Shown here: piece after piece, positions 1-60,966 of the stretch | How positions within the stretch are numbered: position 1 is the stretch's first letter | Layout: each line of letters starts with the position of its first letter | IMG/VR virus record: IMGVR_UViG_3300017963_000051 | Coordinates: 1 to 60,966 of that record | Direction: 5' to 3' (one strand) | Length of the DNA stretch: 60,966 nt | From: a virus | Notes under the pieces: generated by a model | What the model was told of the DNA's origin: nothing | The model's input: the letters and a program-made list of their open reading frames with translations, nothing else | The model's database searches: none | Program-made: the position numbers and the translations under genes

Positions 1-111
1 GGCCACACGGGCCTGCTCGCTCGCCTGGAGCGGGAGCACAAGTCCGCCACTCTCGACGAGTGGACGGACGCGGATTTCGCGCGACTTGCAAAATCGGTTG
101 TGAATAGGTAG
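1..111 (+). CDS. Partial CDS: C-terminal part of 71-residue protein
   Basis: This is the last 36 codons and stop of the gene that begins at 60739. It is split here only because of where the circle was opened. The fragment is charged and helical-looking, with residues such as LLARLEREHKSATLDEWTDA. No function is recognised. The complete copy should be used for annotation. Confidence 0.85.
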   Translation, partial: GHTGLLARLEREHKSATLDEWTDADFARLAKSVVNR

Positions 112-123
112 TCAGGTAGTCAC
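106..123 (+). promoter_or_regulatory. TAGTCAGGTAGTCAC module, copy 1
   Basis: A direct repeat of GTAGTCA with spacing AGG, preceded by TTGTGAATA, lies two bases before the ATG at 125. The same arrangement recurs before the genes at 474 and 14502. It is probably a promoter/operator site; the tiny distance to the start codon leaves no room for a ribosome binding site. Confidence 0.6.
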
Positions 124-124
124 T

Positions 125-403
125 ATGAAAGCCCGAAACTTGTCCCTGTTCGTGCCCCTGCTCGCAGGGTGCATCTATGCCAACCGAGCCCCCGGCACCG
201 TGGCCGCACAGGGCGGTGACATCTCCGAGGCGGTGGACCCGGCGATGGACCACTGCCGACGCAAGGAGGTGGACCTGGGGATGGTCTGGCGTCCCGAGGA
301 CCGCGAGATGTGCGTACGCAACTCGATGGGCCGTGATGCGTGGGAGCAGCTCCCGAACCACCCGCACCAGCACGCGAGCGTGCAGAGGTGGATCGGGGAC
401 TAG
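125..403 (+). CDS. Small predicted lipoprotein (92 aa)
   Basis: The N-terminus is a short lipoprotein signal: a basic MKAR start, a hydrophobic stretch and the lipobox LLAGC with Cys at residue 16. The mature part is hydrophilic, with two further cysteines near residues 44 and 63 that could form a disulfide. It has its own upstream TAGTCAGGTAGTCAC module and is followed by another copy at 443, so it is likely a single-gene unit. It could be a superinfection-exclusion or surface lipoprotein, but nothing in the sequence proves that. Confidence 0.7.
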   Translation: MKARNLSLFVPLLAGCIYANRAPGTVAAQGGDISEAVDPAMDHCRRKEVDLGMVWRPEDREMCVRNSMGRDAWEQLPNHPHQHASVQRWIGD

Positions 404-442
404 TCGCGCATTCTCCGCAAACGATTTTCCTCCTGGTGAATA

Positions 443-458
443 ATAGTCAGGTAGTCAC
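443..458 (+). promoter_or_regulatory. TAGTCAGGTAGTCAC module, copy 2
   Basis: The block reads GTGAATAA then TAGTCAGGTAGTCAC then CGTCATACCCAGCACG followed directly by ATG at 474. The tail matches the leaders at 14485, 15963 and 16251. A -10-like TACCCA sits five bases before the ATG and no Shine-Dalgarno is visible. Confidence 0.6.
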
Positions 459-473
459 GTCATACCCAGCACG

Positions 474-1388
474 ATGGACACGACCACCGACACCATGAAG
501 ACCTCCCGCCACCCCTTTGCCCGCGCGGGCTACGCCGCCCCCTATACCTTCCGGGCGACCCTGGAGAAGACGCACCGAGCGGGAGACGAGATCAAGCCGG
601 GCGGGACCTGCGACGTCTGCGGCACCTGCTGCCGGTACATGGCCCGCTGGTCGGACGCGGCGGGGGTCCAGTTCGACACCGGGCTCGACTGTGCCGCGAA
701 GGCGCACGTGGACTTCGACTCGGCCACCGCGGAAATGCTCCGCGATGCGAAGAAGGCGATGGTCCGGGAGGCTCGTCGGGCGGCCCGTGAGGAGAAGCGG
801 GCGGCGGCCCGTGCCGAGCGGGAGGCCCGCGAGGCGGAAGAAGCCCGGGAGGCTGAGGTGTGGATGGACACGGCGATCGGCGAGCTGGAGGGGTACGCCC
901 ACCCCACCCCCGCTCGTGCTGCGAAGGGCGAGTCGTACGCGGACTATCTTCGGTGGTGCATGGCGAACATGAGCCCCCGCGCAGCGTACGATAAGGCCCA
1001 CGATGCTCGGGTCGCGCTGGACAAGGGCGAGCTGAAGCCGGTCCGCAAGCCGCTGCCCCGCCCGGACGGGTCGAGCGAGTATGTGGGCAAGGTCAAGGAG
1101 CGGCTGTCCCTGTCGGTACTGTGCGTGGGTCGTGCGGCCTTCGAGACTTACTACGGCGTGACCTTCGTGGACAAGTTCATGGACGCGGACGGAAACTACT
1201 TCGTGTGGAAGGGCAAGGGGATCCACATCGCCGATGATGCGGGGGAGTACATGGAGCCGTTGGGGCGGTACTTCGAGATCAAGGCGACGGTCAAGGCGCA
1301 CGACCTGGACCGATACGCCGACGACGCGAAGGCCACTTACCTGACCCGGGTCAAGGTGGTGTCGGTCGGGGGAGAGTTCGCGGGCTAG
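474..1388 (+). CDS. Cys-motif protein with conserved C-terminal domain (304 aa)
   Basis: The N-terminal third holds a tight cysteine cluster, CDVCGTCC near residues 43-50, which looks like a metal-binding knuckle. A long, highly charged Arg/Glu/Ala helix follows (about 85-130). The C-terminal part (about 225-300) is beta-rich, with a pattern (NYFVWKGKG, then YFEIKATVKAHD, ending in LTRVKVV) that resembles OB-like domains found in other phage and plasmid proteins. Nucleic-acid binding is therefore possible but unproven. The ATG is chosen because it directly follows the conserved promoter leader. A hairpin at 1409 follows the stop. Confidence 0.7.
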   Translation: MDTTTDTMKTSRHPFARAGYAAPYTFRATLEKTHRAGDEIKPGGTCDVCGTCCRYMARWSDAAGVQFDTGLDCAAKAHVDFDSATAEMLRDAKKAMVREARRAAREEKRAAARAEREAREAEEAREAEVWMDTAIGELEGYAHPTPARAAKGESYADYLRWCMANMSPRAAYDKAHDARVALDKGELKPVRKPLPRPDGSSEYVGKVKERLSLSVLCVGRAAFETYYGVTFVDKFMDADGNYFVWKGKGIHIADDAGEYMEPLGRYFEIKATVKAHDLDRYADDAKATYLTRVKVVSVGGEFAG

Positions 1389-1408
1389 CCTGCCTCTCCT
1401 CGATCCCG

Positions 1409-1438
1409 CCCCCGTAGCCCGCCAGGGCACGGGGGTTT
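1409..1438 (+). terminator. Hairpin with short T-run, shared with 13770
   Basis: CCCCCGT pairs with ACGGGGG and an inner GCCC pairs with GGGC around a GCCA loop, then TTT. The core GTAGCCCGCCAGGGCAC also occurs in the leader of the ParB-like gene on the minus strand. It may be a terminator for the 474 gene, a translational control hairpin for the gene at 1447, or both. Confidence 0.55.
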
Positions 1439-1446
1439 GGCGGTAG

Positions 1447-1734
1447 ATGGCTCAGCTCAAGCTACCCCCTCGAATCCCTACTGACGCCGCGTCTGCCTGG
1501 CTGCTCCGGGCCCTGGACGGCAGCCCGCACACGTGGCGGGCAAGGCCCCCCAGCGGCGTGGAGATCTCCTTCCCCTCGGGTACCCTCGTCCGGGTATTCC
1601 GGGGGCGTCTCGGGCCGCCTACGGCGTTCGTGCTGGACCCCAACGGCTTCGTCACCGATGCGTGGCCCATGGCAAGCCGGGAACAGGCCCGGCACGTGGC
1701 TCGGGAGCTTCGTGCCCGGGAAGGGTCGGTGTGA
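1447..1734 (+). CDS. Hypothetical protein (95 aa)
   Basis: A small mixed alpha/beta protein with no recognised family. It contains a WRARPPSG stretch and ends in a charged helix. The ATG lies nine bases after the hairpin ending at 1438, in a GCGGTAG context. It probably belongs to the same plus-strand unit as the SLOG gene that follows after 31 bases. Confidence 0.55.
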   Translation: MAQLKLPPRIPTDAASAWLLRALDGSPHTWRARPPSGVEISFPSGTLVRVFRGRLGPPTAFVLDPNGFVTDAWPMASREQARHVARELRAREGSV

Positions 1735-1765
1735 GCGATGGACTAGCGATCCAAAGGACAAGACG

Positions 1766-2230
1766 ATGGCGAAGCATAGAACAGTGGTCGTCCTGACCGG
1801 CGGGCGCGATGTCGAAATCGAGCCCGTGCTAGTGGCCAAGCTTGCGCACGCGCTCCAGTGGCTCAGGCCCGCCGTCGCCATCTGCGGCGCGTGCCCGACG
1901 GGCGTGGACAAGTGGGGGGCTGCCGTAATCAGAGCCTGGGGCGCACCGGTCATTGAGATGCCTGCCCTGTGGGATGTGCAGGGGCGAGCAGCCGGGCCGC
2001 TACGCAATCACAGGATGCTCGCGCACGGGCGACGGCTATCGGAGGAGCTTGGACTGCCGCTCTACGTCCTGGCGGGTCCGGGTGGGCGAGGCACCGCCCA
2101 CTGCACAAAGGCCGCGGAGGAGTCCGGGGTGGACGTTCGACGGTTCGGCTTCGATGAGATCGACGTGCGGATCGTAAGAAGAGACACGGGGGAGAAGTCC
2201 AAAGGTCGAGAAGGGGACGGCTCCGGGTGA
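1766..2230 (+). CDS. SLOG-superfamily protein, DUF2493-like (154 aa)
   Basis: The N-terminus VVVLTGGRDV (TGGRD at 11-15) and the second glycine-rich element ICGACPTGVDKWG match the Rossmann-like nucleotide-binding fold of DUF2493/YpsA-type SLOG proteins. Later elements RNHRMLA and LAGPGGRGTAHC also fit that family. SLOG proteins bind nucleotide-derived ligands, and some act in conflict systems. The role here is unknown. ATG 1766 is chosen over upstream in-frame codons because AAAGGA lies nine bases upstream and the conserved fold begins here. It overlaps the next gene by GTGA. Confidence 0.8.
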   Translation: MAKHRTVVVLTGGRDVEIEPVLVAKLAHALQWLRPAVAICGACPTGVDKWGAAVIRAWGAPVIEMPALWDVQGRAAGPLRNHRMLAHGRRLSEELGLPLYVLAGPGGRGTAHCTKAAEESGVDVRRFGFDEIDVRIVRRDTGEKSKGREGDGSG

Positions 2231-2448
2231 TCTCCTGCGACTTCTGCAAGGGCAACGGGAAGATCCTCCGCTTCCCTCACCGTTGCCGTTTTTGGCGAAG
2301 GGGGCACGACTTTGAGTGGCTTCTGTGCCCGCTGTGTGAAGGGACCGGAGTCGCCGACCCCGAGCCCCTCCCTGATCTGGACCCGAGCAAGTGGTTCCAC
2401 TACGTGCCTGAGAGCGTGAAGGAGAACAACGATGCCCACGGAAGCTGA
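2227..2448 (+). CDS. DnaJ-type zinc-finger protein (73 aa)
   Basis: It has two CxxCxGxG units, CDFCKGNG and CPLCEGTG, which together can hold one zinc ion as in the DnaJ cysteine-rich region. There is no J domain in this protein; a separate J-domain protein lies at 5948-6550. The GTG start overlaps the previous stop (GTGA), and the end overlaps the next gene by 17 bases, so translation is probably coupled. Confidence 0.75.
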   Translation: MISCDFCKGNGKILRFPHRCRFWRRGHDFEWLLCPLCEGTGVADPEPLPDLDPSKWFHYVPESVKENNDAHGS

Positions 2449-2923
2449 AATCTTCGAGAAGACCTACGCCATGCTCCGCAAGGGGCTCTCTCGTCCCTGT
2501 ATCTGTCGAGAGAAGGAGACGCCTGGCAAGTGCAACTTCTGCGAAGGCTCGGGCGTAGATCCCTACAAAGGCGAGCCGTGTTCGATCTGCGACGGCTCGG
2601 GAGTGTGCTGGCAGTGCGATGGGGCGTTGGAGGTGGTACCAGGCCCTCTCGATGACTCACTGAACCTGGCGCTGTTCGTGAGCTGGATCAACGGGATGAG
2701 CTTGTCTCGGAGCCAGGAGAACCACGCAAGGTTCTCTGAGCAGTGGGACGTACTCGAAGCGTACGTCCAGGGGGTCACGCAACTTTCGGTGGAGTCGACC
2801 ACGCCCGAGGAGATGCGCGAGATGTTGGCACGGATGGCTGCGCCCGAGGAGCCCGAGAACAAAACCCCGAACGCCGGGGCCTTGTCCGCTGAAGACCTCG
2901 CAGCGCTCGGGGTTGAAGGCTAG
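2432..2923 (+). CDS. DnaJ-like zinc-finger protein (163 aa)
   Basis: The N-terminal part has CICREKETPGKC, CNFCEGSG, CSICDGSG and a CWQC pair, the repeated CxxCxGxG pattern of the DnaJ substrate-binding zinc region. The second half is helical and acidic with no recognised domain. The stop shares a CTAG with the convergent recombinase gene. It and the 2227 gene may be paralogous adaptors working with a J-domain or Hsp70 partner, which is an inference. Confidence 0.75.
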   Translation: MPTEAEIFEKTYAMLRKGLSRPCICREKETPGKCNFCEGSGVDPYKGEPCSICDGSGVCWQCDGALEVVPGPLDDSLNLALFVSWINGMSLSRSQENHARFSEQWDVLEAYVQGVTQLSVESTTPEEMREMLARMAAPEEPENKTPNAGALSAEDLAALGVEG

Positions 2924-3906
2924 TCCTCGCCGAGCCGGGCCACCGCGTCGTGCAGCTCCGTCGAAGCTCGACGGATGTAAATCATGGTCGTATCGAAGCT
3001 GGAGTGCCCGGCGACCTGGGACAGCACGTCGGGCGGCGTGCCCAACGTTGCCAACCTTGTGATCCCCGCGTGCCGGAACCTGTGCGGGCTCACAGGCCCC
3101 TTCAGCCCCGCGATCTTCGCCCACTTGCGTGTGACATAGGCAACCCCGTTTGTGTCCATCTCCGCCAGCCCATGCTTGTGCTCTGGCAGCCGAGTGAACA
3201 GCGGGCCAGCCTCCCGCCCCCGCTCCGAGAGCCACGCCTCAATGGCGAGCACCGTCCGGTCCGTGAGCGGCTGCGGCGTCCGAACCCCCTTGCTCGCCCG
3301 CTTGCGCCACGCCCACACCTCGGCCTTCTTCGGGTCGTAGTGCCCTAGATGCAGAGTCGACACCTCCCGGGCCCGGAGCATCGAGTCGTGGAGCAGCAGG
3401 AGGATGGCGAGGTCTCGCTTGCCAGTCGCCGTCTGCACGCCCTGGACGGCTCCCAAAATCGTTTTCCAGTCCGGGTGGGGGATACCCTCCACGTCCGTGT
3501 ACTTCGCCGGTCTCGGGGCTCTCACGAGGCCCCTGAGCGACCACGGGGCGTAGACGATCCCCCGGTCCGGCTCCGACGCGATGTACCACCGCTCGACCAT
3601 CCCGACGATCGCCTGCAAGGCGCGGGCGACCGTGGCGGGCTCATACCCCTCCGCCTCCATGTGCTCGCGGTACTTTCGCACGAGCTTGGCGGCCCGACTC
3701 TTCGTCAGGCGCAGGAAGTGAGCCGTGAACGTCGGCACGTCCTCGACCCCCACGAACCGGGCGAAGCGCTCGAAGTCGCCCCGGTACAGCTTACGGGTGG
3801 TCTCGGACAAGTCGGACAAGGCCACGTCGAGCAGGTCGTCGCCTTGCTCGGGCAGCTCCACCAGCGCAGGGGCTGGCTCCACTTCTGGGATGACGAGTTC
3901 ACTCAT
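2920..3906 (-). CDS. Tyrosine recombinase / integrase (328 aa)
   Basis: A phage-integrase family enzyme that cuts and rejoins DNA through a covalent 3'-phosphotyrosine. The catalytic set is visible: R178 (LRAREV), probable lysine in RKRASKG near 203-206, H275 and R278 (HRFRH), H301 (GHSS) and nucleophile Y310 (MIYIRR). Residues about 30-125 form a SAM-like core-binding domain. Length is normal for XerC/D-like enzymes. The start MSELVIPE at 3906 has GGAG upstream; a longer in-frame extension to 4116 is low-complexity and rejected. It could integrate the genome or resolve multimers of a plasmid form. Confidence 0.9.
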   Translation of the reverse strand: MSELVIPEVEPAPALVELPEQGDDLLDVALSDLSETTRKLYRGDFERFARFVGVEDVPTFTAHFLRLTKSRAAKLVRKYREHMEAEGYEPATVARALQAIVGMVERWYIASEPDRGIVYAPWSLRGLVRAPRPAKYTDVEGIPHPDWKTILGAVQGVQTATGKRDLAILLLLHDSMLRAREVSTLHLGHYDPKKAEVWAWRKRASKGVRTPQPLTDRTVLAIEAWLSERGREAGPLFTRLPEHKHGLAEMDTNGVAYVTRKWAKIAGLKGPVSPHRFRHAGITRLATLGTPPDVLSQVAGHSSFDTTMIYIRRASTELHDAVARLGED

Positions 3907-3964
3907 GGTACGCTCCAGGCACCGGGCGGCACCTGGGCATGAAACTAGGGGTAGTCGAGTTGGG

Positions 3965-4162
3965 CTAGGTGTCGTCCGGGGCTTTGTCGGCTCGCTCCCG
4001 CGCGAGCGCTCGCTGGTAGAAGCCAGTGGCCTGCACGAAGAGGTAGGTAGCCGTCTCGGGTCGCATGGATGCGTCCCACGCCGCACGCATGGACGCCCGA
4101 AGGCAATCATCGCCACGGGCCCGCAGCACGGAGGCGGGGGGTTCGGGCTTCGGCGAAATCAC
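3965..4162 (-). CDS. Hypothetical protein (65 aa)
   Basis: The GTG start overlaps the stop of the RusA-like gene by GTGA, the coupling used throughout this cluster. The protein is a charged helix rich in Arg and Ala with no recognised family. It is the last gene before the recombinase, separated by 58 bases that contain the recombinase ribosome binding site. Confidence 0.5.
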   Translation of the reverse strand: MISPKPEPPASVLRARGDDCLRASMRAAWDASMRPETATYLFVQATGFYQRALARERADKAPDDT

Positions 4163-4584
4163 TTCCCCACCTTCAGCTCTTCGAGGGTGGCGTGGACGCG
4201 GGGACGTACGGGGTCGTGGAACTTCAGCACCATCAGCCCGCACACCCGTCCGTCATCATCGACGGCCCCGGCGAGTTGTAGGGCGTCGAGCGTGCCCTTG
4301 ACGGGCGCGTCGATGTCGCCTCGGGGCAGGCCCGCCAGGGGCCCCTTGCGGTGCACCGTGGGCCAGTAGCAGAGGAGCTGGACGGAGACGCGGTGCCAGG
4401 GGACGGGGAGGCCGAGGGTCTCTCCGCGGGCCTGGGCTTTGAGTCGAAGCTGGCTCACGGCGTAGGCGGCGGCTTCCCGAAACGCGAGGTAGCCGTCCGA
4501 GAGCTTGTGGCCCCGTCCCTGCGTCTTCCGGTTGATCGCCGCCCACCCGGGCTGCGCATCGATCAACACTTCGAGCTGCGTCAC
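4159..4584 (-). CDS. RusA-like Holliday junction resolvase (141 aa)
   Basis: The signature GDIDAPVKGTLDAL aligns with the RusA active site: D90, D92, K96 and D111 correspond to E. coli D70, D72, K76 and D91. The usual Asn after the second Asp is Ala here. RusA enzymes are dimeric, metal-dependent and cut four-way junctions made during phage replication and recombination. The GTG start overlaps the upstream stop. Length is normal for the family. Confidence 0.85.
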   Translation of the reverse strand: MTQLEVLIDAQPGWAAINRKTQGRGHKLSDGYLAFREAAAYAVSQLRLKAQARGETLGLPVPWHRVSVQLLCYWPTVHRKGPLAGLPRGDIDAPVKGTLDALQLAGAVDDDGRVCGLMVLKFHDPVRPRVHATLEELKVGK

Positions 4585-4730
4585 TCGCCCTTCCTCCGCT
4601 TGTGCCGGAACTCCCGGAATGCCGTCCAGACCGACAAGGGCACGATGACGATCACGAAGACGAGCAAAAGCCAGTCGAACGGCGTCGATACGTAGGCGTC
4701 AGGATCTCGGAAAGCGGGTTGCGTCACCAT
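4581..4730 (-). CDS. Small single-span membrane protein (49 aa)
   Basis: A hydrophobic segment, WLLLVFVIVIVPLSVW, runs from about residue 19 to 34 and is followed by a strongly basic tail (RHKRRKG), which predicts N-out, C-in topology. It is chained to both neighbours: the ATG overlaps the HNH gene stop and its own stop overlaps the RusA GTG. No family is recognised. Confidence 0.6.
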   Translation of the reverse strand: MVTQPAFRDPDAYVSTPFDWLLLVFVIVIVPLSVWTAFREFRHKRRKGE

Positions 4731-5356
4731 GGGATGAAGTCTCCATCGTCTTCGGGGCGGGGCTCGATGTGCGTCCAGGCTTGACCATAGACTACCCGTT
4801 CGGTCTGCGCCTTCGAGATGCCGAAGTGCTCAGCGAGGGCCTTCATCGTCCACCCCCACGTGCGCCGGAGCCGGAGCGCTCGCACGGCGTCTGCATCGAG
4901 CACGGCGGAATGGCAGTCGGTGCCGTGGACCTGGCGCTGTTTCGCGCCCCGGTCCGCCATGTTCTCCTCGTGCGTACCGACGGTGAGGTGCTCGGGGTTG
5001 CAGCACGCGGGTGTGTCGCAGGCGTGCAGGACCACAGAGCCCTCGGGAGGCATGACGCCGGTCCAGGCCCACACGGCGAGCTTGTGGGTCATGTTCGTGG
5101 GGGCTCCGGCGACGCGGAGCTGTGTGTACCCATTGCCGCACTTTCGACCACTGGAGATCCAGCAAGGCGAGAGGTGCTCGCGCACGTGCACCTGCTCGAC
5201 GATCGCCTCGATGCGAGCCTGGAGCACGCTCGGGTACTTCTGGACGTAGTCCCAGGCGCTCATCCCATGCTTGCCCCGGATGTGCTTGTGCAGGCCCCCG
5301 ATGGACTTTGAGCGCTTGCCACACTCCCGACAGACGAGCGGGTCTAGCTCAGCCAT
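4724..5356 (-). CDS. HNH endonuclease with zinc finger and HTH (210 aa)
   Basis: Residues 9-30 form a MucR/Ros-like C2H2 finger (C9, C12, H25, H30). The HNH_3-type nuclease core has H91 (THKLAVW), H111 (LHACD), N120 and H123 (CCNPEHL) and the typical tail GTHEENMADR. A C-terminal helix-turn-helix (about 165-200, WTMKALAEHFGISKAQTERV) could give site choice. It may be a homing-type enzyme or a host-DNA degradation factor. It sits upstream of the RusA-like gene in the same operon. Confidence 0.85.
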   Translation of the reverse strand: MAELDPLVCRECGKRSKSIGGLHKHIRGKHGMSAWDYVQKYPSVLQARIEAIVEQVHVREHLSPCWISSGRKCGNGYTQLRVAGAPTNMTHKLAVWAWTGVMPPEGSVVLHACDTPACCNPEHLTVGTHEENMADRGAKQRQVHGTDCHSAVLDADAVRALRLRRTWGWTMKALAEHFGISKAQTERVVYGQAWTHIEPRPEDDGDFIPW

Positions 5357-5481
5357 ATCGCCAGCCTCACGAGCAGGGGGATCGGCCGGTACTCGGCGAA
5401 GGGGCCCACCAGCAGCTCGCCTCGGTACCCCCGAGGCCGGAGCCAGCGCAGCAGCGGGCCTCGGGGGTCGCGGTAGGTCAC
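5344..5481 (-). CDS. Hypothetical protein (45 aa)
   Basis: A short, Arg/Pro/Leu-rich protein with a hydrophobic C-terminus (IPLLVRLAIWLS). Its GTG start overlaps the upstream stop (GTGA) and its end overlaps the HNH start by 13 bases. Existence is supported mainly by this coupling pattern; an alternative ATG lies 18 bases upstream in the same frame. Confidence 0.45.
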   Translation of the reverse strand: MTYRDPRGPLLRWLRPRGYRGELLVGPFAEYRPIPLLVRLAIWLS

Positions 5482-5765
5482 GTCTTCGCCTTCAACCATG
5501 CCCAACCTTCATCCGTCTGGCGGGCCCACGCCCGCAGCGGCAGGTTCGACCCAGAGGAACGCCACGCTGCCTTGACACGCGCCCCACGGCCCCCCTTGCC
5601 CTGGGACCCGCACTTTTCGCGTCCCGAGGGCGGGTCAGGGCGGTGGCGACGGCGACGCCCCCGGCGGTGACGCTTGGGCATCGCCAGGTTTACGACGGAC
5701 CCCTTCCACATCTCGGGAAGGTGGCCACTGAACTTGACATAGGTCTTCTTTGGGTCTTCTGCCAT
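5478..5765 (-). CDS. Basic hypothetical protein (95 aa)
   Basis: After a short conserved-looking start (MAEDPKKTYVKFSG) comes a long Arg/Lys/Gly-rich region (KRHRRGRRRRHRPDPP) likely to be disordered and nucleic-acid binding. No domain is recognised. The ATG has GGAG nearby on its strand, and an upstream extension overlaps the neighbour without support. Confidence 0.5.
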   Translation of the reverse strand: MAEDPKKTYVKFSGHLPEMWKGSVVNLAMPKRHRRGRRRRHRPDPPSGREKCGSQGKGGRGARVKAAWRSSGSNLPLRAWARQTDEGWAWLKAKT

Positions 5766-5775
5766 GACTGTTCTC

Positions 5776-5961
5776 CTACGGTGCCGCCGAAGCGACGAAG
5801 ATGCCGGCGAGGGTGGCCGAGAGCCACACCGCGCCGAGTTCGAGATCTGCAAGGGCGCCGATCTCCGCGACGAGCAGGGTGCACAGCACCCCCATACACA
5901 TCCGGAACACCACGGTCCGGAGGTTCTCCGAGAGGCTCCCGCGAGGGCTAGGAGCGCTCAC
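5776..5961 (-). CDS. Small two-span membrane protein (61 aa)
   Basis: Two hydrophobic segments (VVFRMCMGVLCTLLVAEI and GAVWLSATLAGIFVASA) are separated by a short acidic turn, a holin-like hairpin layout. The GTG start lies inside the end of the J-domain gene (14-base overlap). A holin role is only a possibility, since the lysis-type genes are elsewhere. Confidence 0.5.
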   Translation of the reverse strand: MSAPSPRGSLSENLRTVVFRMCMGVLCTLLVAEIGALADLELGAVWLSATLAGIFVASAAP

Positions 5962-6550
5962 GGTCTCGCTCCTCATACCACTTGCGGGCCGCCTCGCGGG
6001 CCACGACGATCTCCCGGTACCGAGACTCGTTCCCGCCCCGGTCCGGGTGCAGCTCCAGCGACAGGAGCCGGAACTGGCGCTCGACCACGGCAGGGTCCTC
6101 GGGCGGGCTCCACTTGGGCCCGAAGAGCACTTCGACCCACGCGGGCGAGACCTCGGGCAGCAAAAAGCTGCTTTGCATGAACCCGATGTAGCTGTGCGGG
6201 GCCTCGCGCATGGCCGCCTCGAAGTGCCCGAGGAACTGCCCGAGCCCCCAGAAGTTCGCGGCCACGTCCTGGTAGCGGTCGAAGGGGAACACCAGGCCCG
6301 AGGCAAACACGACGCACACGCCCCCATCTTTGGGCTCCTCGAAGTCGTTGAGGGGAAAGCCGTCCGAGTCCACGTGCACGTTGCTCGTGATCCTGAACTT
6401 CCTCGGGTGCGAGTGCCGGAGCAAGTGCGAGAACAAGCGCCGGAATGCGGCCCGTGTCCCGACGTCGCCCCGCTCGGGCCGCGGGTGCTCCGTGCGAGGC
6501 CAGTGCGCCGGCCAGGCGAGGGGGTAGGGAGGCGGGAGCTTGACGTTCAC
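5948..6550 (-). CDS. J-domain-containing protein (200 aa)
   Basis: The C-terminal 45 residues form a J domain with the invariant HPD at 168-170, followed by the usual glycine-rich turn and a helix. J domains stimulate Hsp70 ATPase activity. The N-terminal 150 residues include DRYQDVAANFWGLGQFLGH, a segment seen next to J domains in other phage proteins, but no enzymatic motif. The GTG start overlaps the upstream stop. The host DnaK is the likely partner. The DnaJ-type zinc modules are encoded apart from it, at 2227-2923. Confidence 0.8.
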   Translation of the reverse strand: MNVKLPPPYPLAWPAHWPRTEHPRPERGDVGTRAAFRRLFSHLLRHSHPRKFRITSNVHVDSDGFPLNDFEEPKDGGVCVVFASGLVFPFDRYQDVAANFWGLGQFLGHFEAAMREAPHSYIGFMQSSFLLPEVSPAWVEVLFGPKWSPPEDPAVVERQFRLLSLELHPDRGGNESRYREIVVAREAARKWYEERDRERS

Positions 6551-6906
6551 GAGAGCTTCTCCGGGTCCGGGGGGATGACCTCGATGTCGATCGCCTTCAC
6601 GTCCACGTCCCAACTTTTGGGGTAGCAGGTGAACAGGGCCCGCGGGTGGAGCTTGCCGCGTCCCCCGGGGTCCTGCTCATCCTCCCGGGTCTGGAGCATG
6701 AGCAGGACCGACCGCGTCTGAAGGGCGAACCGCGTCAGGGCCTCGACCACGGGGACCTCTCGTGGCTTGTACTCCATGACCGCCTCGAACACCTCGCAGG
6801 CGAAAGGAGAGAGCCCCACGATGCGAGCGGCTTCCCCGGCCGACTTGCCCTCGTGCACGAGCTTCGTGAGGCGCTCTGCGGCGGCTTTGGCTGCGGGATG
6901 GGTCAC
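6547..6906 (-). CDS. Hypothetical protein (119 aa)
   Basis: The N-terminal region has a helix-turn-helix-like pattern (EGKSAGEAARIVGLSPFACEVF, residues about 19-40), so DNA binding is possible. The rest is mixed helix/strand. The GTG start overlaps the upstream stop by GTGA and the stop overlaps the J-domain gene in the same way. Confidence 0.5.
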   Translation of the reverse strand: MTHPAAKAAAERLTKLVHEGKSAGEAARIVGLSPFACEVFEAVMEYKPREVPVVEALTRFALQTRSVLLMLQTREDEQDPGGRGKLHPRALFTCYPKSWDVDVKAIDIEVIPPDPEKLS

Positions 6907-7388
6907 TCGACCCCCCGAAGCTCCACGAAGCTCATCAGGTCGCGCAGGCGCCTCGGGAGCATCGGTTCCGCAAGCCACGCCAGTTCGTCTCCGAGAGCCC
7001 GGAGCGCTTGCAGGCGCGTGTGCAGGGGAAGCAGATAGGCCAGACTGTCGAGGGCCTCTGCCTGGGCCCGGATGCGCTCGTGTGCGACGTCGAGCTGTTC
7101 TTCGACCCGCTTCCTCCGCTTCTTCTCCCGCTCCGCGTCGCGGCTCCACCGCTGGTGCGCGTCGAGGTAGGCGCACACCACAGGCCACCGAGTATCTTTG
7201 GAAGGCCAGGAAGGGTCTTTGGGCTCTTCGGGGAAATGCCGCAACAGCTTCCCGATGCGCACCCTCGGGGCCTTGCGGTGCATCATGTCGCTAATCCTTT
7301 CCGGATCTTGCATCGCCATGCCGATAGCGGCAGCGCCGAGAATGGTGAACAGGGAGAATCCGGAGATCGGGGTTTCACTCTCTTCCAT
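6903..7388 (-). CDS. Coiled-coil protein with hydrophobic N-terminus (161 aa)
   Basis: A moderately hydrophobic segment (FSLFTILGAAAIGMAM, about 12-27) precedes a long charged coiled coil (about 85-115). The ATG overlaps the repeat module TAGTCAGGTAGTCATG, so transcription may begin here, internal to the operon. No family is recognised. Confidence 0.5.
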   Translation of the reverse strand: MEESETPISGFSLFTILGAAAIGMAMQDPERISDMMHRKAPRVRIGKLLRHFPEEPKDPSWPSKDTRWPVVCAYLDAHQRWSRDAEREKKRRKRVEEQLDVAHERIRAQAEALDSLAYLLPLHTRLQALRALGDELAWLAEPMLPRRLRDLMSFVELRGVE

Positions 7389-7404
7389 GACTACCTGACT
7401 ACCT
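7389..7404 (-). promoter_or_regulatory. TAGTCAGGTAGTC module, copy 3 (minus)
   Basis: On the minus strand the sequence is TTTAGGTAGTCAGGTAGTC running directly into the ATG at 7388. It also contains the stop codon of the upstream gene. This is the only copy that abuts the start codon with no gap. Confidence 0.55.
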
Positions 7405-7854
7405 AAATGCGGGGTGGTTGTAAAGCTCCAGGAGCCCGGAGATCAGGAGATCTCGCAGGCTCCGCTTCTCGGGCTGTTCGGGCTCCGACTCCGACTCCGA
7501 CTCCGGCTCCGACTCGGGCTCCGGCTCCGACTCCTCGTCCAACGTCGCCTTCAGCTCCCGCTTGTACTCGTCCGACACCTCATCGTGGAGGCGGTCTGCA
7601 ATGGCACGGAACGGGCGCACGATCTGGAGCGCGTCTTCTGGCTCGATTTGAAGCCCCTGGTCCTGCCTCCCGTGCTCGTGAAGCTGGATGAAGTAGCCGT
7701 TGCTGCTGCGAAAGACCGTGAAGCTCACGCACAGCGGCAGCTCTTCACCCCCGAGAGGGCCCCACCCCGAAAATGCCCCCTGTCGCGTCCTGCGACAGAA
7801 CTCCCGGACAGCACACAGCGCCGCGCCAATCTCCTGAACTCGTTTCGTGCTCAT
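7399..7854 (-). CDS. Hypothetical protein with acidic tail (151 aa)
   Basis: The first 100 residues look folded (MSTKRVQEIGAALCAVREF start). Residues about 107-128 are a low-complexity run of Glu, Ser and Pro, followed by a short helix. The acidic repeat recalls DNA-mimic or chaperone-binding tails, but there is no direct evidence. The ATG overlaps the upstream stop (ATGA). Confidence 0.5.
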   Translation of the reverse strand: MSTKRVQEIGAALCAVREFCRRTRQGAFSGWGPLGGEELPLCVSFTVFRSSNGYFIQLHEHGRQDQGLQIEPEDALQIVRPFRAIADRLHDEVSDEYKRELKATLDEESEPEPESEPESESESEPEQPEKRSLRDLLISGLLELYNHPAFR

Positions 7855-8030
7855 CGTCGTGCCTCCTTCAGTGCCTTCTCTAGCTCTCGGATTCGTTCAT
7901 GGGCCTGCAACAAGCGCTTGGCCCCAATGCGGGCGACGTCTCGCCAGCCTCCGCGGTCGTAAGCCCACAGCCCCTTCTCCTCCAGCACGGTGAGAGCCCA
8001 CGTTTCGTCCGACATCCGTGTCGGCTTCAT
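7851..8030 (-). CDS. Hypothetical protein (59 aa)
   Basis: A small helical protein (TWALTVLEEKGLWAYDRGGW then a charged helix with ELEKALKEARR). The ATG overlaps the upstream stop and the stop overlaps the downstream ATG, so it is fully embedded in the coupled operon. No function is recognised. Confidence 0.5.
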   Translation of the reverse strand: MKPTRMSDETWALTVLEEKGLWAYDRGGWRDVARIGAKRLLQAHERIRELEKALKEARR

Positions 8031-8347
8031 CCCCGCATCTCCTTCAGCTCTTCCTCGCTCACCAGAACGCCCCGCCGTTCGATCTCCCGTTCGAGGTAAG
8101 TCGAGGCCCGCGGGTGTCCCTTGACCGCTTCTCGAAGACTCTCCAGAGCTTCCTCGGACACCAGCAGCCTCTCCGCGTCCCCGAAGTGCTTTTGCAGCAG
8201 CGCCAGCGCCACAGTGTCGTGGTGCCGGTCTATGGCGCTGCGCAGGTACGGGCCTTCCTCCGACGGCCGGCGACGTGAGGGGATGACGAACCCGAGCACG
8301 AAGAACAAAAGCAGAGGCAACGCAACGAGTAAGGCCAGGGGGATCAC
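8027..8347 (-). CDS. N-terminally anchored membrane protein (106 aa)
   Basis: Residues 2-22 (IPLALLVALPLLLFFVLGFV) form a clear transmembrane helix, followed by SRRR, which places the C-terminal helical domain in the cytoplasm. The GTG start overlaps the previous stop (GTGA). No family is recognised. Confidence 0.55.
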   Translation of the reverse strand: MIPLALLVALPLLLFFVLGFVIPSRRRPSEEGPYLRSAIDRHHDTVALALLQKHFGDAERLLVSEEALESLREAVKGHPRASTYLEREIERRGVLVSEEELKEMRG

Positions 8348-8775
8348 CGTTCCAGACTCCCGACGTCGTAGCCGAAGTCGGCCATGGTCTTGTTCCACAC
8401 CCTTGCCAGGTCTTCCTTGGAGTTTCGGGGCTCGTCGTTCACATGACCTAGAAGACGAGATGAGCCCCACATCCTCCAACCGAAGCACTCGTGACTGTTA
8501 CGCCATAGCTGCTCCATGAGACAGTCGTAGTCCTGTCTGAAAGGGTGTCCGATGTTGACTGCAACACTAGGATCGCCCGTAAACACCTTACGGGCCCAGC
8601 CCGAGAGGCAACAACAGTTTTCGTCGGGCGCGTAGCCGAGGATATGGCTGGGATGTGCTGGGGGAACCGTCCAGTCCGGCACCTGCCTGTAATAGAAACC
8701 TCTGTGGATGTGCTTCGCTTCGAGGATCGGGACTTCATCCGGCCATGCATGGGGGTGGGGTAGTTCGATACTCAT
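8344..8775 (-). CDS. Hypothetical protein (143 aa)
   Basis: Rich in His, Trp and Cys, including the run ENCCCLSGWARK near residue 55 and FGWRMWG. Metal binding is possible. The ATG at 8775 (MSIELPHPH) overlaps the next upstream stop; a longer frame to 8847 is a read-through of the neighbour and is rejected. Confidence 0.5.
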   Translation of the reverse strand: MSIELPHPHAWPDEVPILEAKHIHRGFYYRQVPDWTVPPAHPSHILGYAPDENCCCLSGWARKVFTGDPSVAVNIGHPFRQDYDCLMEQLWRNSHECFGWRMWGSSRLLGHVNDEPRNSKEDLARVWNKTMADFGYDVGSLER

Positions 8776-9113
8776 CCTTCGCTCCTCGCCTTCTTCGCAG
8801 CTTCGTGGCGCTCGCAGAACTCGCGCCCCTTCGTCGTCACGACCCACACGGTCGCCGTGCGTCCCGAGCGAGTCTCTGCACGTCCCCCGGAGTCCTCCAC
8901 GAACCCCTTGATCACCAGCCCCCTCCGCCTCGCACTCGCGGTCTGGTGCCGCATCTTCAGCCGCACCTCGATGCCGTCGTCGGTGTCCGCCTGGCGGTGC
9001 AAGGCGAGCAGCACGCGAAGCTCGTCCGTCTCCGCGTTCTGGCGCACCGACGCGGCAGCCGCCCGGCTCGTGGCCCTCGGGCCCCCAGGGACGATGGGCT
9101 CCCCGAGGCTCAC
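8772..9113 (-). CDS. Possible winged-helix protein (113 aa)
   Basis: The middle and C-terminal parts (ADTDDGIEVRLKMRHQTASA, then LVIKGFVEDSGG and TVWVVTTKGREF) read like a winged helix with a beta hairpin, so DNA binding is plausible. Two GTG codons are adjacent; the one at 9113 gives the GTGA overlap usual here. Confidence 0.5.
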   Translation of the reverse strand: MSLGEPIVPGGPRATSRAAAASVRQNAETDELRVLLALHRQADTDDGIEVRLKMRHQTASARRRGLVIKGFVEDSGGRAETRSGRTATVWVVTTKGREFCERHEAAKKARSEG

Positions 9114-9415
9114 CACTCCACGGTCTCCCCCGCCTTCAAGGCTTCTTCAGCTTTCCCGTCCTTCAGATCTTCCTGGATGAGCAACACCGCCTTGGCGATG
9201 TCGATGTTCCGGTGGCGGGCCAGCAGATCCTCGAAAATGCGGGCCGTCAACTTTTCGTCGCACAGGCCCCGCAAAGCGTAAGCCATGTTCTCTGCCGTCA
9301 TGAGCAGCCGTTCGTAGTGACCCACCCCAGGGAAGGACTCCTGGAAATAGGCGATGTCTCCGTCTTCGAGGTGGGCTCGGTACTCTTTCCGGTCGATGGT
9401 CATTTCGTCAGCCAT
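9110..9415 (-). CDS. Hypothetical protein (101 aa)
   Basis: An acidic alpha-helical protein without recognised family. ATG 9415 is supported by AGAAGGAGA a few bases upstream and by a promoter at 9441-9469, making it the first gene of a transcript that runs toward the recombinase. Confidence 0.55.
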   Translation of the reverse strand: MADEMTIDRKEYRAHLEDGDIAYFQESFPGVGHYERLLMTAENMAYALRGLCDEKLTARIFEDLLARHRNIDIAKAVLLIQEDLKDGKAEEALKAGETVEW

Positions 9416-9440
9416 GGTCGTTTCTCCTTCTCTGTGTTTC

Positions 9441-9469
9441 ACGATAATGTACGGTATCCTGAAAATCAA
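9441..9469 (-). promoter_or_regulatory. Sigma70-like promoter (minus)
   Basis: TTGATT (9464-9469), a 17-base spacer and TATCGT (9441-9446) on the minus strand, with AAGGAG between it and the ATG at 9415. This is a conventional promoter with a normal leader, unlike the leaderless ones elsewhere in the window. Confidence 0.65.
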
Positions 9470-9484
9470 GGGCTCATCTGGGCT

Positions 9485-9796
9485 TCACGGGCCTTCCGTC
9501 GCCAGCACCAGGGCCGCGAAGCGCACGAACCCTTCGAGCGTGTCCGCAGCCGAGATCTCCCCGTCCAACTGAGCAAAGTGGATCTCCGCCCCTACTCCGG
9601 CAGCCGTCTCGGGGAAGAAGGTCACGTGGCGGGACACCAGCATGGGACCTCCCGAGCCTGTCCGGGCCCAACGGAAGCGCCCGCGCAGGACTTCATACGC
9701 CCACGACTCCCATGCGGCCCTGCACGCTTCCTCGCCGCTCCCGTGTGGACTAAGAAAGTGCGTCAACGGCGGGGCGGTGTGGTCGACGAAACTCAT
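9485..9796 (-). CDS. Hypothetical protein (103 aa)
   Basis: Mixed alpha/beta; begins MSFVDHTAPPLTHFLSPHG and ends in a hydrophobic helix. The ATG overlaps the upstream stop. No family is recognised. It is the last gene upstream of the promoter at 9441. Confidence 0.5.
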   Translation of the reverse strand: MSFVDHTAPPLTHFLSPHGSGEEACRAAWESWAYEVLRGRFRWARTGSGGPMLVSRHVTFFPETAAGVGAEIHFAQLDGEISAADTLEGFVRFAALVLATEGP

Positions 9797-10086
9797 CCCT
9801 TGCTCCCTTCCCGCATCCCTGCGTGCACGCCCATGGCGAACAACTCGACTTCCCGTGCCGCAAACTTGGGGTCCTCTCGACGGTCGGGCGTGCCGGAAGC
9901 CAGCGTCGACCCTTCGGGGCGGATTGCCTCCCAGCGCCAGAGCAAGGGGCCGGGGAGCCACGGGGGGCCGGTCTTCTCTGCGAAGACAATCAGGTTCAGC
10001 TCCTTTCCGTCAGGCAAAGCAAACGCCCTGAAGAACAGGTGGGCTCCTCGGGCCTCCCACGGATTCTGTAGTGCGGACTCGCTCAC
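9793..10086 (-). CDS. Hypothetical protein (97 aa)
   Basis: A beta-rich small protein (HLFFRAFALPDGKELNLIVF, then RWEAIRPEG). The GTG start overlaps the upstream stop (GTGA) and its stop overlaps the downstream ATG. No family is recognised. Confidence 0.5.
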   Translation of the reverse strand: MSESALQNPWEARGAHLFFRAFALPDGKELNLIVFAEKTGPPWLPGPLLWRWEAIRPEGSTLASGTPDRREDPKFAAREVELFAMGVHAGMREGSKG

Positions 10087-10448
10087 TTCCCCGTCTTCCT
10101 TTCGGCAACGACAAACACGTCGCTCCACTTGGCGAGCAGGGAATCGTGCTCCCAGATCTCCACTTCGAGCAAGATCCAGAAGTCATAGCGCCCCTGGAGA
10201 TATCTTGGGAGATCCACGTGGGTGGTCGACTCCTGCCCCGCCACGAAGCGATCTGCCATCAGCGAAGCCAGGCGCATCATCGCCTCCAGCGAAGGCGCCT
10301 GCGCCTTCTGTTCGATCGTCACGTACTCCACGACCGGGGACCATTCCGGCTTGGTCCCTCCCGTGCGTTGCGTGTACTCGTGCCGACACCGTGTGCGGAC
10401 CACGAAGCTCCGAGGCACGGGCTTGTGGTTGAAGCTGCCGTCGCTCAT
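10083..10448 (-). CDS. Hypothetical protein (121 aa)
   Basis: It begins MSDGSFNHKPVPRSF and has a beta-rich, aromatic C-terminal half (YLQGRYDFWILLEVEIWE). ATG 10448 overlaps the previous stop by ATGA. No family is recognised. Confidence 0.5.
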   Translation of the reverse strand: MSDGSFNHKPVPRSFVVRTRCRHEYTQRTGGTKPEWSPVVEYVTIEQKAQAPSLEAMMRLASLMADRFVAGQESTTHVDLPRYLQGRYDFWILLEVEIWEHDSLLAKWSDVFVVAERKTGK

Positions 10449-11557
10449 ACCCTCGACACCCCCTTCGTCGGCACCCGCACCGCCGGCACGTACGGCAACG
10501 ACTCGTCGCCAACGACCATGGCGTCGATCCATACCTCCTTGATCGCCAACCACTCGTCCGGCCCCGGCGGGGGCATCTCCCGCGAGGAGAGCCGCTTCGC
10601 ATCTTCGGGTGAAAGCTGTTTTCCGGGGGTGTAGACCCGGTAGCCGCGCTTGCGGTAGCTCTCGGCCTTGCGCGGTTCGAGCGGCATCGGGTCTCGGTCG
10701 ACGTAGCAGCGCTCGTGTCCCCGCCGGTCGTAGCGGTAGGAGCAGGCAGCTCGGGGAACACCTCCCGTCGTGTGGCGATCTACCGACCGAGAAATCTCAT
10801 CGCGCATGAGCAGGATGTAGAAATCCGGAGGCACGTGACCTCGCAAAGTTCTCCGAGCCTTTTTCTGGAGACGCTTCGGTCCGATGCGCTCCACAAACTG
10901 TCGGTGACTGTTTATCAGGTCCACGAGTACCGGAAGAGCCCAGTTTGCAGCGACAGGGGAGTCCACCCACCGCCCCCCGCTCGCGTCAGCCACCCGCAAA
11001 GTACGAATGTTCACGAGGATGTCTTCCGGGGCCCTGTAGTAAGCCACCGCCGAAAACTGAAGGACGTCCCCCTCTTCCGTGAGCAAGTGCGCGAAGGGGT
11101 AGCAAAACTTCACGTCTGTCGGCTTTCCATCTTGCCGAGACACCGCCGCCAAATCGAGCCGATCTAACAACGACGCAAGGGGAGTCCCTTCACCCTCAGC
11201 TACTCCGTAGCCAACGTAGGTCACAGGAAAAGGTAAAGGTCCCGGTCGACGGAAGCTCGAAACCGTCTTAGCCAGAGGAAGGTAGAACTCGTCTCGCCAA
11301 CGGTCTCCGGGGAGCAAGCCTGCCTGTGCCGCACGTTCTACCTCTTTTCGGGCCCACGACTCCCCCCTGAAATGTTCGTCGAGCATCTTCGTCGTCGTCT
11401 GCTCTACAACCTCACGATAGAGGGCTTTCGGCACGTGGATGACTCTGGCCTTTTTGAGCAAAGCCCGAACATCCGGCAGAGTCTCAGGGGACTCTCTATG
11501 CGCCAAAAAGACCCGCAAAGTGTCTTTTGCCCCCCGAGAAAATCTGAATACGCTCAT
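10445..11557 (-). CDS. Hypothetical protein (370 aa)
   Basis: This is the largest gene of the accessory cluster. An N-terminal mixed region is followed by a C-terminal part with YDRRGHERCYV and, after a variable stretch, KEVWIDAMVVGDE. The order hydrophobic helix, RRGH, basic aromatic, then W-I-x-x-hydrophobic is reminiscent of the C-terminus of AcrVA2-like phage proteins, but this is only pattern resemblance. The start MSVFRFSRG at 11557 overlaps the upstream stop. Confidence 0.5.
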   Translation of the reverse strand: MSVFRFSRGAKDTLRVFLAHRESPETLPDVRALLKKARVIHVPKALYREVVEQTTTKMLDEHFRGESWARKEVERAAQAGLLPGDRWRDEFYLPLAKTVSSFRRPGPLPFPVTYVGYGVAEGEGTPLASLLDRLDLAAVSRQDGKPTDVKFCYPFAHLLTEEGDVLQFSAVAYYRAPEDILVNIRTLRVADASGGRWVDSPVAANWALPVLVDLINSHRQFVERIGPKRLQKKARRTLRGHVPPDFYILLMRDEISRSVDRHTTGGVPRAACSYRYDRRGHERCYVDRDPMPLEPRKAESYRKRGYRVYTPGKQLSPEDAKRLSSREMPPPGPDEWLAIKEVWIDAMVVGDESLPYVPAVRVPTKGVSRV

Positions 11558-11859
11558 CCTTCGCCCCCTTCTCGCCACGTCTCCAGCGCTTCGCGGAAAC
11601 GCTCCTCGCCCCAATCCCCCGAGTGCCACCACTCCAGGGCCTTCCACACGTTCGCCAGCTCGTGCACCTTGTCAGTGAACTGCTTTTCGAGGGCCGCTAG
11701 CTCTTCCCGCAAGGCTTCCGTGGCCTTGGCAGCGTCCTCGGCCCCCTCGGCGGCGAGAGCATCCCGCATCGACTCCAGGTCGTGCTGGCGGTCCACGAGC
11801 TTCAGCGGGCCTTCGATGTCCGCCACGTGGCACAGGTAGTTGTAGCTGCCGCCGCTCAC
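11554..11859 (-). CDS. Small conserved-type protein, MSGGSYNYL start (101 aa)
   Basis: The start MSGGSYNYLCHVADIEG and the C-terminal VWKALEWWHSGDWGEE match a family of about 100-residue proteins I have seen in bacteria and phages with no known function. The rest is alpha-helical and acidic. The ATG overlaps the upstream stop. Confidence 0.6.
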   Translation of the reverse strand: MSGGSYNYLCHVADIEGPLKLVDRQHDLESMRDALAAEGAEDAAKATEALREELAALEKQFTDKVHELANVWKALEWWHSGDWGEERFREALETWREGGEG

Positions 11860-12287
11860 TCCGCCTCCAGCTTCTCGCGCCAGTCGTCAGGCACGACGCA
11901 CCAGAACCCGAACTGCATGACAGGGCAGCCCGAGGCGATGGGGGTGAGCGCGATGGTGATCGGGTCCTCCCACGTGAACGTGCGCCAGTTCACCGGGACG
12001 GGCTCCCTGCACGCGAGCGACAAGATCCCCAGGTCCGGACGTGCCATGAACTCCTCACTGTGCATGACGGCGTCTCCACGGGCCTGGAAGCAGTAGGGGC
12101 GCATCGGGAACCGAGGGATGCCCCGGACCCGCTCCACGTCCGTAGGCTGACCCACGAAGAAGGCGTCGTGCAGCGGGTACGAACGGTACAGGAAGGTCCG
12201 CAGCTCCCGGGTCGAGAAACGATTTCCAGACGGGCCTAGCTCGGAAGGATCGCTCAAGGCCAGGACCACTGCTTGACCCTCGTTCAT
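11856..12287 (-). CDS. Hypothetical protein (143 aa)
   Basis: Mixed alpha/beta with aromatic patches (YRSYPLHDAFFVGQP, FGFWCVVPDDW). ATG 12287 overlaps the upstream stop (ATGA); longer frames to 12881 run through the neighbouring gene and are rejected. No family is recognised. Confidence 0.5.
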   Translation of the reverse strand: MNEGQAVVLALSDPSELGPSGNRFSTRELRTFLYRSYPLHDAFFVGQPTDVERVRGIPRFPMRPYCFQARGDAVMHSEEFMARPDLGILSLACREPVPVNWRTFTWEDPITIALTPIASGCPVMQFGFWCVVPDDWREKLEAE

Positions 12288-12679
12288 GAACACCGGCTCA
12301 GCCCCTCCCGCTCGACCACGAAAGAAGCCCCGTCGGCATCCTCCACCACGGCGAGCTTGCCGCTGTTCATGAAGCGAAGCACCCGCACGTTCGTCCGCTT
12401 GCCCTCCTCGCCTCCCCTGGTGTCGATCGCCTTCACCGTCATCCCCACCTCGGGCACAAACGGCTCGGTCTCCAACGCTTCGAGCCGCTCTTCGAGGGTG
12501 GCGATGTCGGCCCGGAGGGCTGCGAGCGACCCCTCGACCGACTTGTGCACCATCTCGACCCTGCTCGACCACACCGCCAGCTCTTCGAGCGTCTTCGTCG
12601 TCTCGCCGAGCACCGACTCCAGGACGCCAATTCGCCCTTGCGTGCGCTCGACCACCTTCAGGACTTCTTCGTGTGTCAT
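12284..12679 (-). CDS. Coiled-coil protein, first gene of minus operon (131 aa)
   Basis: Residues 3-70 are heptad-rich (THEEVLKVVERTQGRIGVLE), followed by a small beta domain (VPEVGMTVKAIDTR, GKLAVVEDADG) that resembles an SH3/KOW-like barrel. The promoter -10 box is only nine bases from the ATG and no Shine-Dalgarno is present, so the mRNA is probably leaderless. Confidence 0.6.
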   Translation of the reverse strand: MTHEEVLKVVERTQGRIGVLESVLGETTKTLEELAVWSSRVEMVHKSVEGSLAALRADIATLEERLEALETEPFVPEVGMTVKAIDTRGGEEGKRTNVRVLRFMNSGKLAVVEDADGASFVVEREGLSRCS

Positions 12680-12688
12680 CGTGAGGAG

Positions 12689-12718
12689 AGTATACACGTA
12701 TCGTAGGCAGGTAGTCAA
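12689..12718 (-). promoter_or_regulatory. Strong sigma70-like promoter (minus) inside repeat motif
   Basis: TTGACT (12713-12718), an 18-base spacer and TATACT (12689-12694) on the minus strand. The -35 is formed by the repeat motif TTGACTACCTGCCTAC and by the T-run of the terminator just upstream. It should drive the long accessory operon from 12679 downward. Confidence 0.75.
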
Positions 12719-12756
12719 AAAAGTGCCGGCCACGACGCCCCAAAACGTCGTGGCCG
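12713..12756 (-). terminator. Rho-independent terminator of the ParB-like gene
   Basis: A perfect 11-bp stem (12727-12737 with 12746-12756), CGGCCACGACG pairing with CGTCGTGGCCG around an eight-base loop, is followed on the minus strand by GCACTTTTTTG. It ends transcription from the ParB-like gene immediately before the next promoter begins. Confidence 0.85.
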
Positions 12757-12801
12757 ACTGCGGGTGTTACGATGCCACCGCCCGCTGGGCATCCATGCGC
12801 G

Positions 12802-13746
12802 CTATCCCGCCTTCGGAGGCGCCTTCTTCCCCCCGTTCTTCGCCCGCTTGGTCTCCGCCTTGCGGGCCTTCTCTTCGTCAATCTCCCGAAGCAGCCCCGT
12901 CAGCCCCTTGATCTGCGTCGAATCCGTCTCCCCGAGGACCCACCGCAGAGCCCGGACCACGTTCGGCTCCAGACCCCCGCCCTCCTGCGCCGCGGCGAGC
13001 ACCGCCTGGATGCGCCGCTTGCCAGGGGCGAGGGAAACCGTGGCCGTGCCCCCCTTCTCGCCCTTGCTGCCGCCCTTCTTCTCCCGCGTCTTCGCTTCCG
13101 CGGCCTTGACCGTGGCCTTGCCGCCCTCGGCCTGCATCTCGCGCCAGGACGCCCGCTGCGCCTTCCTGTCGAGCTTGGCGAGCTTGGCCGCCGCAGTGGC
13201 CGAGAGCAGCCCATCCTCGACCGCCTGAAGGACGACGTCGTCACACTCGCGCAGAGCGAGCCAGTTTTTGACCGCCTGCGTCGTGACGCCGAAGATCACG
13301 GCGATCTCCTCTGCGTCGTTGCCCTGGTCTTCGAGCCATGCCGCCTTGCGGGCCTTGGCGAGCGGACCATCGTCGCGGCGGATCTCGTTCTCCGAGATCA
13401 TGATGCCGGCCATGTCCTTGTCACTGCCCTTGCGGGCGATCACCGGGATCTTCACCGTCGCCTTGCCCTGCTCGCGCAGCCGGCGGTTGGCCTCGCGGGC
13501 GTGCAGCGTGCGACGACGTCCCGCCACCACCTCGGGCACCTCGCCATCCTTGCGAATGAGGATCGGCTCCAATACGCCTTGGTACATGATGTTCGCCACC
13601 ATGCCTTCGTCCAGCGGGTGCTTGACGCGCTCGTCGTAGAGCGGGTGTTCGGGGCCGTCGTTCGTGTCGTGACCGATCACGCACACGTCCTCGGGCTCCA
13701 TGTGGAAATAGTTTCCGCGCTTACCGGGTAGAGCTTGCTTTGCCAT
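12802..13746 (-). CDS. ParB-like protein (314 aa)
   Basis: The N-terminal domain has the ParB/Srx fold: HPLDEGMVANIMYQGVLEPI, then the GRRRTLHA box at 76-83, then a helix-turn-helix region (about 150-175, EEIAVIFGVTTQAVKNWLAL). The C-terminus is charged and Lys-rich. ParB-type proteins bind centromere-like repeats or act as phage regulators or nucleases; no ParA is encoded nearby. It is preceded by a hairpin shared with 1409 and flanked by TAGTCAGGTAGTC-type repeats, which are candidate binding sites. Confidence 0.8.
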   Translation of the reverse strand: MAKQALPGKRGNYFHMEPEDVCVIGHDTNDGPEHPLYDERVKHPLDEGMVANIMYQGVLEPILIRKDGEVPEVVAGRRRTLHAREANRRLREQGKATVKIPVIARKGSDKDMAGIMISENEIRRDDGPLAKARKAAWLEDQGNDAEEIAVIFGVTTQAVKNWLALRECDDVVLQAVEDGLLSATAAAKLAKLDRKAQRASWREMQAEGGKATVKAAEAKTREKKGGSKGEKGGTATVSLAPGKRRIQAVLAAAQEGGGLEPNVVRALRWVLGETDSTQIKGLTGLLREIDEEKARKAETKRAKNGGKKAPPKAG

Positions 13747-13760
13747 CGTAGGGGTCTCCT

Positions 13761-13795
13761 ACCCCAAAGCCCCGTGCCCTGGCGGGCTACGGGGG
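13761..13795 (-). promoter_or_regulatory. Leader hairpin before the ParB-like gene
   Basis: On the minus strand CCCCCGTAGCCCGCCAGGGC continues into ACGGGG then CTTTGGGG, the same core as the 1409 hairpin. Here it lies between the 13819 gene and the ParB-like ATG at 13746. It may be a partial terminator or a translational control element. Confidence 0.5.
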
Positions 13796-13818
13796 TGGGG
13801 TCGATTGGAAGGTCGAGG

Positions 13819-14346
13819 CTAGCTCGCTTCTCGGAGCATCGCAGCCACGCCGGACGCAAACGCGATGGCGTCATCATCCGAGCATCCGGTCTCACGCTTG
13901 GCGAGACGGGCGATCTCCGGGAGTACCCGGTGGGCCGGCATCTCCCCAGCAACCGCCTTGGCGAAGATCGGGGCGACGACCGCGGCCACCGCCTTGCGGA
14001 AGGTATCCGGGTCCATCTTCTTCGGCTCCGGCTCCGGCTCGCACTCTTCGATCCGGTAACTCAGGAAGGTGTGGCAGCACACCCGGAGCTTGCCATCCCG
14101 TTCGATGTCCGCCCACCATCCATCGGGGCTCTGCTCGATTTCGTCCGCGAGGCGGACGAGCACATCAGGATCCGCCATGGCATCCCGCTTGTGGGCTTCA
14201 TCCGTCTGATCGCAGTCCGTGGTAAGGTTCGTCCGGACAAGGCGGACCTTGCCCGACCGGAGCATCTTCAGGTATGCGGGGCGGCGGATCTGCCCGCGGG
14301 GAGTGATCTTCGTGGTGACGCCTGCGAAAGTGATTTGCTGTGCCAT
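13819..14346 (-). CDS. Hypothetical protein (175 aa)
   Basis: The N-terminal 60 residues are basic (KITPRGQIRRPAYLKMLRSG); a PEPEPKK linker near residue 113 separates a helical C-terminal domain. No family is recognised. Its leader carries the repeat module and the CGTCAGACCTAGCACG tail before ATG. It is divergent from the 14502 gene and co-directional with the ParB-like gene downstream. Confidence 0.55.
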   Translation of the reverse strand: MAQQITFAGVTTKITPRGQIRRPAYLKMLRSGKVRLVRTNLTTDCDQTDEAHKRDAMADPDVLVRLADEIEQSPDGWWADIERDGKLRVCCHTFLSYRIEECEPEPEPKKMDPDTFRKAVAAVVAPIFAKAVAGEMPAHRVLPEIARLAKRETGCSDDDAIAFASGVAAMLREAS

Positions 14347-14370
14347 CGTGCTAGGTCTGACGGATAGCAC

Positions 14371-14396
14371 AGTAGTCTATTCATCAGGTAGTCAAA
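14371..14396 (-). promoter_or_regulatory. Repeat module, copy 5 (split half-sites, minus)
   Basis: TTGACTACCTG and, ten bases further, GACTACT on the minus strand; a -10-like TACTGT follows TTGACT at 15 bases. The leader ends in the same GCACG-ATG tail as the plus-strand copies. It faces the 13819-14346 gene. Confidence 0.5.
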
Positions 14397-14467
14397 AATC
14401 ATTTAGCTTGCGCGAGATGCGTGACGCGAAGATCGCGCAGCTCGAAGAAAATCTGAAACCGTGTGAA

Positions 14468-14484
14468 TAGTAGTCAGGTAGTCA
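14468..14484 (+). promoter_or_regulatory. TAGTCAGGTAGTCAC module, copy 6
   Basis: GTGAATAG then TAGTCAGGTAGTCAC then CGTCTGACCTTGCACG and ATG at 14502. It is the near-perfect twin of the 443 leader. It lies back-to-back with the minus-strand copy at 14371, so the two divergent genes share a control region. Confidence 0.6.
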
Positions 14485-14501
14485 CCGTCTGACCTTGCAC
14501 G

Positions 14502-14681
14502 ATGGACACGAACAGCTCCAACCCCGTAACCTCCGATGACTCCCGCCTGGCCCGCAAGGCCCGCGTGCTCGAAGTGGCCGAGTACACCAGCACCGACCCC
14601 CGCGACATCTTCTCCCAGCTCGTCTGGGAAGGCCGCGAAGGCGGCTGGACTCTCGAAGAGGTTGAGGCTCTTCTAAAGTAA
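14502..14681 (+). CDS. Small protein of the MDT-start group (59 aa)
   Basis: It starts ATGGACACGAACA, as does the gene at 15981, directly after a repeat module. The protein is acidic and helical (LEVAEYTSTDPRDIFSQLV) with a C-terminal WTLEEVEALLK. No family is recognised. A duplicated hairpin follows the stop. Confidence 0.55.
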   Translation: MDTNSSNPVTSDDSRLARKARVLEVAEYTSTDPRDIFSQLVWEGREGGWTLEEVEALLK

Positions 14682-14697
14682 GCCCCACCTCCCCAAT

Positions 14698-14753
14698 CGA
14701 CCCCCGCCCCTGGCTAGCTCGACTAGCAGGGGCTTTCGGGGTGTATGGACACC
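14698..14753 (+). repeat. Hairpin-ATG repeat, copy A
   Basis: A 56-base block nearly identical to 14971-15027 (one C fewer). CCCCT pairs with AGGGG and GCTAG with CTAGC around a CTCGA loop; an outer CCCCG can pair with the CGGGG just before the ATG of the 14745 gene. It may end upstream transcription and also mask the translation start. Confidence 0.7.
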
Positions 14754-14960
14754 TCGACCGCGAACCCCTCCCGACTCACCGAAGCCTGTCGCCGCGCCAT
14801 CGTCCGGATGCAGTCTGGCTCCGTCCCCATCGCCCGCGTGCCTAGCGATGCCCGTCACGTGCTCGAAGACCGCGGCATCGCCTGCGAACTGTCCGCGGCC
14901 GGGTACCTGGAGCTGACGCCTCGCGGCCGAGGCGTGGACCCTGCAACTTTCGAGGCGTAG
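14745..14960 (+). CDS. Small possible winged-helix protein (71 aa)
   Basis: The sequence RLTEACRRAIVRMQSGSVPI, then VLEDRGIACELSAAGYLELT, reads as helix-helix followed by a strand-turn-strand wing, similar in layout to the 15981 protein. DNA binding is an inference. The ATG sits three bases after a strong hairpin. Confidence 0.5.
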   Translation: MDTSTANPSRLTEACRRAIVRMQSGSVPIARVPSDARHVLEDRGIACELSAAGYLELTPRGRGVDPATFEA

Positions 14961-14970
14961 GAAAACTCCT

Positions 14971-15027
14971 CGACCCCCCGCCCCTGGCTAGCTCGACTAG
15001 CAGGGGCTTTCGGGGTGTATGGACACC
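14971..15027 (+). repeat. Hairpin-ATG repeat, copy B
   Basis: Second copy of the block at 14698, extending through ATGGACACC of the next gene. The two copies have the same position relative to the start codon, which argues that the hairpin acts on the downstream gene and was duplicated with it. Confidence 0.7.
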
Positions 15028-15267
15028 GACAAGATCCGCAATCTTCTGGACGAGATCGAACGCTGTAACCACCTTGCTCATGAGATACGCAGCTCTTCCC
15101 AGACCGTAGCGCTTCAGTTCAACATGGACGGGACGATCGATGTCGACGATGGCACCTTCACTTTTGAAGCGTCTCAGGGAGCCCATATCCGGGAAGATCT
15201 GGCACGCTACTTCGCAGAACACGTGAACTGCCTGAAGGCACAAATCTCCCAGGAAGCGGCCTCATGA
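15019..15267 (+). CDS. Hypothetical acidic protein (82 aa)
   Basis: Helical N-terminus (MDTDKIRNLLDEIERCNHLA) and a central beta hairpin with DGTIDVDDGTFTF. No family is recognised. The stop overlaps the next start (ATGA), beginning a coupled group of three genes to 15933. Confidence 0.55.
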   Translation: MDTDKIRNLLDEIERCNHLAHEIRSSSQTVALQFNMDGTIDVDDGTFTFEASQGAHIREDLARYFAEHVNCLKAQISQEAAS

Positions 15268-15509
15268 AACCCAAACACGGCTACATCCACGACGCCATCC
15301 ACGAGATGAGCTGCACCTTCCACGCCGAAGCATCCCGGGACCCCACCGCGAGTCTCGACGAGCGCAAGCTGTTTGTGTGCCCGCGGTGCAAAGAGCTGTT
15401 CTGCTACTGCGCCGGCTCGGCCGACACCTCGGTCTGCAACGACTGTGCGTGCGCGCTCGAAGACCTCGGGCACACTTTCGAGGAGATTGAGGAGATGTAC
15501 CCACCATGA
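15264..15509 (+). CDS. Zinc-ribbon-like small protein (81 aa)
   Basis: Cysteine pairs CPRC and CNDC with an intervening CYC motif (residues about 39-61) suggest a zinc ribbon. The termini are acidic helices. It is translationally coupled to both neighbours. Such small zinc proteins in phages often bind host transcription or translation factors, but no target is evident. Confidence 0.55.
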   Translation: MKPKHGYIHDAIHEMSCTFHAEASRDPTASLDERKLFVCPRCKELFCYCAGSADTSVCNDCACALEDLGHTFEEIEEMYPP

Positions 15510-15670
15510 CCCGCCGCTACGCACGAACCCCGAAGCTCTACAACCTGTTTCACGTCGCACCGCGCTGCGGCGTGTGGCGGACCCGCGTCCCGCTCTCGGC
15601 TCTCGCCCGACAGGTCGAGAAGTACCAGAAACGGTTTGGCTGCGAACCTGAAGTGGAGGAGATCCGATGA
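15506..15670 (+). CDS. Small basic protein (54 aa)
   Basis: A 54-residue frame starting ATG inside the previous stop (ATGA) and ending ATGA with the next start. Basic N-terminus (MTRRYARTPKLYNLF) and helical C-terminus. No family is recognised; the double coupling supports it as real. Confidence 0.5.
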   Translation: MTRRYARTPKLYNLFHVAPRCGVWRTRVPLSALARQVEKYQKRFGCEPEVEEIR

Positions 15671-15933
15671 AACGCAACATCGTATGGACCATCATGTGGG
15701 CGATCGTCTCCGCCGGTCACTGGCACGACGCCCGCGAGTGGCACACGCGCAGCGACAGTCGGTGGTGGGCGAGACAGATCACGAAGGCGTGGAAAGACCT
15801 CGACGTGCAGCGGGCCCACCTCGTCGACACCCGGGTGCGCGCCAGGGGCATCCGTCGCCCGACCCCGAAGGCCCCGCGAATCTCCACAGCTCGCCTGACG
15901 AGCCTGTCGGAAAGCGGCGGACGCGCAATGTGA
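15667..15933 (+). CDS. Hypothetical basic protein (88 aa)
   Basis: A Trp/His-rich N-terminal half (IVWTIMWAIVSAGHWHDAREW), perhaps membrane-associated, and a basic C-terminus. No family is recognised. It ends just before the module at 15948. Confidence 0.5.
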   Translation: MKRNIVWTIMWAIVSAGHWHDAREWHTRSDSRWWARQITKAWKDLDVQRAHLVDTRVRARGIRRPTPKAPRISTARLTSLSESGGRAM

Positions 15934-15947
15934 AAACAGTTTTGAAT

Positions 15948-15966
15948 ACCTGACTACCTGCCCACG
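15948..15966 (+). promoter_or_regulatory. Repeat module, copy 7 (inverted orientation)
   Basis: TTTGAATACCTGACTACCTG, then CCCACGTCTACCCTTGCACG and ATG at 15981. The repeat is the reverse complement of that at 14468 although the flanking TGAATA and GCACG-ATG are in the same orientation. A -10-like TACCCT lies six bases before the ATG. Confidence 0.6.
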
Positions 15967-15980
15967 TCTACCCTTGCACG

Positions 15981-16226
15981 ATGGACACGAACAACTCCCA
16001 GACCCCGACCCTCCGCCTCTCCCCCGCACAAGCTCGCGCCATGGACCTACTCGCCCGTGGTTACCGGGCTGAAGTCATCTACAACGACAAAATCGAAGTG
16101 TTCATGGAGTCCGGAGGCCGCCCGCGTATCGAAAAACGCACGTGGAAGGCCCTGGAACGTCGCGGACTCATCGACCGCAACTGGACTAACACCGGGACGT
16201 GTCTGGTAGCCTTGATTCAGGACTGA
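15981..16226 (+). CDS. Small winged-helix-like protein (81 aa)
   Basis: Residues LRLSPAQARAMDLLARGYRA, then KRTWKALERRGLIDRN, match the helix-turn-recognition helix layout of compact winged-helix proteins, with a C-terminal hydrophobic strand. Probably a DNA-binding regulator. Single-gene unit between two repeat modules. Confidence 0.55.
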   Translation: MDTNNSQTPTLRLSPAQARAMDLLARGYRAEVIYNDKIEVFMESGGRPRIEKRTWKALERRGLIDRNWTNTGTCLVALIQD

Positions 16227-16234
16227 AGTTTGAA

Positions 16235-16255
16235 TACCTGACTACCTGCCCACGT
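16235..16255 (+). promoter_or_regulatory. Repeat module, copy 8 (inverted orientation)
   Basis: TTTGAATACCTGACTACCTG then CCCACGTCTGACCCAGCAAC and ATG at 16269. Sequence is nearly the same as the 15941-15980 leader over 25 bases, so these two leaders are recent duplicates. Confidence 0.6.
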
Positions 16256-16268
16256 CTGACCCAGCAAC

Positions 16269-16673
16269 ATGGCACACCGCATCTACCTCTCAAAGCCCCG
16301 CGCGAAGTTCCTCGACAAGATCACGGAGGGCCTGACCCATCCCGCCCACGGCGACGGATCCGCCCGCAAGTTCAACAATGCCCCGGACACCTTCATGCCC
16401 CTGTCCGTCGAGCGGCTCGGCGAGAATCACTACTCGGTCGGACACTACTTCGAGCAGAACGGAGACCTCGTGCCGGACCCTGACTTGGAGTTCGTGCGCG
16501 ACAGCTCCGGCCGCTGGTCCGTCGTCGCCGCAACCATGGCGACCGGGCACTACACCCGCGTGGCCGAGTTCGACGACAACGGCGTCACCGGCTTCCGCCC
16601 CCGGGCCCTCGCCTCGGTCCGTCCCCTGGCGAACCTCCTGCTCGACAACGCCAAGCGACAGCAGGGCCTCTAG
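16269..16673 (+). CDS. Conserved-type protein with QNGD motif (134 aa)
   Basis: The central HYFEQNGDLVPDPDLEF recalls a small family found on plasmids and phages (DUF6908-like, from memory and not confirmed). The rest is mixed alpha/beta. It has its own promoter module and a strong terminator after the stop, so it is a monocistronic gene. Confidence 0.65.
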   Translation: MAHRIYLSKPRAKFLDKITEGLTHPAHGDGSARKFNNAPDTFMPLSVERLGENHYSVGHYFEQNGDLVPDPDLEFVRDSSGRWSVVAATMATGHYTRVAEFDDNGVTGFRPRALASVRPLANLLLDNAKRQQGL

Positions 16674-16694
16674 TTCCTCTCACGTCCATCGTGC

Positions 16695-16724
16695 AGCCCC
16701 CGGCAATGGTGCCGGGGGCTTTTT
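16695..16724 (+). terminator. Strong rho-independent terminator
   Basis: An 11-bp perfect stem, AGCCCCCGGCA with TGCCGGGGGCT around an ATGG loop, followed by TTTTT. It closes the 16269 gene. Between here and 16852 there is another imperfect GC-rich hairpin (16735-16767) without a T-run. Confidence 0.95.
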
Positions 16725-16852
16725 ACGTGAGAACCCCCGCCCCGGAGGATTCCGGGACGGGGGTGGAGTGAGAGTGGAGACCCCGAGCATGGCCGACCGG
16801 GGGATGCACCATCCTACCACGCCCCTCGGGGACGTGTGGTATCCTGGCAACC

Positions 16853-16948
16853 ATGGCGCCCTTGTACCGCAACCCCGCGGCCCTGCTCATGCTCGCCTCC
16901 CTCGGGCTCGTCGTGGCCCATGGGCTCGCGTACGGGGCGAGCCGGTGA
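16853..16948 (+). CDS. Tiny membrane peptide (31 aa)
   Basis: MAPLYRNP followed by a hydrophobic stretch (AALLMLASLGLVVAHGLA) forms one short transmembrane helix. A TATCCT -10-like box lies eight bases before the ATG. Its stop overlaps the GTG of the next gene, which supports it. Confidence 0.45.
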   Translation: MAPLYRNPAALLMLASLGLVVAHGLAYGASR

Positions 16949-17160
16949 CCCCTCCGAGACAGATCCGGACGCACCCCTTCTTCGACAAGGTGGGGGAGAC
17001 GTCCAGCAAGCTCGCCAAGCTGGCTGAGCAGCTCCGAGATCGTTGCCGCGAAACCGGAGACCCCACGGGTGCGGGCATGGCCGAAATCCTCCGCATGAAG
17101 CTCACAGAGCTTGCGCGCAGCACGCTCGTGGAGACCCAACCGATCGACGTGGAAGACTAG
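16945..17160 (+). CDS. Hypothetical helical protein (71 aa)
   Basis: GTG start coupled (GTGA) to the preceding membrane peptide. Entirely helical and charged (ETSSKLAKLAEQLRDRCRET). No family is recognised. Confidence 0.5.
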   Translation: MTPPRQIRTHPFFDKVGETSSKLAKLAEQLRDRCRETGDPTGAGMAEILRMKLTELARSTLVETQPIDVED

Positions 17161-17164
17161 ACCG

Positions 17165-17455
17165 ATGTCCAAGCTCCTGAAATGGGCCAACACAGGAACA
17201 GAGCGCGGTAAAGCCCTTGCCGCGAAGTACAAAGCCAGTTTTGCCGTCTCCGCGGCCCCGATTCTGGTTGAAGGGGTCGACGTAGTGGTCTTCTCGGTGC
17301 CCTACCTCGGGAAAGAGGGAGGGAAGCATCGAGGGTGGTTCGTGTGTCGCACCGACAATGAGCGGACCCTCGTCGAGTACGCACCGACGAAGAAAGCTGC
17401 ACTCGCCAACGCCGCGGAGAACCTTCGCTACTACGGGCCCGACTTCCGAAGCTAG
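17165..17455 (+). CDS. Hypothetical protein (96 aa)
   Basis: Compact alpha/beta protein (SFAVSAAPILVEGVDVVVFS, then GWFVCRTDNERTLVEYAPT). The stop shares CTAG with the convergent amidase gene. No family is recognised. Confidence 0.5.
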   Translation: MSKLLKWANTGTERGKALAAKYKASFAVSAAPILVEGVDVVVFSVPYLGKEGGKHRGWFVCRTDNERTLVEYAPTKKAALANAAENLRYYGPDFRS

Positions 17456-18375
17456 ACCGGGGCCCGGAGCTGTGTCGGGTCGAAGTCCCGCCCGCCCTGG
17501 CGCGCACGTCGGGCCAGGCGTTCCGCGGCGACGGGGGGCGTAGCGCCGCCGCCGGGGGCGTCGTAGTCCAGCTCGGGGACGTACAGGTTGAGGGTCTGTG
17601 CGGGCGTGAGGCCAGCACGGGCCCCGATGGCGGGTCCTGGGACCATCCACGTATCAGGGATGGGGGCGCCGGAGCCGAAGCTGTACTCGGGGTCGAGCAC
17701 CGCCCCGAGGGCGTCTCGGGCCCACAGGGCTCCCTGCTGCCAGATCGTTCGGCCCGAGTCGTTGCGCCGGCTGCTGTGCGTCTGTCGGTGCGTCACGATG
17801 ATGCCGGCGTCGATCCCCTCGTCGGCCAGGTCGTCGAGGATCAGGAGGATCGCCCTGCGCAGGGCGTGCACCTGGACCTCCCCCAGCTCCTCCCCTTCCT
17901 TCCACAGCCCGCCCACCTCGATGGAGACCGTGCCGTCATTGAAGCCGTGCGAGGCCGCGAGCCACGTGTCGTACGGGTGGATGCGGTAGACCTTGCCGTC
18001 CTCGCTGACCCCGATGTGCGCCGTGACCTTCGGCCAAGCGCTGTCGCCCACGTTGTCGACGGCGACTTGATGCAGGCAGATGCCGAAGATGTCCGAGAGG
18101 GGGCGCGGTGAGTTGAAATCCCGCTTGTTCTGCCCGGCTCCGCCCCAGTTGCCGGACTTGTAGTTGACGGTGGCGGCCTTGTCCTGAACATCGACGATCT
18201 CGATGTTGTCGTAGAGCCACTGGATGTACTCGTCGTCGCTGCCCCAGCCTCCCCCGCCTGGCAGGTCCATGTCGAGACCGCCGAGGCCGGAAGACGTCGC
18301 GCTCGAACCACCGCCCGCCATGGCGAGCAGCGCTCCGCCGCCGAGGAGAGCCCAAAGCCAAGGGGGGATCTTCAT
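17452..18375 (-). CDS. Membrane-anchored N-acetylmuramoyl-L-alanine amidase (307 aa)
   Basis: Amidase_2-type zinc enzyme cleaving the lactyl-peptide bond of peptidoglycan. Likely zinc ligands are H102 (CLHQ), H196 (VTHRQ) and D206 (RRNDSG); HGFNDGTVSIE around 143 is also typical. Residues 7-22 are a Gly/Ala/Leu membrane anchor followed by GGSSATSSGLGGLDMDLPGG. That anchor module is nearly the same as in the transglycosylase at 52649. This argues for a virion-associated entry enzyme rather than a soluble lysin. The ATG overlaps the upstream stop. Confidence 0.88.
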   Translation of the reverse strand: MKIPPWLWALLGGGALLAMAGGGSSATSSGLGGLDMDLPGGGGWGSDDEYIQWLYDNIEIVDVQDKAATVNYKSGNWGGAGQNKRDFNSPRPLSDIFGICLHQVAVDNVGDSAWPKVTAHIGVSEDGKVYRIHPYDTWLAASHGFNDGTVSIEVGGLWKEGEELGEVQVHALRRAILLILDDLADEGIDAGIIVTHRQTHSSRRNDSGRTIWQQGALWARDALGAVLDPEYSFGSGAPIPDTWMVPGPAIGARAGLTPAQTLNLYVPELDYDAPGGGATPPVAAERLARRARQGGRDFDPTQLRAPV

Positions 18376-19115
18376 GTGTCGCTCCCGAAGCCGAAGGCTT
18401 CCATCATGACCGCGTCCACGTCTTCCACAGGCTTCTCCACGCCCATGAGCACCATACGCTCTTCCCGGTACCAGTCCGGGTGTGGGATTCCTGCTCGCTG
18501 TGCCGCGTGCACGAACACGTCGTTTGCATTCTCCTCGGGTTTGGGAATGCCGCTCTTCTTCGCCTCTTTGTAGAGGTCCGAGAGAGCCACACGCATCCGG
18601 TCTCGGTCAGCTCTGCGACGCTGCCCCATCTCCGCCACCGCCACAGCAGAGCGCTTGCTCGGGAACTTCAGCACGAGATGCTCGCCGCGGTAGAGGTGGT
18701 GCTTGCTCCCGTCTTTGCGAAGACGAAAGCCCCCAGGAAGATCCTCCCCGTAAATCAGTTTGTTGAGCCTGATCGCCGTCGCCGACAGGGCGTTAGATGC
18801 TCTGCGGTCGAACGCCTTGTCCCCCCGTCCCTCTTCCGCCTGTGCGTCGTAGCTGTTCGACAAGTCCAGGAGAAGAGCCGCCACCTTTTTCTGATCCGGA
18901 AGACTGCTCGGAACCTTCAAGCGCCCGCCTTTGGGATACCTCACACCTTCAGGACCCTCGACCCTCCCCCACCCTCGATCGAAGCTGCGGGCCAGGGCCC
19001 GATACGCCATGGTCTCCTCGCGGCTCAGCCCATGACCTTCCGGGTCGCGGGCAAGCTCCACGACATCCGTCTCGATGACCGAGATCACCGTCTCAGGAAC
19101 CTTGACGTACGGCAC
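18372..19115 (-). CDS. Hypothetical protein (247 aa)
   Basis: A charged, mostly helical protein with no recognised domain. Features include RYPKGGRLKVPSSLPD and a beta patch GSKHHLYRGEHLVLKFPSK. It is coupled to the amidase gene by ATGA, so it probably works with it in the virion or at entry. Confidence 0.5.
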   Translation of the reverse strand: MPYVKVPETVISVIETDVVELARDPEGHGLSREETMAYRALARSFDRGWGRVEGPEGVRYPKGGRLKVPSSLPDQKKVAALLLDLSNSYDAQAEEGRGDKAFDRRASNALSATAIRLNKLIYGEDLPGGFRLRKDGSKHHLYRGEHLVLKFPSKRSAVAVAEMGQRRRADRDRMRVALSDLYKEAKKSGIPKPEENANDVFVHAAQRAGIPHPDWYREERMVLMGVEKPVEDVDAVMMEAFGFGSDT

Positions 19116-19124
19116 GGCAGACCC

Positions 19125-19475
19125 CTACAACGACAGGCCCGGGGGCGTCAGGGCCTTGCCGAGCATCCGGGCGATGCGAGCCGCCAGATCTTCGAGCGCA
19201 TCCATCAGCTCCGCTCGACGCACCGCGATGGCTTCGAGCTTCGCCGTGGTCCCGTCCCGGTACGCACGCCAGTCCTCGGGCGAGAGCCGAAGCGCCAGCG
19301 CGACCTTGGCCTCGCGCGTGTCCCCAGACCGGAGCGCTCGCACGACGTCTCGAAGCTCGTCCTCCGCCAGCTCCGCGAGGTTGTCCTGGTTCTCCTCGAA
19401 CCAGGTTTTGCCCACGCCACGTAGCCCGCTGAGAATCTCCTCGGGCCTCCCCTTGATCCACTCTTTCACGTCCAT
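19125..19475 (-). CDS. Hypothetical helical protein (116 aa)
   Basis: An all-helical, acidic protein (WFEENQDNLAELAEDELRDV). ATG 19475 has GGAGTGAAAAAG upstream; a longer start to 19520 is possible but would overlap the neighbour. No family is recognised. Confidence 0.5.
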   Translation of the reverse strand: MDVKEWIKGRPEEILSGLRGVGKTWFEENQDNLAELAEDELRDVVRALRSGDTREAKVALALRLSPEDWRAYRDGTTAKLEAIAVRRAELMDALEDLAARIARMLGKALTPPGLSL

Positions 19476-19489
19476 CTTTTTCACTCCTG

Positions 19490-20119
19490 CTAGGACCCCT
19501 GCAAAAACGGTGTTGACCAAGGATCTTCATCAGCTTGCTTTTTGAGCAAAGCAAACAAGTGGTTGAAAGAAGCAAGTCCATTCCCCATCCACATGCCAAC
19601 CTCGTGTTTTGCACGATTATCGTGGTCCGAGAAAGTCTGCTCCAACAAAAGTCGAGGTCTCTCAGGGTAGCCAGTCACGAAAACCTTGACGACTAAGTAT
19701 GCCTTCTCTCCCGGGTACTCTAGCGTGGTGATCTTTACCGGCGTGTACCAGTCTTGATCCGGTATGAGCGCCAGTACCTTGTCCAAGAAAGCAGTTTCTT
19801 CCGATTTCCCGCGAGGAGGAATGCTCCACTGCCAGTCCCCCGGCCCAGCCGGAAACTCGTGATCCTTGGGGTGCCACATCCCCGCCTGATAGTAGGGATT
19901 CATCCAAGCCGGAGGCAGCGAAGAGGGGATACCCGGAGACGGAGTCTCCTCGGGCGCTACGTCGACATAATACGCTGGCGCACTGGCTTCCTTTTCCAAG
20001 AACTCTGACAGATCGATACCGCCCAAAACGTCAAAATCCGCCTGCGAACCCTTCCGGCTCGACGCGAAGAAAAGCACGAGACCGCCAGCCCCGAGCAACC
20101 AAGGCCACATGCGCTTCAT
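19490..20119 (-). CDS. N-terminally anchored virion-like protein (209 aa)
   Basis: MKRMWPWLLGAGGLVLFFAS is a membrane anchor of the same Gly/Leu type found in many proteins of the plus-strand virion operon, followed by SRKGSQADFDVLGGIDLSEF, which resembles the post-anchor region of the amidase. The rest is mixed with proline-rich stretches. Its base composition is less GC-rich than the neighbours. Function unknown; probably a virion membrane protein. Confidence 0.6.
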   Translation of the reverse strand: MKRMWPWLLGAGGLVLFFASSRKGSQADFDVLGGIDLSEFLEKEASAPAYYVDVAPEETPSPGIPSSLPPAWMNPYYQAGMWHPKDHEFPAGPGDWQWSIPPRGKSEETAFLDKVLALIPDQDWYTPVKITTLEYPGEKAYLVVKVFVTGYPERPRLLLEQTFSDHDNRAKHEVGMWMGNGLASFNHLFALLKKQADEDPWSTPFLQGS

Positions 20120-20160
20120 GGGTGCTTCCCCCTGGACATCGTCTTCTCCCTCATGCTCAT
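20116..20160 (-). CDS. Chain ORF of 14 codons between coupled genes
   Basis: MSMREKTMSRGKHP: its ATG overlaps the stop of the 20157 gene (ATGA) and its stop overlaps the ATG of the 20119 gene (ATGA). It may only serve to hand ribosomes from one gene to the next across a 37-base gap. Real expression is unproven. Confidence 0.3.
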   Translation of the reverse strand: MSMREKTMSRGKHP

Positions 20161-20723
20161 GCCGGCGCCAAAATGAAGTAGTCCGAAAGAGGCACCGTCA
20201 CCGGAGCCCCGAAAGTGTCCTGGTTACCCCGACGCTCCAGCGACCACGCGACCGAGTCTCCAGGAATGGCCGCCGAGATGTCGAAGGTCGCCGAAGCCCG
20301 AAAACGTAACAGGGAGGCGTTGGCGGGGACGCTCAAGGGCACCACCGTGACCGACGACGGGGTCTGCGTACCGTCGATGCGGTCTCCATCGCTCACCAGG
20401 GCTCGGTAGAACACGAACAGGAGGTCGCTGGCCGCCTGGTCGAGATTGCCCAGCACGTACTCCCAATGGTAGGTAACGGGCTGCGAGATGTCGGCATTTT
20501 CGGGGATGCGGAAGATCCCCGAAAACCGCTCGATGACGCCGTCGCGGAACTGCGACTGGTTGGCCCGCACCTCGAAGACGCCGATGTTGAGCGTCTGTCC
20601 TCCCGGGACGGCGCTGGGATCCGCCCCCCGTCTCGCCTCGATGCGGATCGGTGCGGCCGACACTGCCTTCGCCTGCGGGACGAAACCCACCGTCGTGCGG
20701 ACTGGATCTGCCGGCGTCACCAT
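20157..20723 (-). CDS. Beta-rich virion-like protein (188 aa)
   Basis: Predicted strands throughout (TLNIGVFEVRANQSQF, SVTVVPLSVPANASLLRFRA). Its start MVTPADPVRTTVGFVPQ resembles the RTPxGFRxVG starts of the proteins at 56108, 56874 and 57472. It is likely a capsid, spike or minor beta-sandwich protein. No family is recognised. Confidence 0.55.
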   Translation of the reverse strand: MVTPADPVRTTVGFVPQAKAVSAAPIRIEARRGADPSAVPGGQTLNIGVFEVRANQSQFRDGVIERFSGIFRIPENADISQPVTYHWEYVLGNLDQAASDLLFVFYRALVSDGDRIDGTQTPSSVTVVPLSVPANASLLRFRASATFDISAAIPGDSVAWSLERRGNQDTFGAPVTVPLSDYFILAPA

Positions 20724-20736
20724 GGCTCAGCTCCCC

Positions 20737-21270
20737 CTACGGGTACTTCCCCCCGGGCTGGTGCCCGGTCGCGTTCATGACGGCTGCACTGAACGTGCTC
20801 TGGTCCCCGCGAGCCCACTGGACCCACGCCCACACCTGCGGCCCCCCGAGCCCGTCCACCTCCATGCGGTCGTACTCTTCGAGCAGAGCCAGCGTCGCGG
20901 GGATCCCCGCAAAGATGTTCTCCGCCGCTCGCACGTCCGTCTGAAACGCTTTCAGGGCCGTGCGGTAGGCGTCGGTCGCCTCACCGTCCCGGTTCGTCTT
21001 CCGGTAGCCGAGGGCGTACAGAGCGTTCTGGAGCTTCTTCCGCGCTGCCTTCCTCGGATCACCCTCGGGGAGCGGCGGGGGCGGCTCTTCGCCCGCCTCC
21101 TCCTTCTCCGCCACCTCCAGGTCGCCGAGGAACAACGCCTCCAGCTCCGGGCCCTTCAGATCTCCCTCGGGCTCCTCGGGCTCCTCCTGCGGCGTCTCCC
21201 CGCCAAGCCCCATGAGGATGAGCAAAGCGCCGCCGATGGCGAGCCAGTGCCACGACTTCTTCAAGCTCAT
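20737..21270 (-). CDS. Anchored protein with peptidoglycan-binding-like region (177 aa)
   Basis: Residues 8-22 (HWLAIGGALLILMGLGG) are a membrane anchor, followed by a Glu/Pro-rich linker. The C-terminal half has LGYRKTNRDGEATDAYRTAL, KAFQ and VDGLGGPQ, which recalls PG_binding_1-type motifs. The 51215 protein has a similar order of elements, so they are probably paralogues. ATG 21270 is chosen since the anchor begins there. Confidence 0.55.
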   Translation of the reverse strand: MSLKKSWHWLAIGGALLILMGLGGETPQEEPEEPEGDLKGPELEALFLGDLEVAEKEEAGEEPPPPLPEGDPRKAARKKLQNALYALGYRKTNRDGEATDAYRTALKAFQTDVRAAENIFAGIPATLALLEEYDRMEVDGLGGPQVWAWVQWARGDQSTFSAAVMNATGHQPGGKYP

Positions 21271-21274
21271 GGCC

Positions 21275-21856
21275 CTACTCCCCTTCCGTCTCGGAAACAG
21301 TTTCGGGCGCACGCTCAGGCTCAGGCTTGTCGCGCTTGACGATGTCGTCGATCAGCTCGGCCTGACGAGCCATGGCGCGCAGGTCTTCAAGCGGGACCGG
21401 GCACGGGTCGATCTCCGCCAGCTCGCAGCGCTGGAGGATGACGTTCGTCTGCACTGCGTGGTCCTCCGCCGGCACCTTCAGCGTCTTCGAGAGGCAGCCG
21501 GAGAGCACCAGGGGCACGAGCACAAGCAGCGCCGCGGTCGACCCCGAGCCCTTCTTCGGCTTGCGAGCGTTGAGCTTGTCGAGAATCTCCTGGCCCGCAG
21601 GACCAACCTTCGCCAGCTCGTCGAGCACGAACTGCACGTCGGTGTCGCGGCGACGCTCGAAGATGTGCCGCACCGCTGCCGCTACCGCGAACACGCCCAT
21701 GGCGATGGCGGCGAAAAACGATTCGTCGAGGCCCCACTTCGCAGCGAGCCCGGAAGCCACCGCGATCGTGGTCACCGTCGAGAGGATGGACGCGAGGATG
21801 TCCTGGCTCTTCTCCGCCGGGGCTCGCTCGATGGGGGTACGTTCGGCCTGTGCCAT
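21275..21856 (-). CDS. Holin-like membrane protein with internal lipobox (193 aa)
   Basis: Two hydrophobic helices (about 22-40 and 47-62, with SFFAAIAMGVFAVAAAVRH) look like a small holin. After a charged linker a third hydrophobic stretch ends in LVLSGC (Cys near 119), a lipobox followed by a helical, Cys-containing tail. This is the layout of a holin fused to an outer-spanin-like lipoprotein. Alternatively a second gene starts internally. Two 14-base dyads lie upstream at 21901 and 21961. Confidence 0.55.
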   Translation of the reverse strand: MAQAERTPIERAPAEKSQDILASILSTVTTIAVASGLAAKWGLDESFFAAIAMGVFAVAAAVRHIFERRRDTDVQFVLDELAKVGPAGQEILDKLNARKPKKGSGSTAALLVLVPLVLSGCLSKTLKVPAEDHAVQTNVILQRCELAEIDPCPVPLEDLRAMARQAELIDDIVKRDKPEPERAPETVSETEGE

Positions 21857-22087
21857 GCGGCCGAGTTTACCACAAACCAAAAGGAGAAGAGCCGGACTTC
21901 GGTGGCCGGTCACCATTCTTCCCCCCAAGATCTCCGCCTGCGCCCTCGATAGCCCGTTTCGGTGACGGGTCACCAGTAACGAACGCGACAGGTCGTCGCC
22001 TCTCCCTCCCCCGTCATGGCAGCGTTTCGCTGCAAGGCCCATAGAGCTGGCCGGGCCGGAACCCTCTCGTCAGGGAGGTTCCTGGAT
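21857..22087. promoter_or_regulatory. Intergenic region with two dyads 60 bp apart
   Basis: No gene is evident. GGTGGCCGGTCACC (21901-21914) and GGTGACGGGTCACC (21961-21974) are related inverted repeats exactly 60 bp apart, both preceded by TTC and followed by A. They look like operator sites for a dimeric regulator of the 21275-21856 gene. A weak hairpin GGAACC...GGTTCC lies at 22059-22083. Confidence 0.45.
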
Positions 22088-22276
22088 CTACCACGTACCG
22101 GTCACGAAGAGAAGACCCGCGAGAATCCAGACCACCATCCCCACTAGCATCAACGCGATCGGGCCTTGGAGGACCGGGTCTCGGGCCGTATCATCTAGTG
22201 CTCGCCAGACTCCTCGCGGGTAGGAATCGGATGCACGCCCGTCACTTCCTCTCGACCTCGGACTCGTTCGCGCCAT
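22088..22276 (-). CDS. Small membrane protein, start uncertain (up to 62 aa)
   Basis: The C-terminal part (IALMLVGMVVWILAGLLFVTG) is one clear transmembrane helix. The only ATG giving a longer frame is at 22276, inside the upstream gene; a TGATG-linked start would leave just the membrane segment. It is next to the holin- and spanin-like genes and may take part in lysis. Confidence 0.4.
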   Translation of the reverse strand: MARTSPRSRGSDGRASDSYPRGVWRALDDTARDPVLQGPIALMLVGMVVWILAGLLFVTGTW

Positions 22277-22494
22277 CTCTCCAACGAGGCTATCCGCTTC
22301 TCGTGATCCTGTCGACCCACCCGCTCTTCAGCAAGTGCTTTCTGGACCTGCGAGAGCTGCTCCCGGATGCGACCCACCGCCATGAAGGCGCCACCGATGA
22401 CTGCCATGGGCGCCACGATGGCGAGCACCGTCCCGAGCACGAGGCCCGTGGAGATCTCCGGTAGTGCCTCAGCGGCGAGGGCGTAAGCGCTCAC
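22195..22494 (-). CDS. Inner-spanin-like or holin-like protein (99 aa)
   Basis: A hydrophobic helix (STGLVLGTVLAIVAPMAVIGGAFMA in two pieces, about 15-40) is followed by a coiled coil (REQLSQVQKALAEERVGRQ). One span plus a periplasmic coiled coil is the layout of inner spanins. The GTG start is almost adjacent to a -10-like TGAAAT preceded at 17 bases by TTGACC. Confidence 0.5.
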   Translation of the reverse strand: MSAYALAAEALPEISTGLVLGTVLAIVAPMAVIGGAFMAVGRIREQLSQVQKALAEERVGRQDHEKRIASLERWRERVRGREEVTGVHPIPTREESGEH

Positions 22495-22568
22495 CCCCCT
22501 ATTTCAGCGCGAACCGGCCCCCGGGTCAACCTGAATAGGGCAACCCGGAAACCAGTGCGGCCGAAGCG

Positions 22569-23123
22569 CTAGCGCGGGTAAAGCGCTTTGCAGATATCCT
22601 GCATCCGGATGATCGACCACAGGATGTCGTCGAGGGCCCGGTGCGCCACATGCTCGGGGCGTTTTGCGAGGCGGGAATCCTGGAACCCCCACCGCTTGTA
22701 CCCCTCCATGAAGCCAGACACGTCGAGGTGCCGGTGCGAAAGCGCCTTGTCCAGCTCCGGCATGTGCTTGTGGATGAAACCCCGGTCGAAGTGCACCGAC
22801 TGCCCCCCGAGCAGGGGCTTTTTCCCCTCGGGCATCCACCGCTCGATGAGCCCGAGGATCTGGCACTCCGCATCCTCAACCGTCACCTGCGACGCCTTGA
22901 CCTCGTCCCACAGCCCCGACTCCCCGTGCGTCACCCGACACCAGTCATTCATCTCGCCCCACAGGTCGTCTGCGAGCTTGTCCCTCACGACCTCTTCGAC
23001 GATGCCGATAGGGAGGAGATTCGGTGTCGTCATGACCGCCGCAACCTCGATGATGGAGCAGCGCTCAGGGTCGAGCCCCGTCGTCTCCAGGTCGATCCAC
23101 AGGATGTTGTGTTCGTGCTTCAT
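22569..23123 (-). CDS. Oligoribonuclease-like DEDDh exonuclease (184 aa)
   Basis: A 3'-5' exonuclease of the RNase T/oligoribonuclease group. The motifs are ILWIDLETTGLDPE (D11, E13), VHFDRGF (D113) and AHRALDDI (H161, D166), and the region GLWDEVKAS is characteristic of oligoribonuclease. Length matches the family (about 180). It probably degrades short RNA or nucleotide signals during infection. The ATG overlaps the upstream amidase stop. Confidence 0.85.
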   Translation of the reverse strand: MKHEHNILWIDLETTGLDPERCSIIEVAAVMTTPNLLPIGIVEEVVRDKLADDLWGEMNDWCRVTHGESGLWDEVKASQVTVEDAECQILGLIERWMPEGKKPLLGGQSVHFDRGFIHKHMPELDKALSHRHLDVSGFMEGYKRWGFQDSRLAKRPEHVAHRALDDILWSIIRMQDICKALYPR

Positions 23124-24067
23124 GCTGTCAGAACCTCTCGGATGCTCTTCGCCTTGTCGTGGGCCTTGAAGTCCCATCGGATATCGGCACCGAGCTTCGG
23201 CGCGATGTGGTCCACGAGGATCTCCGTGGGGACTCGGCCGGGACACGGCTTGTTCGTCCACGCCGCGTGGATCGTGAACTCCAAGCCCTGGCGGAAGTGC
23301 CCCTCCCTCATGCCCTTGTTCACCGTGCGATTGACGTGCTGAAACATGACGTGCTCGTCGTACTCGTCGAACCGCGAGTGCGCGTCGAAGCACATCGACA
23401 GATAGTGCGTGTTCGCCCCGTGCGAGGCCCACGTAACCCACTCGAAAGGCAGGTTGAAGTACAGCACGCCAGGCAAGGTCGAGATGACCTGATAGGCCAC
23501 GCCGTTGTTGTACTCTCCGGGAGGATCGCCGATCCACCGATGCTTCAGCGCCATGAAGTGCTGGTACTGCTCCCGGGTGATCTCCAGATTCGGCTTTTGG
23601 AACCAGCCGCTATCCAGCGGTGCGTCCGCGTACAGCTTGCGGCGGCTGCTGTGCGTCCCGAAACCCCCCCTCACCGCCGAGTGGTGGAAGCACAAACCGC
23701 GCTTGTACGTGAGCCGGGTGCTGCCCGTCGTGTCGCCGAACGTCGTGTGGGGGCTGTACCACTTGACCTTCCCGCGCTTGCTCACGGGCGTGTCGCGGAG
23801 GTCAATCACCGCAAACAGCTTGTCGCCGGAGACCCCTTCGCTATCCCCTGCTTCCTTCGCGCGGTTCTCCTCGGTGATCTGGAGCGCTCGGTCGGCGTAG
23901 TGTCGAAGCTGCTCGCTCTCCTCGAAGAGCCGCTGCGCCACTTCATCGCAGAGCATCGCCGCGCCTGCATCTTCGAGGTCTTGTCCTCGACTCTCAGCGA
24001 TGCCCCCAGCCCCAGCCACGATCTGTGCCACGTACTGGAGCGTCTCAATGTCCTTTTGTTCTGCCAT
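23120..24067 (-). CDS. N-acetylmuramoyl-L-alanine amidase, soluble endolysin (315 aa)
   Basis: The C-terminal Amidase_2 domain has LCFHHSAVRG (H128/H129), ASHGANTHYLSMCF and EFTIHAAWTNKPCPGRVP (H267, C275), the zinc-ligand set of T7-lysozyme-like amidases. The first 90 residues form a helical extra domain. Unlike the 17452 enzyme it has no membrane segment, so it is the more likely lytic endolysin. Confidence 0.85.
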   Translation of the reverse strand: MAEQKDIETLQYVAQIVAGAGGIAESRGQDLEDAGAAMLCDEVAQRLFEESEQLRHYADRALQITEENRAKEAGDSEGVSGDKLFAVIDLRDTPVSKRGKVKWYSPHTTFGDTTGSTRLTYKRGLCFHHSAVRGGFGTHSSRRKLYADAPLDSGWFQKPNLEITREQYQHFMALKHRWIGDPPGEYNNGVAYQVISTLPGVLYFNLPFEWVTWASHGANTHYLSMCFDAHSRFDEYDEHVMFQHVNRTVNKGMREGHFRQGLEFTIHAAWTNKPCPGRVPTEILVDHIAPKLGADIRWDFKAHDKAKSIREVLTA

Positions 24068-24230
24068 GCCTTCTCTCCTTCAGTAGCTTCGTGGCCGCCT
24101 CCGCCGCTTCCTCGTGCGACCGGAAGCCATTTCGGAAGTCTCTCGACCCGTCGGGCCAGGAGATCACGTATCCCCACGAGACCCAAGCGTTGCCCTCGTG
24201 GCGGAGGATCTTCAGATCAGTCTGTCTCAC
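24045..24230 (-). CDS. Hypothetical protein (61 aa)
   Basis: Small alpha/beta protein (NAWVSWGYVISWPDGSRDF, then a helix with HEEAAEAATKLL). It overlaps the genes on both sides by 14-23 bases. No family is recognised. Confidence 0.5.
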   Translation of the reverse strand: MRQTDLKILRHEGNAWVSWGYVISWPDGSRDFRNGFRSHEEAAEAATKLLKERRHGRTKGH

Positions 24231-24573
24231 TGCCCCAGACTGAGCGCTCTGCGTCCGTCAGCGGTCGCCCGAGCATGTCTTCTGCCCAACCATCCACCAC
24301 CGCCTCCAGGCAAAAGAGCAGGCTCCGAAAGTCGGGCATCTTCTCGTCGACCTTGAGCTTTTTCGCGGTGTCGAGATCCGCCACGTGGTAGCCCCCGTCC
24401 CGAAGCTCCTCCCGATTCGCATAGACGATACGTCCGAAAGACACCGCGCCCGGGGGAACGTGCCCGCTGCCCGAGTGCTCCTCCTTTTCTCGAACACGAA
24501 AGTGCGCCCACACCTCGCGGACAATGTCCTCGCGGCAGCGACGGGCGATCTCCTCTTCGACGGGGTCACTCAT
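24217..24573 (-). CDS. Hypothetical protein (118 aa)
   Basis: Acidic, mainly helical, with a C-terminal stretch (SLLFCLEAVVDGWAEDMLGR). No family is recognised. It is linked to its neighbours by short overlaps. Confidence 0.5.
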   Translation of the reverse strand: MSDPVEEEIARRCREDIVREVWAHFRVREKEEHSGSGHVPPGAVSFGRIVYANREELRDGGYHVADLDTAKKLKVDEKMPDFRSLLFCLEAVVDGWAEDMLGRPLTDAERSVWGSETD

Positions 24574-24895
24574 CCTCGGCCTTCTCCTTCTTCCCGAACA
24601 AGCCGCCGACCGCCTTGCCGAAGCGCTCGCCCATGCCGCCAGCCACCGACCCCGAGAGCAGGCCGGGGCCGAACGTCATCGCCAACTCGATGCCCTGGTC
24701 GACGCGCTCGTTGAGCTTGACGATGCCGTCGCGGATCTCCTCCAGGTACACCGCACACGTCGCCGTGGCGAACACCTGGCCCGCCGCTAGCGTCGTCTGC
24801 ACATCCTGTGTGGCGAAGCCCTGGCGCATCACGTGAGCGCTCTGGCGTCGCAGGGCCTCCAGGGGGGTCAGTTCTTCTTTCTTCTCGTCGGTCAT
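24566..24895 (-). CDS. Hypothetical protein with Gly-rich tail (109 aa)
   Basis: Helical with a weakly amphipathic C-terminal part (GPGLLSGSVAGGMGERFGKA), then a Lys/Glu tail. It might associate with membranes. The ATG overlaps the methyltransferase stop. Confidence 0.5.
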   Translation of the reverse strand: MTDEKKEELTPLEALRRQSAHVMRQGFATQDVQTTLAAGQVFATATCAVYLEEIRDGIVKLNERVDQGIELAMTFGPGLLSGSVAGGMGERFGKAVGGLFGKKEKAEDE

Positions 24896-25488
24896 GATTC
24901 CACCTCGTTCCCCCACACGTCCCACCCGTCACGCGGGCGACGGGCAAACATTTCGAGGCGAGGGCCGGGGGAAGTTGACTCCACCACCTCGAAAATCGCT
25001 TTGGGTTTGACGCTGTGCGCCTCTCTCGGCGCCGCCACCACCGTGGGGCGCCGGTCCTTCGGAACGGGCACATGCGCCGTCCCTCGCCGCCCGAATAGCA
25101 CCAGCTCGTGCGAGCCGCGGGCGTACTGCCCGAGCCCCACTTGCAGCATGTTCGTGAGGGCTCCGGCGTTGTCGTGGCCGAGGGTGAGCCCCTGCTTGAC
25201 CTTGACCCACGCGAGGTTCAGCTTGTACGCGAACCCGAGCGCGTCCATGAGCTGAAGTCCCGCCGGAAGGTAGTTGTTCGTGACGGCGATCCACAAGTGC
25301 ATCGGTCTGCCCTTGCGCCTGTCGTGCCCGTCGAGCACAGGAGCGAGCACCCGCTGGTGCAGCTTGACGATGTCCGGCACCTTCATGACGGCATAGTGCC
25401 GATCCGCCCCCCGCTTGATCTTTCCTCCACCCCGCTCCGGCCAGGGCGGGTCCGTGAAGATGCACTGGTAGTTGTTGCGGGGCAGCAC
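24892..25488 (-). CDS. MT-A70 family N6-adenine methyltransferase (198 aa)
   Basis: Motif IV DPPW at 13-16 and the late motifs RGSHELVLFGRRG and SPGPRLEMFARR, then DGWDVWGNE, define the MT-A70 family, which methylates adenine N6 using S-adenosylmethionine. In phages it usually modifies viral DNA to evade restriction or regulate genes. No matching restriction gene is seen. The GTG start shares one base with the upstream stop. Confidence 0.9.
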   Translation of the reverse strand: MLPRNNYQCIFTDPPWPERGGGKIKRGADRHYAVMKVPDIVKLHQRVLAPVLDGHDRRKGRPMHLWIAVTNNYLPAGLQLMDALGFAYKLNLAWVKVKQGLTLGHDNAGALTNMLQVGLGQYARGSHELVLFGRRGTAHVPVPKDRRPTVVAAPREAHSVKPKAIFEVVESTSPGPRLEMFARRPRDGWDVWGNEVES

Positions 25489-25661
25489 TAGAAGAACTCC
25501 ATCGACGTCAGCAGCTTGTCATACGCATCCACCGCAGATACCGAACTCTTCCACTGGTGCATCCTGTTACCGCGCGAAGCCGCTGCCACGTAGAAGCCAG
25601 CGCTGCGAAACCCGTAGAACCTCCATCCCGCGTGCAGGTAGATGTCCACTTCGGAGATCAC
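25488..25661 (-). CDS. Hypothetical protein (57 aa)
   Basis: GTG start overlapping the stop of the preceding 20-residue peptide (GTGA). It begins MISEVDIYLHAGWRFYGF. No family is recognised. A longer start (to 25781) would cover the promoter region and is rejected. Confidence 0.45.
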   Translation of the reverse strand: MISEVDIYLHAGWRFYGFRSAGFYVAAASRGNRMHQWKSSVSAVDAYDKLLTSMEFF

Positions 25662-25720
25662 AGGGTCGGCAAGTAGAGGATGGTCCATGCGATGAGTGCG
25701 GCTCCAAGCGCGTATTCCAT
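25658..25720 (-). CDS. Tiny hydrophobic peptide (20 aa)
   Basis: MEYALGAALIAWTILYLPTL is almost entirely hydrophobic and is the first frame after the minus promoter at 25756. Its stop overlaps the next GTG. It may be a small membrane peptide or a leader; existence is supported only by position and coupling. Confidence 0.35.
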   Translation of the reverse strand: MEYALGAALIAWTILYLPTL

Positions 25721-25752
25721 GTAGAGCGGTAGTCCGGTCCGGCCTGTCGGAC

Positions 25753-25784
25753 TTGTGGATATCATAGTCAGATAGTACCATCAA
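25753..25784. promoter_or_regulatory. Overlapping divergent promoters around a repeat module
   Basis: Plus strand: TTGTGG (25753-25758), 17 bases, TACCAT (25776-25781), six bases, ATG. Minus strand: TTGATG (25779-25784), 17 bases, TATCCA (25756-25761). The spacer of both holds ATAGTCAGATAGTAC (25764-25778), a diverged copy of the genome's repeat motif. A protein bound there would block both promoters. Confidence 0.65.
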
Positions 25785-25787
25785 CAC

Positions 25788-25997
25788 ATGGGAACGAAAA
25801 AGAGCAAGCCGGCAAAGAAGCCGGCTCCTGTGGCCGAAGACGCGAAGCCCCGTATCTCCGTCGTGTTCACGGAGGACGAGCGCCACGCGGTGCGCATGGC
25901 CGCGGCAAGCTACGACCTCTCCATGAGCGCGTTCATCAAAACGACGCTTGGAGAGGCCGGGATCTTCGACGACATCGAGAGCGAGTACCGCCCCTAG
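25788..25997 (+). CDS. Ribbon-helix-helix regulator (69 aa)
   Basis: After a Lys/Pro-rich arm, PRISVVFTEDERHAVRMAAA begins the beta strand (about 21-27) and first helix, and SYDLSMSAFIKTTLGEAG is the second helix of a CopG/Arc-type ribbon-helix-helix fold. Such dimers bind direct or inverted repeats in the major groove. Its own promoter contains one copy of the genome-wide repeat, so autoregulation is likely. The stop shares CTAG with the giant convergent gene. Confidence 0.75.
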   Translation: MGTKKSKPAKKPAPVAEDAKPRISVVFTEDERHAVRMAAASYDLSMSAFIKTTLGEAGIFDDIESEYRP

Positions 25998-28900
25998 GCG
26001 AAGTACACGACCTTGGCCTTCGGCTGCCGCTTCTTCGTAGCAGCCTTCTTTTTCGGCTTGGCGGGCTTGTCCCGCCGCTTCGCCTTCTTCGCCGCTGCGG
26101 GCACGCCAGGCACCTCGCAGGTCGTTTTGGCGTGCACCATGCGTGCCGCGTTCGAGCGGGCGATCGGGTCCTTCGCCGCGTAGACGGAGTGGCACCCGCG
26201 GGTGCCCACCCGCATGACCTTGCCCTTCAGGGCTCGGCGCATCTTCTGGGCCTTGTAGAGCGAGATCCCAAAGTGCTTGGCAAGCCCCGGGTCCGTCGCC
26301 GGGGTGCGCTTCAGCAGCTCCAGCATCGCCTCCTGGCACTGCTTGTCCGTCATCTCCTTGCGCTTGCCCTTGGCGGCGCGTGACGGCTTCTTCGGCTTGC
26401 TCGGGGCCTTCTTCGCGGGCTTGGCCTTCGGCTTGCTCGGGGCCTTCTTCGCGGGCTTGGCCTTCGGCTTGCTCGGAGCCTTCTTCGCGGGCTTGGCCTT
26501 CGGTTTGCTCGGGGCCTTCTTCGACTCGGGCTTCGGCACATCGAACGCAAACAGACCGCCCTGGGCCTTGCGCATGGCTTCGATCTCCGCCGCACGCTTG
26601 GCACGGGCGCTAGCTTCCCCTCCCGCAGTGTCGCGGGCGCAGCGGTCGATCTCCTTGCGAGCATCCACCACATCCTCGCCCTCGAAGTCCACGTCCCACT
26701 CCAGTTCTGCCATCATGCCGTCAATGGCATCCTGGTAGGACTTCTCCGCCGCCTTGAACGCAGCGACCTTCGTGTCGTAGGTCTTCGTCCCACGCCTGGC
26801 CTTGACCGCCGTCTCGCCGGCCTTCTTCGCCTTCAGAAACGACTTCAGCACGGGGGCAAAAGCCCGCTGCACATCCTGGCGAAGTTCCCGGGAAGGCGTG
26901 TTCTCGTCCCGGTGCCACATCTCCCACTGGTAGAGAGCGGCCGGACAGGCATCGAGCTGAGCGGCACGGGCAGCCTTCTCGCGGGCCTCCCGGCTCATGC
27001 GGGGCGCCTTCTTCTTCCCCTTCTTCGGTTCGCGCTTCGCAGCGGCAGCAGCCTGCTCCTTCGCCTCGCGCTCCTTCCGGGCCTTCTCTGCGGCCTCCAC
27101 ACGCACGCGAAGCTCCTTCATGAAGGTGTCCACGCCGCTGCGACCGTCAGCGCGCCCGAGGAAGTCATGAAGCCGGTTCGCGGAGTTGTCCACACCGCGG
27201 TCGTACAGGTCGCCGTACGTGCGAAACGGCTCGGCCCGCTTCATGAGAGCCTCGGCCGCCTTGCGCTGCGCGTCCGTCACCGCGAACTTCGACATCCCTC
27301 CAGCCTTCTCGGAGATCTTCGCCACCTGCTCCGCGGCGTACCAAGCCGCGTTGGAGATCTGGCGCTGCCAGGCCCCTTCGTTCCGACTCCAACGGAAGCC
27401 ATAGGACTTCAGGGCCTTCTTCTCCTCGTCCGTCGCCCGGCGATCGTACTTCGTGCGCATCTGCGTACGATTCACGTCCGGGTTTTCGACGATCTCCCAA
27501 TCGCCGATCTCCGTCTGACGTGCCGTCCGCTCCGCTCGCTTCTCCAGCTCCTCGATGCGCTCCTTGACCCGGCGAATGTTCGCCCCGAGGTTCGAGAGCA
27601 CGTAGGAGGGGTAGCCCTTCTCGGGCTTGTGGTAGCTCGCCGAGGGGCCGAGGTACTTGGCGATCCTGGAAATGGCTTCCTGGTCACCCTTGCGAGCCAG
27701 ACGGCTGAACCGCTTGATCTGTTCTCGCTGCGCCTCCATGTAAGCCAGCTTCTTCTGGAGCTTCTCCAGGGCCTTCGGATCGTCGCTGGAGATCGCCCCA
27801 GACGCTTCAGCCGCCGCAGCTCGACGCTCCAGCTCCTCCGCCTCCCGGCGGGCCTCCACCGACTTGCGGCTGTCCGCCTGGATGCGCTCGATGTCTCGGC
27901 GGTGGCGCTTCTCCGAGTGGTGCCCCTTCAGGATGGGCTGGCCCAAAGGAATCCGGCTCGCCCGCTCCCCTGACGACTGCCAACGCGCCTCCGCCTCGGC
28001 CTTCTTCTTCGCCGCCCGCTCTTCGAGCCGCTCGATGCGAGCCTCTTTGCGCTCTTCGTAGTCTTCACGACCCACCCCGAGCTTGCGGCCTTCGGGCTCC
28101 GCTTTCTGCTTCGCCTCTATGCTCGCAATCGCCTTGTCCACGACCTGCTGTCGCTTCTCCTTCGCCGTGGGGATCTCCCGCTGGCTGTAGTACGGCTTCG
28201 CCGGGTCATAGGCCCACACGTCCACGCCCACATCGGTGTCCCGGGGCTGACTCCAACTCGCCGCACGCCGGACCTCGCCCGTCTTCACGTCCACGAACAG
28301 GAACGCTTCTCCTGGCTTGTCCCGATCCCGGGCCTTCCGGCCCACCTTGGCCCAACGCTTCCCCACCACGTAGGCGAACTTCTCTCCGGGGATCTTGCTG
28401 TGCCTTTCCAGCCCCACCACGAGGCGGTCGAGACCCTCACGCATCTTCGGAGAAATCTTGTCCTCCCCCTTCTTCGGCTTCTCCTTCGGGGGTGGGGCTG
28501 GGATGTCCGTCGTCTCGACTCGGGCCCCCAACGACTGAGCCATGGACTGTGCCAGCGTCGGCTTGCGGCCTTCGGGCTCCGCCGGCTTGCGACCAAACTG
28601 TTTTTGCTCGAAGGGTCTGAGCAGCGGGTTGTAGTCCCAGACCTTGACTCCGATGTCCGCGTCTTTCGGAGCCTTGAAGCTCACAGCCTCTCGCACCTCG
28701 CCCGTATTCACATCCACAAATAGGAACGCTTCCGCCAAGGTTCCCGGGTGAAAGCTACTCTCCGGACCGATTTTGGCCCACTTCTTCCCCACCACGTACA
28801 GGTGGGGCCGCTTGGAGTGGTGGTGTTGTTGGAGCCCGGCCACGAGCTTGTCCAGGCCCTCCCGCACCTTCGGGGAGAGCTTGTCCTTCCCCTTCTTCGG

Positions 28901-31519
28901 CTTCTCCTTCGGGGGTGGGGCTGGGATGTCCGTCGTCTCGACTCGGGCCCCCAACGACTGAGCCATGGACTGTGCCAGCGTCGGCTTGTCCGTCCACCAC
29001 GCCTTGCGATCCCTGTCCCACTCGAACCCCGCCTTGCGAAGCTGGATGCGTTGGGGGTAGGTCGTCCCTTGTAGGTAGATCTTCGTACCAGGCTTCGCCT
29101 CGGGCATCTCCATCGCCACAGTCGCCGTGGCGGGCTCGCCCATGAGCCACTTGCTCGACTCGTTCAGGGCCATGGAAACGCGCTCACGCATATCCTCCAC
29201 AGTCTTCACGTTTTTCCAGTTCCACGACTTGCCGCGGGACTCGTCTTCCATCTCCTGCACAGAGAGATCACCCGAACTGCCTGCGAACCAGACCACCTGC
29301 AAAGCACGAGTGCTGTACTCCCGAGGACTCTCAAACGCCCACTGGTAGTCCGAGCCGGTCATCTCCCCGAACTGGAAGTTCGTCAGCTTCAGGCCGCGGG
29401 TGTCGGCGAAGTCCATGGCCGCCTTGCGTACCGCCTTTTGCGCCAGGATGGTCGGCTTGCTCGCCTTCTCTTCTTCACGCACCTGAAGTTCGACCATACC
29501 GCGTACGCGCGGGTGTCTCGACTGCTGCCCATGGGTCACGATGCGGTTGACGTCTGCCAAAGTTGCCCGGCGACCCTCGTCAATGTCGTAGATCAACTCC
29601 CCGCCTTGGAGCTTGGGCACCACCTGAAACACCCGCCAATCCTTGTGCCTCGGGTGTTGGGCCAACACTTCGTACGCCGGTTCGAGATCGAAACCTTCCG
29701 GCCACAAGCGAATCCCTCGCGTGAACTTGGCGAAAGCAGTACCCTCAGAAGCAGCCTCACGCATCCACTTCTCAAACGCGACGGCTCCGTGATCCGAAAG
29801 AGTGAAGATGTTTTCGGATTGCCAAACCGAAGGCGGTGCCGGGTTCGGGTAGTAGGGATCTCGCAATCGGATGATGCGCTCCCGCTCCGCCTCCCGAGCT
29901 TTCTTCTGCTGGACTTCACCTGAAGTTTCTTCAAGGATCGTCTCTAGGGGAGTGAACTCTCTTGCCCTCCCCCCGTTGCGCTGGATGAACGGCACGAGAC
30001 CGGGGATCTTGTAGATCTTCTCCGACAACTCACTAGGGTCTCGGGTGGTCCAGACCTCCGGGTACTTCGCCAACACCTCCCCCACCTTGAGCGCCATCGC
30101 CTTGCTCACTCGCGGGGCGTCGTTGTGAAACGCACGCATCCCCGAAAACTCATGAGACAGCGCGTATCCGCTACTGCCTGGGGCTTTGTGAACGATCAAC
30201 CCCGGAGTCAACACCCACGCCTTGACCGTAGGTGCTTCCTTCGCCGCCGCAGACTTCGCCAAAGTGACTTCCTTTGAGGGAAAACCTTTCAACGAAGCTG
30301 CTTTCATCCTGGCGGCTTCCTTGGCAACACCTTGGGCTTTTTCTTCCCCCGTACCCCGGAAGAATGCGGCCCCCCGCTCCAACACCTCGCGGGGGATACT
30401 GCCAAGCCGCTTTTGGGCTTGTACGTGATCCGCATTCGACGTGCCATAGGCCCCGAGAGACTTGAAGCTCGCAACTAGGGCGTCGTACACATTGAGATTT
30501 GAAGGTCGGGCCTCTTGCGTGACTTCCTGATCTCCAGGGAGCACTTTCCCCCAAGAGATCACCGTGTACCCCTTTGTCGACGAAGGCTCAAAAGTGACAC
30601 CAGGAAGGGCTTTCACTAGGGCATCCCGAACCATGCGAAGCCCCTGGCGCTTGTCTGCGGCAGTGGGCTTCTGCACAAAGGTCGCAGACATGCGAGACGC
30701 AAGCAAAGCCTCGCGCACCACATCGGCGTCACTCGATTTCGCAGCGTCCGTAAACGGAACGCTCTTCAAAAAAGCGTCCCTCTTCGAGAGAGGGAGACTT
30801 CCGAGAGACAGCCCCGTGGGAATATGGTCCACAAAGACGTACCCGCCGTAAAGCGCCCCGCGGGCCTTGCGGAACCCGTAGGGGAAGTACACCTCGCCCT
30901 GCACCTGCTCTTTACCCTTCGATGTCGTGATCTCATAGAGATCGCCCCGAGGTTCGGGCACCTTTGATTTACTCGCCTTCGGAGCCGGAACCAGCTTCGG
31001 CTTGCTCGCCTTCTCCACCTCCGCCTGCACTCGCTTCGTGGCCCGGTCCCGCAGCGCCTTCGCCGGCTCCGAAGGTGCCTTCACATTCCAGCTCACGACC
31101 CAATAGCCATCGGCTCTCTGGTCGAGGCGAATGTTGGTCGCCCCCTTCATCTTCAAGCGCATGGCAAACTCCTGAGCCGACGAATACTCGCGGTAGACCT
31201 CCTCTTCTCGGACAGTGCGTCCGGCCTCGGGAGCCTTCGGCTTGCTCGCCTTCTCAACCTCCGCCTGCACTCGCTTCGTGGCCCGGTCCCGCAGCGCCTT
31301 CGCCGGCTCCGAAGATCCCTTCTCGAACACCGCAAGCTCCATCATCGAGCCGTCCGGCTTGACCGCCACCAGCTCATAGGCGGGCGGCTTGGTCATGCGC
31401 CCGAGCATCCGGAAACGGATGTCGGTGCCCCCGATGTTGAACGCCTGGCTTTCGCTCGCCACGCGCCCGTACCCGGGCAGGTTGATCTCGACAGGACTCC
31501 ACTTGACGGTCGGTGCCAT
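25994..31519 (-). CDS. Very large multidomain polyvalent-type protein (1,841 aa)
   Basis: I recognise no enzyme core, but several modules resemble those of polyvalent proteins that phages and conjugative elements deliver with their DNA. These are GFEWDRDRKAWW and YGFRWSRNEGAWQRQ (short paired motifs of that class), and two tandem copies of a domain with VVGKKWAKIG, AFLFVDVNTGEVREA and a final KVWDY. Long Glu/Lys/Arg coiled-coil stretches follow. A histone H1-like tail of 12-residue KKAPSKPKAKPA repeats and a basic C-terminus end the protein. Start MAPTVKWSP at 31519 is chosen; ATG 31537 is six codons upstream. It may coat or protect entering DNA. Confidence 0.75.
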   Translation of the reverse strand: MAPTVKWSPVEINLPGYGRVASESQAFNIGGTDIRFRMLGRMTKPPAYELVAVKPDGSMMELAVFEKGSSEPAKALRDRATKRVQAEVEKASKPKAPEAGRTVREEEVYREYSSAQEFAMRLKMKGATNIRLDQRADGYWVVSWNVKAPSEPAKALRDRATKRVQAEVEKASKPKLVPAPKASKSKVPEPRGDLYEITTSKGKEQVQGEVYFPYGFRKARGALYGGYVFVDHIPTGLSLGSLPLSKRDAFLKSVPFTDAAKSSDADVVREALLASRMSATFVQKPTAADKRQGLRMVRDALVKALPGVTFEPSSTKGYTVISWGKVLPGDQEVTQEARPSNLNVYDALVASFKSLGAYGTSNADHVQAQKRLGSIPREVLERGAAFFRGTGEEKAQGVAKEAARMKAASLKGFPSKEVTLAKSAAAKEAPTVKAWVLTPGLIVHKAPGSSGYALSHEFSGMRAFHNDAPRVSKAMALKVGEVLAKYPEVWTTRDPSELSEKIYKIPGLVPFIQRNGGRAREFTPLETILEETSGEVQQKKAREAERERIIRLRDPYYPNPAPPSVWQSENIFTLSDHGAVAFEKWMREAASEGTAFAKFTRGIRLWPEGFDLEPAYEVLAQHPRHKDWRVFQVVPKLQGGELIYDIDEGRRATLADVNRIVTHGQQSRHPRVRGMVELQVREEEKASKPTILAQKAVRKAAMDFADTRGLKLTNFQFGEMTGSDYQWAFESPREYSTRALQVVWFAGSSGDLSVQEMEDESRGKSWNWKNVKTVEDMRERVSMALNESSKWLMGEPATATVAMEMPEAKPGTKIYLQGTTYPQRIQLRKAGFEWDRDRKAWWTDKPTLAQSMAQSLGARVETTDIPAPPPKEKPKKGKDKLSPKVREGLDKLVAGLQQHHHSKRPHLYVVGKKWAKIGPESSFHPGTLAEAFLFVDVNTGEVREAVSFKAPKDADIGVKVWDYNPLLRPFEQKQFGRKPAEPEGRKPTLAQSMAQSLGARVETTDIPAPPPKEKPKKGEDKISPKMREGLDRLVVGLERHSKIPGEKFAYVVGKRWAKVGRKARDRDKPGEAFLFVDVKTGEVRRAASWSQPRDTDVGVDVWAYDPAKPYYSQREIPTAKEKRQQVVDKAIASIEAKQKAEPEGRKLGVGREDYEERKEARIERLEERAAKKKAEAEARWQSSGERASRIPLGQPILKGHHSEKRHRRDIERIQADSRKSVEARREAEELERRAAAAEASGAISSDDPKALEKLQKKLAYMEAQREQIKRFSRLARKGDQEAISRIAKYLGPSASYHKPEKGYPSYVLSNLGANIRRVKERIEELEKRAERTARQTEIGDWEIVENPDVNRTQMRTKYDRRATDEEKKALKSYGFRWSRNEGAWQRQISNAAWYAAEQVAKISEKAGGMSKFAVTDAQRKAAEALMKRAEPFRTYGDLYDRGVDNSANRLHDFLGRADGRSGVDTFMKELRVRVEAAEKARKEREAKEQAAAAAKREPKKGKKKAPRMSREAREKAARAAQLDACPAALYQWEMWHRDENTPSRELRQDVQRAFAPVLKSFLKAKKAGETAVKARRGTKTYDTKVAAFKAAEKSYQDAIDGMMAELEWDVDFEGEDVVDARKEIDRCARDTAGGEASARAKRAAEIEAMRKAQGGLFAFDVPKPESKKAPSKPKAKPAKKAPSKPKAKPAKKAPSKPKAKPAKKAPSKPKKPSRAAKGKRKEMTDKQCQEAMLELLKRTPATDPGLAKHFGISLYKAQKMRRALKGKVMRVGTRGCHSVYAAKDPIARSNAARMVHAKTTCEVPGVPAAAKKAKRRDKPAKPKKKAATKKRQPKAKVVYFA
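26388..26530 (-). repeat. 36-bp tandem repeats encoding Lys/Pro/Ala tail
   Basis: About four near-identical 36-bp units encode KKAPSKPKAKPA within the giant protein, a composition like histone H1 or HU-tail DNA-binding arms. Copy number probably varies between related genomes. Confidence 0.85.
28466..28565 (-). repeat. 100-bp direct repeat within giant gene, copy 1
   Basis: Identical in the visible sequence to 28889-28988. It encodes the PTLAQSMAQSLGARVETTDI linker that precedes each of the two FVDVxTGEV domains, showing recent internal duplication. Confidence 0.85.
28889..28988 (-). repeat. 100-bp direct repeat within giant gene, copy 2
   Basis: Second copy of the 28466-28565 repeat, 423 bases away. 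The domains between the copies have diverged more than the linkers, so gene conversion of the linker is possible. Confidence 0.85.
30995..31075 (-). repeat. About 81-bp direct repeat near giant gene start, copy 1
   Basis: Nearly identical to 31235-31315. Encodes EPAKALRDRATKRVQAEVEK, a basic/acidic helix, followed by SKPK. Confidence 0.75.
31235..31315 (-). repeat. About 81-bp direct repeat near giant gene start, copy 2
   Basis: Partner of 30995-31075, 240 bases apart. Each copy ends one N-terminal module of the giant protein, so the repeat marks a module boundary. Confidence 0.75.
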
Positions 31520-31546
31520 GGCACCGGAGTCTACCACGCGCCGCGG

Positions 31547-31783
31547 CTAGGGGGGTAGGGACGAAATCAGTTCCCGGTGGGCCTCGATGTCCGCCACAGC
31601 TCCCCGGACCGTCCACGACGCCCCGTAGTTCTTCACGCCCCAGCCATCGTCCGGCCACTCGGCCAACGCCCACCGCACCCGACCGTCCCGAGCCCGCCAC
31701 ACGTGGTACTTCTCGTCCTCCGTCACCAGAATGGCGACAGACCCCTTCGACGTCTCCACGACGCCGCTTTTCAGTCTCTCCAT
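31547..31783 (-). CDS. Hypothetical protein (78 aa)
   Basis: Small beta-rich protein (GSVAILVTEDEKYHVWRARD) with a helical end. ATG 31783 is chosen; an upstream extension overlaps the neighbouring gene. It lies between the polymerase operon and the giant gene. No family is recognised. Confidence 0.5.
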   Translation of the reverse strand: MERLKSGVVETSKGSVAILVTEDEKYHVWRARDGRVRWALAEWPDDGWGVKNYGASWTVRGAVADIEAHRELISSLPP

Positions 31784-31790
31784 GGCTCTC

Positions 31791-32198
31791 CTAGCCGATG
31801 TACGTGATCCGGCGGGCTCGGCCCCCGCCCTTGCTCTCGCGGGCCTTCTCCGCCCGCTCCACGGCTCGCGTGGCGAACCTGTCACCCGGGGACCCGCCCC
31901 ACAGGTCCGACGCCCCGATGACCTTGTCGTCCATCGGCGTCCGCCCCAGAGCCTCCAGCTCTTGGATGCGAGATCTCCACCTCGGGAAGAAGTGGGTCAC
32001 CTTGCGCGCGTCTACCGCACGCCCCGACGCCATGGCACGAGCCATGGACCGGCCAGCACTCGTGCCGAACTGGCGCGACTTCGGGAGCTTCTTTAGCGCC
32101 CACAGGGCGCGCAAGGCCCGACGTTGGGCCGCCTCCGGGAAGACGACCCACACCGGATCTGCGGACTGCGGGCCGCCCTTACGCGGTGCCTTCGCCAC
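31791..32198 (-). CDS. Basic hypothetical protein (135 aa)
   Basis: Arg/Lys-rich, helical, with RALRALWALKKLPKSRQFG and a C-terminal GGGRARRITYIG. DNA binding is possible. It overlaps the upstream gene by 20 bases. Confidence 0.5.
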   Translation of the reverse strand: MAKAPRKGGPQSADPVWVVFPEAAQRRALRALWALKKLPKSRQFGTSAGRSMARAMASGRAVDARKVTHFFPRWRSRIQELEALGRTPMDDKVIGASDLWGGSPGDRFATRAVERAEKARESKGGGRARRITYIG

Positions 32199-32484
32199 CG
32201 ACCTGCACCTCGGCGACGGGGTTCAGGCGGACGGTCGCCCGCTCGCGCCCGTAGCTGCCCACCTGGACGGTGATCCAGAGCTGCTCGGGGATGTCTCGGT
32301 CGCCCCACGTCAGTTCGTAGCGACCGGGGCCGAGCTTCTCGCACTCGATGTCGCGGTGCTTCTCGACGATCGCCACGGGATCGTCAGTCGGCCAGCCCTT
32401 GTGGTTCTCGACCCGGAAAAACGCCTTGCGCTGGCCCGGGTAGATCTTCTGGTTCACGGGTAGAATCTGGTTGGAATGGGGCAT
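32179..32484 (-). CDS. Hypothetical beta-rich protein (101 aa)
   Basis: Predicted strands (KAFFRVENHKGW, YELTWGDRD, QLWITVQVGSYGRERATVRL) suggest a beta sandwich. It follows the DNA polymerase gene by two bases. No family is recognised. Confidence 0.5.
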   Translation of the reverse strand: MPHSNQILPVNQKIYPGQRKAFFRVENHKGWPTDDPVAIVEKHRDIECEKLGPGRYELTWGDRDIPEQLWITVQVGSYGRERATVRLNPVAEVQVGGEGTA

Positions 32485-32486
32485 CG

Positions 32487-34439
32487 CTAGCTCCAGGCTA
32501 CCATACGTCCGGTAGCATCGTACTTCGGTTCGTCAAACTTCTTACTCCAGTAGCGCATCGCCGTAGCCTCTGCGCGGACTGGCACATCTGGGCACGTGCG
32601 GTTGTACTCGTCGCACATGACCTTCTCCAGCTCGACCGCGCATTCGTGGATGCGGGTCTCGGGGACTTCGAGAATCAACTCATCGTGGACGAAGTTCACG
32701 ATCGCCGTGCCGTACAGGGCCGAGTTCGCCACGTCAAACTGACGGCGCGTCACCTCCCACAGCGCTGCCTTCGCTCCGTGTGCCGTAAGGTGCTGGAAGG
32801 GGAAGTTGCAGCACGCCGTGTACGTCATGCGTCCTCGGGTGAACTTCGTCACCGGGTGCGTCATGTAGTAGCGGTTATTTCGTTCGTGCCTGCGAATCCA
32901 CTCGAAGTATTCGCTCATCTCCACCCACTGCTCGCCCCAACGACGACGCAGGCCCACGCACTCGTCCATCTCCAGGGCCAGCCCGTACGCCTGTGCGTAG
33001 CCGTAGAAGCGCTTGGGGCTCATGCCTCCCGGGAACCCGAAGTTTGCCGCCTTGCTCATCTGGCGCGTCTCTTTGACGCGGTGGCGGTCGAACACTTCTC
33101 CGGTCGGGGCCTCCCACCGTTCGAGCGCCTTTTTGCGGATCTGCACGGCAATGTCGTAGGGGATCCCCAGAATGTTCGCCGCCATCGCCAAGTGCGGGTC
33201 TCGGCCAGCGTTGAGCGCGTCTGCGAGCTTGCTGTGCTTGAAGACCGTCATGCACACCTGGGCGAGCGAGTGCAGCTCCGCGGCTCCGTAGTCGCAGGCC
33301 AGGAGCACGTTGCCCTCGCGCGGCACGAAGCACTCGCGCACGCCCATCTCGATGCCGTCCACGCCTCGCCGTAGATTCTGGATGTTCGGACTGCTGCTCG
33401 ACGTGCGACCCGTCTCCATGAGCGGCTCAAAACGGCTTTGGATCGGGATGACCTTGCCGCGTTCGAGGAAGCGCACGTCCTTTTTGATGAGGTTCTGGAG
33501 CTTGGCAAACCGGGCGTAGTCTTTGAGCACCGCATCCCCAGACTGCACGCACGCATCTTCATCGAGCGCCACATAGCCGCGCTCGATGGCTTCGCGGTAC
33601 GCCACGTCTCGGCGCCCTCTCGAATCCTGGATGAAGCGGATACCCGTTGGCGTCAGCTTCAGGTCGTCGCCAGACGCCGCCACCATGCGCTCTTTGGCGA
33701 CCTTCGTCTGGCGCTTGCCGTCGCTCGATACCAGGCCCTCCGCTTCGAGCCGTATCTGCAACTGCGCAAGCTGTCGGTGGGCTTCCTCCGAGAGCTTGCG
33801 GACCCTCTCGGGGTCCGTGCGGATCCCCCAGCACGACATCAGGTGCAAAGCCACGTGCGCTTTGACGTGGAGAGGCTCGCACGCGAGCACGTTCGGGTCG
33901 CCCTCGATGTCCTGGCGACGGTGCACCCGCAGTGTCGCCTCAGCATCCTCGGCCGCATAGTCGCGGGCCCCTGCCGGCCACTGCTCCACCGGGAGCCGGT
34001 CCAGCTCGTGATATTTCAGCCGCCATGTGTCTTTGTCGAGCTGCACGGCCCCCCGCGTCAGTCGGGAGACGATGTCGGCCAGCCCATAGTGGATCTTCCT
34101 GACGTTGCCCTCTTCGTCTTCGTCCATCCGGTACCACCCGGCGGAGATGTCGATGAGTTTTTGTCGGGTCTGTACGTCGTGGATGCGACCGTCGTCGACC
34201 GCCTCAAAGATGTTCGGCACCAGCTCGGGAAACGTCGTGGCAAACACCGCGAGATCGTAGGGGGCATTCGCGTAGGTGCTCTCTTCGTGGTCGAGCACAT
34301 GCCGGATCAACTCCAGCGCTCGGGGGTCGTCTCGGTGCAACACCCCCCGCTCTTCGCCATGCGCCCACGACACGCAGACCATCCTCGGAGCCAGGATGGA
34401 CGGCACGATGAGAAAGGTCTCCGTGTCGAGGGCGTACAT
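32487..34439 (-). CDS. Family A DNA polymerase with 3'-5' exonuclease (650 aa)
   Basis: The replicative polymerase. Exonuclease residues: D5 and E7 (LDTETF), N58-D62 (NAPYD), Y161-D165. Polymerase motif A is ACDYGAAEL with D383; motif B is R459, K463, F467 (RQMSKAANFGFPGG), where the usual YG is PG; motif C is H585-D586-E587. There is no 5'-3' exonuclease domain, as in T7-like phage enzymes. Length is normal. It lies in one operon with primase-helicase, nuclease, helicase and SSB-like genes. Confidence 0.95.
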   Translation of the reverse strand: MYALDTETFLIVPSILAPRMVCVSWAHGEERGVLHRDDPRALELIRHVLDHEESTYANAPYDLAVFATTFPELVPNIFEAVDDGRIHDVQTRQKLIDISAGWYRMDEDEEGNVRKIHYGLADIVSRLTRGAVQLDKDTWRLKYHELDRLPVEQWPAGARDYAAEDAEATLRVHRRQDIEGDPNVLACEPLHVKAHVALHLMSCWGIRTDPERVRKLSEEAHRQLAQLQIRLEAEGLVSSDGKRQTKVAKERMVAASGDDLKLTPTGIRFIQDSRGRRDVAYREAIERGYVALDEDACVQSGDAVLKDYARFAKLQNLIKKDVRFLERGKVIPIQSRFEPLMETGRTSSSSPNIQNLRRGVDGIEMGVRECFVPREGNVLLACDYGAAELHSLAQVCMTVFKHSKLADALNAGRDPHLAMAANILGIPYDIAVQIRKKALERWEAPTGEVFDRHRVKETRQMSKAANFGFPGGMSPKRFYGYAQAYGLALEMDECVGLRRRWGEQWVEMSEYFEWIRRHERNNRYYMTHPVTKFTRGRMTYTACCNFPFQHLTAHGAKAALWEVTRRQFDVANSALYGTAIVNFVHDELILEVPETRIHECAVELEKVMCDEYNRTCPDVPVRAEATAMRYWSKKFDEPKYDATGRMVAWS

Positions 34440-34453
34440 GCTTGCTCCTGTCT

Positions 34454-34939
34454 CTATCCGGCCTGGAGCCGCTCCTGGACCTCGGCGATCTCCTCATCGC
34501 TCAGAGGACGGTACGTGTGCACCGTGAAGGGGTTGCCAGCCTGCGTCTCGGTCATCGAACACTCCAGGCCCACCCAGGCGTTGCGAAGCGGCTGGGAGTC
34601 GCTGCACGCCGCCTCCGCCACCTGCGAGTTGATCTGCTTGTTCGCCTCATCGCTGAACGGGTCGAGCCCGTACGCCGCGGCGAGAAACCGCTTCAGGTTG
34701 AGGGGTCCCAGCTCCGAGGAGAGCCCGCAGTACCAGGCGTGCACGATGCCAGGCTTGATCTCCGGGTTGTTGCTCTCGATGGGCATCATCTCGACGATGA
34801 CCGCATCCCCCTTCGTGCGGGTCTCCAGGAACTTGACCTCCTGGATCTGGACAACGTAGTTGCCCTCCTTGAAGTAGGGACGACGACTGCCGTTGTTGCT
34901 GGTTGCGTCTGCGCTGTCGATGCTTCTCAAACTGCTCAT
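34454..34939 (-). CDS. Single-stranded DNA-binding-like protein, DUF669-like (161 aa)
   Basis: The order YVVQIQEVKFLETRTKGDAV, a C-containing middle and a late beta stretch (AWVGLECSMTETQAGNPFTV) resembles DUF669/DUF2815-type OB-fold phage proteins. The position between the helicase and polymerase genes fits an SSB role. The ATG overlaps the helicase stop (ATGA). The C-terminus is acidic-helical rather than the classic DDIPF tail. Confidence 0.65.
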   Translation of the reverse strand: MSSLRSIDSADATSNNGSRRPYFKEGNYVVQIQEVKFLETRTKGDAVIVEMMPIESNNPEIKPGIVHAWYCGLSSELGPLNLKRFLAAAYGLDPFSDEANKQINSQVAEAACSDSQPLRNAWVGLECSMTETQAGNPFTVHTYRPLSDEEIAEVQERLQAG

Positions 34940-36744
34940 TTCTCTTTCCCTTTCCGTTTGTTCTCTTTCTCGATGTCCTCGCGGACACTTCCAAGCTCGC
35001 CGACAAGGTCAGCGACCAGGAGCTTTTGCGGGCTCTGCGTCAGCGCTCGTTGGTAGAGCGCGTCGCGGTATGCCTGCTTGAACCCTTCGAGCACCTTCGA
35101 GTGCCCGATGTGCACGTCCCCCGTAACCTCGTCCGCCATCTGCCCCTTGCGGTGCGTGCGTCCGAGAAGCTGCTCGGCCACTCGCCCGCTCGTCGGGAAG
35201 CTCAGCATGAGGTTGTGGTTCCATGCCTGGAGGTTGCGACCCTCCGCGTTTGCAGCGATGGACAGGGCGATGGTCTGGCCCTCACGGTCCTCGACATACG
35301 TGCCCGTCGCGTCGAGGCCCTGGTTGTGGTGGTAGGGGATCCCCGCGTTCTTTTCCAGCCACCGCCCGACCGCGATGTGCTCGACCCACACCAGGGTCGG
35401 TCGTTTCGGGATGCGCTTCACGAGCTGTTTCATCGGCTCGTGCGAGACCCACACGGGAACCGTGTTGATCTTGTAGATCCCCCTCACGTTGCGCCACGCC
35501 AGCAGCTCCTCTGCGCCGTGCGGCCGAGCCCCGTGCTCGATGGCGCGGTCGATCGCCTGGGCAATGCGAAGCTCCGAGTCCAGATCGGGCAGTTCGCGCT
35601 CCAAGGTCTCACGCACAAAACGCCACCAGGCGTTACGAGCCCGCATCCACGGGGCGGGGGGCGGTGGCTCCCACTTGTAGTAGAACCCGAGCACAAGCTG
35701 TCTCGACACGCGCCACACGTCGGCCGGCGTGCACTCCTCCCCGTTCGGGGCAACGAAGCTGTGCACCAGATCGTCGAGAAACGGCTCGACGGTGGGCGGC
35801 AGCTTCACCGAGAACCCATCGAGAATGAGGGACGAGTCGACCCCCGCAAGCGGCGTGTGAATCACCCCCGGCGACTCGTGGATCCTCCGAGCAAGGCCCT
35901 GGCGCACCGTCGTCAGGCTCACCTCGCCTTCGACCAGATCGACGAGCACCCCAGGGTGTACCCGCTGCTTGACCTTCTCGTCCACGGCACGAGCCCACCT
36001 TCGCAGCTCCTCTTCATGTCGCGGCAGCGGTGACCGATACCCGAGCGACCACAAGGCCAGGTGACCGAAGTCGCGCAGAGATCGACTCGTGAGCGTGCCC
36101 GACATTGCCACAAACGCACACTCGTCATGCTCCCGCAGGTAGCGCTCGACACGTCGCGTCACCGCGGCCTTGCGGTTTTTCAGTCGGTGGGCTTCGTCGC
36201 ACACAATGAGGTCCGGGTTCACGCGGTCGAGCAGATCGTGCCAGTTCGCCCGGCTCAGCTTTTCATACGAAATGATTTTGTAGCCCCGGTGCGGGTGCCA
36301 GTGCGGAAGCAGTGCCCGGAAGTCGCGGCGCGTCTTCTCTCGGAGCTTGGCGGGGACAATGAGGATCGGGCGCTGCGCCTGGAGCACCATCGGGGCAAGG
36401 TAGGTGATCAAGGTCTTCCCCTCCCCCACGCCGATGAAGCCGAGCAAGCCACGCACGGCACGGATCGCCGCAAGCGATGCCGCCTGGACAGGTCGCAGGC
36501 TCATGGTCCCGCTAGGCGTCTTCAGAGCCCGAGTGTACTCCGCGATGGTCTGTTCGAGACCGTCGTCCTCGTTCCAGTCGTAGACCGGCAACGAGCTAAT
36601 GCGGAGCCACTCCGGCGTCGCTTCCACCCTTCCCGCGCACCCTCGATAGCCCTCCGGGGCTGGCGAGGATGACGGGCTCTCCGTGTCAGGGTCGGGGTCG
36701 AAGTGTCGCTCGAAGATCGCCTGGATGTTGGGCGACTCGCTCAC
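34936..36744 (-). CDS. SF2 DEAH-box helicase (602 aa)
   Basis: Walker A GVGEGKT at 105-111, DEAH at 183-186, motif III SGT near 215-217 and a late QLLGRTHRKGQ (motif VI). The lack of other domains and the RTHRKGQ form point to an SNF2/DEAD-like ATPase acting on DNA in replication or recombination. The GTG start overlaps the nuclease stop; the longer frame starting at 36816 is rejected. Confidence 0.85.
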   Translation of the reverse strand: MSESPNIQAIFERHFDPDPDTESPSSSPAPEGYRGCAGRVEATPEWLRISSLPVYDWNEDDGLEQTIAEYTRALKTPSGTMSLRPVQAASLAAIRAVRGLLGFIGVGEGKTLITYLAPMVLQAQRPILIVPAKLREKTRRDFRALLPHWHPHRGYKIISYEKLSRANWHDLLDRVNPDLIVCDEAHRLKNRKAAVTRRVERYLREHDECAFVAMSGTLTSRSLRDFGHLALWSLGYRSPLPRHEEELRRWARAVDEKVKQRVHPGVLVDLVEGEVSLTTVRQGLARRIHESPGVIHTPLAGVDSSLILDGFSVKLPPTVEPFLDDLVHSFVAPNGEECTPADVWRVSRQLVLGFYYKWEPPPPAPWMRARNAWWRFVRETLERELPDLDSELRIAQAIDRAIEHGARPHGAEELLAWRNVRGIYKINTVPVWVSHEPMKQLVKRIPKRPTLVWVEHIAVGRWLEKNAGIPYHHNQGLDATGTYVEDREGQTIALSIAANAEGRNLQAWNHNLMLSFPTSGRVAEQLLGRTHRKGQMADEVTGDVHIGHSKVLEGFKQAYRDALYQRALTQSPQKLLVADLVGELGSVREDIEKENKRKGKEK

Positions 36745-38270
36745 TTGCCGAACAGCTCGAAGTAGCTCTCCATCGCCTGGTCGGCGTAGTCCAGCGGGCG
36801 CCCTGCTTGGATGCACGCTGCGAGGAGCTGAAGGTACGCGCTCTTCATGTCCTTCGACGCCTTGCCACCGAAGCGCTCGACCAGGCGAGTCCGGATGTCC
36901 TCGGAGGCTAGATCGGTCGCGGACACCTCGGGCGACTTCACCTTCGCCTCGACGACGTTGGCAATCACCTCGGCCTTGTCCGCCTTCGACAGATTGCTCT
37001 GAATCACCCGGTGTTGGGCGCGAGACAGATCTTCCTGGGCCGCGATACTTTTCGGGGCTTCAGGGGGCAGCACCGCACGTGCCGGCTCCGTGCGGGGGGC
37101 GACCGGCAACGGGGGCGCCTGGCGAGCGGGCACGGGAGCAGGCGGGCTCGGAGCAGCGGCGGGTGGCGTCGCAGGAGCCAGCGAAGCTGCCGCAGCACCG
37201 GGGAGTTTCGGGCGCGTCCGGGGCTGCACAGTGCCGAGAGCCTGTGCGGGTGGCAGATCTTCGACGTGCTGTGTCGGGGGCGTGGGCGTCTCGTCGTCCG
37301 CATCTTGCGGCCAGCTCGCCAGCACGGCTTGCGGGTCCATGCCAGGACGTGCGGCCGGCTCTGCCGCCACGGGGACGGGTACAGTGGCAGGCTGCGGAGG
37401 CAGTTCGTTGACGCGAGGGGGCGGGAGTTTGGGCTTTCGTGGCTGCATCTCTTTCTCTTTCCTTTTCGCTTCTTCTCTTCGGTCGGCAATCTCAAACGCG
37501 GAGGTCAGCGACGCCAGCGGCGTGCGCTCGCACCTGTGTCGGTGCGGACAACCGCCATAGTCCGCGCACGCCTCCACATTCGGCTGCAAGTCGTTTGCGG
37601 CGTCGGCAAATCGGGCCTTCTCCATGCGACGCACAAGGTCCTCGACGCGCACGAGGTTGTGTTCCACCTGCTCGGAAGGCAGCGTGACGGACACCTTGCG
37701 GGCCTCGGGCTTGCCTTTCGTCAGGTAGTAGATCCACCTTGCCTCGACCTTGTCCGCACCCGAGCGCTGTAAAGCGTCCGCGGAGTACAACGTCTGCTGG
37801 ATGTCGGAGGCCAACTCGTCGGGCGTCAAAGCCCACTTGAAGTCGGAAGTCGTTTTGTGGTCGATGACCAGCGGGTGACCGTCTACGCGAGGCCCAATGT
37901 AGGCGTCCACGTCGATGTACCCCGTGAAGGGGCAGCCAGCGACCGAGAGGCTGAGCTTGCTTTCGATCCCGAGGATGTCCCGCCTGTGCGGCCAGAACTG
38001 AAAGCCCGGAAACGCGATCTTGTGTTCCTTGCTCTCGTTCGGGCGAAAGGCGTCCACAGCCCCCGCGAGATAGTCCTCGATGACCTTGTGCACCCGCGTA
38101 CCAAGCTCCTGGCTTTTGCTCGGAGGCGGCCGGAACCCTTCGATCTTCTCAAAAGCCCACTTGCGTTCGCAGCGGTCGAACGTCTTTAGCTGACTAGCGC
38201 TGTAGACGTACTTCCCTGCCGAGACGCGCATTTTCTCACGCCTCGTGAGCTTCTTTCGGGGTTGGGGCAT
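36741..38270 (-). CDS. PD-(D/E)XK nuclease with Fe-S cysteines and long tail (509 aa)
   Basis: The N-terminal 250 residues are a RecB/Cas4-like nuclease: SASQLKTFDRC, H61, D120/D122 (TGYIDVD), D137-H-K139 (VIDHKTT) and four cysteines C34, C235, C241, C247 arranged as in AddB/Cas4 iron-sulfur nucleases. A Pro/Ala-rich linker (about 285-400) leads to a separate helical domain (about 405-509). It probably processes DNA ends or recombination intermediates. The ATG shares one base with the primase stop (TGATG). Confidence 0.85.
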   Translation of the reverse strand: MPQPRKKLTRREKMRVSAGKYVYSASQLKTFDRCERKWAFEKIEGFRPPPSKSQELGTRVHKVIEDYLAGAVDAFRPNESKEHKIAFPGFQFWPHRRDILGIESKLSLSVAGCPFTGYIDVDAYIGPRVDGHPLVIDHKTTSDFKWALTPDELASDIQQTLYSADALQRSGADKVEARWIYYLTKGKPEARKVSVTLPSEQVEHNLVRVEDLVRRMEKARFADAANDLQPNVEACADYGGCPHRHRCERTPLASLTSAFEIADRREEAKRKEKEMQPRKPKLPPPRVNELPPQPATVPVPVAAEPAARPGMDPQAVLASWPQDADDETPTPPTQHVEDLPPAQALGTVQPRTRPKLPGAAAASLAPATPPAAAPSPPAPVPARQAPPLPVAPRTEPARAVLPPEAPKSIAAQEDLSRAQHRVIQSNLSKADKAEVIANVVEAKVKSPEVSATDLASEDIRTRLVERFGGKASKDMKSAYLQLLAACIQAGRPLDYADQAMESYFELFGK

Positions 38271-41200
38271 CAGGCAGTTTCCATGCGGCGGCGGCGGGGG
38301 GTGAAGATGTCCACCGTGTAGGCGAGAGCGCTCTCCCGCATCCGGTCGCGCTCAGGCTTAGCATCGACGTGTACCGTAGTCAAATCGTATCTGTATACGG
38401 GCACCGACTGTCCGTCGATCTTCTTCCGGCCCGCGACCACCTCGATGCCGCACGCCTCGCACAGCCTGTTGAACGCTGCCGTGATCTGGGACTCGTCCTT
38501 CGTGCCCCAGCCGAGCGTTTCCTGGAGGCCCCGGAAGTTTTCGGCCACGAGAGGGGCCAAGGTCTTTCGGATTTCGTGTCCCGTGCGCTCGACCCCGTGG
38601 TTGTCTGCGTGCTCATCGAAGGCGTGAGGGAGCACCTGGCGGAGCACGTGGTGCGTGATCAGGGATCGGCGATAGTCGCTTTTCAGCTCCGCATCATGGC
38701 GAGAGCCGCTCTTTTCAAAGTCCTTGTACGCGAGGAAGTGATCCAAGCGCTCGGGACAGTCCTCTGCCTTGCGGCTCTCTTCGATGGCGATCAACTGGTT
38801 GTAGCGCCGACACTTGGCACGATGTCGTCCTCGGTCATCGCGGAGGACCATGTCCACGTCCACTTCGCGGTCGTAGTAGCGGTGGAGCCAGTAGCGTTCG
38901 AGCTGGGCTTTTTCCTCGGGCGTACAGACTGCCGCCTCGTTGATCTTCTTTGCCGTGGCATCGCTGATTTCCTCTGCCGCTGCCACCTCGCGGGCGTGTT
39001 CGAGATCTGCCTCTTCCTTCGCTTCCTTCTGCTGGGCTCCTAGGAGCTTGGCGATGTCCTCGTTCACTTCGAGTTCCCGGCTGTCGACGAAGTCCCATTC
39101 GAGGCGCTTGCACTCGCGGTACAGCTCGCCGAAAGGATCGTTCTGCGTTTCACGGTAGGTCTGCTGCTGAAGGATCCACGACTCGGTGAAGGTCAGGTCG
39201 TCAGGGACGAACAGCCGGGACTTCAGGTCCACGACCCGGTAGTTCGGGAGGTGGACGTTCCAGTTGCCGCGAACCTCTCGGGCCTGGCGCGTGACGAGCT
39301 TCATCAGGTAGTCACGGCTCGTCGGATACTTTTCCTTCTTCGCGTAGACCGACACCCCGAGCAGGATGCGGCTGTCTTCGAGGTTGCGGCACCTCATGCA
39401 CATCTGCGTCACGTTGCGGGCCACCACCTTGTCGTAGTTCCACAGCACGTACTGGCGCTTCACCGGGGCCTCGATGGAGAGTCCCGACTGCACGGCGGGA
39501 GAGAAGATCAGCACGTCGTACTCCTGTGCCATGCGGTTTGGATCGTGGAGAAGCTCCTGGATGCGCTGCGTCTTCGAGTTGTCGCTCGACACCTCCAGCA
39601 CGCGAAGGTCCGGGCGTTTTTTCCGGACCATCCGTGCCCACTGGCGCACCTTCGCGGCCGATGTCACCGCACAGGCAATCGGGGCATCGCCTTTCTGGTG
39701 CGAGACGACGTCATGGAAGAACGCCTGCATGAGCACCGCCTCGGAGACGGTTTCGACCTTGCGGCGCTTCGTCGCCAGCGGGCGTGCCTTGATCACCACC
39801 GTTGGGCGCGTCGCGTCCACGTCATTGGCCCGGCTCATGAAGAAGAGCTGAAGGTCCGGCGTCCAGTTCGCCGTCGCAGCGATCGGGTACTTCGCCGAAG
39901 CCCAATGGCGCATGACGGTCTTGAAGGTCTGGTAGCGCTCGCGCAACGGGCCCTGGTGGAAGTAGTCGGCCACCTCGTGGGCTTCGTCGATGAAGGCGTG
40001 CCGGCGCGTGTAGTGGCCCGTCTCTGAGTCGACTTCGTCTGGCAGCAGTTCGATCTTCCCCGAGCTGTTCAGGGTCGTGCTCACCCGGCTCACAGAGGGG
40101 GCTGACGGGTCCGTGTAGGGCACGGCTCCGAGCTTGGCGGCGTTGGCATGGGTCAGGGCCGTGAGCGCCGTCATGGCGATGAGAGAGCCCTCTCGCGTCG
40201 CCTGTCGCACCGAATACGTCTTCCCTGCCCCCATGGGGGCGTCCAGGAGGATCGCCGCACCCCCAGGGAATGCCCGCTTCACCTGCTCGACCGCATCGCC
40301 GATGTACTCCACCTCCCCGAGATCTAGGGAGTATAGGGGGCCCCCCGAGTCTGTGGCGTCGAGGAGCTTGACGATTTGCCCGACCTTCGGACTGTAGTCT
40401 GGATCACTATCACTACCTCCAAAGTGCGGGAAAGGCGCGTCACCCACCCGTAGGGGGTTCAAGCAATCTGGGGTGTTTTCGTTAGGGAGAACGCTTGAAC
40501 CCGGAGGGTGCGAAAAAAGCGCATCCTGTGTTTGCGCGTTTTCGCGCTGGGGAGTTTCCCCACCCTCTACCTGTGGGTTTTGTTTGTTTCGGAGCCTGGA
40601 AAGGAGATCGTCCGCCCCCTTCAGGTCGTCCGCATCCTCCCCGAACCCCTTGTCTTTCGCGTAGCGGTAAGCGTTGAGTGCGCGGTCTTCGACGAAGTCC
40701 GGGTCGAGAGGCGGGTCGTTGCGGAGGTTCCATTCCTGGATGACCTCCACCGCGTGCTCGGGAGGCACGCCGAAGTCGTGCGCCTTGCAGCCCAAGGCGT
40801 ACGCGGTCGACGCTCGACCATCGTCCATGCCCGGGACCTTCTTCACGTACGCACGCAACCGCGCTACGCGGCGAGGCAGGATGCCAGGGTCTACCTCGAA
40901 TTCATCGCTGTTCCGAGGGTCGTCGGCGAGGTCGACCTCCCGGGGCTTGTGGTGCCGCGCCTTGCGGGCCTTCGTCCCCAGCTCCCGCTTGATCTCCTCG
41001 AACCGCTCCGACACCCCGAAGCGCTCCATGAGCGTGAAGGGATCGACGCGAGCCCCGATATCACACTTCTCCAGGAGGATCTGAAAAGGGTCGTCCGGGT
41101 CTTTCTGGTGCCAATAGCCGGGCACTCGGAGAATCCGAGCCACGTCCATCGCCTTCGGGTCTGCCCCGCACAGCTCACCGATCGCCATGGCCGCGGCGCG

Positions 41201-41662
41201 GTAGTCCTCGAAGGAAAGCCCGTGCGCGTCGGGCAGACGCCAGTAGACGTGATAGCCGTTCTTCGTCCGCACGATAGCGTGCGGAGGCACCGCCGAAAGC
41301 GATTCCCGCCAACCCTCGTCTGTGGAGTCGATGTCGAGCGCGATGACGCGAAGGTGCCGCACGCTGTCTTTGCGGGCGCCGTTGGCGTCAGGGTCATGGT
41401 GCTGGACGGCAACGAAAGCGGCCCACGGCACGCGGCGGGTGTTCGGCCCGTTCGGTGTCGTGCCCCGGATGTTGACGTGGTCGAAGTAGTCGAGCCCATC
41501 GAAGCCCACCCGCACCACGTTGCGGGCACTCTTCTTCCAATCTGCGGGCTTGTCCGGCCCCTCGGCGATGGCGCGTCCATGCCACACCTCCCGACGCGGC
41601 TCGCCGCTCATCGAGAGGAATTGGAGGAACTGCTCGGCTTGCTTACGGTCTGGACTCAGCAT
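38270..41662 (-). CDS. Primase-helicase fusion: AEP primase plus SF2 helicase (1,130 aa)
   Basis: Residues about 90-190 are an archaeo-eukaryotic-type (RepB-like) primase: D110/D112 (VIALDIDST), H138 (NGYHVYWRL) and RVPGYWHQK at 179-187. A helical PriCT-like part follows. The second half is an SF2 ATPase like origin-binding proteins: Walker A APMGAGKT at 475-482, IDEAH at 558-562, and a late SPAVQSGLSIEAPV with QMCMRCRN. It probably starts replication of the genome. Start MLSPDRKQ at 41662; the ATG at 41701 is rejected because the extra residues are not conserved-looking. Confidence 0.85.
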   Translation of the reverse strand: MLSPDRKQAEQFLQFLSMSGEPRREVWHGRAIAEGPDKPADWKKSARNVVRVGFDGLDYFDHVNIRGTTPNGPNTRRVPWAAFVAVQHHDPDANGARKDSVRHLRVIALDIDSTDEGWRESLSAVPPHAIVRTKNGYHVYWRLPDAHGLSFEDYRAAAMAIGELCGADPKAMDVARILRVPGYWHQKDPDDPFQILLEKCDIGARVDPFTLMERFGVSERFEEIKRELGTKARKARHHKPREVDLADDPRNSDEFEVDPGILPRRVARLRAYVKKVPGMDDGRASTAYALGCKAHDFGVPPEHAVEVIQEWNLRNDPPLDPDFVEDRALNAYRYAKDKGFGEDADDLKGADDLLSRLRNKQNPQVEGGETPQRENAQTQDALFSHPPGSSVLPNENTPDCLNPLRVGDAPFPHFGGSDSDPDYSPKVGQIVKLLDATDSGGPLYSLDLGEVEYIGDAVEQVKRAFPGGAAILLDAPMGAGKTYSVRQATREGSLIAMTALTALTHANAAKLGAVPYTDPSAPSVSRVSTTLNSSGKIELLPDEVDSETGHYTRRHAFIDEAHEVADYFHQGPLRERYQTFKTVMRHWASAKYPIAATANWTPDLQLFFMSRANDVDATRPTVVIKARPLATKRRKVETVSEAVLMQAFFHDVVSHQKGDAPIACAVTSAAKVRQWARMVRKKRPDLRVLEVSSDNSKTQRIQELLHDPNRMAQEYDVLIFSPAVQSGLSIEAPVKRQYVLWNYDKVVARNVTQMCMRCRNLEDSRILLGVSVYAKKEKYPTSRDYLMKLVTRQAREVRGNWNVHLPNYRVVDLKSRLFVPDDLTFTESWILQQQTYRETQNDPFGELYRECKRLEWDFVDSRELEVNEDIAKLLGAQQKEAKEEADLEHAREVAAAEEISDATAKKINEAAVCTPEEKAQLERYWLHRYYDREVDVDMVLRDDRGRHRAKCRRYNQLIAIEESRKAEDCPERLDHFLAYKDFEKSGSRHDAELKSDYRRSLITHHVLRQVLPHAFDEHADNHGVERTGHEIRKTLAPLVAENFRGLQETLGWGTKDESQITAAFNRLCEACGIEVVAGRKKIDGQSVPVYRYDLTTVHVDAKPERDRMRESALAYTVDIFTPRRRRMETA

Positions 41663-41710
41663 GGCAGAGGGTGCCAAACGCCGAGATCGCAGAACGCGCA
41701 CTTCGACAGC

Positions 41711-41722
41711 GCTTCAGGTAGT
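41711..41722 (-). promoter_or_regulatory. Half repeat motif in the replication operon leader
   Basis: TCAGGTAGTCTT, a single half-site of the TAGTCAGGTAGTC motif, lies about 50 bases upstream of the primase-helicase ATG. GAATAGCGCT (41734-41743), shared with 44549-44558, is next to it. Confidence 0.4.
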
Positions 41723-41750
41723 CTTTTCCTACCGAATAGCGCTGGACGTG

Positions 41751-41779
41751 TTGACGCGCGGGGCCGAACCCCCTATCCT
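41751..41779 (+). promoter_or_regulatory. Sigma70-like promoter for a small RNA
   Basis: TTGACG (41751-41756), a 17-base spacer and TATCCT (41774-41779) on the plus strand. No gene starts downstream before the terminator at 41861. Confidence 0.7.
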
Positions 41780-41785
41780 GATCTC

Positions 41786-41895
41786 GACGCATTAGGCAAG
41801 GGGCATGATGCCCCGCGGGAGTCCCCCCGTCAAGAGTGGACGCGGGCTCCCGCCCGGACAGCCCCCAGGATTAGGCCCCTGGGGGCTTTTCTTTG
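41786..41895 (+). ncRNA. Predicted structured small RNA, about 105-110 nt
   Basis: Between a good promoter and a strong terminator there is no supported reading frame but clear pairing: GGGGCA-TGA-TGCCCC, then GCGGGAG pairing with CTCCCGC around an internal segment, then the terminator stem. It is divergent from the primase-helicase gene, a common place for regulatory or antisense RNAs controlling replication. The start is estimated from the -10 box. The rest of the gap to 41965 holds nothing else I can identify. Confidence 0.65.
41861..41894 (+). terminator. Rho-independent terminator of the small RNA
   Basis: Nine-bp stem GCCCCCAGG with CCTGGGGGC, loop ATTAGGCC, then TTTTCTTT on the plus strand. 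There is no T-run in the minus direction, so it serves the plus-strand transcript. Confidence 0.9.
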
Positions 41896-41965
41896 TCCGT
41901 AGGGTGCCCTTTGGTTCCGTTTGGTCCCGTTCTGCACCCTGGCGTTCCGCGCAGGCGCGGAAGTT

Positions 41966-42580
41966 CTACGGTTGTAGTCCTACGGCTCCGAGGATGATGC
42001 GCGGGGTCTCGCGCTCGAACTGTTGGGGATCGATGTCCCAAAGCAGGTAGGTGTCGCGCATGTCGGCGATCTGGTCCTCGGCCCACGCCCGGAGGAACTT
42101 CTCCGAGGCCCCCATGCGCTTGAACTGCTGGATCTGCTGCACGTCGGCCCGGGTCTCCAGGACCCAGCGCCCAGCACTGTGCGCGTAGCGACGCTCGAAT
42201 CGAGCATCCCCGAGCCGCTCCCGGTCGCAGTAGTGCACCAGCTCGTGGACGAGCAACGCCGCCTGGCTCTCCGGCGAGCGCTCGTCAAAGTCGTTTCGCA
42301 GGTAGAGGGCGGACTGTCCCGCCGTCCCCCCGGCGATCGGGTTGCGGTACACGACCCGGATGGACTTCAGGGCCAGGCGGTCAAACGCCGCCTGTACGGT
42401 AGCCTCGGGGTCGTCCGAGACCCATCCGGGTTCGCAGGCGGGGTCTGCCGCTTCCGCGAGATCCTCTGCCGTCAGCTCGAACGTGTGCTCCGTGGGCTCG
42501 CTCGCGCCCGAGAACGCGAGAGGGGTGCAGCTCGCTAGGAAGGCGAAGAGGAAGAGGGCGAAAGGCTTGATACGGTCCAT
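41966..42580 (-). CDS. Lipoprotein zinc metallopeptidase-like protein (204 aa)
   Basis: The signal peptide ends in a lipobox (LASC, Cys 18). A zincin motif HELVH at 112-116 lies in a helix (ALLVHELVHYCDRERLG) and a downstream helix with ETRADVQQIQQF could supply the third ligand (Glu). The protein should face the periplasm. It might modify the envelope during infection or lysogeny. The ATG at 42580 is set by the signal peptide. Confidence 0.7.
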   Translation of the reverse strand: MDRIKPFALFLFAFLASCTPLAFSGASEPTEHTFELTAEDLAEAADPACEPGWVSDDPEATVQAAFDRLALKSIRVVYRNPIAGGTAGQSALYLRNDFDERSPESQAALLVHELVHYCDRERLGDARFERRYAHSAGRWVLETRADVQQIQQFKRMGASEKFLRAWAEDQIADMRDTYLLWDIDPQQFERETPRIILGAVGLQP

Positions 42581-42588
42581 GTGCAGTC

Positions 42589-42852
42589 CTACGGGATGAG
42601 AGACAGCTCTTCGGCGGCCTTGTAGACCCACTGCCAGGCTTCGCCGGAGCTAGCCCAGTTTCTGCGACTCGCATCGCCCACGAGCGCGAGACCTGTGGGC
42701 CCCACGTCAGCGACCGTGAGCCGCCGGCCCCATCGGTCCAGGACATCGTCCCCGGCCTTCAGGGTCGCCGTCAGGGCGTAGGGGAGGTGATAGCGGGTGC
42801 GGCGTGGGTAGTGGGTCACGGCCGACGTGGCGGCTTCTGGAGCGGCTTCCAT
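42589..42852 (-). CDS. Hypothetical protein (87 aa)
   Basis: Small beta-rich protein (ALTATLKAGDDVLDRWGRRL, then LTVADVGPTGLALVG) of SH3-like appearance. No family is recognised. It is the first gene after the terminator of the 473-residue gene and is probably co-transcribed with the lipoprotein. Confidence 0.5.
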   Translation of the reverse strand: MEAAPEAATSAVTHYPRRTRYHLPYALTATLKAGDDVLDRWGRRLTVADVGPTGLALVGDASRRNWASSGEAWQWVYKAAEELSLIP

Positions 42853-42878
42853 GGTGACTACGATACTACATGCGCACG

Positions 42879-42916
42879 AACAAAAACAAACCCGACCCCT
42901 CTTTCGAGGGGCCGGG
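42879..42916 (-). terminator. Rho-independent terminator (minus)
   Basis: On the minus strand an 11-bp stem with one G-T pair (42891-42901 with 42906-42916), GAAA loop, then TTTGTTTTTG. It ends transcription of the 42968-44389 gene. Confidence 0.88.
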
Positions 42917-42967
42917 CCGATGGCACACTACACGCCTCACCATTGAGCCGTGAGCCCGTAGATTGTA

Positions 42968-44389
42968 CTAATCGGGCACGGACGGGTCAACGGCTGCCGC
43001 GTTGAGCAGGTTCCAGAGCGTGCTTGCGTGAATGTTCCCGAGCACCGCGAGGAGCTGGCGCGTCAGGGTCATTTTCGTAGACAGGTCGAGCGTGTCGATC
43101 TTGCGCTTGAGCCCGCGAAGTGCTTGCACTGCGGTGGAGTTGTCCTTCCCCGAGGAGAAACGAATCGCGTCATACACGTCGGGGCCCACCAGCGCCCGAA
43201 CCTTCTGCTCCTGGTGCTTCTCCAGCATGTGGAACCAGAGCAGAAGATGCTCATCGTAACCATTCGGCTCCGGATCGTTCTCAGTACCGCCAGAGAACGC
43301 GAGTTCCGGGAGTTCGGGCGGGGTCCAGTCGTCTCCCGAGGGGATGTCGGCGGTCATGGGATCGGGCCCCTTTTGGGGTTTTGCCTTCTGCGGAGCAGGC
43401 ACGGCACGCGGTGCAGGTGCACCAGGCATCGCCATTGCAGGAGCCTGTGCAGGCATCTGCGGCTGCTGGGGACCTCCCATGCCTCCGAGAGCGTCCATGA
43501 CACCTCCGGCCCCTCCCTGGTTCGCTCCCTGCATCATCTGAACGAGCATCATGGCGCCTTCGGGCGGGATGCCCATCGCCTTGGAGATCAACATGGGCAC
43601 CGCAACGCTTCCGAGCTGCATCGCAACGTCCCACTTCTGCTGCTGCGCCGCTTGATCCGCGCGAGCCAGTTCCGCCTCCAACTCCATCTTGCGCGTCGCC
43701 GTGCTCTTTTGCTCGCTCTCTTTCCAGAGCAGCGAAGCCTCGTGCAACGTCGTGGCGCTCGACTTGGCAACCTCGCCCACACTCGTGGCGATGGCGGGCA
43801 GCTCGTGAGCGCTTCGACAGACCGCGTCCACGAGCTTGTCGATCCGCTTCGCATACTCCTCTTCTCTCTTCATGATGAAGCGCCTCAGCTCATCGTTTTC
43901 GTTTCGCTGCTGCTCGAAGAAGAAGCGAAACAGTTTGAGATCGGTGCGCTCCCGGTCGTCGACCACAGAGTCATCGAACACGGGCGCCCCGTTGACGATC
44001 TTCACCGTGAACTCTCGACGAATCCACTTGATGTCGCCACCCGGGGAGTCGTACCGGATCGCCGTCCGGTAGCAGTATTCCTCGGGGTCGTCAACGGTTT
44101 TTGCGTGACGCTCGGCCAGCTTCATGAGCTGCTGGCCCATGGCATCGACGCTGGGGCGGTTGTCGGGGTCCACAATCAGCTTCCCCGACGCAGACTTGAA
44201 GTTCCGGTCGCCAGGCCCACGCGCTTCGATCCGGAGATCGATGATGGTGTCGTGGTGCTCCTCGATGCGCTCCATGATTTTCGAGGGCAGCTCCGTCATC
44301 TGCACGCTGACAGAACGGTCCCCTTCGTAGAACGGCACGCTTCCTGGGGCCGGATTCGACTCCGCCCACATCGACAGATCGTCGCTCAT
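42968..44389 (-). CDS. Unrecognised 473-residue protein
   Basis: The N-terminal 150 residues look folded (beta-containing, RREFTVKIVNGAPVFDD). A long coiled coil follows (about 160-265), then a Gly/Met/Pro/Gln-rich low-complexity stretch (about 285-350), then an acidic linker and a helical C-terminal domain. There is no Walker motif. The monocistronic position, divergent from the virion operon, and the self-assembly look would fit a scaffold or assembly factor. ATG 44389 has GGAGAGAAG upstream. Confidence 0.6.
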   Translation of the reverse strand: MSDDLSMWAESNPAPGSVPFYEGDRSVSVQMTELPSKIMERIEEHHDTIIDLRIEARGPGDRNFKSASGKLIVDPDNRPSVDAMGQQLMKLAERHAKTVDDPEEYCYRTAIRYDSPGGDIKWIRREFTVKIVNGAPVFDDSVVDDRERTDLKLFRFFFEQQRNENDELRRFIMKREEEYAKRIDKLVDAVCRSAHELPAIATSVGEVAKSSATTLHEASLLWKESEQKSTATRKMELEAELARADQAAQQQKWDVAMQLGSVAVPMLISKAMGIPPEGAMMLVQMMQGANQGGAGGVMDALGGMGGPQQPQMPAQAPAMAMPGAPAPRAVPAPQKAKPQKGPDPMTADIPSGDDWTPPELPELAFSGGTENDPEPNGYDEHLLLWFHMLEKHQEQKVRALVGPDVYDAIRFSSGKDNSTAVQALRGLKRKIDTLDLSTKMTLTRQLLAVLGNIHASTLWNLLNAAAVDPSVPD

Positions 44390-44581
44390 GATGTCTTCTC
44401 TCCTGTTTGGCGCAAACAACGCGCCTTTGGGCTTCCTGTAGTGCAGAATAGCGTCATTTAGCGGCAGAATAGAAACTATTTGAAGCAAAGAGTAGCGCTG
44501 CGCGTGAAGCGCTGTTTACATAGAGGTGCGCGAGATTACCTCGCACGCGAATAGCGCTACACGCGCGCACGGAGATTCAAC
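44390..44581. promoter_or_regulatory. Divergent control region with GAATAGCGCT repeats
   Basis: No gene is seen. GAATAGCGTC (44446), GAGTAGCGCT (44490), GAAGCGCT (44506) and GAATAGCGCT (44549-44558) recur, the last also at 41734. GTGCGCGAG and CTCGCAC (44526-44546) form a small inverted repeat. The region is more AT-rich than its surroundings and lies between the replication and virion arms. It is the likely promoter of both flanking transcripts and a candidate replication origin. GGAG precedes ATG 44582. Confidence 0.5.
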
Positions 44582-44932
44582 ATGAAGAAGATCGCCATTC
44601 CCGGATCCCGGAACGAGTTGGAGAAGAAGTACATCGCCTCGCAGACCAAGCTCATGCGAGCTGCCTCCGAGGCCAAGCGCATCGGTGAGAACATGGTCGA
44701 GGTGGCGGTGGCCGGCGGTACCGCCTACCTGTACGGCGTGGTGGAGGACAAGCTCCCCTACGAGGGCAAGATCCCCGGCACCGAGATCGGCTTCGACCTC
44801 GCGGGCGGACTCGCCCTCACGGTCGGTGGCGCCGTCATGAAGGGCAAGATGTCCGGCGCCGTTCAGGCGGTCGGCATGGGCCTCCTACTCCCGGCGCTCC
44901 GTGAGTACGGTCGCGCCGCGACCTTCTTCTAA
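44582..44932 (+). CDS. Glycine-rich membrane protein, first gene of virion operon (116 aa)
   Basis: After a basic helix (about 1-40), residues about 45-115 are Gly/Ala/Val-rich with two or three weak membrane segments (EVAVAGGTAYLYGVV, LAGGLALTVGGAVM, AVGMGLLLPAL). First place in the operon suggests an abundant virion membrane protein. No family is recognised. Confidence 0.6.
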   Translation: MKKIAIPGSRNELEKKYIASQTKLMRAASEAKRIGENMVEVAVAGGTAYLYGVVEDKLPYEGKIPGTEIGFDLAGGLALTVGGAVMKGKMSGAVQAVGMGLLLPALREYGRAATFF

Positions 44933-44940
44933 GGGTCACC

Positions 44941-45138
44941 GTGACGGTTCGGGACGTCGCTACCGTGGTCGGGGCAGTCGCAGGTACCACCCTGACGATC
45001 GTCCTCCTCGCAGAAAAGCTCGGCAGGCGCCGATCTTCTGAGGGGCACGACTGCGGCACGACTGCCGATTGCGAGTCCATGCTCGCGTGTATCGACGGCA
45101 AGTGCGTCCCGGACCCTCGCAAAGTTCCCTCTCCCTGA
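44941..45138 (+). CDS. Small anchored Cys-rich protein (65 aa)
   Basis: A GTG start leads into a membrane helix (VATVVGAVAGTTLTIVLLAE), a basic stop, then a C-terminal domain with four cysteines (HDCGTTADCESMLACIDGKC) that could form two disulfides, as in small exported knottin-like domains. Likely a minor virion membrane protein. Confidence 0.55.
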   Translation: MTVRDVATVVGAVAGTTLTIVLLAEKLGRRRSSEGHDCGTTADCESMLACIDGKCVPDPRKVPSP

Positions 45139-45276
45139 CACGGTCACCAGGGCAGAGCGCCGTCGCCGGGCCAAAAATACAGGCGAGTGAACTGACCATC
45201 CGGTGCCGGGAAACAGGCACGCGCGAGACGAGAAACGATTTCCACCCCTCTACCGCCCGCAAGGGCAACCGGAGAC

Positions 45277-46098
45277 ATGAAGATGAACCAGAAGATTTCT
45301 CGCGCTTACGCGCACGCCATGAAGAACGCCCGCATTTCCGGCGGGATGCCCGACCTCCAGGACGTCAAGCAGATCGCTGACGAGTTCCACGGCAACGGTC
45401 GCCTTCGCCAGCTCGCCGAGCGGGCCGCGGCCGAGAGCGCCATCGCCAGCGTTGGCGGTCGTGCCGGCGTCAACTATCGCGGCATGGGTCGTGACCACGG
45501 CAAGGCCGGTTACGGTACCATGGGCGGCAACGGCAACTCCTGCGCTCGTGACTACACCCCGACCCACGGGTCGGACGGTCGCGTGAACACGGAGGACCAG
45601 GGCTACAAGGAGCGCGGCGTCCCCTCGTTCCGTGGCCTGGCCGACTGCGACGAGGCCCCGTACTGCGGTGGTGACATCCTGGGCTTCAACACCCTGGAGG
45701 CCGCCAACTTCCCGCTGTCCGGTCCTCCGGCTCCCCTTCCGCCCCCTGCTCCGGTTCCCCCCGCGGCGATCGGTGCGGCGATCAACATCAGCTCGGAGAC
45801 CGCGGACGTCTACCAGCCTCGCGCGCTGTTCTTCGAGTTCCGTGACGTCGAGCAGAGCTTCGCTGTGATCCCGGGTCTCCTTCAGGACGCCCGCATCGGC
45901 CCCGCCCAGCAGACCATCGGTGGTGCTGTCGGCAACGGCATCACCTCCGCGGTGTTCGCCCTGACCAACACCCCACTGCCGGTGGGTTGGGATGCCTTCC
46001 GCAACGTCGGTGGGCAGACCCTCCAGCTCACCTTCGCCAACTTCCTGGTCGGCACCAACGCCCAGGTCTTCGGCGTGCTCTGGGGCGACGCCAAGTAG
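45277..46098 (+). CDS. Candidate major capsid protein (273 aa)
   Basis: Residues 1-110 are Gly-rich and basic with GRAGVNYRGMGRDHGKAGYG. A Pro linker (SGPPAPLPPPAPVPPAA) leads to a beta-rich C-terminal domain (about 168-273) with predicted strands (ALFFEFRDVEQSFAVIPGLL, QLTFANFLVGTNAQVFGVLW), consistent with a single jelly roll. It has a strong GGAG site, sits early in the virion operon and is followed by a stable hairpin, features of a highly expressed capsid gene. Assignment is inference. Confidence 0.5.
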   Translation: MKMNQKISRAYAHAMKNARISGGMPDLQDVKQIADEFHGNGRLRQLAERAAAESAIASVGGRAGVNYRGMGRDHGKAGYGTMGGNGNSCARDYTPTHGSDGRVNTEDQGYKERGVPSFRGLADCDEAPYCGGDILGFNTLEAANFPLSGPPAPLPPPAPVPPAAIGAAINISSETADVYQPRALFFEFRDVEQSFAVIPGLLQDARIGPAQQTIGGAVGNGITSAVFALTNTPLPVGWDAFRNVGGQTLQLTFANFLVGTNAQVFGVLWGDAK

Positions 46099-46108
46099 TC
46101 GCCTCTTC

Positions 46109-46151
46109 GAGCGCTCCCGCACCTTCGGGTGCGGGGCGCTCCCTCAAGTTT
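46109..46151 (+). terminator. Attenuator-like hairpin after candidate capsid gene
   Basis: GAGCGCTCCCGCACC and GGTGCGGGGCGCTC pair around a UUCG tetraloop, followed by a weak T-run (AAGTTTT). It may reduce read-through or stabilise the upstream message so that the 45277 gene is made in excess. Confidence 0.7.
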
Positions 46152-46163
46152 TAGGATTCCGGT

Positions 46164-47069
46164 ATGGCAGACACACGCATCCCCGTCCAGCAGCTCGCGG
46201 TAGGGTCGAAGTGGTGGGACTCCACCGGGGTTCAGTTTCTCGTGCAGACTCCGACGCCGAACCAGCGTACGGGGTACAGACCGATCAAGTTCGTTTCGCT
46301 GAAGCCGAAGTCGAAGCTGTGTGACCCCGATGGCAAGCCTTGCTCGCTGTGGTGGACGGTCAACGCGAACGCCTCTGAGTTCTTCCGGGTCGTGCCCAAC
46401 AGCACGAGCCTGACGCTGCCCCGCTTTTCGGACATCGAGAACGCGGGACTGCCGGCGTCACTGCTCCAGCTCCAGGTGGAGTGGGACAGCTCCACGGCGT
46501 TCGTGGACATCGGCCCCGGAACTCGTTTCAGCATCCTGGCACCGACGATCACCCTCGGCCTGTGGGTACCGAGTACGGCGGTCGTGCCGAACAAAAACAC
46601 CGCCAACCAGGCGGTGCGTACGGGTCTCACGACGCCAGCTCCCGTGAACGAGTACACGGTGGTCGATGCTGCGGCGACGGTGAGCGTTTCGTGTTCGACG
46701 GCGCCGATCGGCGACCGGATCGCCACGGTGACGCGAAGTTACACGCCGACCGGAACGGATCTGCCTACGGGGCAGTACGACGGGTTCCCGCTGAACCCGG
46801 CGGTGGCAGGGACCTACGAGATCCCCCCGCGTGCGCGTCGCGTGCAGTGGTCGACGAACATCCCCGGATTTACTCCGGGCGTGGGCGTGGGCCCGATCTA
46901 CCGCTCCCCTTCTCCTGCGGCGGGCTCCATCGACCGCGGGCAATACGACGCTTGGGGTCGCGCCATGAGCAACATCCACGACATCCCACGAAACGCTACG
47001 TTCGTGGACCTGGGGCTGTTTGCCGGAAGCGTCGACTACCTTACCGCTGTATGGGAACTGGAGATGTAG
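46164..47069 (+). CDS. Second candidate capsid or beta-sandwich virion protein (301 aa)
   Basis: Almost wholly beta in appearance, with Thr/Val/Pro-rich strands (VNEYTVVDAAATVSVSCST, RARRVQWSTNIPGFTPGVGV). Length and place next to the 273-residue protein recall the paired capsid proteins of tailless membrane viruses, but no homology is claimed. It has no membrane segment. The ATG is 12 bases after the attenuator. Confidence 0.5.
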   Translation: MADTRIPVQQLAVGSKWWDSTGVQFLVQTPTPNQRTGYRPIKFVSLKPKSKLCDPDGKPCSLWWTVNANASEFFRVVPNSTSLTLPRFSDIENAGLPASLLQLQVEWDSSTAFVDIGPGTRFSILAPTITLGLWVPSTAVVPNKNTANQAVRTGLTTPAPVNEYTVVDAAATVSVSCSTAPIGDRIATVTRSYTPTGTDLPTGQYDGFPLNPAVAGTYEIPPRARRVQWSTNIPGFTPGVGVGPIYRSPSPAAGSIDRGQYDAWGRAMSNIHDIPRNATFVDLGLFAGSVDYLTAVWELEM

Positions 47070-47070
47070 C

Positions 47071-47598
47071 ATGAAGGACCACCACAACCTCGTCATCGAG
47101 ATCCCCAAAGCCAAGAGCGAGCAACTCCGCCGCTACTGGCAGCGCATGGTCGACGGGCTGAGCGAGTACAACGCGGAGTGGCTCGCCGACCATCCCGAGG
47201 CACAGGACGGACCGTTCCCGATGTACGAGCTGCCGCGCTCTGGCGGCCGGTGTGCGGACCAACGGGTGGCGAGCGCTCCCATCATCCTGGAGCGGAACAA
47301 AGCCACTTGCGTGGAGTGGGCGTGCTTCATGGTCGGCTTGTACCGGCTCCGAGGCGAGACCGAGGCGTACGTGCGTCTCATCCCGATCTTCTCCGAGACC
47401 TACGGACGTGCGGTGCCCTACCAGTACCACGCAGTCGTGGTCCGGGCCGATGGCACCATCGAAGACGTCACCGCGGACCTGCCCGGGTACAACCTCCCGG
47501 GCCCGTGGTGGAAGGCCGCGGGGCACTGCTGCGCAGACTGTGCCCTCGGCAAGCACGGCCCTGTGGAGCCGTGTGAGCCCTGCGCGGAAGGACACTAG
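47071..47598 (+). CDS. Transglutaminase/papain-like cysteine protease fold protein (175 aa)
   Basis: KATCVEWACFMVGLYRL (C80) in a helix, YQYHAVVVRADGT (H120) and IEDVTADLPGY (D132) give the Cys, His, Asp triad in the order of transglutaminase-like enzymes. The last 30 residues hold four or more cysteines. It may be a virion maturation protease, crosslinker or peptidoglycan-peptide cleaver. It starts one base after the previous stop. Confidence 0.6.
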   Translation: MKDHHNLVIEIPKAKSEQLRRYWQRMVDGLSEYNAEWLADHPEAQDGPFPMYELPRSGGRCADQRVASAPIILERNKATCVEWACFMVGLYRLRGETEAYVRLIPIFSETYGRAVPYQYHAVVVRADGTIEDVTADLPGYNLPGPWWKAAGHCCADCALGKHGPVEPCEPCAEGH

Positions 47599-47601
47599 AC
47601 C

Positions 47602-48090
47602 ATGAAGACGAGCAACCTACTTCTCCTTCTCGCCGCTGGCGCGGGCGTCGCTTTCGTCATGGCCGGCTCGGGTTCGAGCGGTTCCGGTCCGACCTTGACG
47701 CGACTGAAGCCGAACCGGCTTTCGTTCGTGGACGTCGGCGAGACATACCTGCTCGAAGTCGAGGATGTGCCGGATGCCATCCTCGCCATGGCGCAGCCGG
47801 ACGGTAGCCTTCCGTTGGATTCCGTCATCGTCAACACGGTGCACGACATGGCGACGGAGGGTGAGGCTTTCATCGACGAGAACGGCAGGCTGGTACTTCC
47901 GGTGACGTTCCTGTCACCGTCTGAGAAGGCCGAGGACGTGCAGCTCTTGTGGGGCTTGGGCACGCCCTTTCCTGTGGGCTCGTTCAACATCAATGCTCGG
48001 ACCGAAGCGGCTTCCATGGGCCGGCGTCGGCTCACAGGTCGCCGTGTGGGTCACCACCACGAGTTGGTGCGTGTGCCGGGGGTGGTCTAG
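47602..48090 (+). CDS. N-terminally anchored virion protein (162 aa)
   Basis: MKTSNLLLLLAAGAGVAFVM is a membrane anchor, followed by a GSGSSGSG linker and a beta-containing domain (RLSFVDVGETYLLEVEDVPD). It belongs to the set of anchored proteins of this operon. No family is recognised. Confidence 0.6.
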   Translation: MKTSNLLLLLAAGAGVAFVMAGSGSSGSGPTLTRLKPNRLSFVDVGETYLLEVEDVPDAILAMAQPDGSLPLDSVIVNTVHDMATEGEAFIDENGRLVLPVTFLSPSEKAEDVQLLWGLGTPFPVGSFNINARTEAASMGRRRLTGRRVGHHHELVRVPGVV

Positions 48091-48092
48091 CC

Positions 48093-48632
48093 ATGTTGTG
48101 GATTCTCATCCCGTGCGGCATCGCTGCCTGTCTGGCTCTCGGAACGGACTCCGAGAAGAAGCGCGAGCAGGAAGAGAAGAAGCGGCGGGGCCAGATGGGC
48201 CGCCGGGGGGTCTCGCGCGTGGTCGGGTCCTACGCCTGGGAGGGCAAGCCGAGCTACCGCCGAGCGATGCCCCTGACGGGCGTCACGGCTCGGCCCCGCT
48301 CCTACTCCTGCCCCGAGCGAGCGCTCCCGTACAGACACCCGCTGGAGTCGGGGATTCTTCCCTGGCTTCCGGACCGGGTCGACGATGCCATCGTGCACCA
48401 GATCAACCACGGGCACCGTGACTGCGATGTGATCGCCACGCTGGTGCTGCGGGAGGTCTACCCGGTGACGACGAGCGGCGAGCCGATCTCCTGGCCCTGT
48501 GTCCCCCGCGACGCGGCGGCGCTCGGGTGCCTGGAACAGCGAGTGAAGATCCGAGTGCAGCGACACCTCGCGGAAGTCTCGGATCTTGAAGCGGACCACG
48601 ACTACCCCGACGATACGGGGCTGGAGGACTGA
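48093..48632 (+). CDS. N-terminally anchored protein (179 aa)
   Basis: MLWILIPCGIAACLALG anchors the protein; an Arg/Lys/Glu-rich stretch follows (KKREQEEKKRRG), then a domain with several cysteines. The strong positive charge right after the helix puts this part on the cytoplasmic or virion-interior side, possibly touching DNA. Confidence 0.55.
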   Translation: MLWILIPCGIAACLALGTDSEKKREQEEKKRRGQMGRRGVSRVVGSYAWEGKPSYRRAMPLTGVTARPRSYSCPERALPYRHPLESGILPWLPDRVDDAIVHQINHGHRDCDVIATLVLREVYPVTTSGEPISWPCVPRDAAALGCLEQRVKIRVQRHLAEVSDLEADHDYPDDTGLED

Positions 48633-48635
48633 ACC

Positions 48636-49067
48636 ATGGCGCACAGCAAGCACACCCACGAACAGATGGCGATCTACAACTCCAAGGAGATCGCCCACTA
48701 CGCCCGAGAGATCGTCCGCATGTTGGAGGCCGGCGAGCCCCTCATGCCCTGGCAGGCCAATCTCCTCGCCAAGTGCCGGTCGAGTATCGGCGAGGTCAAG
48801 CACCGCATGGAGACCCGCTCGGGCGCCATCGGCCAGCCTGTCAGCGCCATGAACCGCGCCGCGACCGGCCAGCCCATCAGCGCCATGAACCGAACCGCGG
48901 GCATGTCCGGAGACCCGGACCGGGATGGACATCCCGACATCATGGAAAGCGGTCTCTCGGGTTCGCAGCGCATCGCCAAGATGCGGGCGAAGAACGCGAA
49001 CTATGGGGGCCACAAGGGTGGCACCCCCTACCGCCGCTACATGAAGAAGAAGTCGGCGAAGAAGTAG
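48636..49067 (+). CDS. Basic virion-operon protein (143 aa)
   Basis: Helical N-terminal half, an internal duplication (IGQPVSAMNRAATGQPISAM), a DPDRDGHPD acidic loop that resembles a calcium-binding turn, and a Lys-rich end. No membrane segment. Function unknown. Confidence 0.5.
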   Translation: MAHSKHTHEQMAIYNSKEIAHYAREIVRMLEAGEPLMPWQANLLAKCRSSIGEVKHRMETRSGAIGQPVSAMNRAATGQPISAMNRTAGMSGDPDRDGHPDIMESGLSGSQRIAKMRAKNANYGGHKGGTPYRRYMKKKSAKK

Positions 49068-49074
49068 TCTACCC

Positions 49075-49695
49075 ATGAGCAACTCCCGCACCGGCATGTA
49101 CGTGGGCGCAGGCATTCTCGGCCTCGCTCTGATCGCCTCTCTTCGCCCCCGAGACGCTGAGACCGAAACGGTTTCTGGCGGCGACGGCGACGGCGACGGC
49201 GATGGTGATGCCGTGGACGACGATCCCACACGGGGTGCCATGGGCTTCTCGCCGGCCCGCTACATCCGAAACGATGCGGTGCACGGCAGCTTCTACGAAT
49301 CCCGACGCGGGGACCTGCTGCTCGGGAAGGGTCCGAAATCGATCACCTGGCGGGCGCTGTTTCAGGCTGCACTCGATGCGGGCTTTCAGGCCGAGTCCGA
49401 TGATGGTGTCTCGGCTGAGTGCATCGCCAACGACAGCGCTCGTCGGGTGGCTTACGCGGGGTTGATCTGTGCAGCCCCGGCGAACGCCGCCCATCTCACG
49501 CACGACCTGCGCGAGAGAGACTTCCGCAACCACGAGGGCGTGGGCATCGATCTCCGCACACGCCCCCTCCTTTGGCTTCCGGTCATCGACCTGGAGATGC
49601 TCACCCGCTGTGGCGTCATCCAGTCGACCGTCTGGGAAGAGGACGGCACGTCCACCTTGGAGATCCCACCGGAGCTTCGCTATGTCGAACGGTAA
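49075..49695 (+). CDS. N-terminally anchored protein with Gly-Asp repeat (206 aa)
   Basis: A membrane helix (MYVGAGILGLALIASL, about 8-23) is followed by GGDGDGDGDGDAVDDD, a run of Gly-Asp that may bind calcium or act as a spacer, and a folded domain with two cysteines. The end overlaps the next gene by 14 bases. Confidence 0.55.
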   Translation: MSNSRTGMYVGAGILGLALIASLRPRDAETETVSGGDGDGDGDGDAVDDDPTRGAMGFSPARYIRNDAVHGSFYESRRGDLLLGKGPKSITWRALFQAALDAGFQAESDDGVSAECIANDSARRVAYAGLICAAPANAAHLTHDLRERDFRNHEGVGIDLRTRPLLWLPVIDLEMLTRCGVIQSTVWEEDGTSTLEIPPELRYVER

Positions 49696-50185
49696 GGACA
49701 TTCCCTGGACCTGGATTCTCGGTGGCGGTGCCATCCTCGCTGTCGGCCTGTTCGCCTTCCGTCGCGGTGGGGGCAGCGTCGAACAGAAGGCGCTCGGCGG
49801 CGACGGGGAGCTGGTGGACATCTTCGTTCCCGAGGATGCCAGCGAAGTGGCCCCGGATGATGCCCCGCCGCCTGGCCCCCCTTCGGGTATCCCGGCGGAG
49901 GTGGAGACGTATGGACGTGAGCTGGCGTCGGCGGAGATCGCAAACCGCTTCCGAATCGAGTTCATCCAGTTCGGCAAGCTCCACAAGGGGGAGTGGCGGA
50001 TCTCCTACGTCATCAACGTGTACGACGCAGAGGGCAGCGGCATCGAGACCTTGCCCGAGCTGTGGGACGGGTACTGGAACCCGGACCTCATCATCGCTGA
50101 AGGTCATTTCGACAGCGACGAGTACGACGCGGCGCGTAGCTACTATGACACGAACCTCGGCCTACTCGTGGAGGCGGCCGAGTGA
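49682..50185 (+). CDS. N-terminally anchored protein (167 aa)
   Basis: WTWILGGGAILAVGLFAF (about 9-26) then RRGGG; an acidic Pro-rich linker; and a globular domain with RISYVINVYDAEGSG. The ATG lies inside the end of the upstream gene. Another member of the anchored virion set. Confidence 0.55.
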   Translation: MSNGKDIPWTWILGGGAILAVGLFAFRRGGGSVEQKALGGDGELVDIFVPEDASEVAPDDAPPPGPPSGIPAEVETYGRELASAEIANRFRIEFIQFGKLHKGEWRISYVINVYDAEGSGIETLPELWDGYWNPDLIIAEGHFDSDEYDAARSYYDTNLGLLVEAAE

Positions 50186-51165
50186 GCAAGGCGATCGGTT
50201 ACGTCGGTGCAGGTGCACTGACGCTTGCCGGGTTGTGGCTCATGACCCAGCCCGGCAGCGGCGGTCCTCGTGTAGAGGACGTCGCCCTACCTTCCGACGA
50301 GGTGTTGGACCTCGAAGCGGGCATGTTTGCCGTGCGCGAGAAGGTCAACGCAGACCCGACGATCTTGACGGCGGCGGACTGGTTGAAGCTGCGCGACCCG
50401 ATCCTCACCTACTTCGATCAGGTGGAGATCTTCATCATGGAGTCGACGCTTCATGTGGCCGCGGACGCGGTAACGATCAACCGCGGGGAGAACGGGCACT
50501 ACCTCACCGATGAGGCTGTCCGAGAGCAAGCGATGGCGGCGCTGGATAAGACGTACGAAGAGGTGAAGCCGGGGTGGCTGGATCAACTTGCGCCCTGGTT
50601 CGCGGGGCTTGGCATCCTCGGCGTGGCCCTCTCCGCTCCGGACATCGCGGTACAGCAGGAGCTTCTGCGTCAGTTCGAGCCGGTGTGGGACACCTACCAC
50701 GAGGCCCGAGCCCGGATCGAAGCGATTTTCGAGGCTCTCGAAGAGCTGCCCGCCGACACGCCAGACCCCCAGGTCAACATCGTGATCCCGGCGACGCCTT
50801 TCACGTCGGAGATCGTGCTCGACGAGATCACCCCCATGGAGATTCTCTTTGCCGAGGGCGGGCGCTCGTCGAGCTACGGTCTGTGGTGGGACGCCAAGAT
50901 CGCGGCAGACATGGCAGCACAGCTCACTGCGGTGTCGAGCGACCTGCCCGGAACGCTGCTCGAAGCGGTGCTCCAGACGACGGCGGAGTGGGCGGTGTTC
51001 GTCATGGCCGAGCTGCTCGGCATCATGCTCGAACTCGTGGGCGTGAGCGACGAGAACATCGAGAAGGCGAAAGAGCTTTTGAACAGCAACCCGAACACAG
51101 CGCTCGGAGCCATGCTCGTGCTCGCGGGTGGGGTGGTGGCTTTCCAGACGGCGAGGACGCCGTAA
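50182..51165 (+). CDS. Anchored helical protein with second hydrophobic region (327 aa)
   Basis: GTG start coupled to the previous stop. N-terminal anchor (GYVGAGALTLAGLWLM), long helical body, a hydrophobic patch near 125-140 (LAPWFAGLGILGVALSA) and a C-terminal hydrophobic stretch (ALGAMLVLAGGVVAF). It may cross the membrane more than once. Function unknown. Confidence 0.55.
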   Translation: MSKAIGYVGAGALTLAGLWLMTQPGSGGPRVEDVALPSDEVLDLEAGMFAVREKVNADPTILTAADWLKLRDPILTYFDQVEIFIMESTLHVAADAVTINRGENGHYLTDEAVREQAMAALDKTYEEVKPGWLDQLAPWFAGLGILGVALSAPDIAVQQELLRQFEPVWDTYHEARARIEAIFEALEELPADTPDPQVNIVIPATPFTSEIVLDEITPMEILFAEGGRSSSYGLWWDAKIAADMAAQLTAVSSDLPGTLLEAVLQTTAEWAVFVMAELLGIMLELVGVSDENIEKAKELLNSNPNTALGAMLVLAGGVVAFQTARTP

Positions 51166-51214
51166 GTCGGGCCGATGGCAACGAGATAACCCAGAAACGA
51201 CGGAGACAAAGACG

Positions 51215-51817
51215 ATGAACACGAAACTACTTCTCGGGCTGGGCGCTGGTGGGCTTGCTCTCCTCGCCCTGAGTGGGGCTGGCGGTGAGACGCCGGCCGA
51301 TGGCACGAAGCCGGCTGGCAAGGGCCTCGGCCCTGGAACGAAGATTCCCGGGGGCCCGAACCCTCCGGCGATCGACAAGCAGACGGAGGCCAAGGTGACG
51401 GCTCTTTCGCGCGATCTCATGAACGCCCTGGGCTACGCCTTCGAGACGGGTGATGCGTCCGCGGACGCGAACCAGATCCGGCGCTTCCAGACGCAGTACA
51501 ACGCGGTCAGCCGCCTCGCGGGGTCGAACCTCGCGGGCATCTCGGTGCCCTCGAACATGGGCACCGTGGACGTCAACGAACCTGGGGATTCCAAGATCCC
51601 CGCTGCGACGAAGGCGGCCCTGAACGCTGCCCTCGCGGTCTCGGGTGGCCCCGAGTACGTGGAGACGTTGCTCAAGCCGTACCTGCTCGAAGAGGATGAC
51701 GACCTGCTCCTTCCGGACACGCCCTGGCTCGACATGGTCCGGGCGGCGTGCATCAAGCACGACCAGTGGCTTTGTGTCGAGTGGATCGACGAAGGCGCCA
51801 ACCCCTACGCGACCTAG
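51215..51817 (+). CDS. Anchored protein with peptidoglycan-binding-like region (200 aa)
   Basis: MNTKLLLGLGAGGLALLALS is a clean membrane anchor, followed by a Gly/Pro-rich linker. The middle has MNALGYAFETGD, RRFQTQYN and VDVNEPG, then TKAALNAAL, a layout like that of the 20737 protein. Both may hold a peptidoglycan-binding fold and help attach or orient the virion at the cell wall. Confidence 0.55.
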   Translation: MNTKLLLGLGAGGLALLALSGAGGETPADGTKPAGKGLGPGTKIPGGPNPPAIDKQTEAKVTALSRDLMNALGYAFETGDASADANQIRRFQTQYNAVSRLAGSNLAGISVPSNMGTVDVNEPGDSKIPAATKAALNAALAVSGGPEYVETLLKPYLLEEDDDLLLPDTPWLDMVRAACIKHDQWLCVEWIDEGANPYAT

Positions 51818-51837
51818 CGGCGTGGTAGAGTGGAGGC

Positions 51838-52251
51838 ATGTCCGCAATGAAGAGCATCAAGGTCCAGGCCCTGAGCAACGGGTTGATCCTCCACGTCCAC
51901 ACCAGCAAGGGGGAGCAGCAGTTCCTCGTGCCCAACGACAAGTCTTCGGCGTACAAGGCGTTTGCCGAGGCGTGCAAGGAAGCGCTGGACAGCGTGTCGG
52001 AGCCCGAGCCCGAGCCCGAGCCCGAGCCTAGCATGGGCTTCGGCCCGAACTTCGGTCCTACCTCGGACCCCGAGGAGGACGCGGACAACATGAGTCTGGG
52101 GGAAGCGGCGAACGTGTTTCTGTCGCAGAACCCGGGGATCGGTGACTTTCTCGGGAAGTTCATCGGGGGCATGAATGAGGCCGAGAAGAAGCGGGCGGAG
52201 GGGCTCCGTCGCCGCGATGAAGAGTTGCGGCGGCGCCGCGAAAGGAAGTAG
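51838..52251 (+). CDS. Hypothetical virion-operon protein (137 aa)
   Basis: A beta-rich N-terminal domain (SIKVQALSNGLILHVHTS), an EPEPEPEPEP spacer, and a helical C-terminus ending in Arg/Lys-rich coiled coil. No family is recognised. Confidence 0.5.
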   Translation: MSAMKSIKVQALSNGLILHVHTSKGEQQFLVPNDKSSAYKAFAEACKEALDSVSEPEPEPEPEPSMGFGPNFGPTSDPEEDADNMSLGEAANVFLSQNPGIGDFLGKFIGGMNEAEKKRAEGLRRRDEELRRRRERK

Positions 52252-52255
52252 TGAC

Positions 52256-52639
52256 ATGGCGAAGAAGACCGAGAAGAAGCAGTCGATCGCGGCGGGTTTG
52301 ACGGACGCGCAGCGCAAGGGGATCAAGGCGATCAAGGCGGGGCGCAAGCCCAACGTCGGCCAGCTCTCCAGCCTACGTCGTGCCAAGCTCGTGAAGAAGG
52401 ACGGCGAGTTGTCGGCGTCGGGCAAGCGGGCGGCGGCTTCCATCGCCCGTAGCGAGACGTCGTCGAAGCCGAAGAAGGCTGCGAAGAAGAAGGCCGCGAA
52501 GAAGGGCAAGCGCAAGTCCACACAGATGGCGATCACCGCCAAGGGCAAGCGAGTTCCGAAGAAGGTGCAGGAGTGCGCCATCATCCTCGGGCACCACTCC
52601 CGCGGTACGCTTCAAGGCGTCGAGATCGTCTACGTCTAG
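52256..52639 (+). CDS. Basic DNA-binding-like protein (127 aa)
   Basis: The first 60 residues read as a small winged helix (DAQRKGIKAIKAGRKPNVGQ, then LRRAKLVKKDGELSASGK). A Lys/Ala-rich arm (KKAAKKKAAKKGKRK) follows, like histone or HU tails. It could condense DNA inside the virion. Confidence 0.6.
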   Translation: MAKKTEKKQSIAAGLTDAQRKGIKAIKAGRKPNVGQLSSLRRAKLVKKDGELSASGKRAAASIARSETSSKPKKAAKKKAAKKGKRKSTQMAITAKGKRVPKKVQECAIILGHHSRGTLQGVEIVYV

Positions 52640-52648
52640 GGCAGGTCC

Positions 52649-53335
52649 ATGAAGTGGTGGATTCCAGTTGCAGCAGGGGCCGGGGCCCTGCTCATTCTCG
52701 GGGGGAGCAGCGCAAGCGCTGCCGACTCCGGGCTGGGATCTCTCGACCTCGACATTCCCGGAGGCGCCACCCCGACCGACTTTGACCCGTCCATCCTCTC
52801 GGACAAGGCACGGCGCGTGTACGACTATGCCCGCCACGTCGAAGATCTGGGGATCTGGACGCCAGGCTTTGCCGAGTTCGCAGTTGCCACGAGCCGCATC
52901 GAGAGCGGTCACAACCCGAACGCGATGAACAAGTCGAGCGCGTTTGAGAACGCAGCCCGAGGGCTCTATCAGATCCGACCCAAAAGCGCTTTCAGTTGGC
53001 GCAATGGGCTGGAGCACCTCCAGGACCAGCCCGAGCTGTTGTTCGATCCCTCATGGGCGACGGCGGTGGCAGCCGACTACGCCAAGCGCTTGGTGGATGT
53101 GTACGCGGACCCGGGGCAGCGTGTGACGTGGGCGGACCTTCGGCGAGGCTGGAAGTACCCGAAGCTCGTGGCGGAGCAGTACCGGGCGACTGAGACCGCC
53201 AACCTTGCTCAGTTTCTGAACAAGGGCATCGACAACACCACGCAGCGCCGTGAGTTGGCCTTGGAAGAGGCTACACTCGGCACGTGGCCCGGAGTGCTCG
53301 AACTGCAAGCCTACCTGGCCGAAAAGGAGTTCTAG
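52649..53335 (+). CDS. Membrane-anchored lytic transglycosylase (228 aa)
   Basis: SLT-type domain: catalytic E85 in TSRIESGHNPNAM, followed by ARGLYQIRP (GLYQI 105-109), the two hallmark motifs. It cleaves the glycan strand of peptidoglycan. Residues 1-40 (anchor AGAGALLILGGSSASAADSG, then LGSLDLDIPGG) match the anchor module of the amidase at 17452. Placement in the virion operon suggests an entry enzyme fixed in the virion membrane. Confidence 0.85.
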   Translation: MKWWIPVAAGAGALLILGGSSASAADSGLGSLDLDIPGGATPTDFDPSILSDKARRVYDYARHVEDLGIWTPGFAEFAVATSRIESGHNPNAMNKSSAFENAARGLYQIRPKSAFSWRNGLEHLQDQPELLFDPSWATAVAADYAKRLVDVYADPGQRVTWADLRRGWKYPKLVAEQYRATETANLAQFLNKGIDNTTQRRELALEEATLGTWPGVLELQAYLAEKEF

Positions 53336-53339
53336 GACC

Positions 53340-53699
53340 ATGCCGAAGTTCAACGTCGTTCGAGGAGAAGCCCGTGCACGTGCAGGAAACGCGGAAGAGA
53401 CCGCGTCGCAGCCGGAGCAGAAGAAGGCTACCAGCAGCTCCGGCGGGGGCTGGTGGATGCTCCTGCTTGGGGCAGGGGTCGGAGCGCTAGGCTATCACTA
53501 CCTGCTTCGCAACGCGCAGTCCTTCATGGGCGGCGGCTTGAACCTTGGGGGCAACGGGGGGCAGACCCAGGTCTCAGGCGCTCGCGGGCGCTTCCTCGCG
53601 GCCACACAGGCGCCCCAGGCGGTGCCCCAGGTCCAGTACGTGCCGGTGCAGACGCAGGGCGGTCCGGTGGTCATGGAAGAGATCGAGGTTTTGGAGTGA
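53340..53699 (+). CDS. Membrane protein with central span (119 aa)
   Basis: A charged N-terminal 35 residues, one membrane helix (GWWMLLLGAGVGALGYHYLL, about 36-56), then a Gly/Gln-rich, probably disordered tail. A small virion membrane protein by context. Confidence 0.5.
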   Translation: MPKFNVVRGEARARAGNAEETASQPEQKKATSSSGGGWWMLLLGAGVGALGYHYLLRNAQSFMGGGLNLGGNGGQTQVSGARGRFLAATQAPQAVPQVQYVPVQTQGGPVVMEEIEVLE

Positions 53700-54976
53700 C
53701 GATCTTCGCCACAGAGCTGGCGGAGGGGCTCGGGCTCGTGTTGCCCGACCCTGCCAAGCCGATCCTCTCCCTGGAGCCGTACTTCCGGGGGGCGTGGGGG
53801 TCGTCTGGCCTCGGCGATTTTGTGGACCCGTTCATGGACGTGGCCCGGACCGTCGGACAGCTTGTGGCTCAGCCGTTGGAGTTCGCGGCGGAGCTTCTCA
53901 CCATCATGGATGCGATTCCCGCGGAGGCGATTCCCTTTGCGGGGGCTACGATGAGTGTGGGGATCAACGCTTTCAAGTGGAAGCACGAGAGGGACGTGCG
54001 AGAGAGCCTTTTCGGGCTCGCTTTGGGCACGGGACGCCTTGCACAGCTTGGCGAAGATCCTGTGCCTGCATGGGCCAACGCGGTGGGCGTGCCGTCCTTC
54101 ATCGACTGCTCGGACATGAAGGACGCCCGTGCTCGGACGGTCGTCCCACCCCAGAAGATGCCCGCCCCCTGGCGCAACCCGGGGAGCTACTCCCAGCCCT
54201 CGGGCAACTGCGGGGCCGGCTATGCGGTGTGGTGCAACTTCGACCACTACCCGCACGGGAAGAAAAAGCCTGGAGCGGGTGGCAAGCGCTGTTCGGGGAA
54301 GGCAGACGTGTCGGCTCTCCTGTACCCGTACTGGACAGGAGCCCGCCCGCCAGGACCGGCACCGGCTTTCTTTGCGGAAGGCTCTTTCGAGCGTGAGCAT
54401 TTCGGCACGATCGACACGAACGCCGACATGCTCGCGGCGCAGTCGTACTACCTCGGCACGTGCTTTGGAAACTTCAGCGTCCGCATTTCGGACGTGGTCC
54501 GGATGCGAAACAACTTGCAGTCACGGGTCGGGAAGTACATCGAGATGCAGGTGGCCGACCCGGCGCAGAACTACGTCCTCACGGACGAGCGCTTGGCGGT
54601 GGGGATCACGATGTGCGATGCCTTCATCGCGGCCCGAGCCGCCTTCGTGCAGACGGATGAGGCGGTGGCGCTTTCGATGTCGCCCCCGCTGGCGGGACGG
54701 CTGGATCCGGATGCGAGGGCCGAGACGATGGCGTGGCTCGAAAAGAAGATCGCCAAGCCGAACGTGCCGGTGTTCGTGCCGGGGATCTCCGTGATCGGTC
54801 CGCAGACGCCTGACAATCAGCAGTACCAGGTCAGCGACGGCGAAGGCCCCTTCGTGGGCTACATCCCGGACCTGTCAGCGAAGATCGAAGCTCAAAACAC
54901 TAGCGATGGTGGCGGTGTGGGTGCCATCATGCTGCTCGCAGCGGGCGGGCTGATCTACACCCTCACGAGGAGATAG
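53696..54976 (+). CDS. C-terminally anchored virion protein (426 aa)
   Basis: GTG start coupled (GTGA). Residues 1-100 contain several moderately hydrophobic helices; the middle has a Cys/Pro/Trp-rich region (PWRNPGSYSQPSGNCGAGYA); the end is a membrane helix (GVGAIMLLAAGGLIYTLT) followed by RR. It is the largest protein of the operon and may be a vertex or membrane-shaping protein. The GAGGKRCSGK stretch is not a Walker motif. Confidence 0.55.
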   Translation: MTIFATELAEGLGLVLPDPAKPILSLEPYFRGAWGSSGLGDFVDPFMDVARTVGQLVAQPLEFAAELLTIMDAIPAEAIPFAGATMSVGINAFKWKHERDVRESLFGLALGTGRLAQLGEDPVPAWANAVGVPSFIDCSDMKDARARTVVPPQKMPAPWRNPGSYSQPSGNCGAGYAVWCNFDHYPHGKKKPGAGGKRCSGKADVSALLYPYWTGARPPGPAPAFFAEGSFEREHFGTIDTNADMLAAQSYYLGTCFGNFSVRISDVVRMRNNLQSRVGKYIEMQVADPAQNYVLTDERLAVGITMCDAFIAARAAFVQTDEAVALSMSPPLAGRLDPDARAETMAWLEKKIAKPNVPVFVPGISVIGPQTPDNQQYQVSDGEGPFVGYIPDLSAKIEAQNTSDGGGVGAIMLLAAGGLIYTLTRR

Positions 54977-54981
54977 CGAAC

Positions 54982-55908
54982 ATGAAGCGTGCAACGATGG
55001 GCGGAGTCTACCGGGCGTACCAGGAACGCAAGGCGCGAGAGCAGGGACGCATGGGCGCCCCTGAAGGTGCTCTCGATGCCGTGCTCGAAGGAGCGCCCCC
55101 GGCGTGCCTGAACGTGGACCCCTGGAGCGGGAGCTTCACTGTCCGCTACGGCGGCCACGAGGCAATCGTCGAGGGGATGCTCTCGGGCTCGCAGTTCTTC
55201 GGGTGGGTTCCTGACGACTCGCAGGGCTTTTGGGACACCGCCACGAAGTACGCATGGGAGCAGACCCAGAAGTACATCAACGGTCTGAGCAACGCGATGC
55301 CGATGCCGTACATCGACAATGGTCGCGTCGCGGAGATCGTGCAGGCAGCGGCCGACGAGCGCTGGAACCTGACCCAGATGGTGTACGGGTTTGCGAACCC
55401 ACGATGGGAGCCGACCGAGGAGTTCGCGTTCCGCAAGGGGATGGCGCGGCTCGGGCAGCTCATCGCCTGCGGGCGCTACGCGGCGGCCCTCTCGAACCTC
55501 GTGCAGCGCTACGCGGACAAGGGTAAGGGCGACGACTACCCCTTCGGGCTCGACCCGAAGACTCAGCTTGGGGTCGGACCGAAGGCGTTTCCGCCCCCGG
55601 TGAGCCCCGAGGACCCCATCATCATCCCGGACCCCGTCGTCGAGCTGCCGGGCAAGTTCACCCTCAAACCAGCACCTCCAGCGCCCCCGAAGACCCCGGT
55701 CGTGGACGCAAGCCGTTTTGGGATCACGGTGGGCCCCGGAGGAGCAGACACTTCGTTCGACCCGCAAGAGGAGGACAAGGAAGGTCCCTGGACGGGTGCA
55801 ACGGGCGAGACTGAAGAGAAGCCGCCCTACAAGGCAGATGCCGGGGGCATGATGTTCCTGGCCTTCCTCGCCGCGGCAGGGGTGGGCTACGTCGTCCTGA
55901 AGAAGTGA
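54982..55908 (+). CDS. C-terminally anchored virion protein (308 aa)
   Basis: A helical N-terminal domain (about 1-190), a long Pro-rich linker (PPPVSPEDPIIIPDPVVELP region) and a C-terminal membrane helix (GMMFLAFLAAAGVGYVVL) followed by KK. With the preceding gene it forms a pair anchored in opposite sense to the N-anchored set. Confidence 0.55.
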   Translation: MKRATMGGVYRAYQERKAREQGRMGAPEGALDAVLEGAPPACLNVDPWSGSFTVRYGGHEAIVEGMLSGSQFFGWVPDDSQGFWDTATKYAWEQTQKYINGLSNAMPMPYIDNGRVAEIVQAAADERWNLTQMVYGFANPRWEPTEEFAFRKGMARLGQLIACGRYAAALSNLVQRYADKGKGDDYPFGLDPKTQLGVGPKAFPPPVSPEDPIIIPDPVVELPGKFTLKPAPPAPPKTPVVDASRFGITVGPGGADTSFDPQEEDKEGPWTGATGETEEKPPYKADAGGMMFLAFLAAAGVGYVVLKK

Positions 55909-55923
55909 TTTGAGGGTGTTGCC

Positions 55924-56103
55924 ATGCCGCTGAAGAAAGGGACCTCTCAGAAAGTCGTGAGCGCGAACATTCGCCAGCTCATGGCGGAGGGGTATCCGCA
56001 CAAACAGGCGGTGGCGATTGCCCTCGACACAAAGCGCAAGTCCGAGAAGAAGTGCAAAACCAAAGACGGCAAGCGGTACTGCTACGTCATCCTAGAAAGG
56101 TAG
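55924..56103 (+). CDS. Small basic protein, DUF6496-like (59 aa)
   Basis: GTSQKVVSANIRQLMAEGYP followed by HKQAVAIAL matches a small family common in phages and marine viral genomes that I know as DUF6496-like; no function is established. Here a CxxxxGKRYC tail is added. It often lies among structural genes, as it does here. Confidence 0.7.
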   Translation: MPLKKGTSQKVVSANIRQLMAEGYPHKQAVAIALDTKRKSEKKCKTKDGKRYCYVILER

Positions 56104-56107
56104 AATC

Positions 56108-56863
56108 ATGACCATCCCCAACACCCTCCCCGCACGCACGCCTGTTGGTTTTCGCCCTGTCGGTTGCTGCCCTCCCGACCTTGTGGTGGCGAGTATCGAC
56201 GGGCTCGCGTCTCCGATCGACGAGACCTTGCGCTTCGTTCAGTTTCCGCTCACGCCCGCGAACCCCATAGCGACGCTTGTGCTGTTCGGTCTGAACTTCG
56301 ACAGGCAGACGCAGATCAAGTTGCTGGCTCCTCCGGTGACGGTGCCCCCGCTGCCGCCGGTTCCCCCCAACACGCTCGCGCCTCCGACGCTGACCGAGGT
56401 TGCGCGGATTCTCCCGAATCTCGCAAACAACGAGGCGGGGCTGCTTTCGTTCTCCCTGGAGGCGACGCAGTTCCCCGCGCCGGGAGACGACCCCGAGGGG
56501 TGGGGGATTGCGGTGGTGAACAGTTGCGGCTGTTCTCAGGTCATCGGTTTGGTCCTGGTGGGCGAGGGTGCGGCGAGCTGTCCGGAACTGCTTTCGCTCT
56601 CACCGGGCCCGTACATCTCTGGGGCTCCGAGCGCTCTCATGACCCTGACGGGCGTTGCACTCGATGGGTCGTACACGCTCGACGTGACGAGTGCTGTCGG
56701 CGGCCCGATCCCGTTCTTCCCTGCGGGTCCTCCGGCTCCCGCGAGCTACGACATCTCGCTCGACCTCTCCCTGGTGCCCCAGGGGCCTGCCACTGTGACC
56801 TTGACGCCCACGGATCCCGGGTGTCCTCCGACGTCGCTTCCCTTCACCATCATCTCGGCATAA
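56108..56863 (+). CDS. Beta-rich protein with RTPxGFR start (251 aa)
   Basis: Starts MTIPNTLPARTPVGFRPVG, the motif shared with the 56874 and 57472 products. The rest is Pro/Thr/Val-rich, with strands resembling two Ig-like or jelly-roll units and two Cys (NSCGCSQ). Probably a spike or minor capsid component. Confidence 0.55.
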   Translation: MTIPNTLPARTPVGFRPVGCCPPDLVVASIDGLASPIDETLRFVQFPLTPANPIATLVLFGLNFDRQTQIKLLAPPVTVPPLPPVPPNTLAPPTLTEVARILPNLANNEAGLLSFSLEATQFPAPGDDPEGWGIAVVNSCGCSQVIGLVLVGEGAASCPELLSLSPGPYISGAPSALMTLTGVALDGSYTLDVTSAVGGPIPFFPAGPPAPASYDISLDLSLVPQGPATVTLTPTDPGCPPTSLPFTIISA

Positions 56864-56873
56864 GGGAAAGGCC

Positions 56874-57347
56874 ATGGGCATTCCGGGCAACGTCACAGTC
56901 CGCACTCCTGAAGGGATGCGCCAGATCGGCAACCAGCCGATCTACCTGCGCAGCTTCTACCAGGACGATCCGCCACGCCTGGGCTCCGGGACGTATGCTG
57001 AGAGCTTCCCGGTTCCCCAGAACTACGGGGCCCGCCTGTTCCGACTGGAGTACCTGTCGGTCCGGTGGGACTTCCCGTTCTCTGCGGGCGAGAGGGCCAG
57101 GATCCGTCTCTACCGCTACCGGAAGACGGGGGAGTTCGGAACCTTCTTCTATCAGCAGATGACGAACACGTTTGACGCTGACGATACGCGGGACTGGAGC
57201 TGGACGTACGACATCAGCGACCGGATCCGAAACGATTTTGAGTTGAACCCGATCACAGACTCCATCGCGGTGAGCAACGTGTACACTGCGGGGGGCACTC
57301 CGAGTGTCCGAGCGCTTCGCGTGGACTTCGGACTGAAGGTGGTGTGA
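56874..57347 (+). CDS. Beta-rich protein with RTPxGMR start (157 aa)
   Basis: Starts MGIPGNVTVRTPEGMRQIG. A compact beta protein (LFRLEYLSVRWDFPFSAGER, IAVSNVYTAGGTPSVRALRV) of a size that fits a single jelly roll. Likely a virion surface subunit. The next gene starts two bases after the stop. Confidence 0.55.
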   Translation: MGIPGNVTVRTPEGMRQIGNQPIYLRSFYQDDPPRLGSGTYAESFPVPQNYGARLFRLEYLSVRWDFPFSAGERARIRLYRYRKTGEFGTFFYQQMTNTFDADDTRDWSWTYDISDRIRNDFELNPITDSIAVSNVYTAGGTPSVRALRVDFGLKVV

Positions 57348-57349
57348 CG

Positions 57350-57475
57350 ATGGAACCGAAGAGAGAGAAACCCGTGTGGCCTCCCGCAACGACTCCGGAA
57401 GAGCAGAAGGCGGACGATGAGGGCGGCCGAGAGAAGGAAGAGCCGACCAAGCCAGCGGAGGGTGAGAGGCAGTGA
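57350..57475 (+). CDS. Small charged protein (41 aa)
   Basis: MEPKREKPVWPPATTPEEQK then a Glu/Lys-rich end; likely disordered. Its stop overlaps the GTG of the next gene (GTGA), which supports it. No function recognised. Confidence 0.45.
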   Translation: MEPKREKPVWPPATTPEEQKADDEGGREKEEPTKPAEGERQ

Positions 57476-58260
57476 GCACGCCAAAGACATTAGTCGCGCG
57501 CACTCCCGAGGGTTTTCGCGTTGTGGGACCGTCTGCACAGCCTGGTGGTGGGGGAGTGTCTCGGGACTTCTCTGTCAATGAGGCACAGGCTTACCTTACC
57601 TCCGAGCCAGAGCTGGTGTTGCGAACCTCAGCTCTCGCGCCCGGGGCTGGCGGCTACAACGGTGGAGGTGTTGGGAACAAGGCGATCTGGGGTGTGTGGG
57701 GGCTTGACGGGCTTCCTATCGCTCAGTTTCTCTCGGCGGAGCTTGTGTGGACGAATGTTGTGGGGCCCGCGGGGATCAACTACATCCCGGCGGAGCCCAC
57801 CACCGTTGCCACTCCGTACCTCAACTTCCTCGTGGACTTCGATCCACTCGGTGCCGGCGACATCCGGGTGTGTGTCATCTGCACCGATCAGCTCAACCCT
57901 GCGATCAACAACGCAGTCGGAACCCAGGCCAACAACGGATCGAACGAACTGACCTACTCATGGGACGGCAATACACAGGACGTCCTGATCGTCGGGGCAC
58001 CTCCGGCAGCCGTGCCGGGCGGAGTCGCACCGAACGTGTCCGTCGGTCCCGGTTGGTTTGAAAACAGCTACACCTGGCAGGCTCTGGTAGCCGCCAATCC
58101 TAGTGCCGTGCTTGTGGATGCGTACAGCGGCGACGGTGGACTTCCTGCGGGAGCGATCACTCCGGCGTTCATGGTGATCTCCGGAGACAGCAATGCGCAG
58201 ATCAAGCAGGGCAAGCGCATCCTTTCCCTCGACGCCAATGGCATTGATGGGCTCGCGTAG
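57472..58260 (+). CDS. Beta-rich protein with RTPxGFR start (262 aa)
   Basis: GTG start coupled to the 41-residue gene. Starts MSTPKTLVARTPEGFRVVG, the third member of this N-terminal motif group. The body is beta-rich (PYLNFLVDFDPLGAGDIRVC, ELTYSWDGNTQDVLIVGAPP). Probably a spike or decoration protein that docks through the shared N-terminus. Confidence 0.55.
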   Translation: MSTPKTLVARTPEGFRVVGPSAQPGGGGVSRDFSVNEAQAYLTSEPELVLRTSALAPGAGGYNGGGVGNKAIWGVWGLDGLPIAQFLSAELVWTNVVGPAGINYIPAEPTTVATPYLNFLVDFDPLGAGDIRVCVICTDQLNPAINNAVGTQANNGSNELTYSWDGNTQDVLIVGAPPAAVPGGVAPNVSVGPGWFENSYTWQALVAANPSAVLVDAYSGDGGLPAGAITPAFMVISGDSNAQIKQGKRILSLDANGIDGLA

Positions 58261-58288
58261 TTTCACAAGGACACGAAAGACAATCACG

Positions 58289-59023
58289 ATGGGCACTCTT
58301 TTTTGGATCGCACTTGGAGCCGGCGGGCTCTTCCTTCTTGCAGGAGCCGGCAGCGCTTCGATCGCCGTGAGCGCGGACTGTTCGACGATCACGGTCCGTG
58401 GAGGTGAGGAAGCCTTGCGGAAGCTGCTGTCGGACAAGTCGGGACCGGCCATGCAGGGTCTCGCCGATGCGCTTGCGGAGACGGGAGTGCTGCCCACGGG
58501 CATGGAGACGTTCAACGCGATGTTCGCTCCCTTCGCGCCGGCTGGCTGTTCGAGCTTTCCACCGAACACGCAGGTCGATCTTGGTGGCGGCAATGTCGTC
58601 ACTCTCGGGGAGATCGCCTCGATGTGGGACGAGATGACGGGGGGCGTGCAGGACCAGATCAACGCGGCGGCTGAGGCTGCTGAGATGTCGGAGTCTGGCG
58701 AGTGGGATCCGGAGATCAACCTCCCCGAGTTCCCGGAGTTCCCGCTGCTCCCAGGAGTCAACGACGATGAGGTCCCGGAGCCTCCGAGCATGGGCCCGGT
58801 CGACCCGGGGGAGCCCCCGAGCATGGGCGGCAGGACCCCGCGCCTCGACGCGGCGGGGACGCTGTTCATGGCCCGCAAGGCTCGGATGGGCGGCGGGGGG
58901 TACTACGTCAAGCGCGGGGTGAAGACGCCCCGCTCGAAGGTCAAGGCTCTCGTCGGGGCTCGGGTGGTCCGTGCACCGCGAGATACCAGCGCCATGTTGC
59001 AGGGGGCACGGCGTAAGCGGTAG
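58289..59023 (+). CDS. N-terminally anchored protein (244 aa)
   Basis: LFWIALGAGGLFLLAGAGSA anchors the protein. Next come a helical domain with two cysteines, a Pro/Met-rich repeat (EPPSMGPVDPGEPPSMGG) and a basic C-terminus (RRKR end). Another membrane-bound virion candidate. Confidence 0.55.
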   Translation: MGTLFWIALGAGGLFLLAGAGSASIAVSADCSTITVRGGEEALRKLLSDKSGPAMQGLADALAETGVLPTGMETFNAMFAPFAPAGCSSFPPNTQVDLGGGNVVTLGEIASMWDEMTGGVQDQINAAAEAAEMSESGEWDPEINLPEFPEFPLLPGVNDDEVPEPPSMGPVDPGEPPSMGGRTPRLDAAGTLFMARKARMGGGGYYVKRGVKTPRSKVKALVGARVVRAPRDTSAMLQGARRKR

Positions 59024-59071
59024 AATCCCCCACGGTCACTACACGACGACCATTCAGAGGAGAAAGACATC

Positions 59072-59431
59072 ATGAGCGCAGATCAGATCAAGCCGGGCAA
59101 CCCCGGAATCACGGGCCGGGCTGCCGGCAATCAGACCATCGACGACGCCACCGTACCTGTGCAGAGCATCGGTAGCGGCACTCGCACGGTGCGTGCCGAC
59201 ACCACGGGCGGGAACATCCAGGCGGACCTTCCCAACGCGCAGGGCTACGCGGGCTCGTCCATCGCTCTCGACTACGTGGCGGGCGGCAACCAGCTCGTGC
59301 TCGCGGCGGCCAGCGGCAACACCATCCTCGGCCCATCGGGCACCTCGGGACCGTCCGAGACCTTGGCCGCGGACGGACTCTTCCTGCTCGTGCCCTTCGG
59401 CACCGAGTGGCGCGTCTTCGTCAGCGCCTAG
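59072..59431 (+). CDS. Gly-rich beta protein, end of virion operon (119 aa)
   Basis: Predicted short strands (TRTVRADTTGGNIQADLP, NQLVLAAASGNTILGPSG) with Gly/Ala/Ser turns, like the tail-spike or fiber-head domains of phages. GAGGAG precedes the ATG. The stop shares CTAG with the convergent gene. A receptor-binding role is possible. Confidence 0.55.
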   Translation: MSADQIKPGNPGITGRAAGNQTIDDATVPVQSIGSGTRTVRADTTGGNIQADLPNAQGYAGSSIALDYVAGGNQLVLAAASGNTILGPSGTSGPSETLAADGLFLLVPFGTEWRVFVSA

Positions 59432-59949
59432 TCGGCGTCCGGGAAGTCCCGGACATCGGTGTCGAAAGTGGCTTCGTCCTCCTCGGGGGTCGAAGCCATT
59501 TTCGCGTTCCGGGCCCGACGCTTGCGGCGGGTCTCGCCCTTTTGCTCGGCGTCGGCTCGTGCGGGGTGGTCGACGTACCAGGCAGCGAGGGCAACACTGG
59601 CGTTGTTCGAGAAGCTGCCGTCCGGCATGAGGTACTTCTCGGCGTCTTCGGCGGGGGCTTCCGGGTCCGGGTGTTGGTCGATCCACTTTCCGAGACCCTG
59701 GATGTCGCGGGGATAGTGGCCGAGGATGACGGCGAGCTTCGAGGCACGGGAGATCCACAGGCGAGCATCCTCACTCGGAGCGCTCTCGTCACGATTCGCA
59801 TCATCCTGCGACGAATCGTGTACTTCCGCCTCCGTGACCTCGAACGGCACGTCAGCGGACATTTCGCTCCCCTGGACGATGGCGAGTGCCGCCGCTTCGA
59901 GCTGGGCCGCTTGTGAGAGTAGCAACTGTGCGATGGGGTTTGCGGGCAT
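59428..59949 (-). CDS. Hypothetical acidic protein (173 aa)
   Basis: Helical N-terminus, an acidic disordered stretch, a central segment (LWISRASKLAVILGHYPRDI) and a Lys/Arg patch. ATG 59949 (MPANPIAQ) sits seven bases from a -10-like TATAGT, so the mRNA is probably almost leaderless; the longer frame to 60087 overlaps the divergent gene and is rejected. Confidence 0.55.
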   Translation of the reverse strand: MPANPIAQLLLSQAAQLEAAALAIVQGSEMSADVPFEVTEAEVHDSSQDDANRDESAPSEDARLWISRASKLAVILGHYPRDIQGLGKWIDQHPDPEAPAEDAEKYLMPDGSFSNNASVALAAWYVDHPARADAEQKGETRRKRRARNAKMASTPEEDEATFDTDVRDFPDAD

Positions 59950-59955
59950 GGCCCC

Positions 59956-59963
59956 ACTATACT
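59956..59963. promoter_or_regulatory. Shared -10 element of a bidirectional promoter
   Basis: ACTATACT gives TATACT on the plus strand and TATAGT on the minus strand, eight and six bases before the two divergent ATGs (59972 and 59949). No good -35 is seen in either direction, so an activator or extended contacts may be needed. Confidence 0.55.
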
Positions 59964-59971
59964 CGCCCGCT

Positions 59972-60742
59972 ATGCGATTCCTAGCTCGATTCGTGTTTCG
60001 CGCCTGGCTGTCCCAGCTTGCACAGGAAGACGTGGCAGAGGTGGAGCGGCTGGAGCGGGTTTCGGCCCCCGAGTACGTGGCCGCCATTGACCACGCCCTC
60101 GCCCGGGTCGACCCCCGAGGGGAGCACCCGGAGTGGCGGCCGATGCTGCTGCGCGTCTGTCGGCGAGAGGGCTGGTGCGGACGCTTCGGGCCCGTGGGCC
60201 GACATGAGATCGACGCATGGGCCGGCGTGGGGCGCTACGGGGCTGCTCTGGCTCGCGGCCACCTTGACCCCGTGGGGTGCCCGGAGCACCGTCTGAAGGA
60301 CTACAGCCAGGTGCGGGAGGACGTGGAGAGCTGGCCCGTCTCGAACGGCTGGTGGCGACGTCGCCGGGCTCGCGCCTTGGAGACCCTCGACGCCGCCCCT
60401 GTGGGCGCGTACGCGGCGGGTGACTTCTCGACCCGCGGCACTTTCGGCATGGCCGCGAGTCGCAACCTGCGGCGTCTGGGGCCGTGCACGCCGCCCGAGG
60501 CGATGGACGAGCCCGAGGGGGCGGCCCTGGTGGCGGCCCGGTACGTGGCGAGCTGTGGGCGGGACGGGGAGGCGTGCACGTGCGAGGACCACCTCCGACG
60601 GTGGGTCGGTGCGGGTCGGTGGGCCGGGCGGTCGTGGTGGGGGAAGGTGCGGACCTTGCGTCGCCAGTGTGGCGCGGTTTACGCATTTACCTGGGCCTTC
60701 GGTGAGCCGTTCGGCGAGGGCCGGTCGACTGAAGGGACATGA
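59972..60742 (+). CDS. Possible lysozyme-like peptidoglycan hydrolase (256 aa)
   Basis: The segment RVCRREGWCGRFGPVGRHEI (candidate acid E66), then WAGVGRYGAALARGHL, and later STRGTFGMAASRNLRRLGPC, is like the layout of transglycosylase-type proteins in which a Glu lies in a conserved helix and RGxxGL is in the core. Several paired cysteines suggest an exported or virion protein. Assignment is tentative. The stop overlaps the last gene. Confidence 0.45.
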   Translation: MRFLARFVFRAWLSQLAQEDVAEVERLERVSAPEYVAAIDHALARVDPRGEHPEWRPMLLRVCRREGWCGRFGPVGRHEIDAWAGVGRYGAALARGHLDPVGCPEHRLKDYSQVREDVESWPVSNGWWRRRRARALETLDAAPVGAYAAGDFSTRGTFGMAASRNLRRLGPCTPPEAMDEPEGAALVAARYVASCGRDGEACTCEDHLRRWVGAGRWAGRSWWGKVRTLRRQCGAVYAFTWAFGEPFGEGRSTEGT

Positions 60743-60954
60743 CCCCGAACATCGACCTCTCCGATCTCGACCACCTGAACCTGAGCCCGCGTGCCAGGAG
60801 GATCGCCCTACGGGCCCGTCTGCGCGGCTGGGCCGAGCGGGAGGGCCACACGGGCCTGCTCGCTCGCCTGGAGCGGGAGCACAAGTCCGCCACTCTCGAC
60901 GAGTGGACGGACGCGGATTTCGCGCGACTTGCAAAATCGGTTGTGAATAGGTAG
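60739..60954 (+). CDS. Small charged helical protein (71 aa)
   Basis: ATGA-coupled to the preceding gene. Highly charged helices (SPRARRIALRARLRGWAERE). Its last third is repeated at 1-111 because the circle was cut inside it. Function unknown. Confidence 0.6.
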   Translation: MTPNIDLSDLDHLNLSPRARRIALRARLRGWAEREGHTGLLARLEREHKSATLDEWTDADFARLAKSVVNR

Positions 60955-60966
60955 TCAGGTAGTCAC
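60844..60966. repeat. Right copy of 123-bp terminal direct repeat
   Basis: Identical to 1-123; see the left copy. It includes the end of the 71-residue gene and the TAGTCAGGTAGTCAC module that, in the circle, precedes the lipoprotein gene at 125. Confidence 0.95.

What the first reader, a model, noticed from the sequence alone, without database searches (positions are those of the whole stretch)
44582..59431. A 15-kb virion operon with no recognisable tailed-phage or packaging genes but many single-span membrane proteins
Reading every gene, I find no terminase, portal, HK97 capsid, tape measure, baseplate or tail fibre, and no Walker A motif outside the two replication helicases. Instead about fourteen products (here and at 17.4-21.3 kb) carry one Gly/Ala/Leu-rich membrane segment, with beta-rich partners and peptidoglycan hydrolases. 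Known tailless membrane phages (PRD1-, PM2-, P23-77-like) show a similar mix, but in 10-30 kb genomes with a packaging ATPase. This could be a new, larger lineage of membrane-containing viruses or one with a diverged packaging motor.
Basis: partly seen in the sequence, partly recalled or inferred. Interest (0 to 1): 0.88.

Follow-up and report, generated by a model that had tools for sequence, protein, structure and literature searches.

The report
Tailless-looking virus with tailed-phage replication genes
This is a complete 61-kb bacterial virus whose DNA-copying genes come from ordinary tailed phages, but whose particle genes match nothing known and look like those of a rarer kind of virus that carries a membrane inside the shell and has no tail.

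Summary
The window is a circular 60.8-kb virus record. Its late operon (44,582-59,431) and a second cluster (17,452-22,494) match no profile of any tail, head or packaging gene. The same screen finds terminase, portal, sheath and tape measure in tailed phages that share the window's replication genes, so the negative is informative. Terminal single membrane spans are strongly enriched: 12/29 proteins against 48/607 in the tailed relatives (p=2e-6). Three genes of the second cluster resemble late-operon genes (two share an N-terminal anchor, one pairs more weakly), so the clusters form one system. Anchored proteins include a transglycosylase, an amidase and a peptidoglycan binder, much as in PRD1-, P23-77- and SSIP-1-like virions. 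Not shown: a capsid protein (two AlphaFold models failed, pLDDT 38 and 41), a membrane in the particle, or how DNA is packaged. No relative of the virion genes was found in phages, plasmids, IMG/VR pattern scans or several hundred Myxococcota genomes. Best reading: an orphan tailless membrane-containing virus with a myovirus replication module and an unrecognised or absent packaging ATPase.

The parts
44582..44932 (+). g72, 116 aa, hydrophobic Gly-rich membrane protein, first gene of the late operon
   Evidence: hydropathy; position like SSIP-1 gp44, directly upstream of the capsid-type genes, by anatomy only
44941..45138 (+). g73, 65 aa, one N-terminal span
   Evidence: weak coding score
45277..46098 (+). 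g74, 273 aa, Gly-rich N-terminus plus about 115-aa C-terminal domain; candidate capsid or decoration protein
   Evidence: position only; AlphaFold model of residues 144-273 failed (pLDDT 41); no PDB match
46164..47069 (+). g75, 301 aa, candidate major capsid protein
   Evidence: position and size only; model pLDDT 38, strands predicted; no family, PDB or phage match
47071..47598 (+). g76, 175 aa, Cys...His...Asp pattern (KATCVEWAC / YQYHAVV / IEDV) like transglutaminase or cysteine-protease folds; possible maturation protease
   Evidence: read from sequence; no family or PDB match
47602..49695 (+). g77, g78, g80: N-terminal single-span proteins; g79: soluble
49682..50185 (+). g81, 167 aa, N-terminal span; anchor shared with g47
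   Evidence: phmmer E 3e-7 to 5e-7
50182..51165 (+). g82, 327 aa, three hydrophobic segments including both ends
51215..51817 (+). g83, 200 aa, N-terminal span; resembles g49 (peptidoglycan binding)
   Evidence: phmmer E 1e-3; Pfam itself gives no hit for g83
51847..52639 (+). g84, g85: small charged proteins without spans
52649..53335 (+). g86, N-terminal span + lytic transglycosylase (SLT)
   Evidence: Pfam PF01464 29.1 bits, cut-off 21.3; anchor shared with g44, E 4e-8
53340..53699 (+). g87, 119 aa, one internal span
53696..55908 (+). g88 (426 aa) and g89 (308 aa), each with one C-terminal span and weakly similar tails
   Evidence: same topology as SSIP-1 gp52 and gp54
55924..59431 (+). g90-g96: mostly soluble, partly Pro/Gly-rich proteins; candidate spikes or receptor-binding proteins
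   Evidence: position and composition; no matches
17452..18375 (-). g44, N-terminal span + Amidase_2
   Evidence: Pfam PF01510 28.8 bits, cut-off 26; anchor shared with g86
19490..20119 (-). g47, N-terminal span, anchor shared with g81
20157..20723 (-). g48, 188 aa, candidate spike or decoration protein
   Evidence: only a non-significant hit to the phage G4 spike chain (E 0.076)
20737..21270 (-). g49, N-terminal span + PG_binding_1
   Evidence: Pfam PF01471 26.7 bits, cut-off 23
21275..24067 (-). lysis-type genes: g50 (three spans, lipobox-like LSGC), g51 (span + coiled coil), g53 (amidase-like by eye)
   Evidence: not confirmed by Pfam
32487..38231 (-). replication module g64 (DNA polymerase A), g65 (SSB-like), g66 (SNF2-type helicase), g67 (PD-(D/E)XK nuclease), shared with tailed phages
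38270..41662 (-). g68, primase-helicase with P-loop APMGAGKT
2920..3906 (-). g7, tyrosine integrase
   Evidence: Pfam PF00589 69.6 bits
1..123 (.). terminal direct repeat (with 60,844-60,966): circular record

Best explanation
The window is a complete, probably temperate, bacterial virus (host perhaps in Myxococcota) that builds a tailless virion with a lipid membrane. The 44.6-59.4 kb operon and the 17.4-21.3 kb cluster together encode the particle: soluble capsid and spike proteins (candidates g74, g75, g91-g96, g48) and a dozen or more single-span proteins sitting in the virion membrane. On entry, the membrane-anchored peptidoglycan binder (g49, probably g83) and hydrolases (g86, g44) would open the cell wall and let the membrane form a delivery channel, as in PRD1. 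Replication uses a module (g64-g67) exchanged with contractile-tailed phages. Packaging uses either an unrecognised motor or none. Shown: gene content, membrane-span enrichment, anchor sharing, hydrolase domains, mosaic replication module. Inferred: tailless shape, membrane in the particle, entry route, packaging mode, host.
For: No tail, head or packaging profile in the window while the same library finds them readily in replication-module relatives. Terminal-span enrichment p=2.5e-6 against those relatives and far above shuffles. Anchors shared between the two clusters. Membrane-anchored SLT, amidase and PG-binding proteins; SSIP-1 has an anchored transglycosylase (gp54) and a single-span gp52, and P23-77 and PRD1 have virion lysins. 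Replication genes related to tailed phages, polymerase up to 46% identity. FLiP shows that a tailless membrane phage can lack a packaging ATPase (PMC7654751).
Against: No capsid fold identified; both structure models failed and the fold search gave only noise. No sequence similarity of any window protein to SSIP-1 and no relatives of the virion genes, so nothing is supported by conservation. Every relative of the replication module that could be typed is tailed. The four dsDNA tailless membrane phages used as controls all carry a P-loop packaging-type ATPase, which is not seen here. FLiP is a 9-kb ssDNA genome, so it is only a partial precedent.
Confidence: 0.6

Rival explanations
1. A non-viral element (plasmid or integrative element) with phage replication genes; the membrane and peptidoglycan proteins form an envelope-spanning surface or transfer apparatus, not a virion.
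For: ParB-like g31 and integrase g7; no capsid found; no packaging ATPase; anchored lytic transglycosylases also occur in secretion systems (general knowledge).
Against: No relaxase or conjugation ATPase among the Pfam families listed; no match of ten virion-side proteins in 72,556 plasmids; lysis-type gene set near 21-24 kb (by eye); replication module is that of tailed phages; the record comes from a viral collection.
Confidence: 0.15
2. An enveloped or pleomorphic virus without an icosahedral capsid, released by budding; membrane proteins are the particle itself, which explains the missing packaging motor.
For: Span-rich operon and no packaging-type ATPase.
Against: About half of the operon products are soluble, and lysis-type genes are present; anchored peptidoglycan hydrolases suit entry from an internal membrane.
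Confidence: 0.1
3. A tailed phage whose virion genes have all diverged beyond recognition.
For: All typed replication relatives are tailed; strict P-loop patterns miss some terminases.
Against: Not one of terminase, portal, sheath, tape measure, baseplate or head protease is detected, although relatives score down to E 1e-112; no late-operon protein exceeds 426 aa, so there is no typical tape-measure-sized gene; membrane-span excess.
Confidence: 0.08
4. A satellite that borrows the capsid and terminase of a tailed helper and adds its own envelope-penetration proteins.
For: Would explain missing packaging genes together with tailed-type replication genes.
Against: 61 kb is far larger than known satellites (general knowledge), the 15-kb late operon is larger than needed, and it has a full replication set of its own.
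Confidence: 0.07

Closest known systems
[quoted passage not shown]
   Same: Circular dsDNA, tens of kb, integrase; one late run with a small membrane-type protein, small soluble capsid-type genes, then single-span proteins and an anchored lytic transglycosylase
   Different: No sequence similarity; SSIP-1 has a structural ATPase gp40 with a P-loop; 43.8 against 60.8 kb; anchors mostly C-terminal rather than N-terminal
Tectiviridae (PRD1) and Matshushitaviridae (P23-77)
   Same: Membrane-span virion proteins and virion lysins; capsid-type genes clustered
   Different: 15-17 kb; recognisable packaging ATPase; jelly-roll capsid proteins known there and not shown here
Finnlakeviridae (FLiP)
   Same: Membrane-containing tailless phage with a virion lytic protein and no packaging ATPase (PMC7654751)
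   Different: 9.2-kb ssDNA genome with rolling-circle type replication protein; the window has a DNA polymerase and helicases
Contractile-tailed phages such as MW202816 and IMG/VR records G007-G023
   Same: DNA polymerase A, SNF2-type helicase, PD-(D/E)XK nuclease and SSB-like gene, polymerase 29-46% identical
   Different: They carry terminase, portal, sheath, tape measure; the window has none and shares no late gene with them

Membership tests
Caudoviricetes (tailed phages) | Terminase large subunit | tested here: not met
   No PHROG/Pfam hit; PF03237 none; custom terminase profile none in the window; control 7 of 8 relatives positive
Caudoviricetes (tailed phages) | Portal and HK97-fold capsid | tested here: not met
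   No profile hit; control portal in 6 of 8. An HK97 fold is not excluded at structure level
Caudoviricetes (tailed phages) | Tail genes (sheath/tube, tape measure, baseplate) | tested here: not met
   Only a spurious coiled-coil hit in g30; controls positive
[quoted passage not shown]
   No sequence match; AlphaFold models unusable
Varidnaviria-type tailless membrane phages | FtsK/HerA-type packaging ATPase | tested here: not met
   PF01580 none; no matching P-loop protein, control 4 of 4
Varidnaviria-type tailless membrane phages | Many small membrane-span proteins and anchored peptidoglycan hydrolases encoded with the virion genes | tested here: met
   their location in virions is inferred
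Varidnaviria-type tailless membrane phages | Lipid membrane in the particle | not testable with these tools
   needs particles
SSIP-1-like phages | Sequence homology of structural proteins | tested here: not met
   no hit at E<=1
Finnlakeviridae | Small circular ssDNA genome with rolling-circle replication protein | tested here: not met
   60.8 kb with polymerase and helicases
Conjugative plasmid | Relaxase and type IV secretion ATPases | tested here: not met
   none among the Pfam families listed (the list was cut at 25 of 38 families, the rest weaker than E 7e-4)

The most novel reading that the evidence does not exclude
A 61-kb dsDNA virus lineage with a membrane-rich, tailless virion unrelated to known ones, which packages its genome without any virus-encoded packaging ATPase and arose by joining a myovirus replication module to an alien virion module.
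Probability: 0.3. Interest if true: 0.9.

Novelty: new variant of a known kind. Interest (0 to 1): 0.72.

Why it matters
If right, it extends tailless membrane viruses to 61 kb, adds a virion gene set with no known relatives, and shows a replication module crossing between tailed and tailless viruses. It would also give a test case for whether a large dsDNA genome can be enclosed without a virus-encoded packaging ATPase, for which the precedent found here (FLiP) is a small ssDNA phage.

Tried and rejected
Relatives of virion genes: tblastn against 50,697 phages and 72,556 plasmids; IMG/VR scans with g75, g88, g89, g72 and the shared anchor motif (these find only close relatives); GTDB scan with g76; searches in Myxococcota genomes - the hits L165 and L171 look like chance. 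A large combined query failed on the server. Search of 50 records, nearly all replication relatives, with virion proteins: none. Single-sequence AlphaFold of g75 and g74: unusable; fold search noise. 'MG' motif as a protease site: 19 seen, 11.6 expected, not convincing. g48 as a microvirus-like spike: E 0.076, rejected. g46 'Walker A': helical context, rejected. Strict Walker A as evidence against a terminase: rejected because it misses terminases in controls.
Full report
What the window is. The record is 60,966 bases with an exact 123-base direct repeat at its ends, held as a virus record. Related records show end repeats of 97-144 bases, several of exactly 123 or 127, which is what assemblers leave on circular molecules, so the genome is most likely complete and circular at 60.8 kb. 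My gene caller gives 99 genes covering 95% of the sequence; the longest uncalled gap is 338 bases, too short for a terminase or capsid gene. There are no tRNA genes and no Rfam match.

The observation. From 44,582 to 59,431 lie 25 genes on one strand. Against PHROGs, g71 and 19 operon proteins give no convincing family, and bulk and partial screens of the remaining proteins give replication, integration, lysis-type and unnamed families. Pfam adds a transglycosylase (g86), an amidase (g44) and a peptidoglycan-binding domain (g49), each above its curated cut-off. The one 'tape measure' match is a coiled coil in the 137-residue g30.

Is that negative informative? The replication genes g64-g67 have relatives in many IMG/VR records (polymerase up to 46% identity) and in a myovirus from a spring (29%). 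I screened such records with the same library. G017 has a portal at 5e-103 and a sheath at 5e-80. Across eight others, terminase is found in seven, portal and tape measure in six, sheath, baseplate wedge and head protease in five each (counts of matching proteins). The same library is blank on the window. A profile built from relatives' terminases finds terminases in L079 and L158 but nothing in the window; it was narrow, however, and found few others.

Membrane segments. With one hydropathy rule throughout, 12 of 29 window proteins of 100 residues or more in the two clusters have a span at an end, against 48 of 607 in the tailed relatives (Fisher p = 2.5e-6); known tailless phages, whole genome, show SSIP-1 11/45, P23-77 7/20, PM2 3/11, PRD1 3/15. 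At a relaxed threshold 16 of 33 have terminal spans, shuffled sequences 3.4 on average and 8 at most. The predictor is plain hydropathy, not a trained one.

The two clusters are one system. g44 (17.4 kb) and g86 (52.6 kb) share a 37-residue N-terminal anchor (E 4e-8); g47 and g81 share another (E 3e-7 to 5e-7); g49 and g83 resemble each other weakly (E about 1e-3). So an amidase and a transglycosylase hang on the same kind of anchor.

Best explanation. Tailed phages do not normally put virion lysins on membrane anchors (general knowledge); membrane-containing phages do. SSIP-1, a circular 43.8-kb membrane-containing tailless phage, has a similar layout: small membrane-type protein, capsid-type proteins, then single-span proteins and an anchored transglycosylase. 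I therefore read the window as a tailless membrane-containing virus in which soluble proteins make the shell and spikes, and anchored proteins form the inner membrane and the wall-opening device. The resemblance is of anatomy only: no window protein matches SSIP-1 at E<=1. Packaging is open. FLiP is reported to lack a packaging ATPase (PMC7654751), so absence is possible, though FLiP is a small ssDNA phage. The SNF2-type helicase g66 could serve as a motor, but it is also in tailed relatives that have terminases, so I think that unlikely.

Mosaic. Every replication relative that could be typed is tailed, including a contig of a bacterial MAG (L158: portal-type gene and terminase). None of those searched shares a late gene with the window. 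The genome thus joins a replication module of contractile-tailed phages to an unrelated virion module. The host is only hinted at: of seven genome hits of the polymerase, two are Labilithrix and two more fall in the same phylum draw, Myxococcota.

What is not shown. No capsid fold: single-sequence AlphaFold gave pLDDT 37.7 for g75 and 41.1 for the g74 domain, and the fold search returned nothing below E 1e-3 with query TM-scores near 0.2. No relatives of the virion genes were found anywhere I could look; the IMG/VR scans depend on exact eight-residue matches and would miss distant relatives, and the genome searches had no positive control. Membrane, shape and packaging are inferences.

Verdict. 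The genome is an orphan with a good but indirect case for a tailless membrane virus, scored 0.72 for interest.

Noticed in passing
108-122, 443-457, 7388-7402 (-), 12703-12717, 14470-14484, 15943-15965 (-), 16231-16253 (-), 60951-60965: A 15-base motif GTAGTCAGGTAGTCA (itself a tandem of TAGTCAGG) occurs 14 times with up to 3 mismatches against 0.45 expected, mostly just upstream of genes outside the late operon; looks like a repressor or activator operator of a temperate virus.
   Followed up: partly
25994-31519: g60, 1,841 aa, minus strand, with duplicated segments (156-nt and 88-nt repeats) and DUF3560/DUF7717 domains; resembles polyvalent proteins co-injected with DNA by phages and conjugative elements.
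   Followed up: partly
12802-13746: ParB-like gene g31 without a ParA-type ATPase recognised anywhere in the genome.
   Followed up: no
14701-14753 and 14975-15027: Identical 53-base repeat with a G+C-rich hairpin-like core between small genes; terminator or regulatory element.
   Followed up: no
1400-1440 and 13764-13804: 41-base inverted repeat, 93% complementary, 12.3 kb apart, both just outside gene ends.
   Followed up: no
44582-59431 (g74, g77, g78, g80, g84, g89, g95): Recurring Met-Gly motif (SMG, RMG, AMG) in probably unstructured parts of virion proteins, 19 seen against 11.6 expected in both clusters; possible processing site for a protease such as g76, but weak.
   Followed up: partly
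L158:9181-10584: My gene caller missed a terminase gene here because of its overlap limit; the window was rechecked for uncalled stretches.
   Followed up: yes
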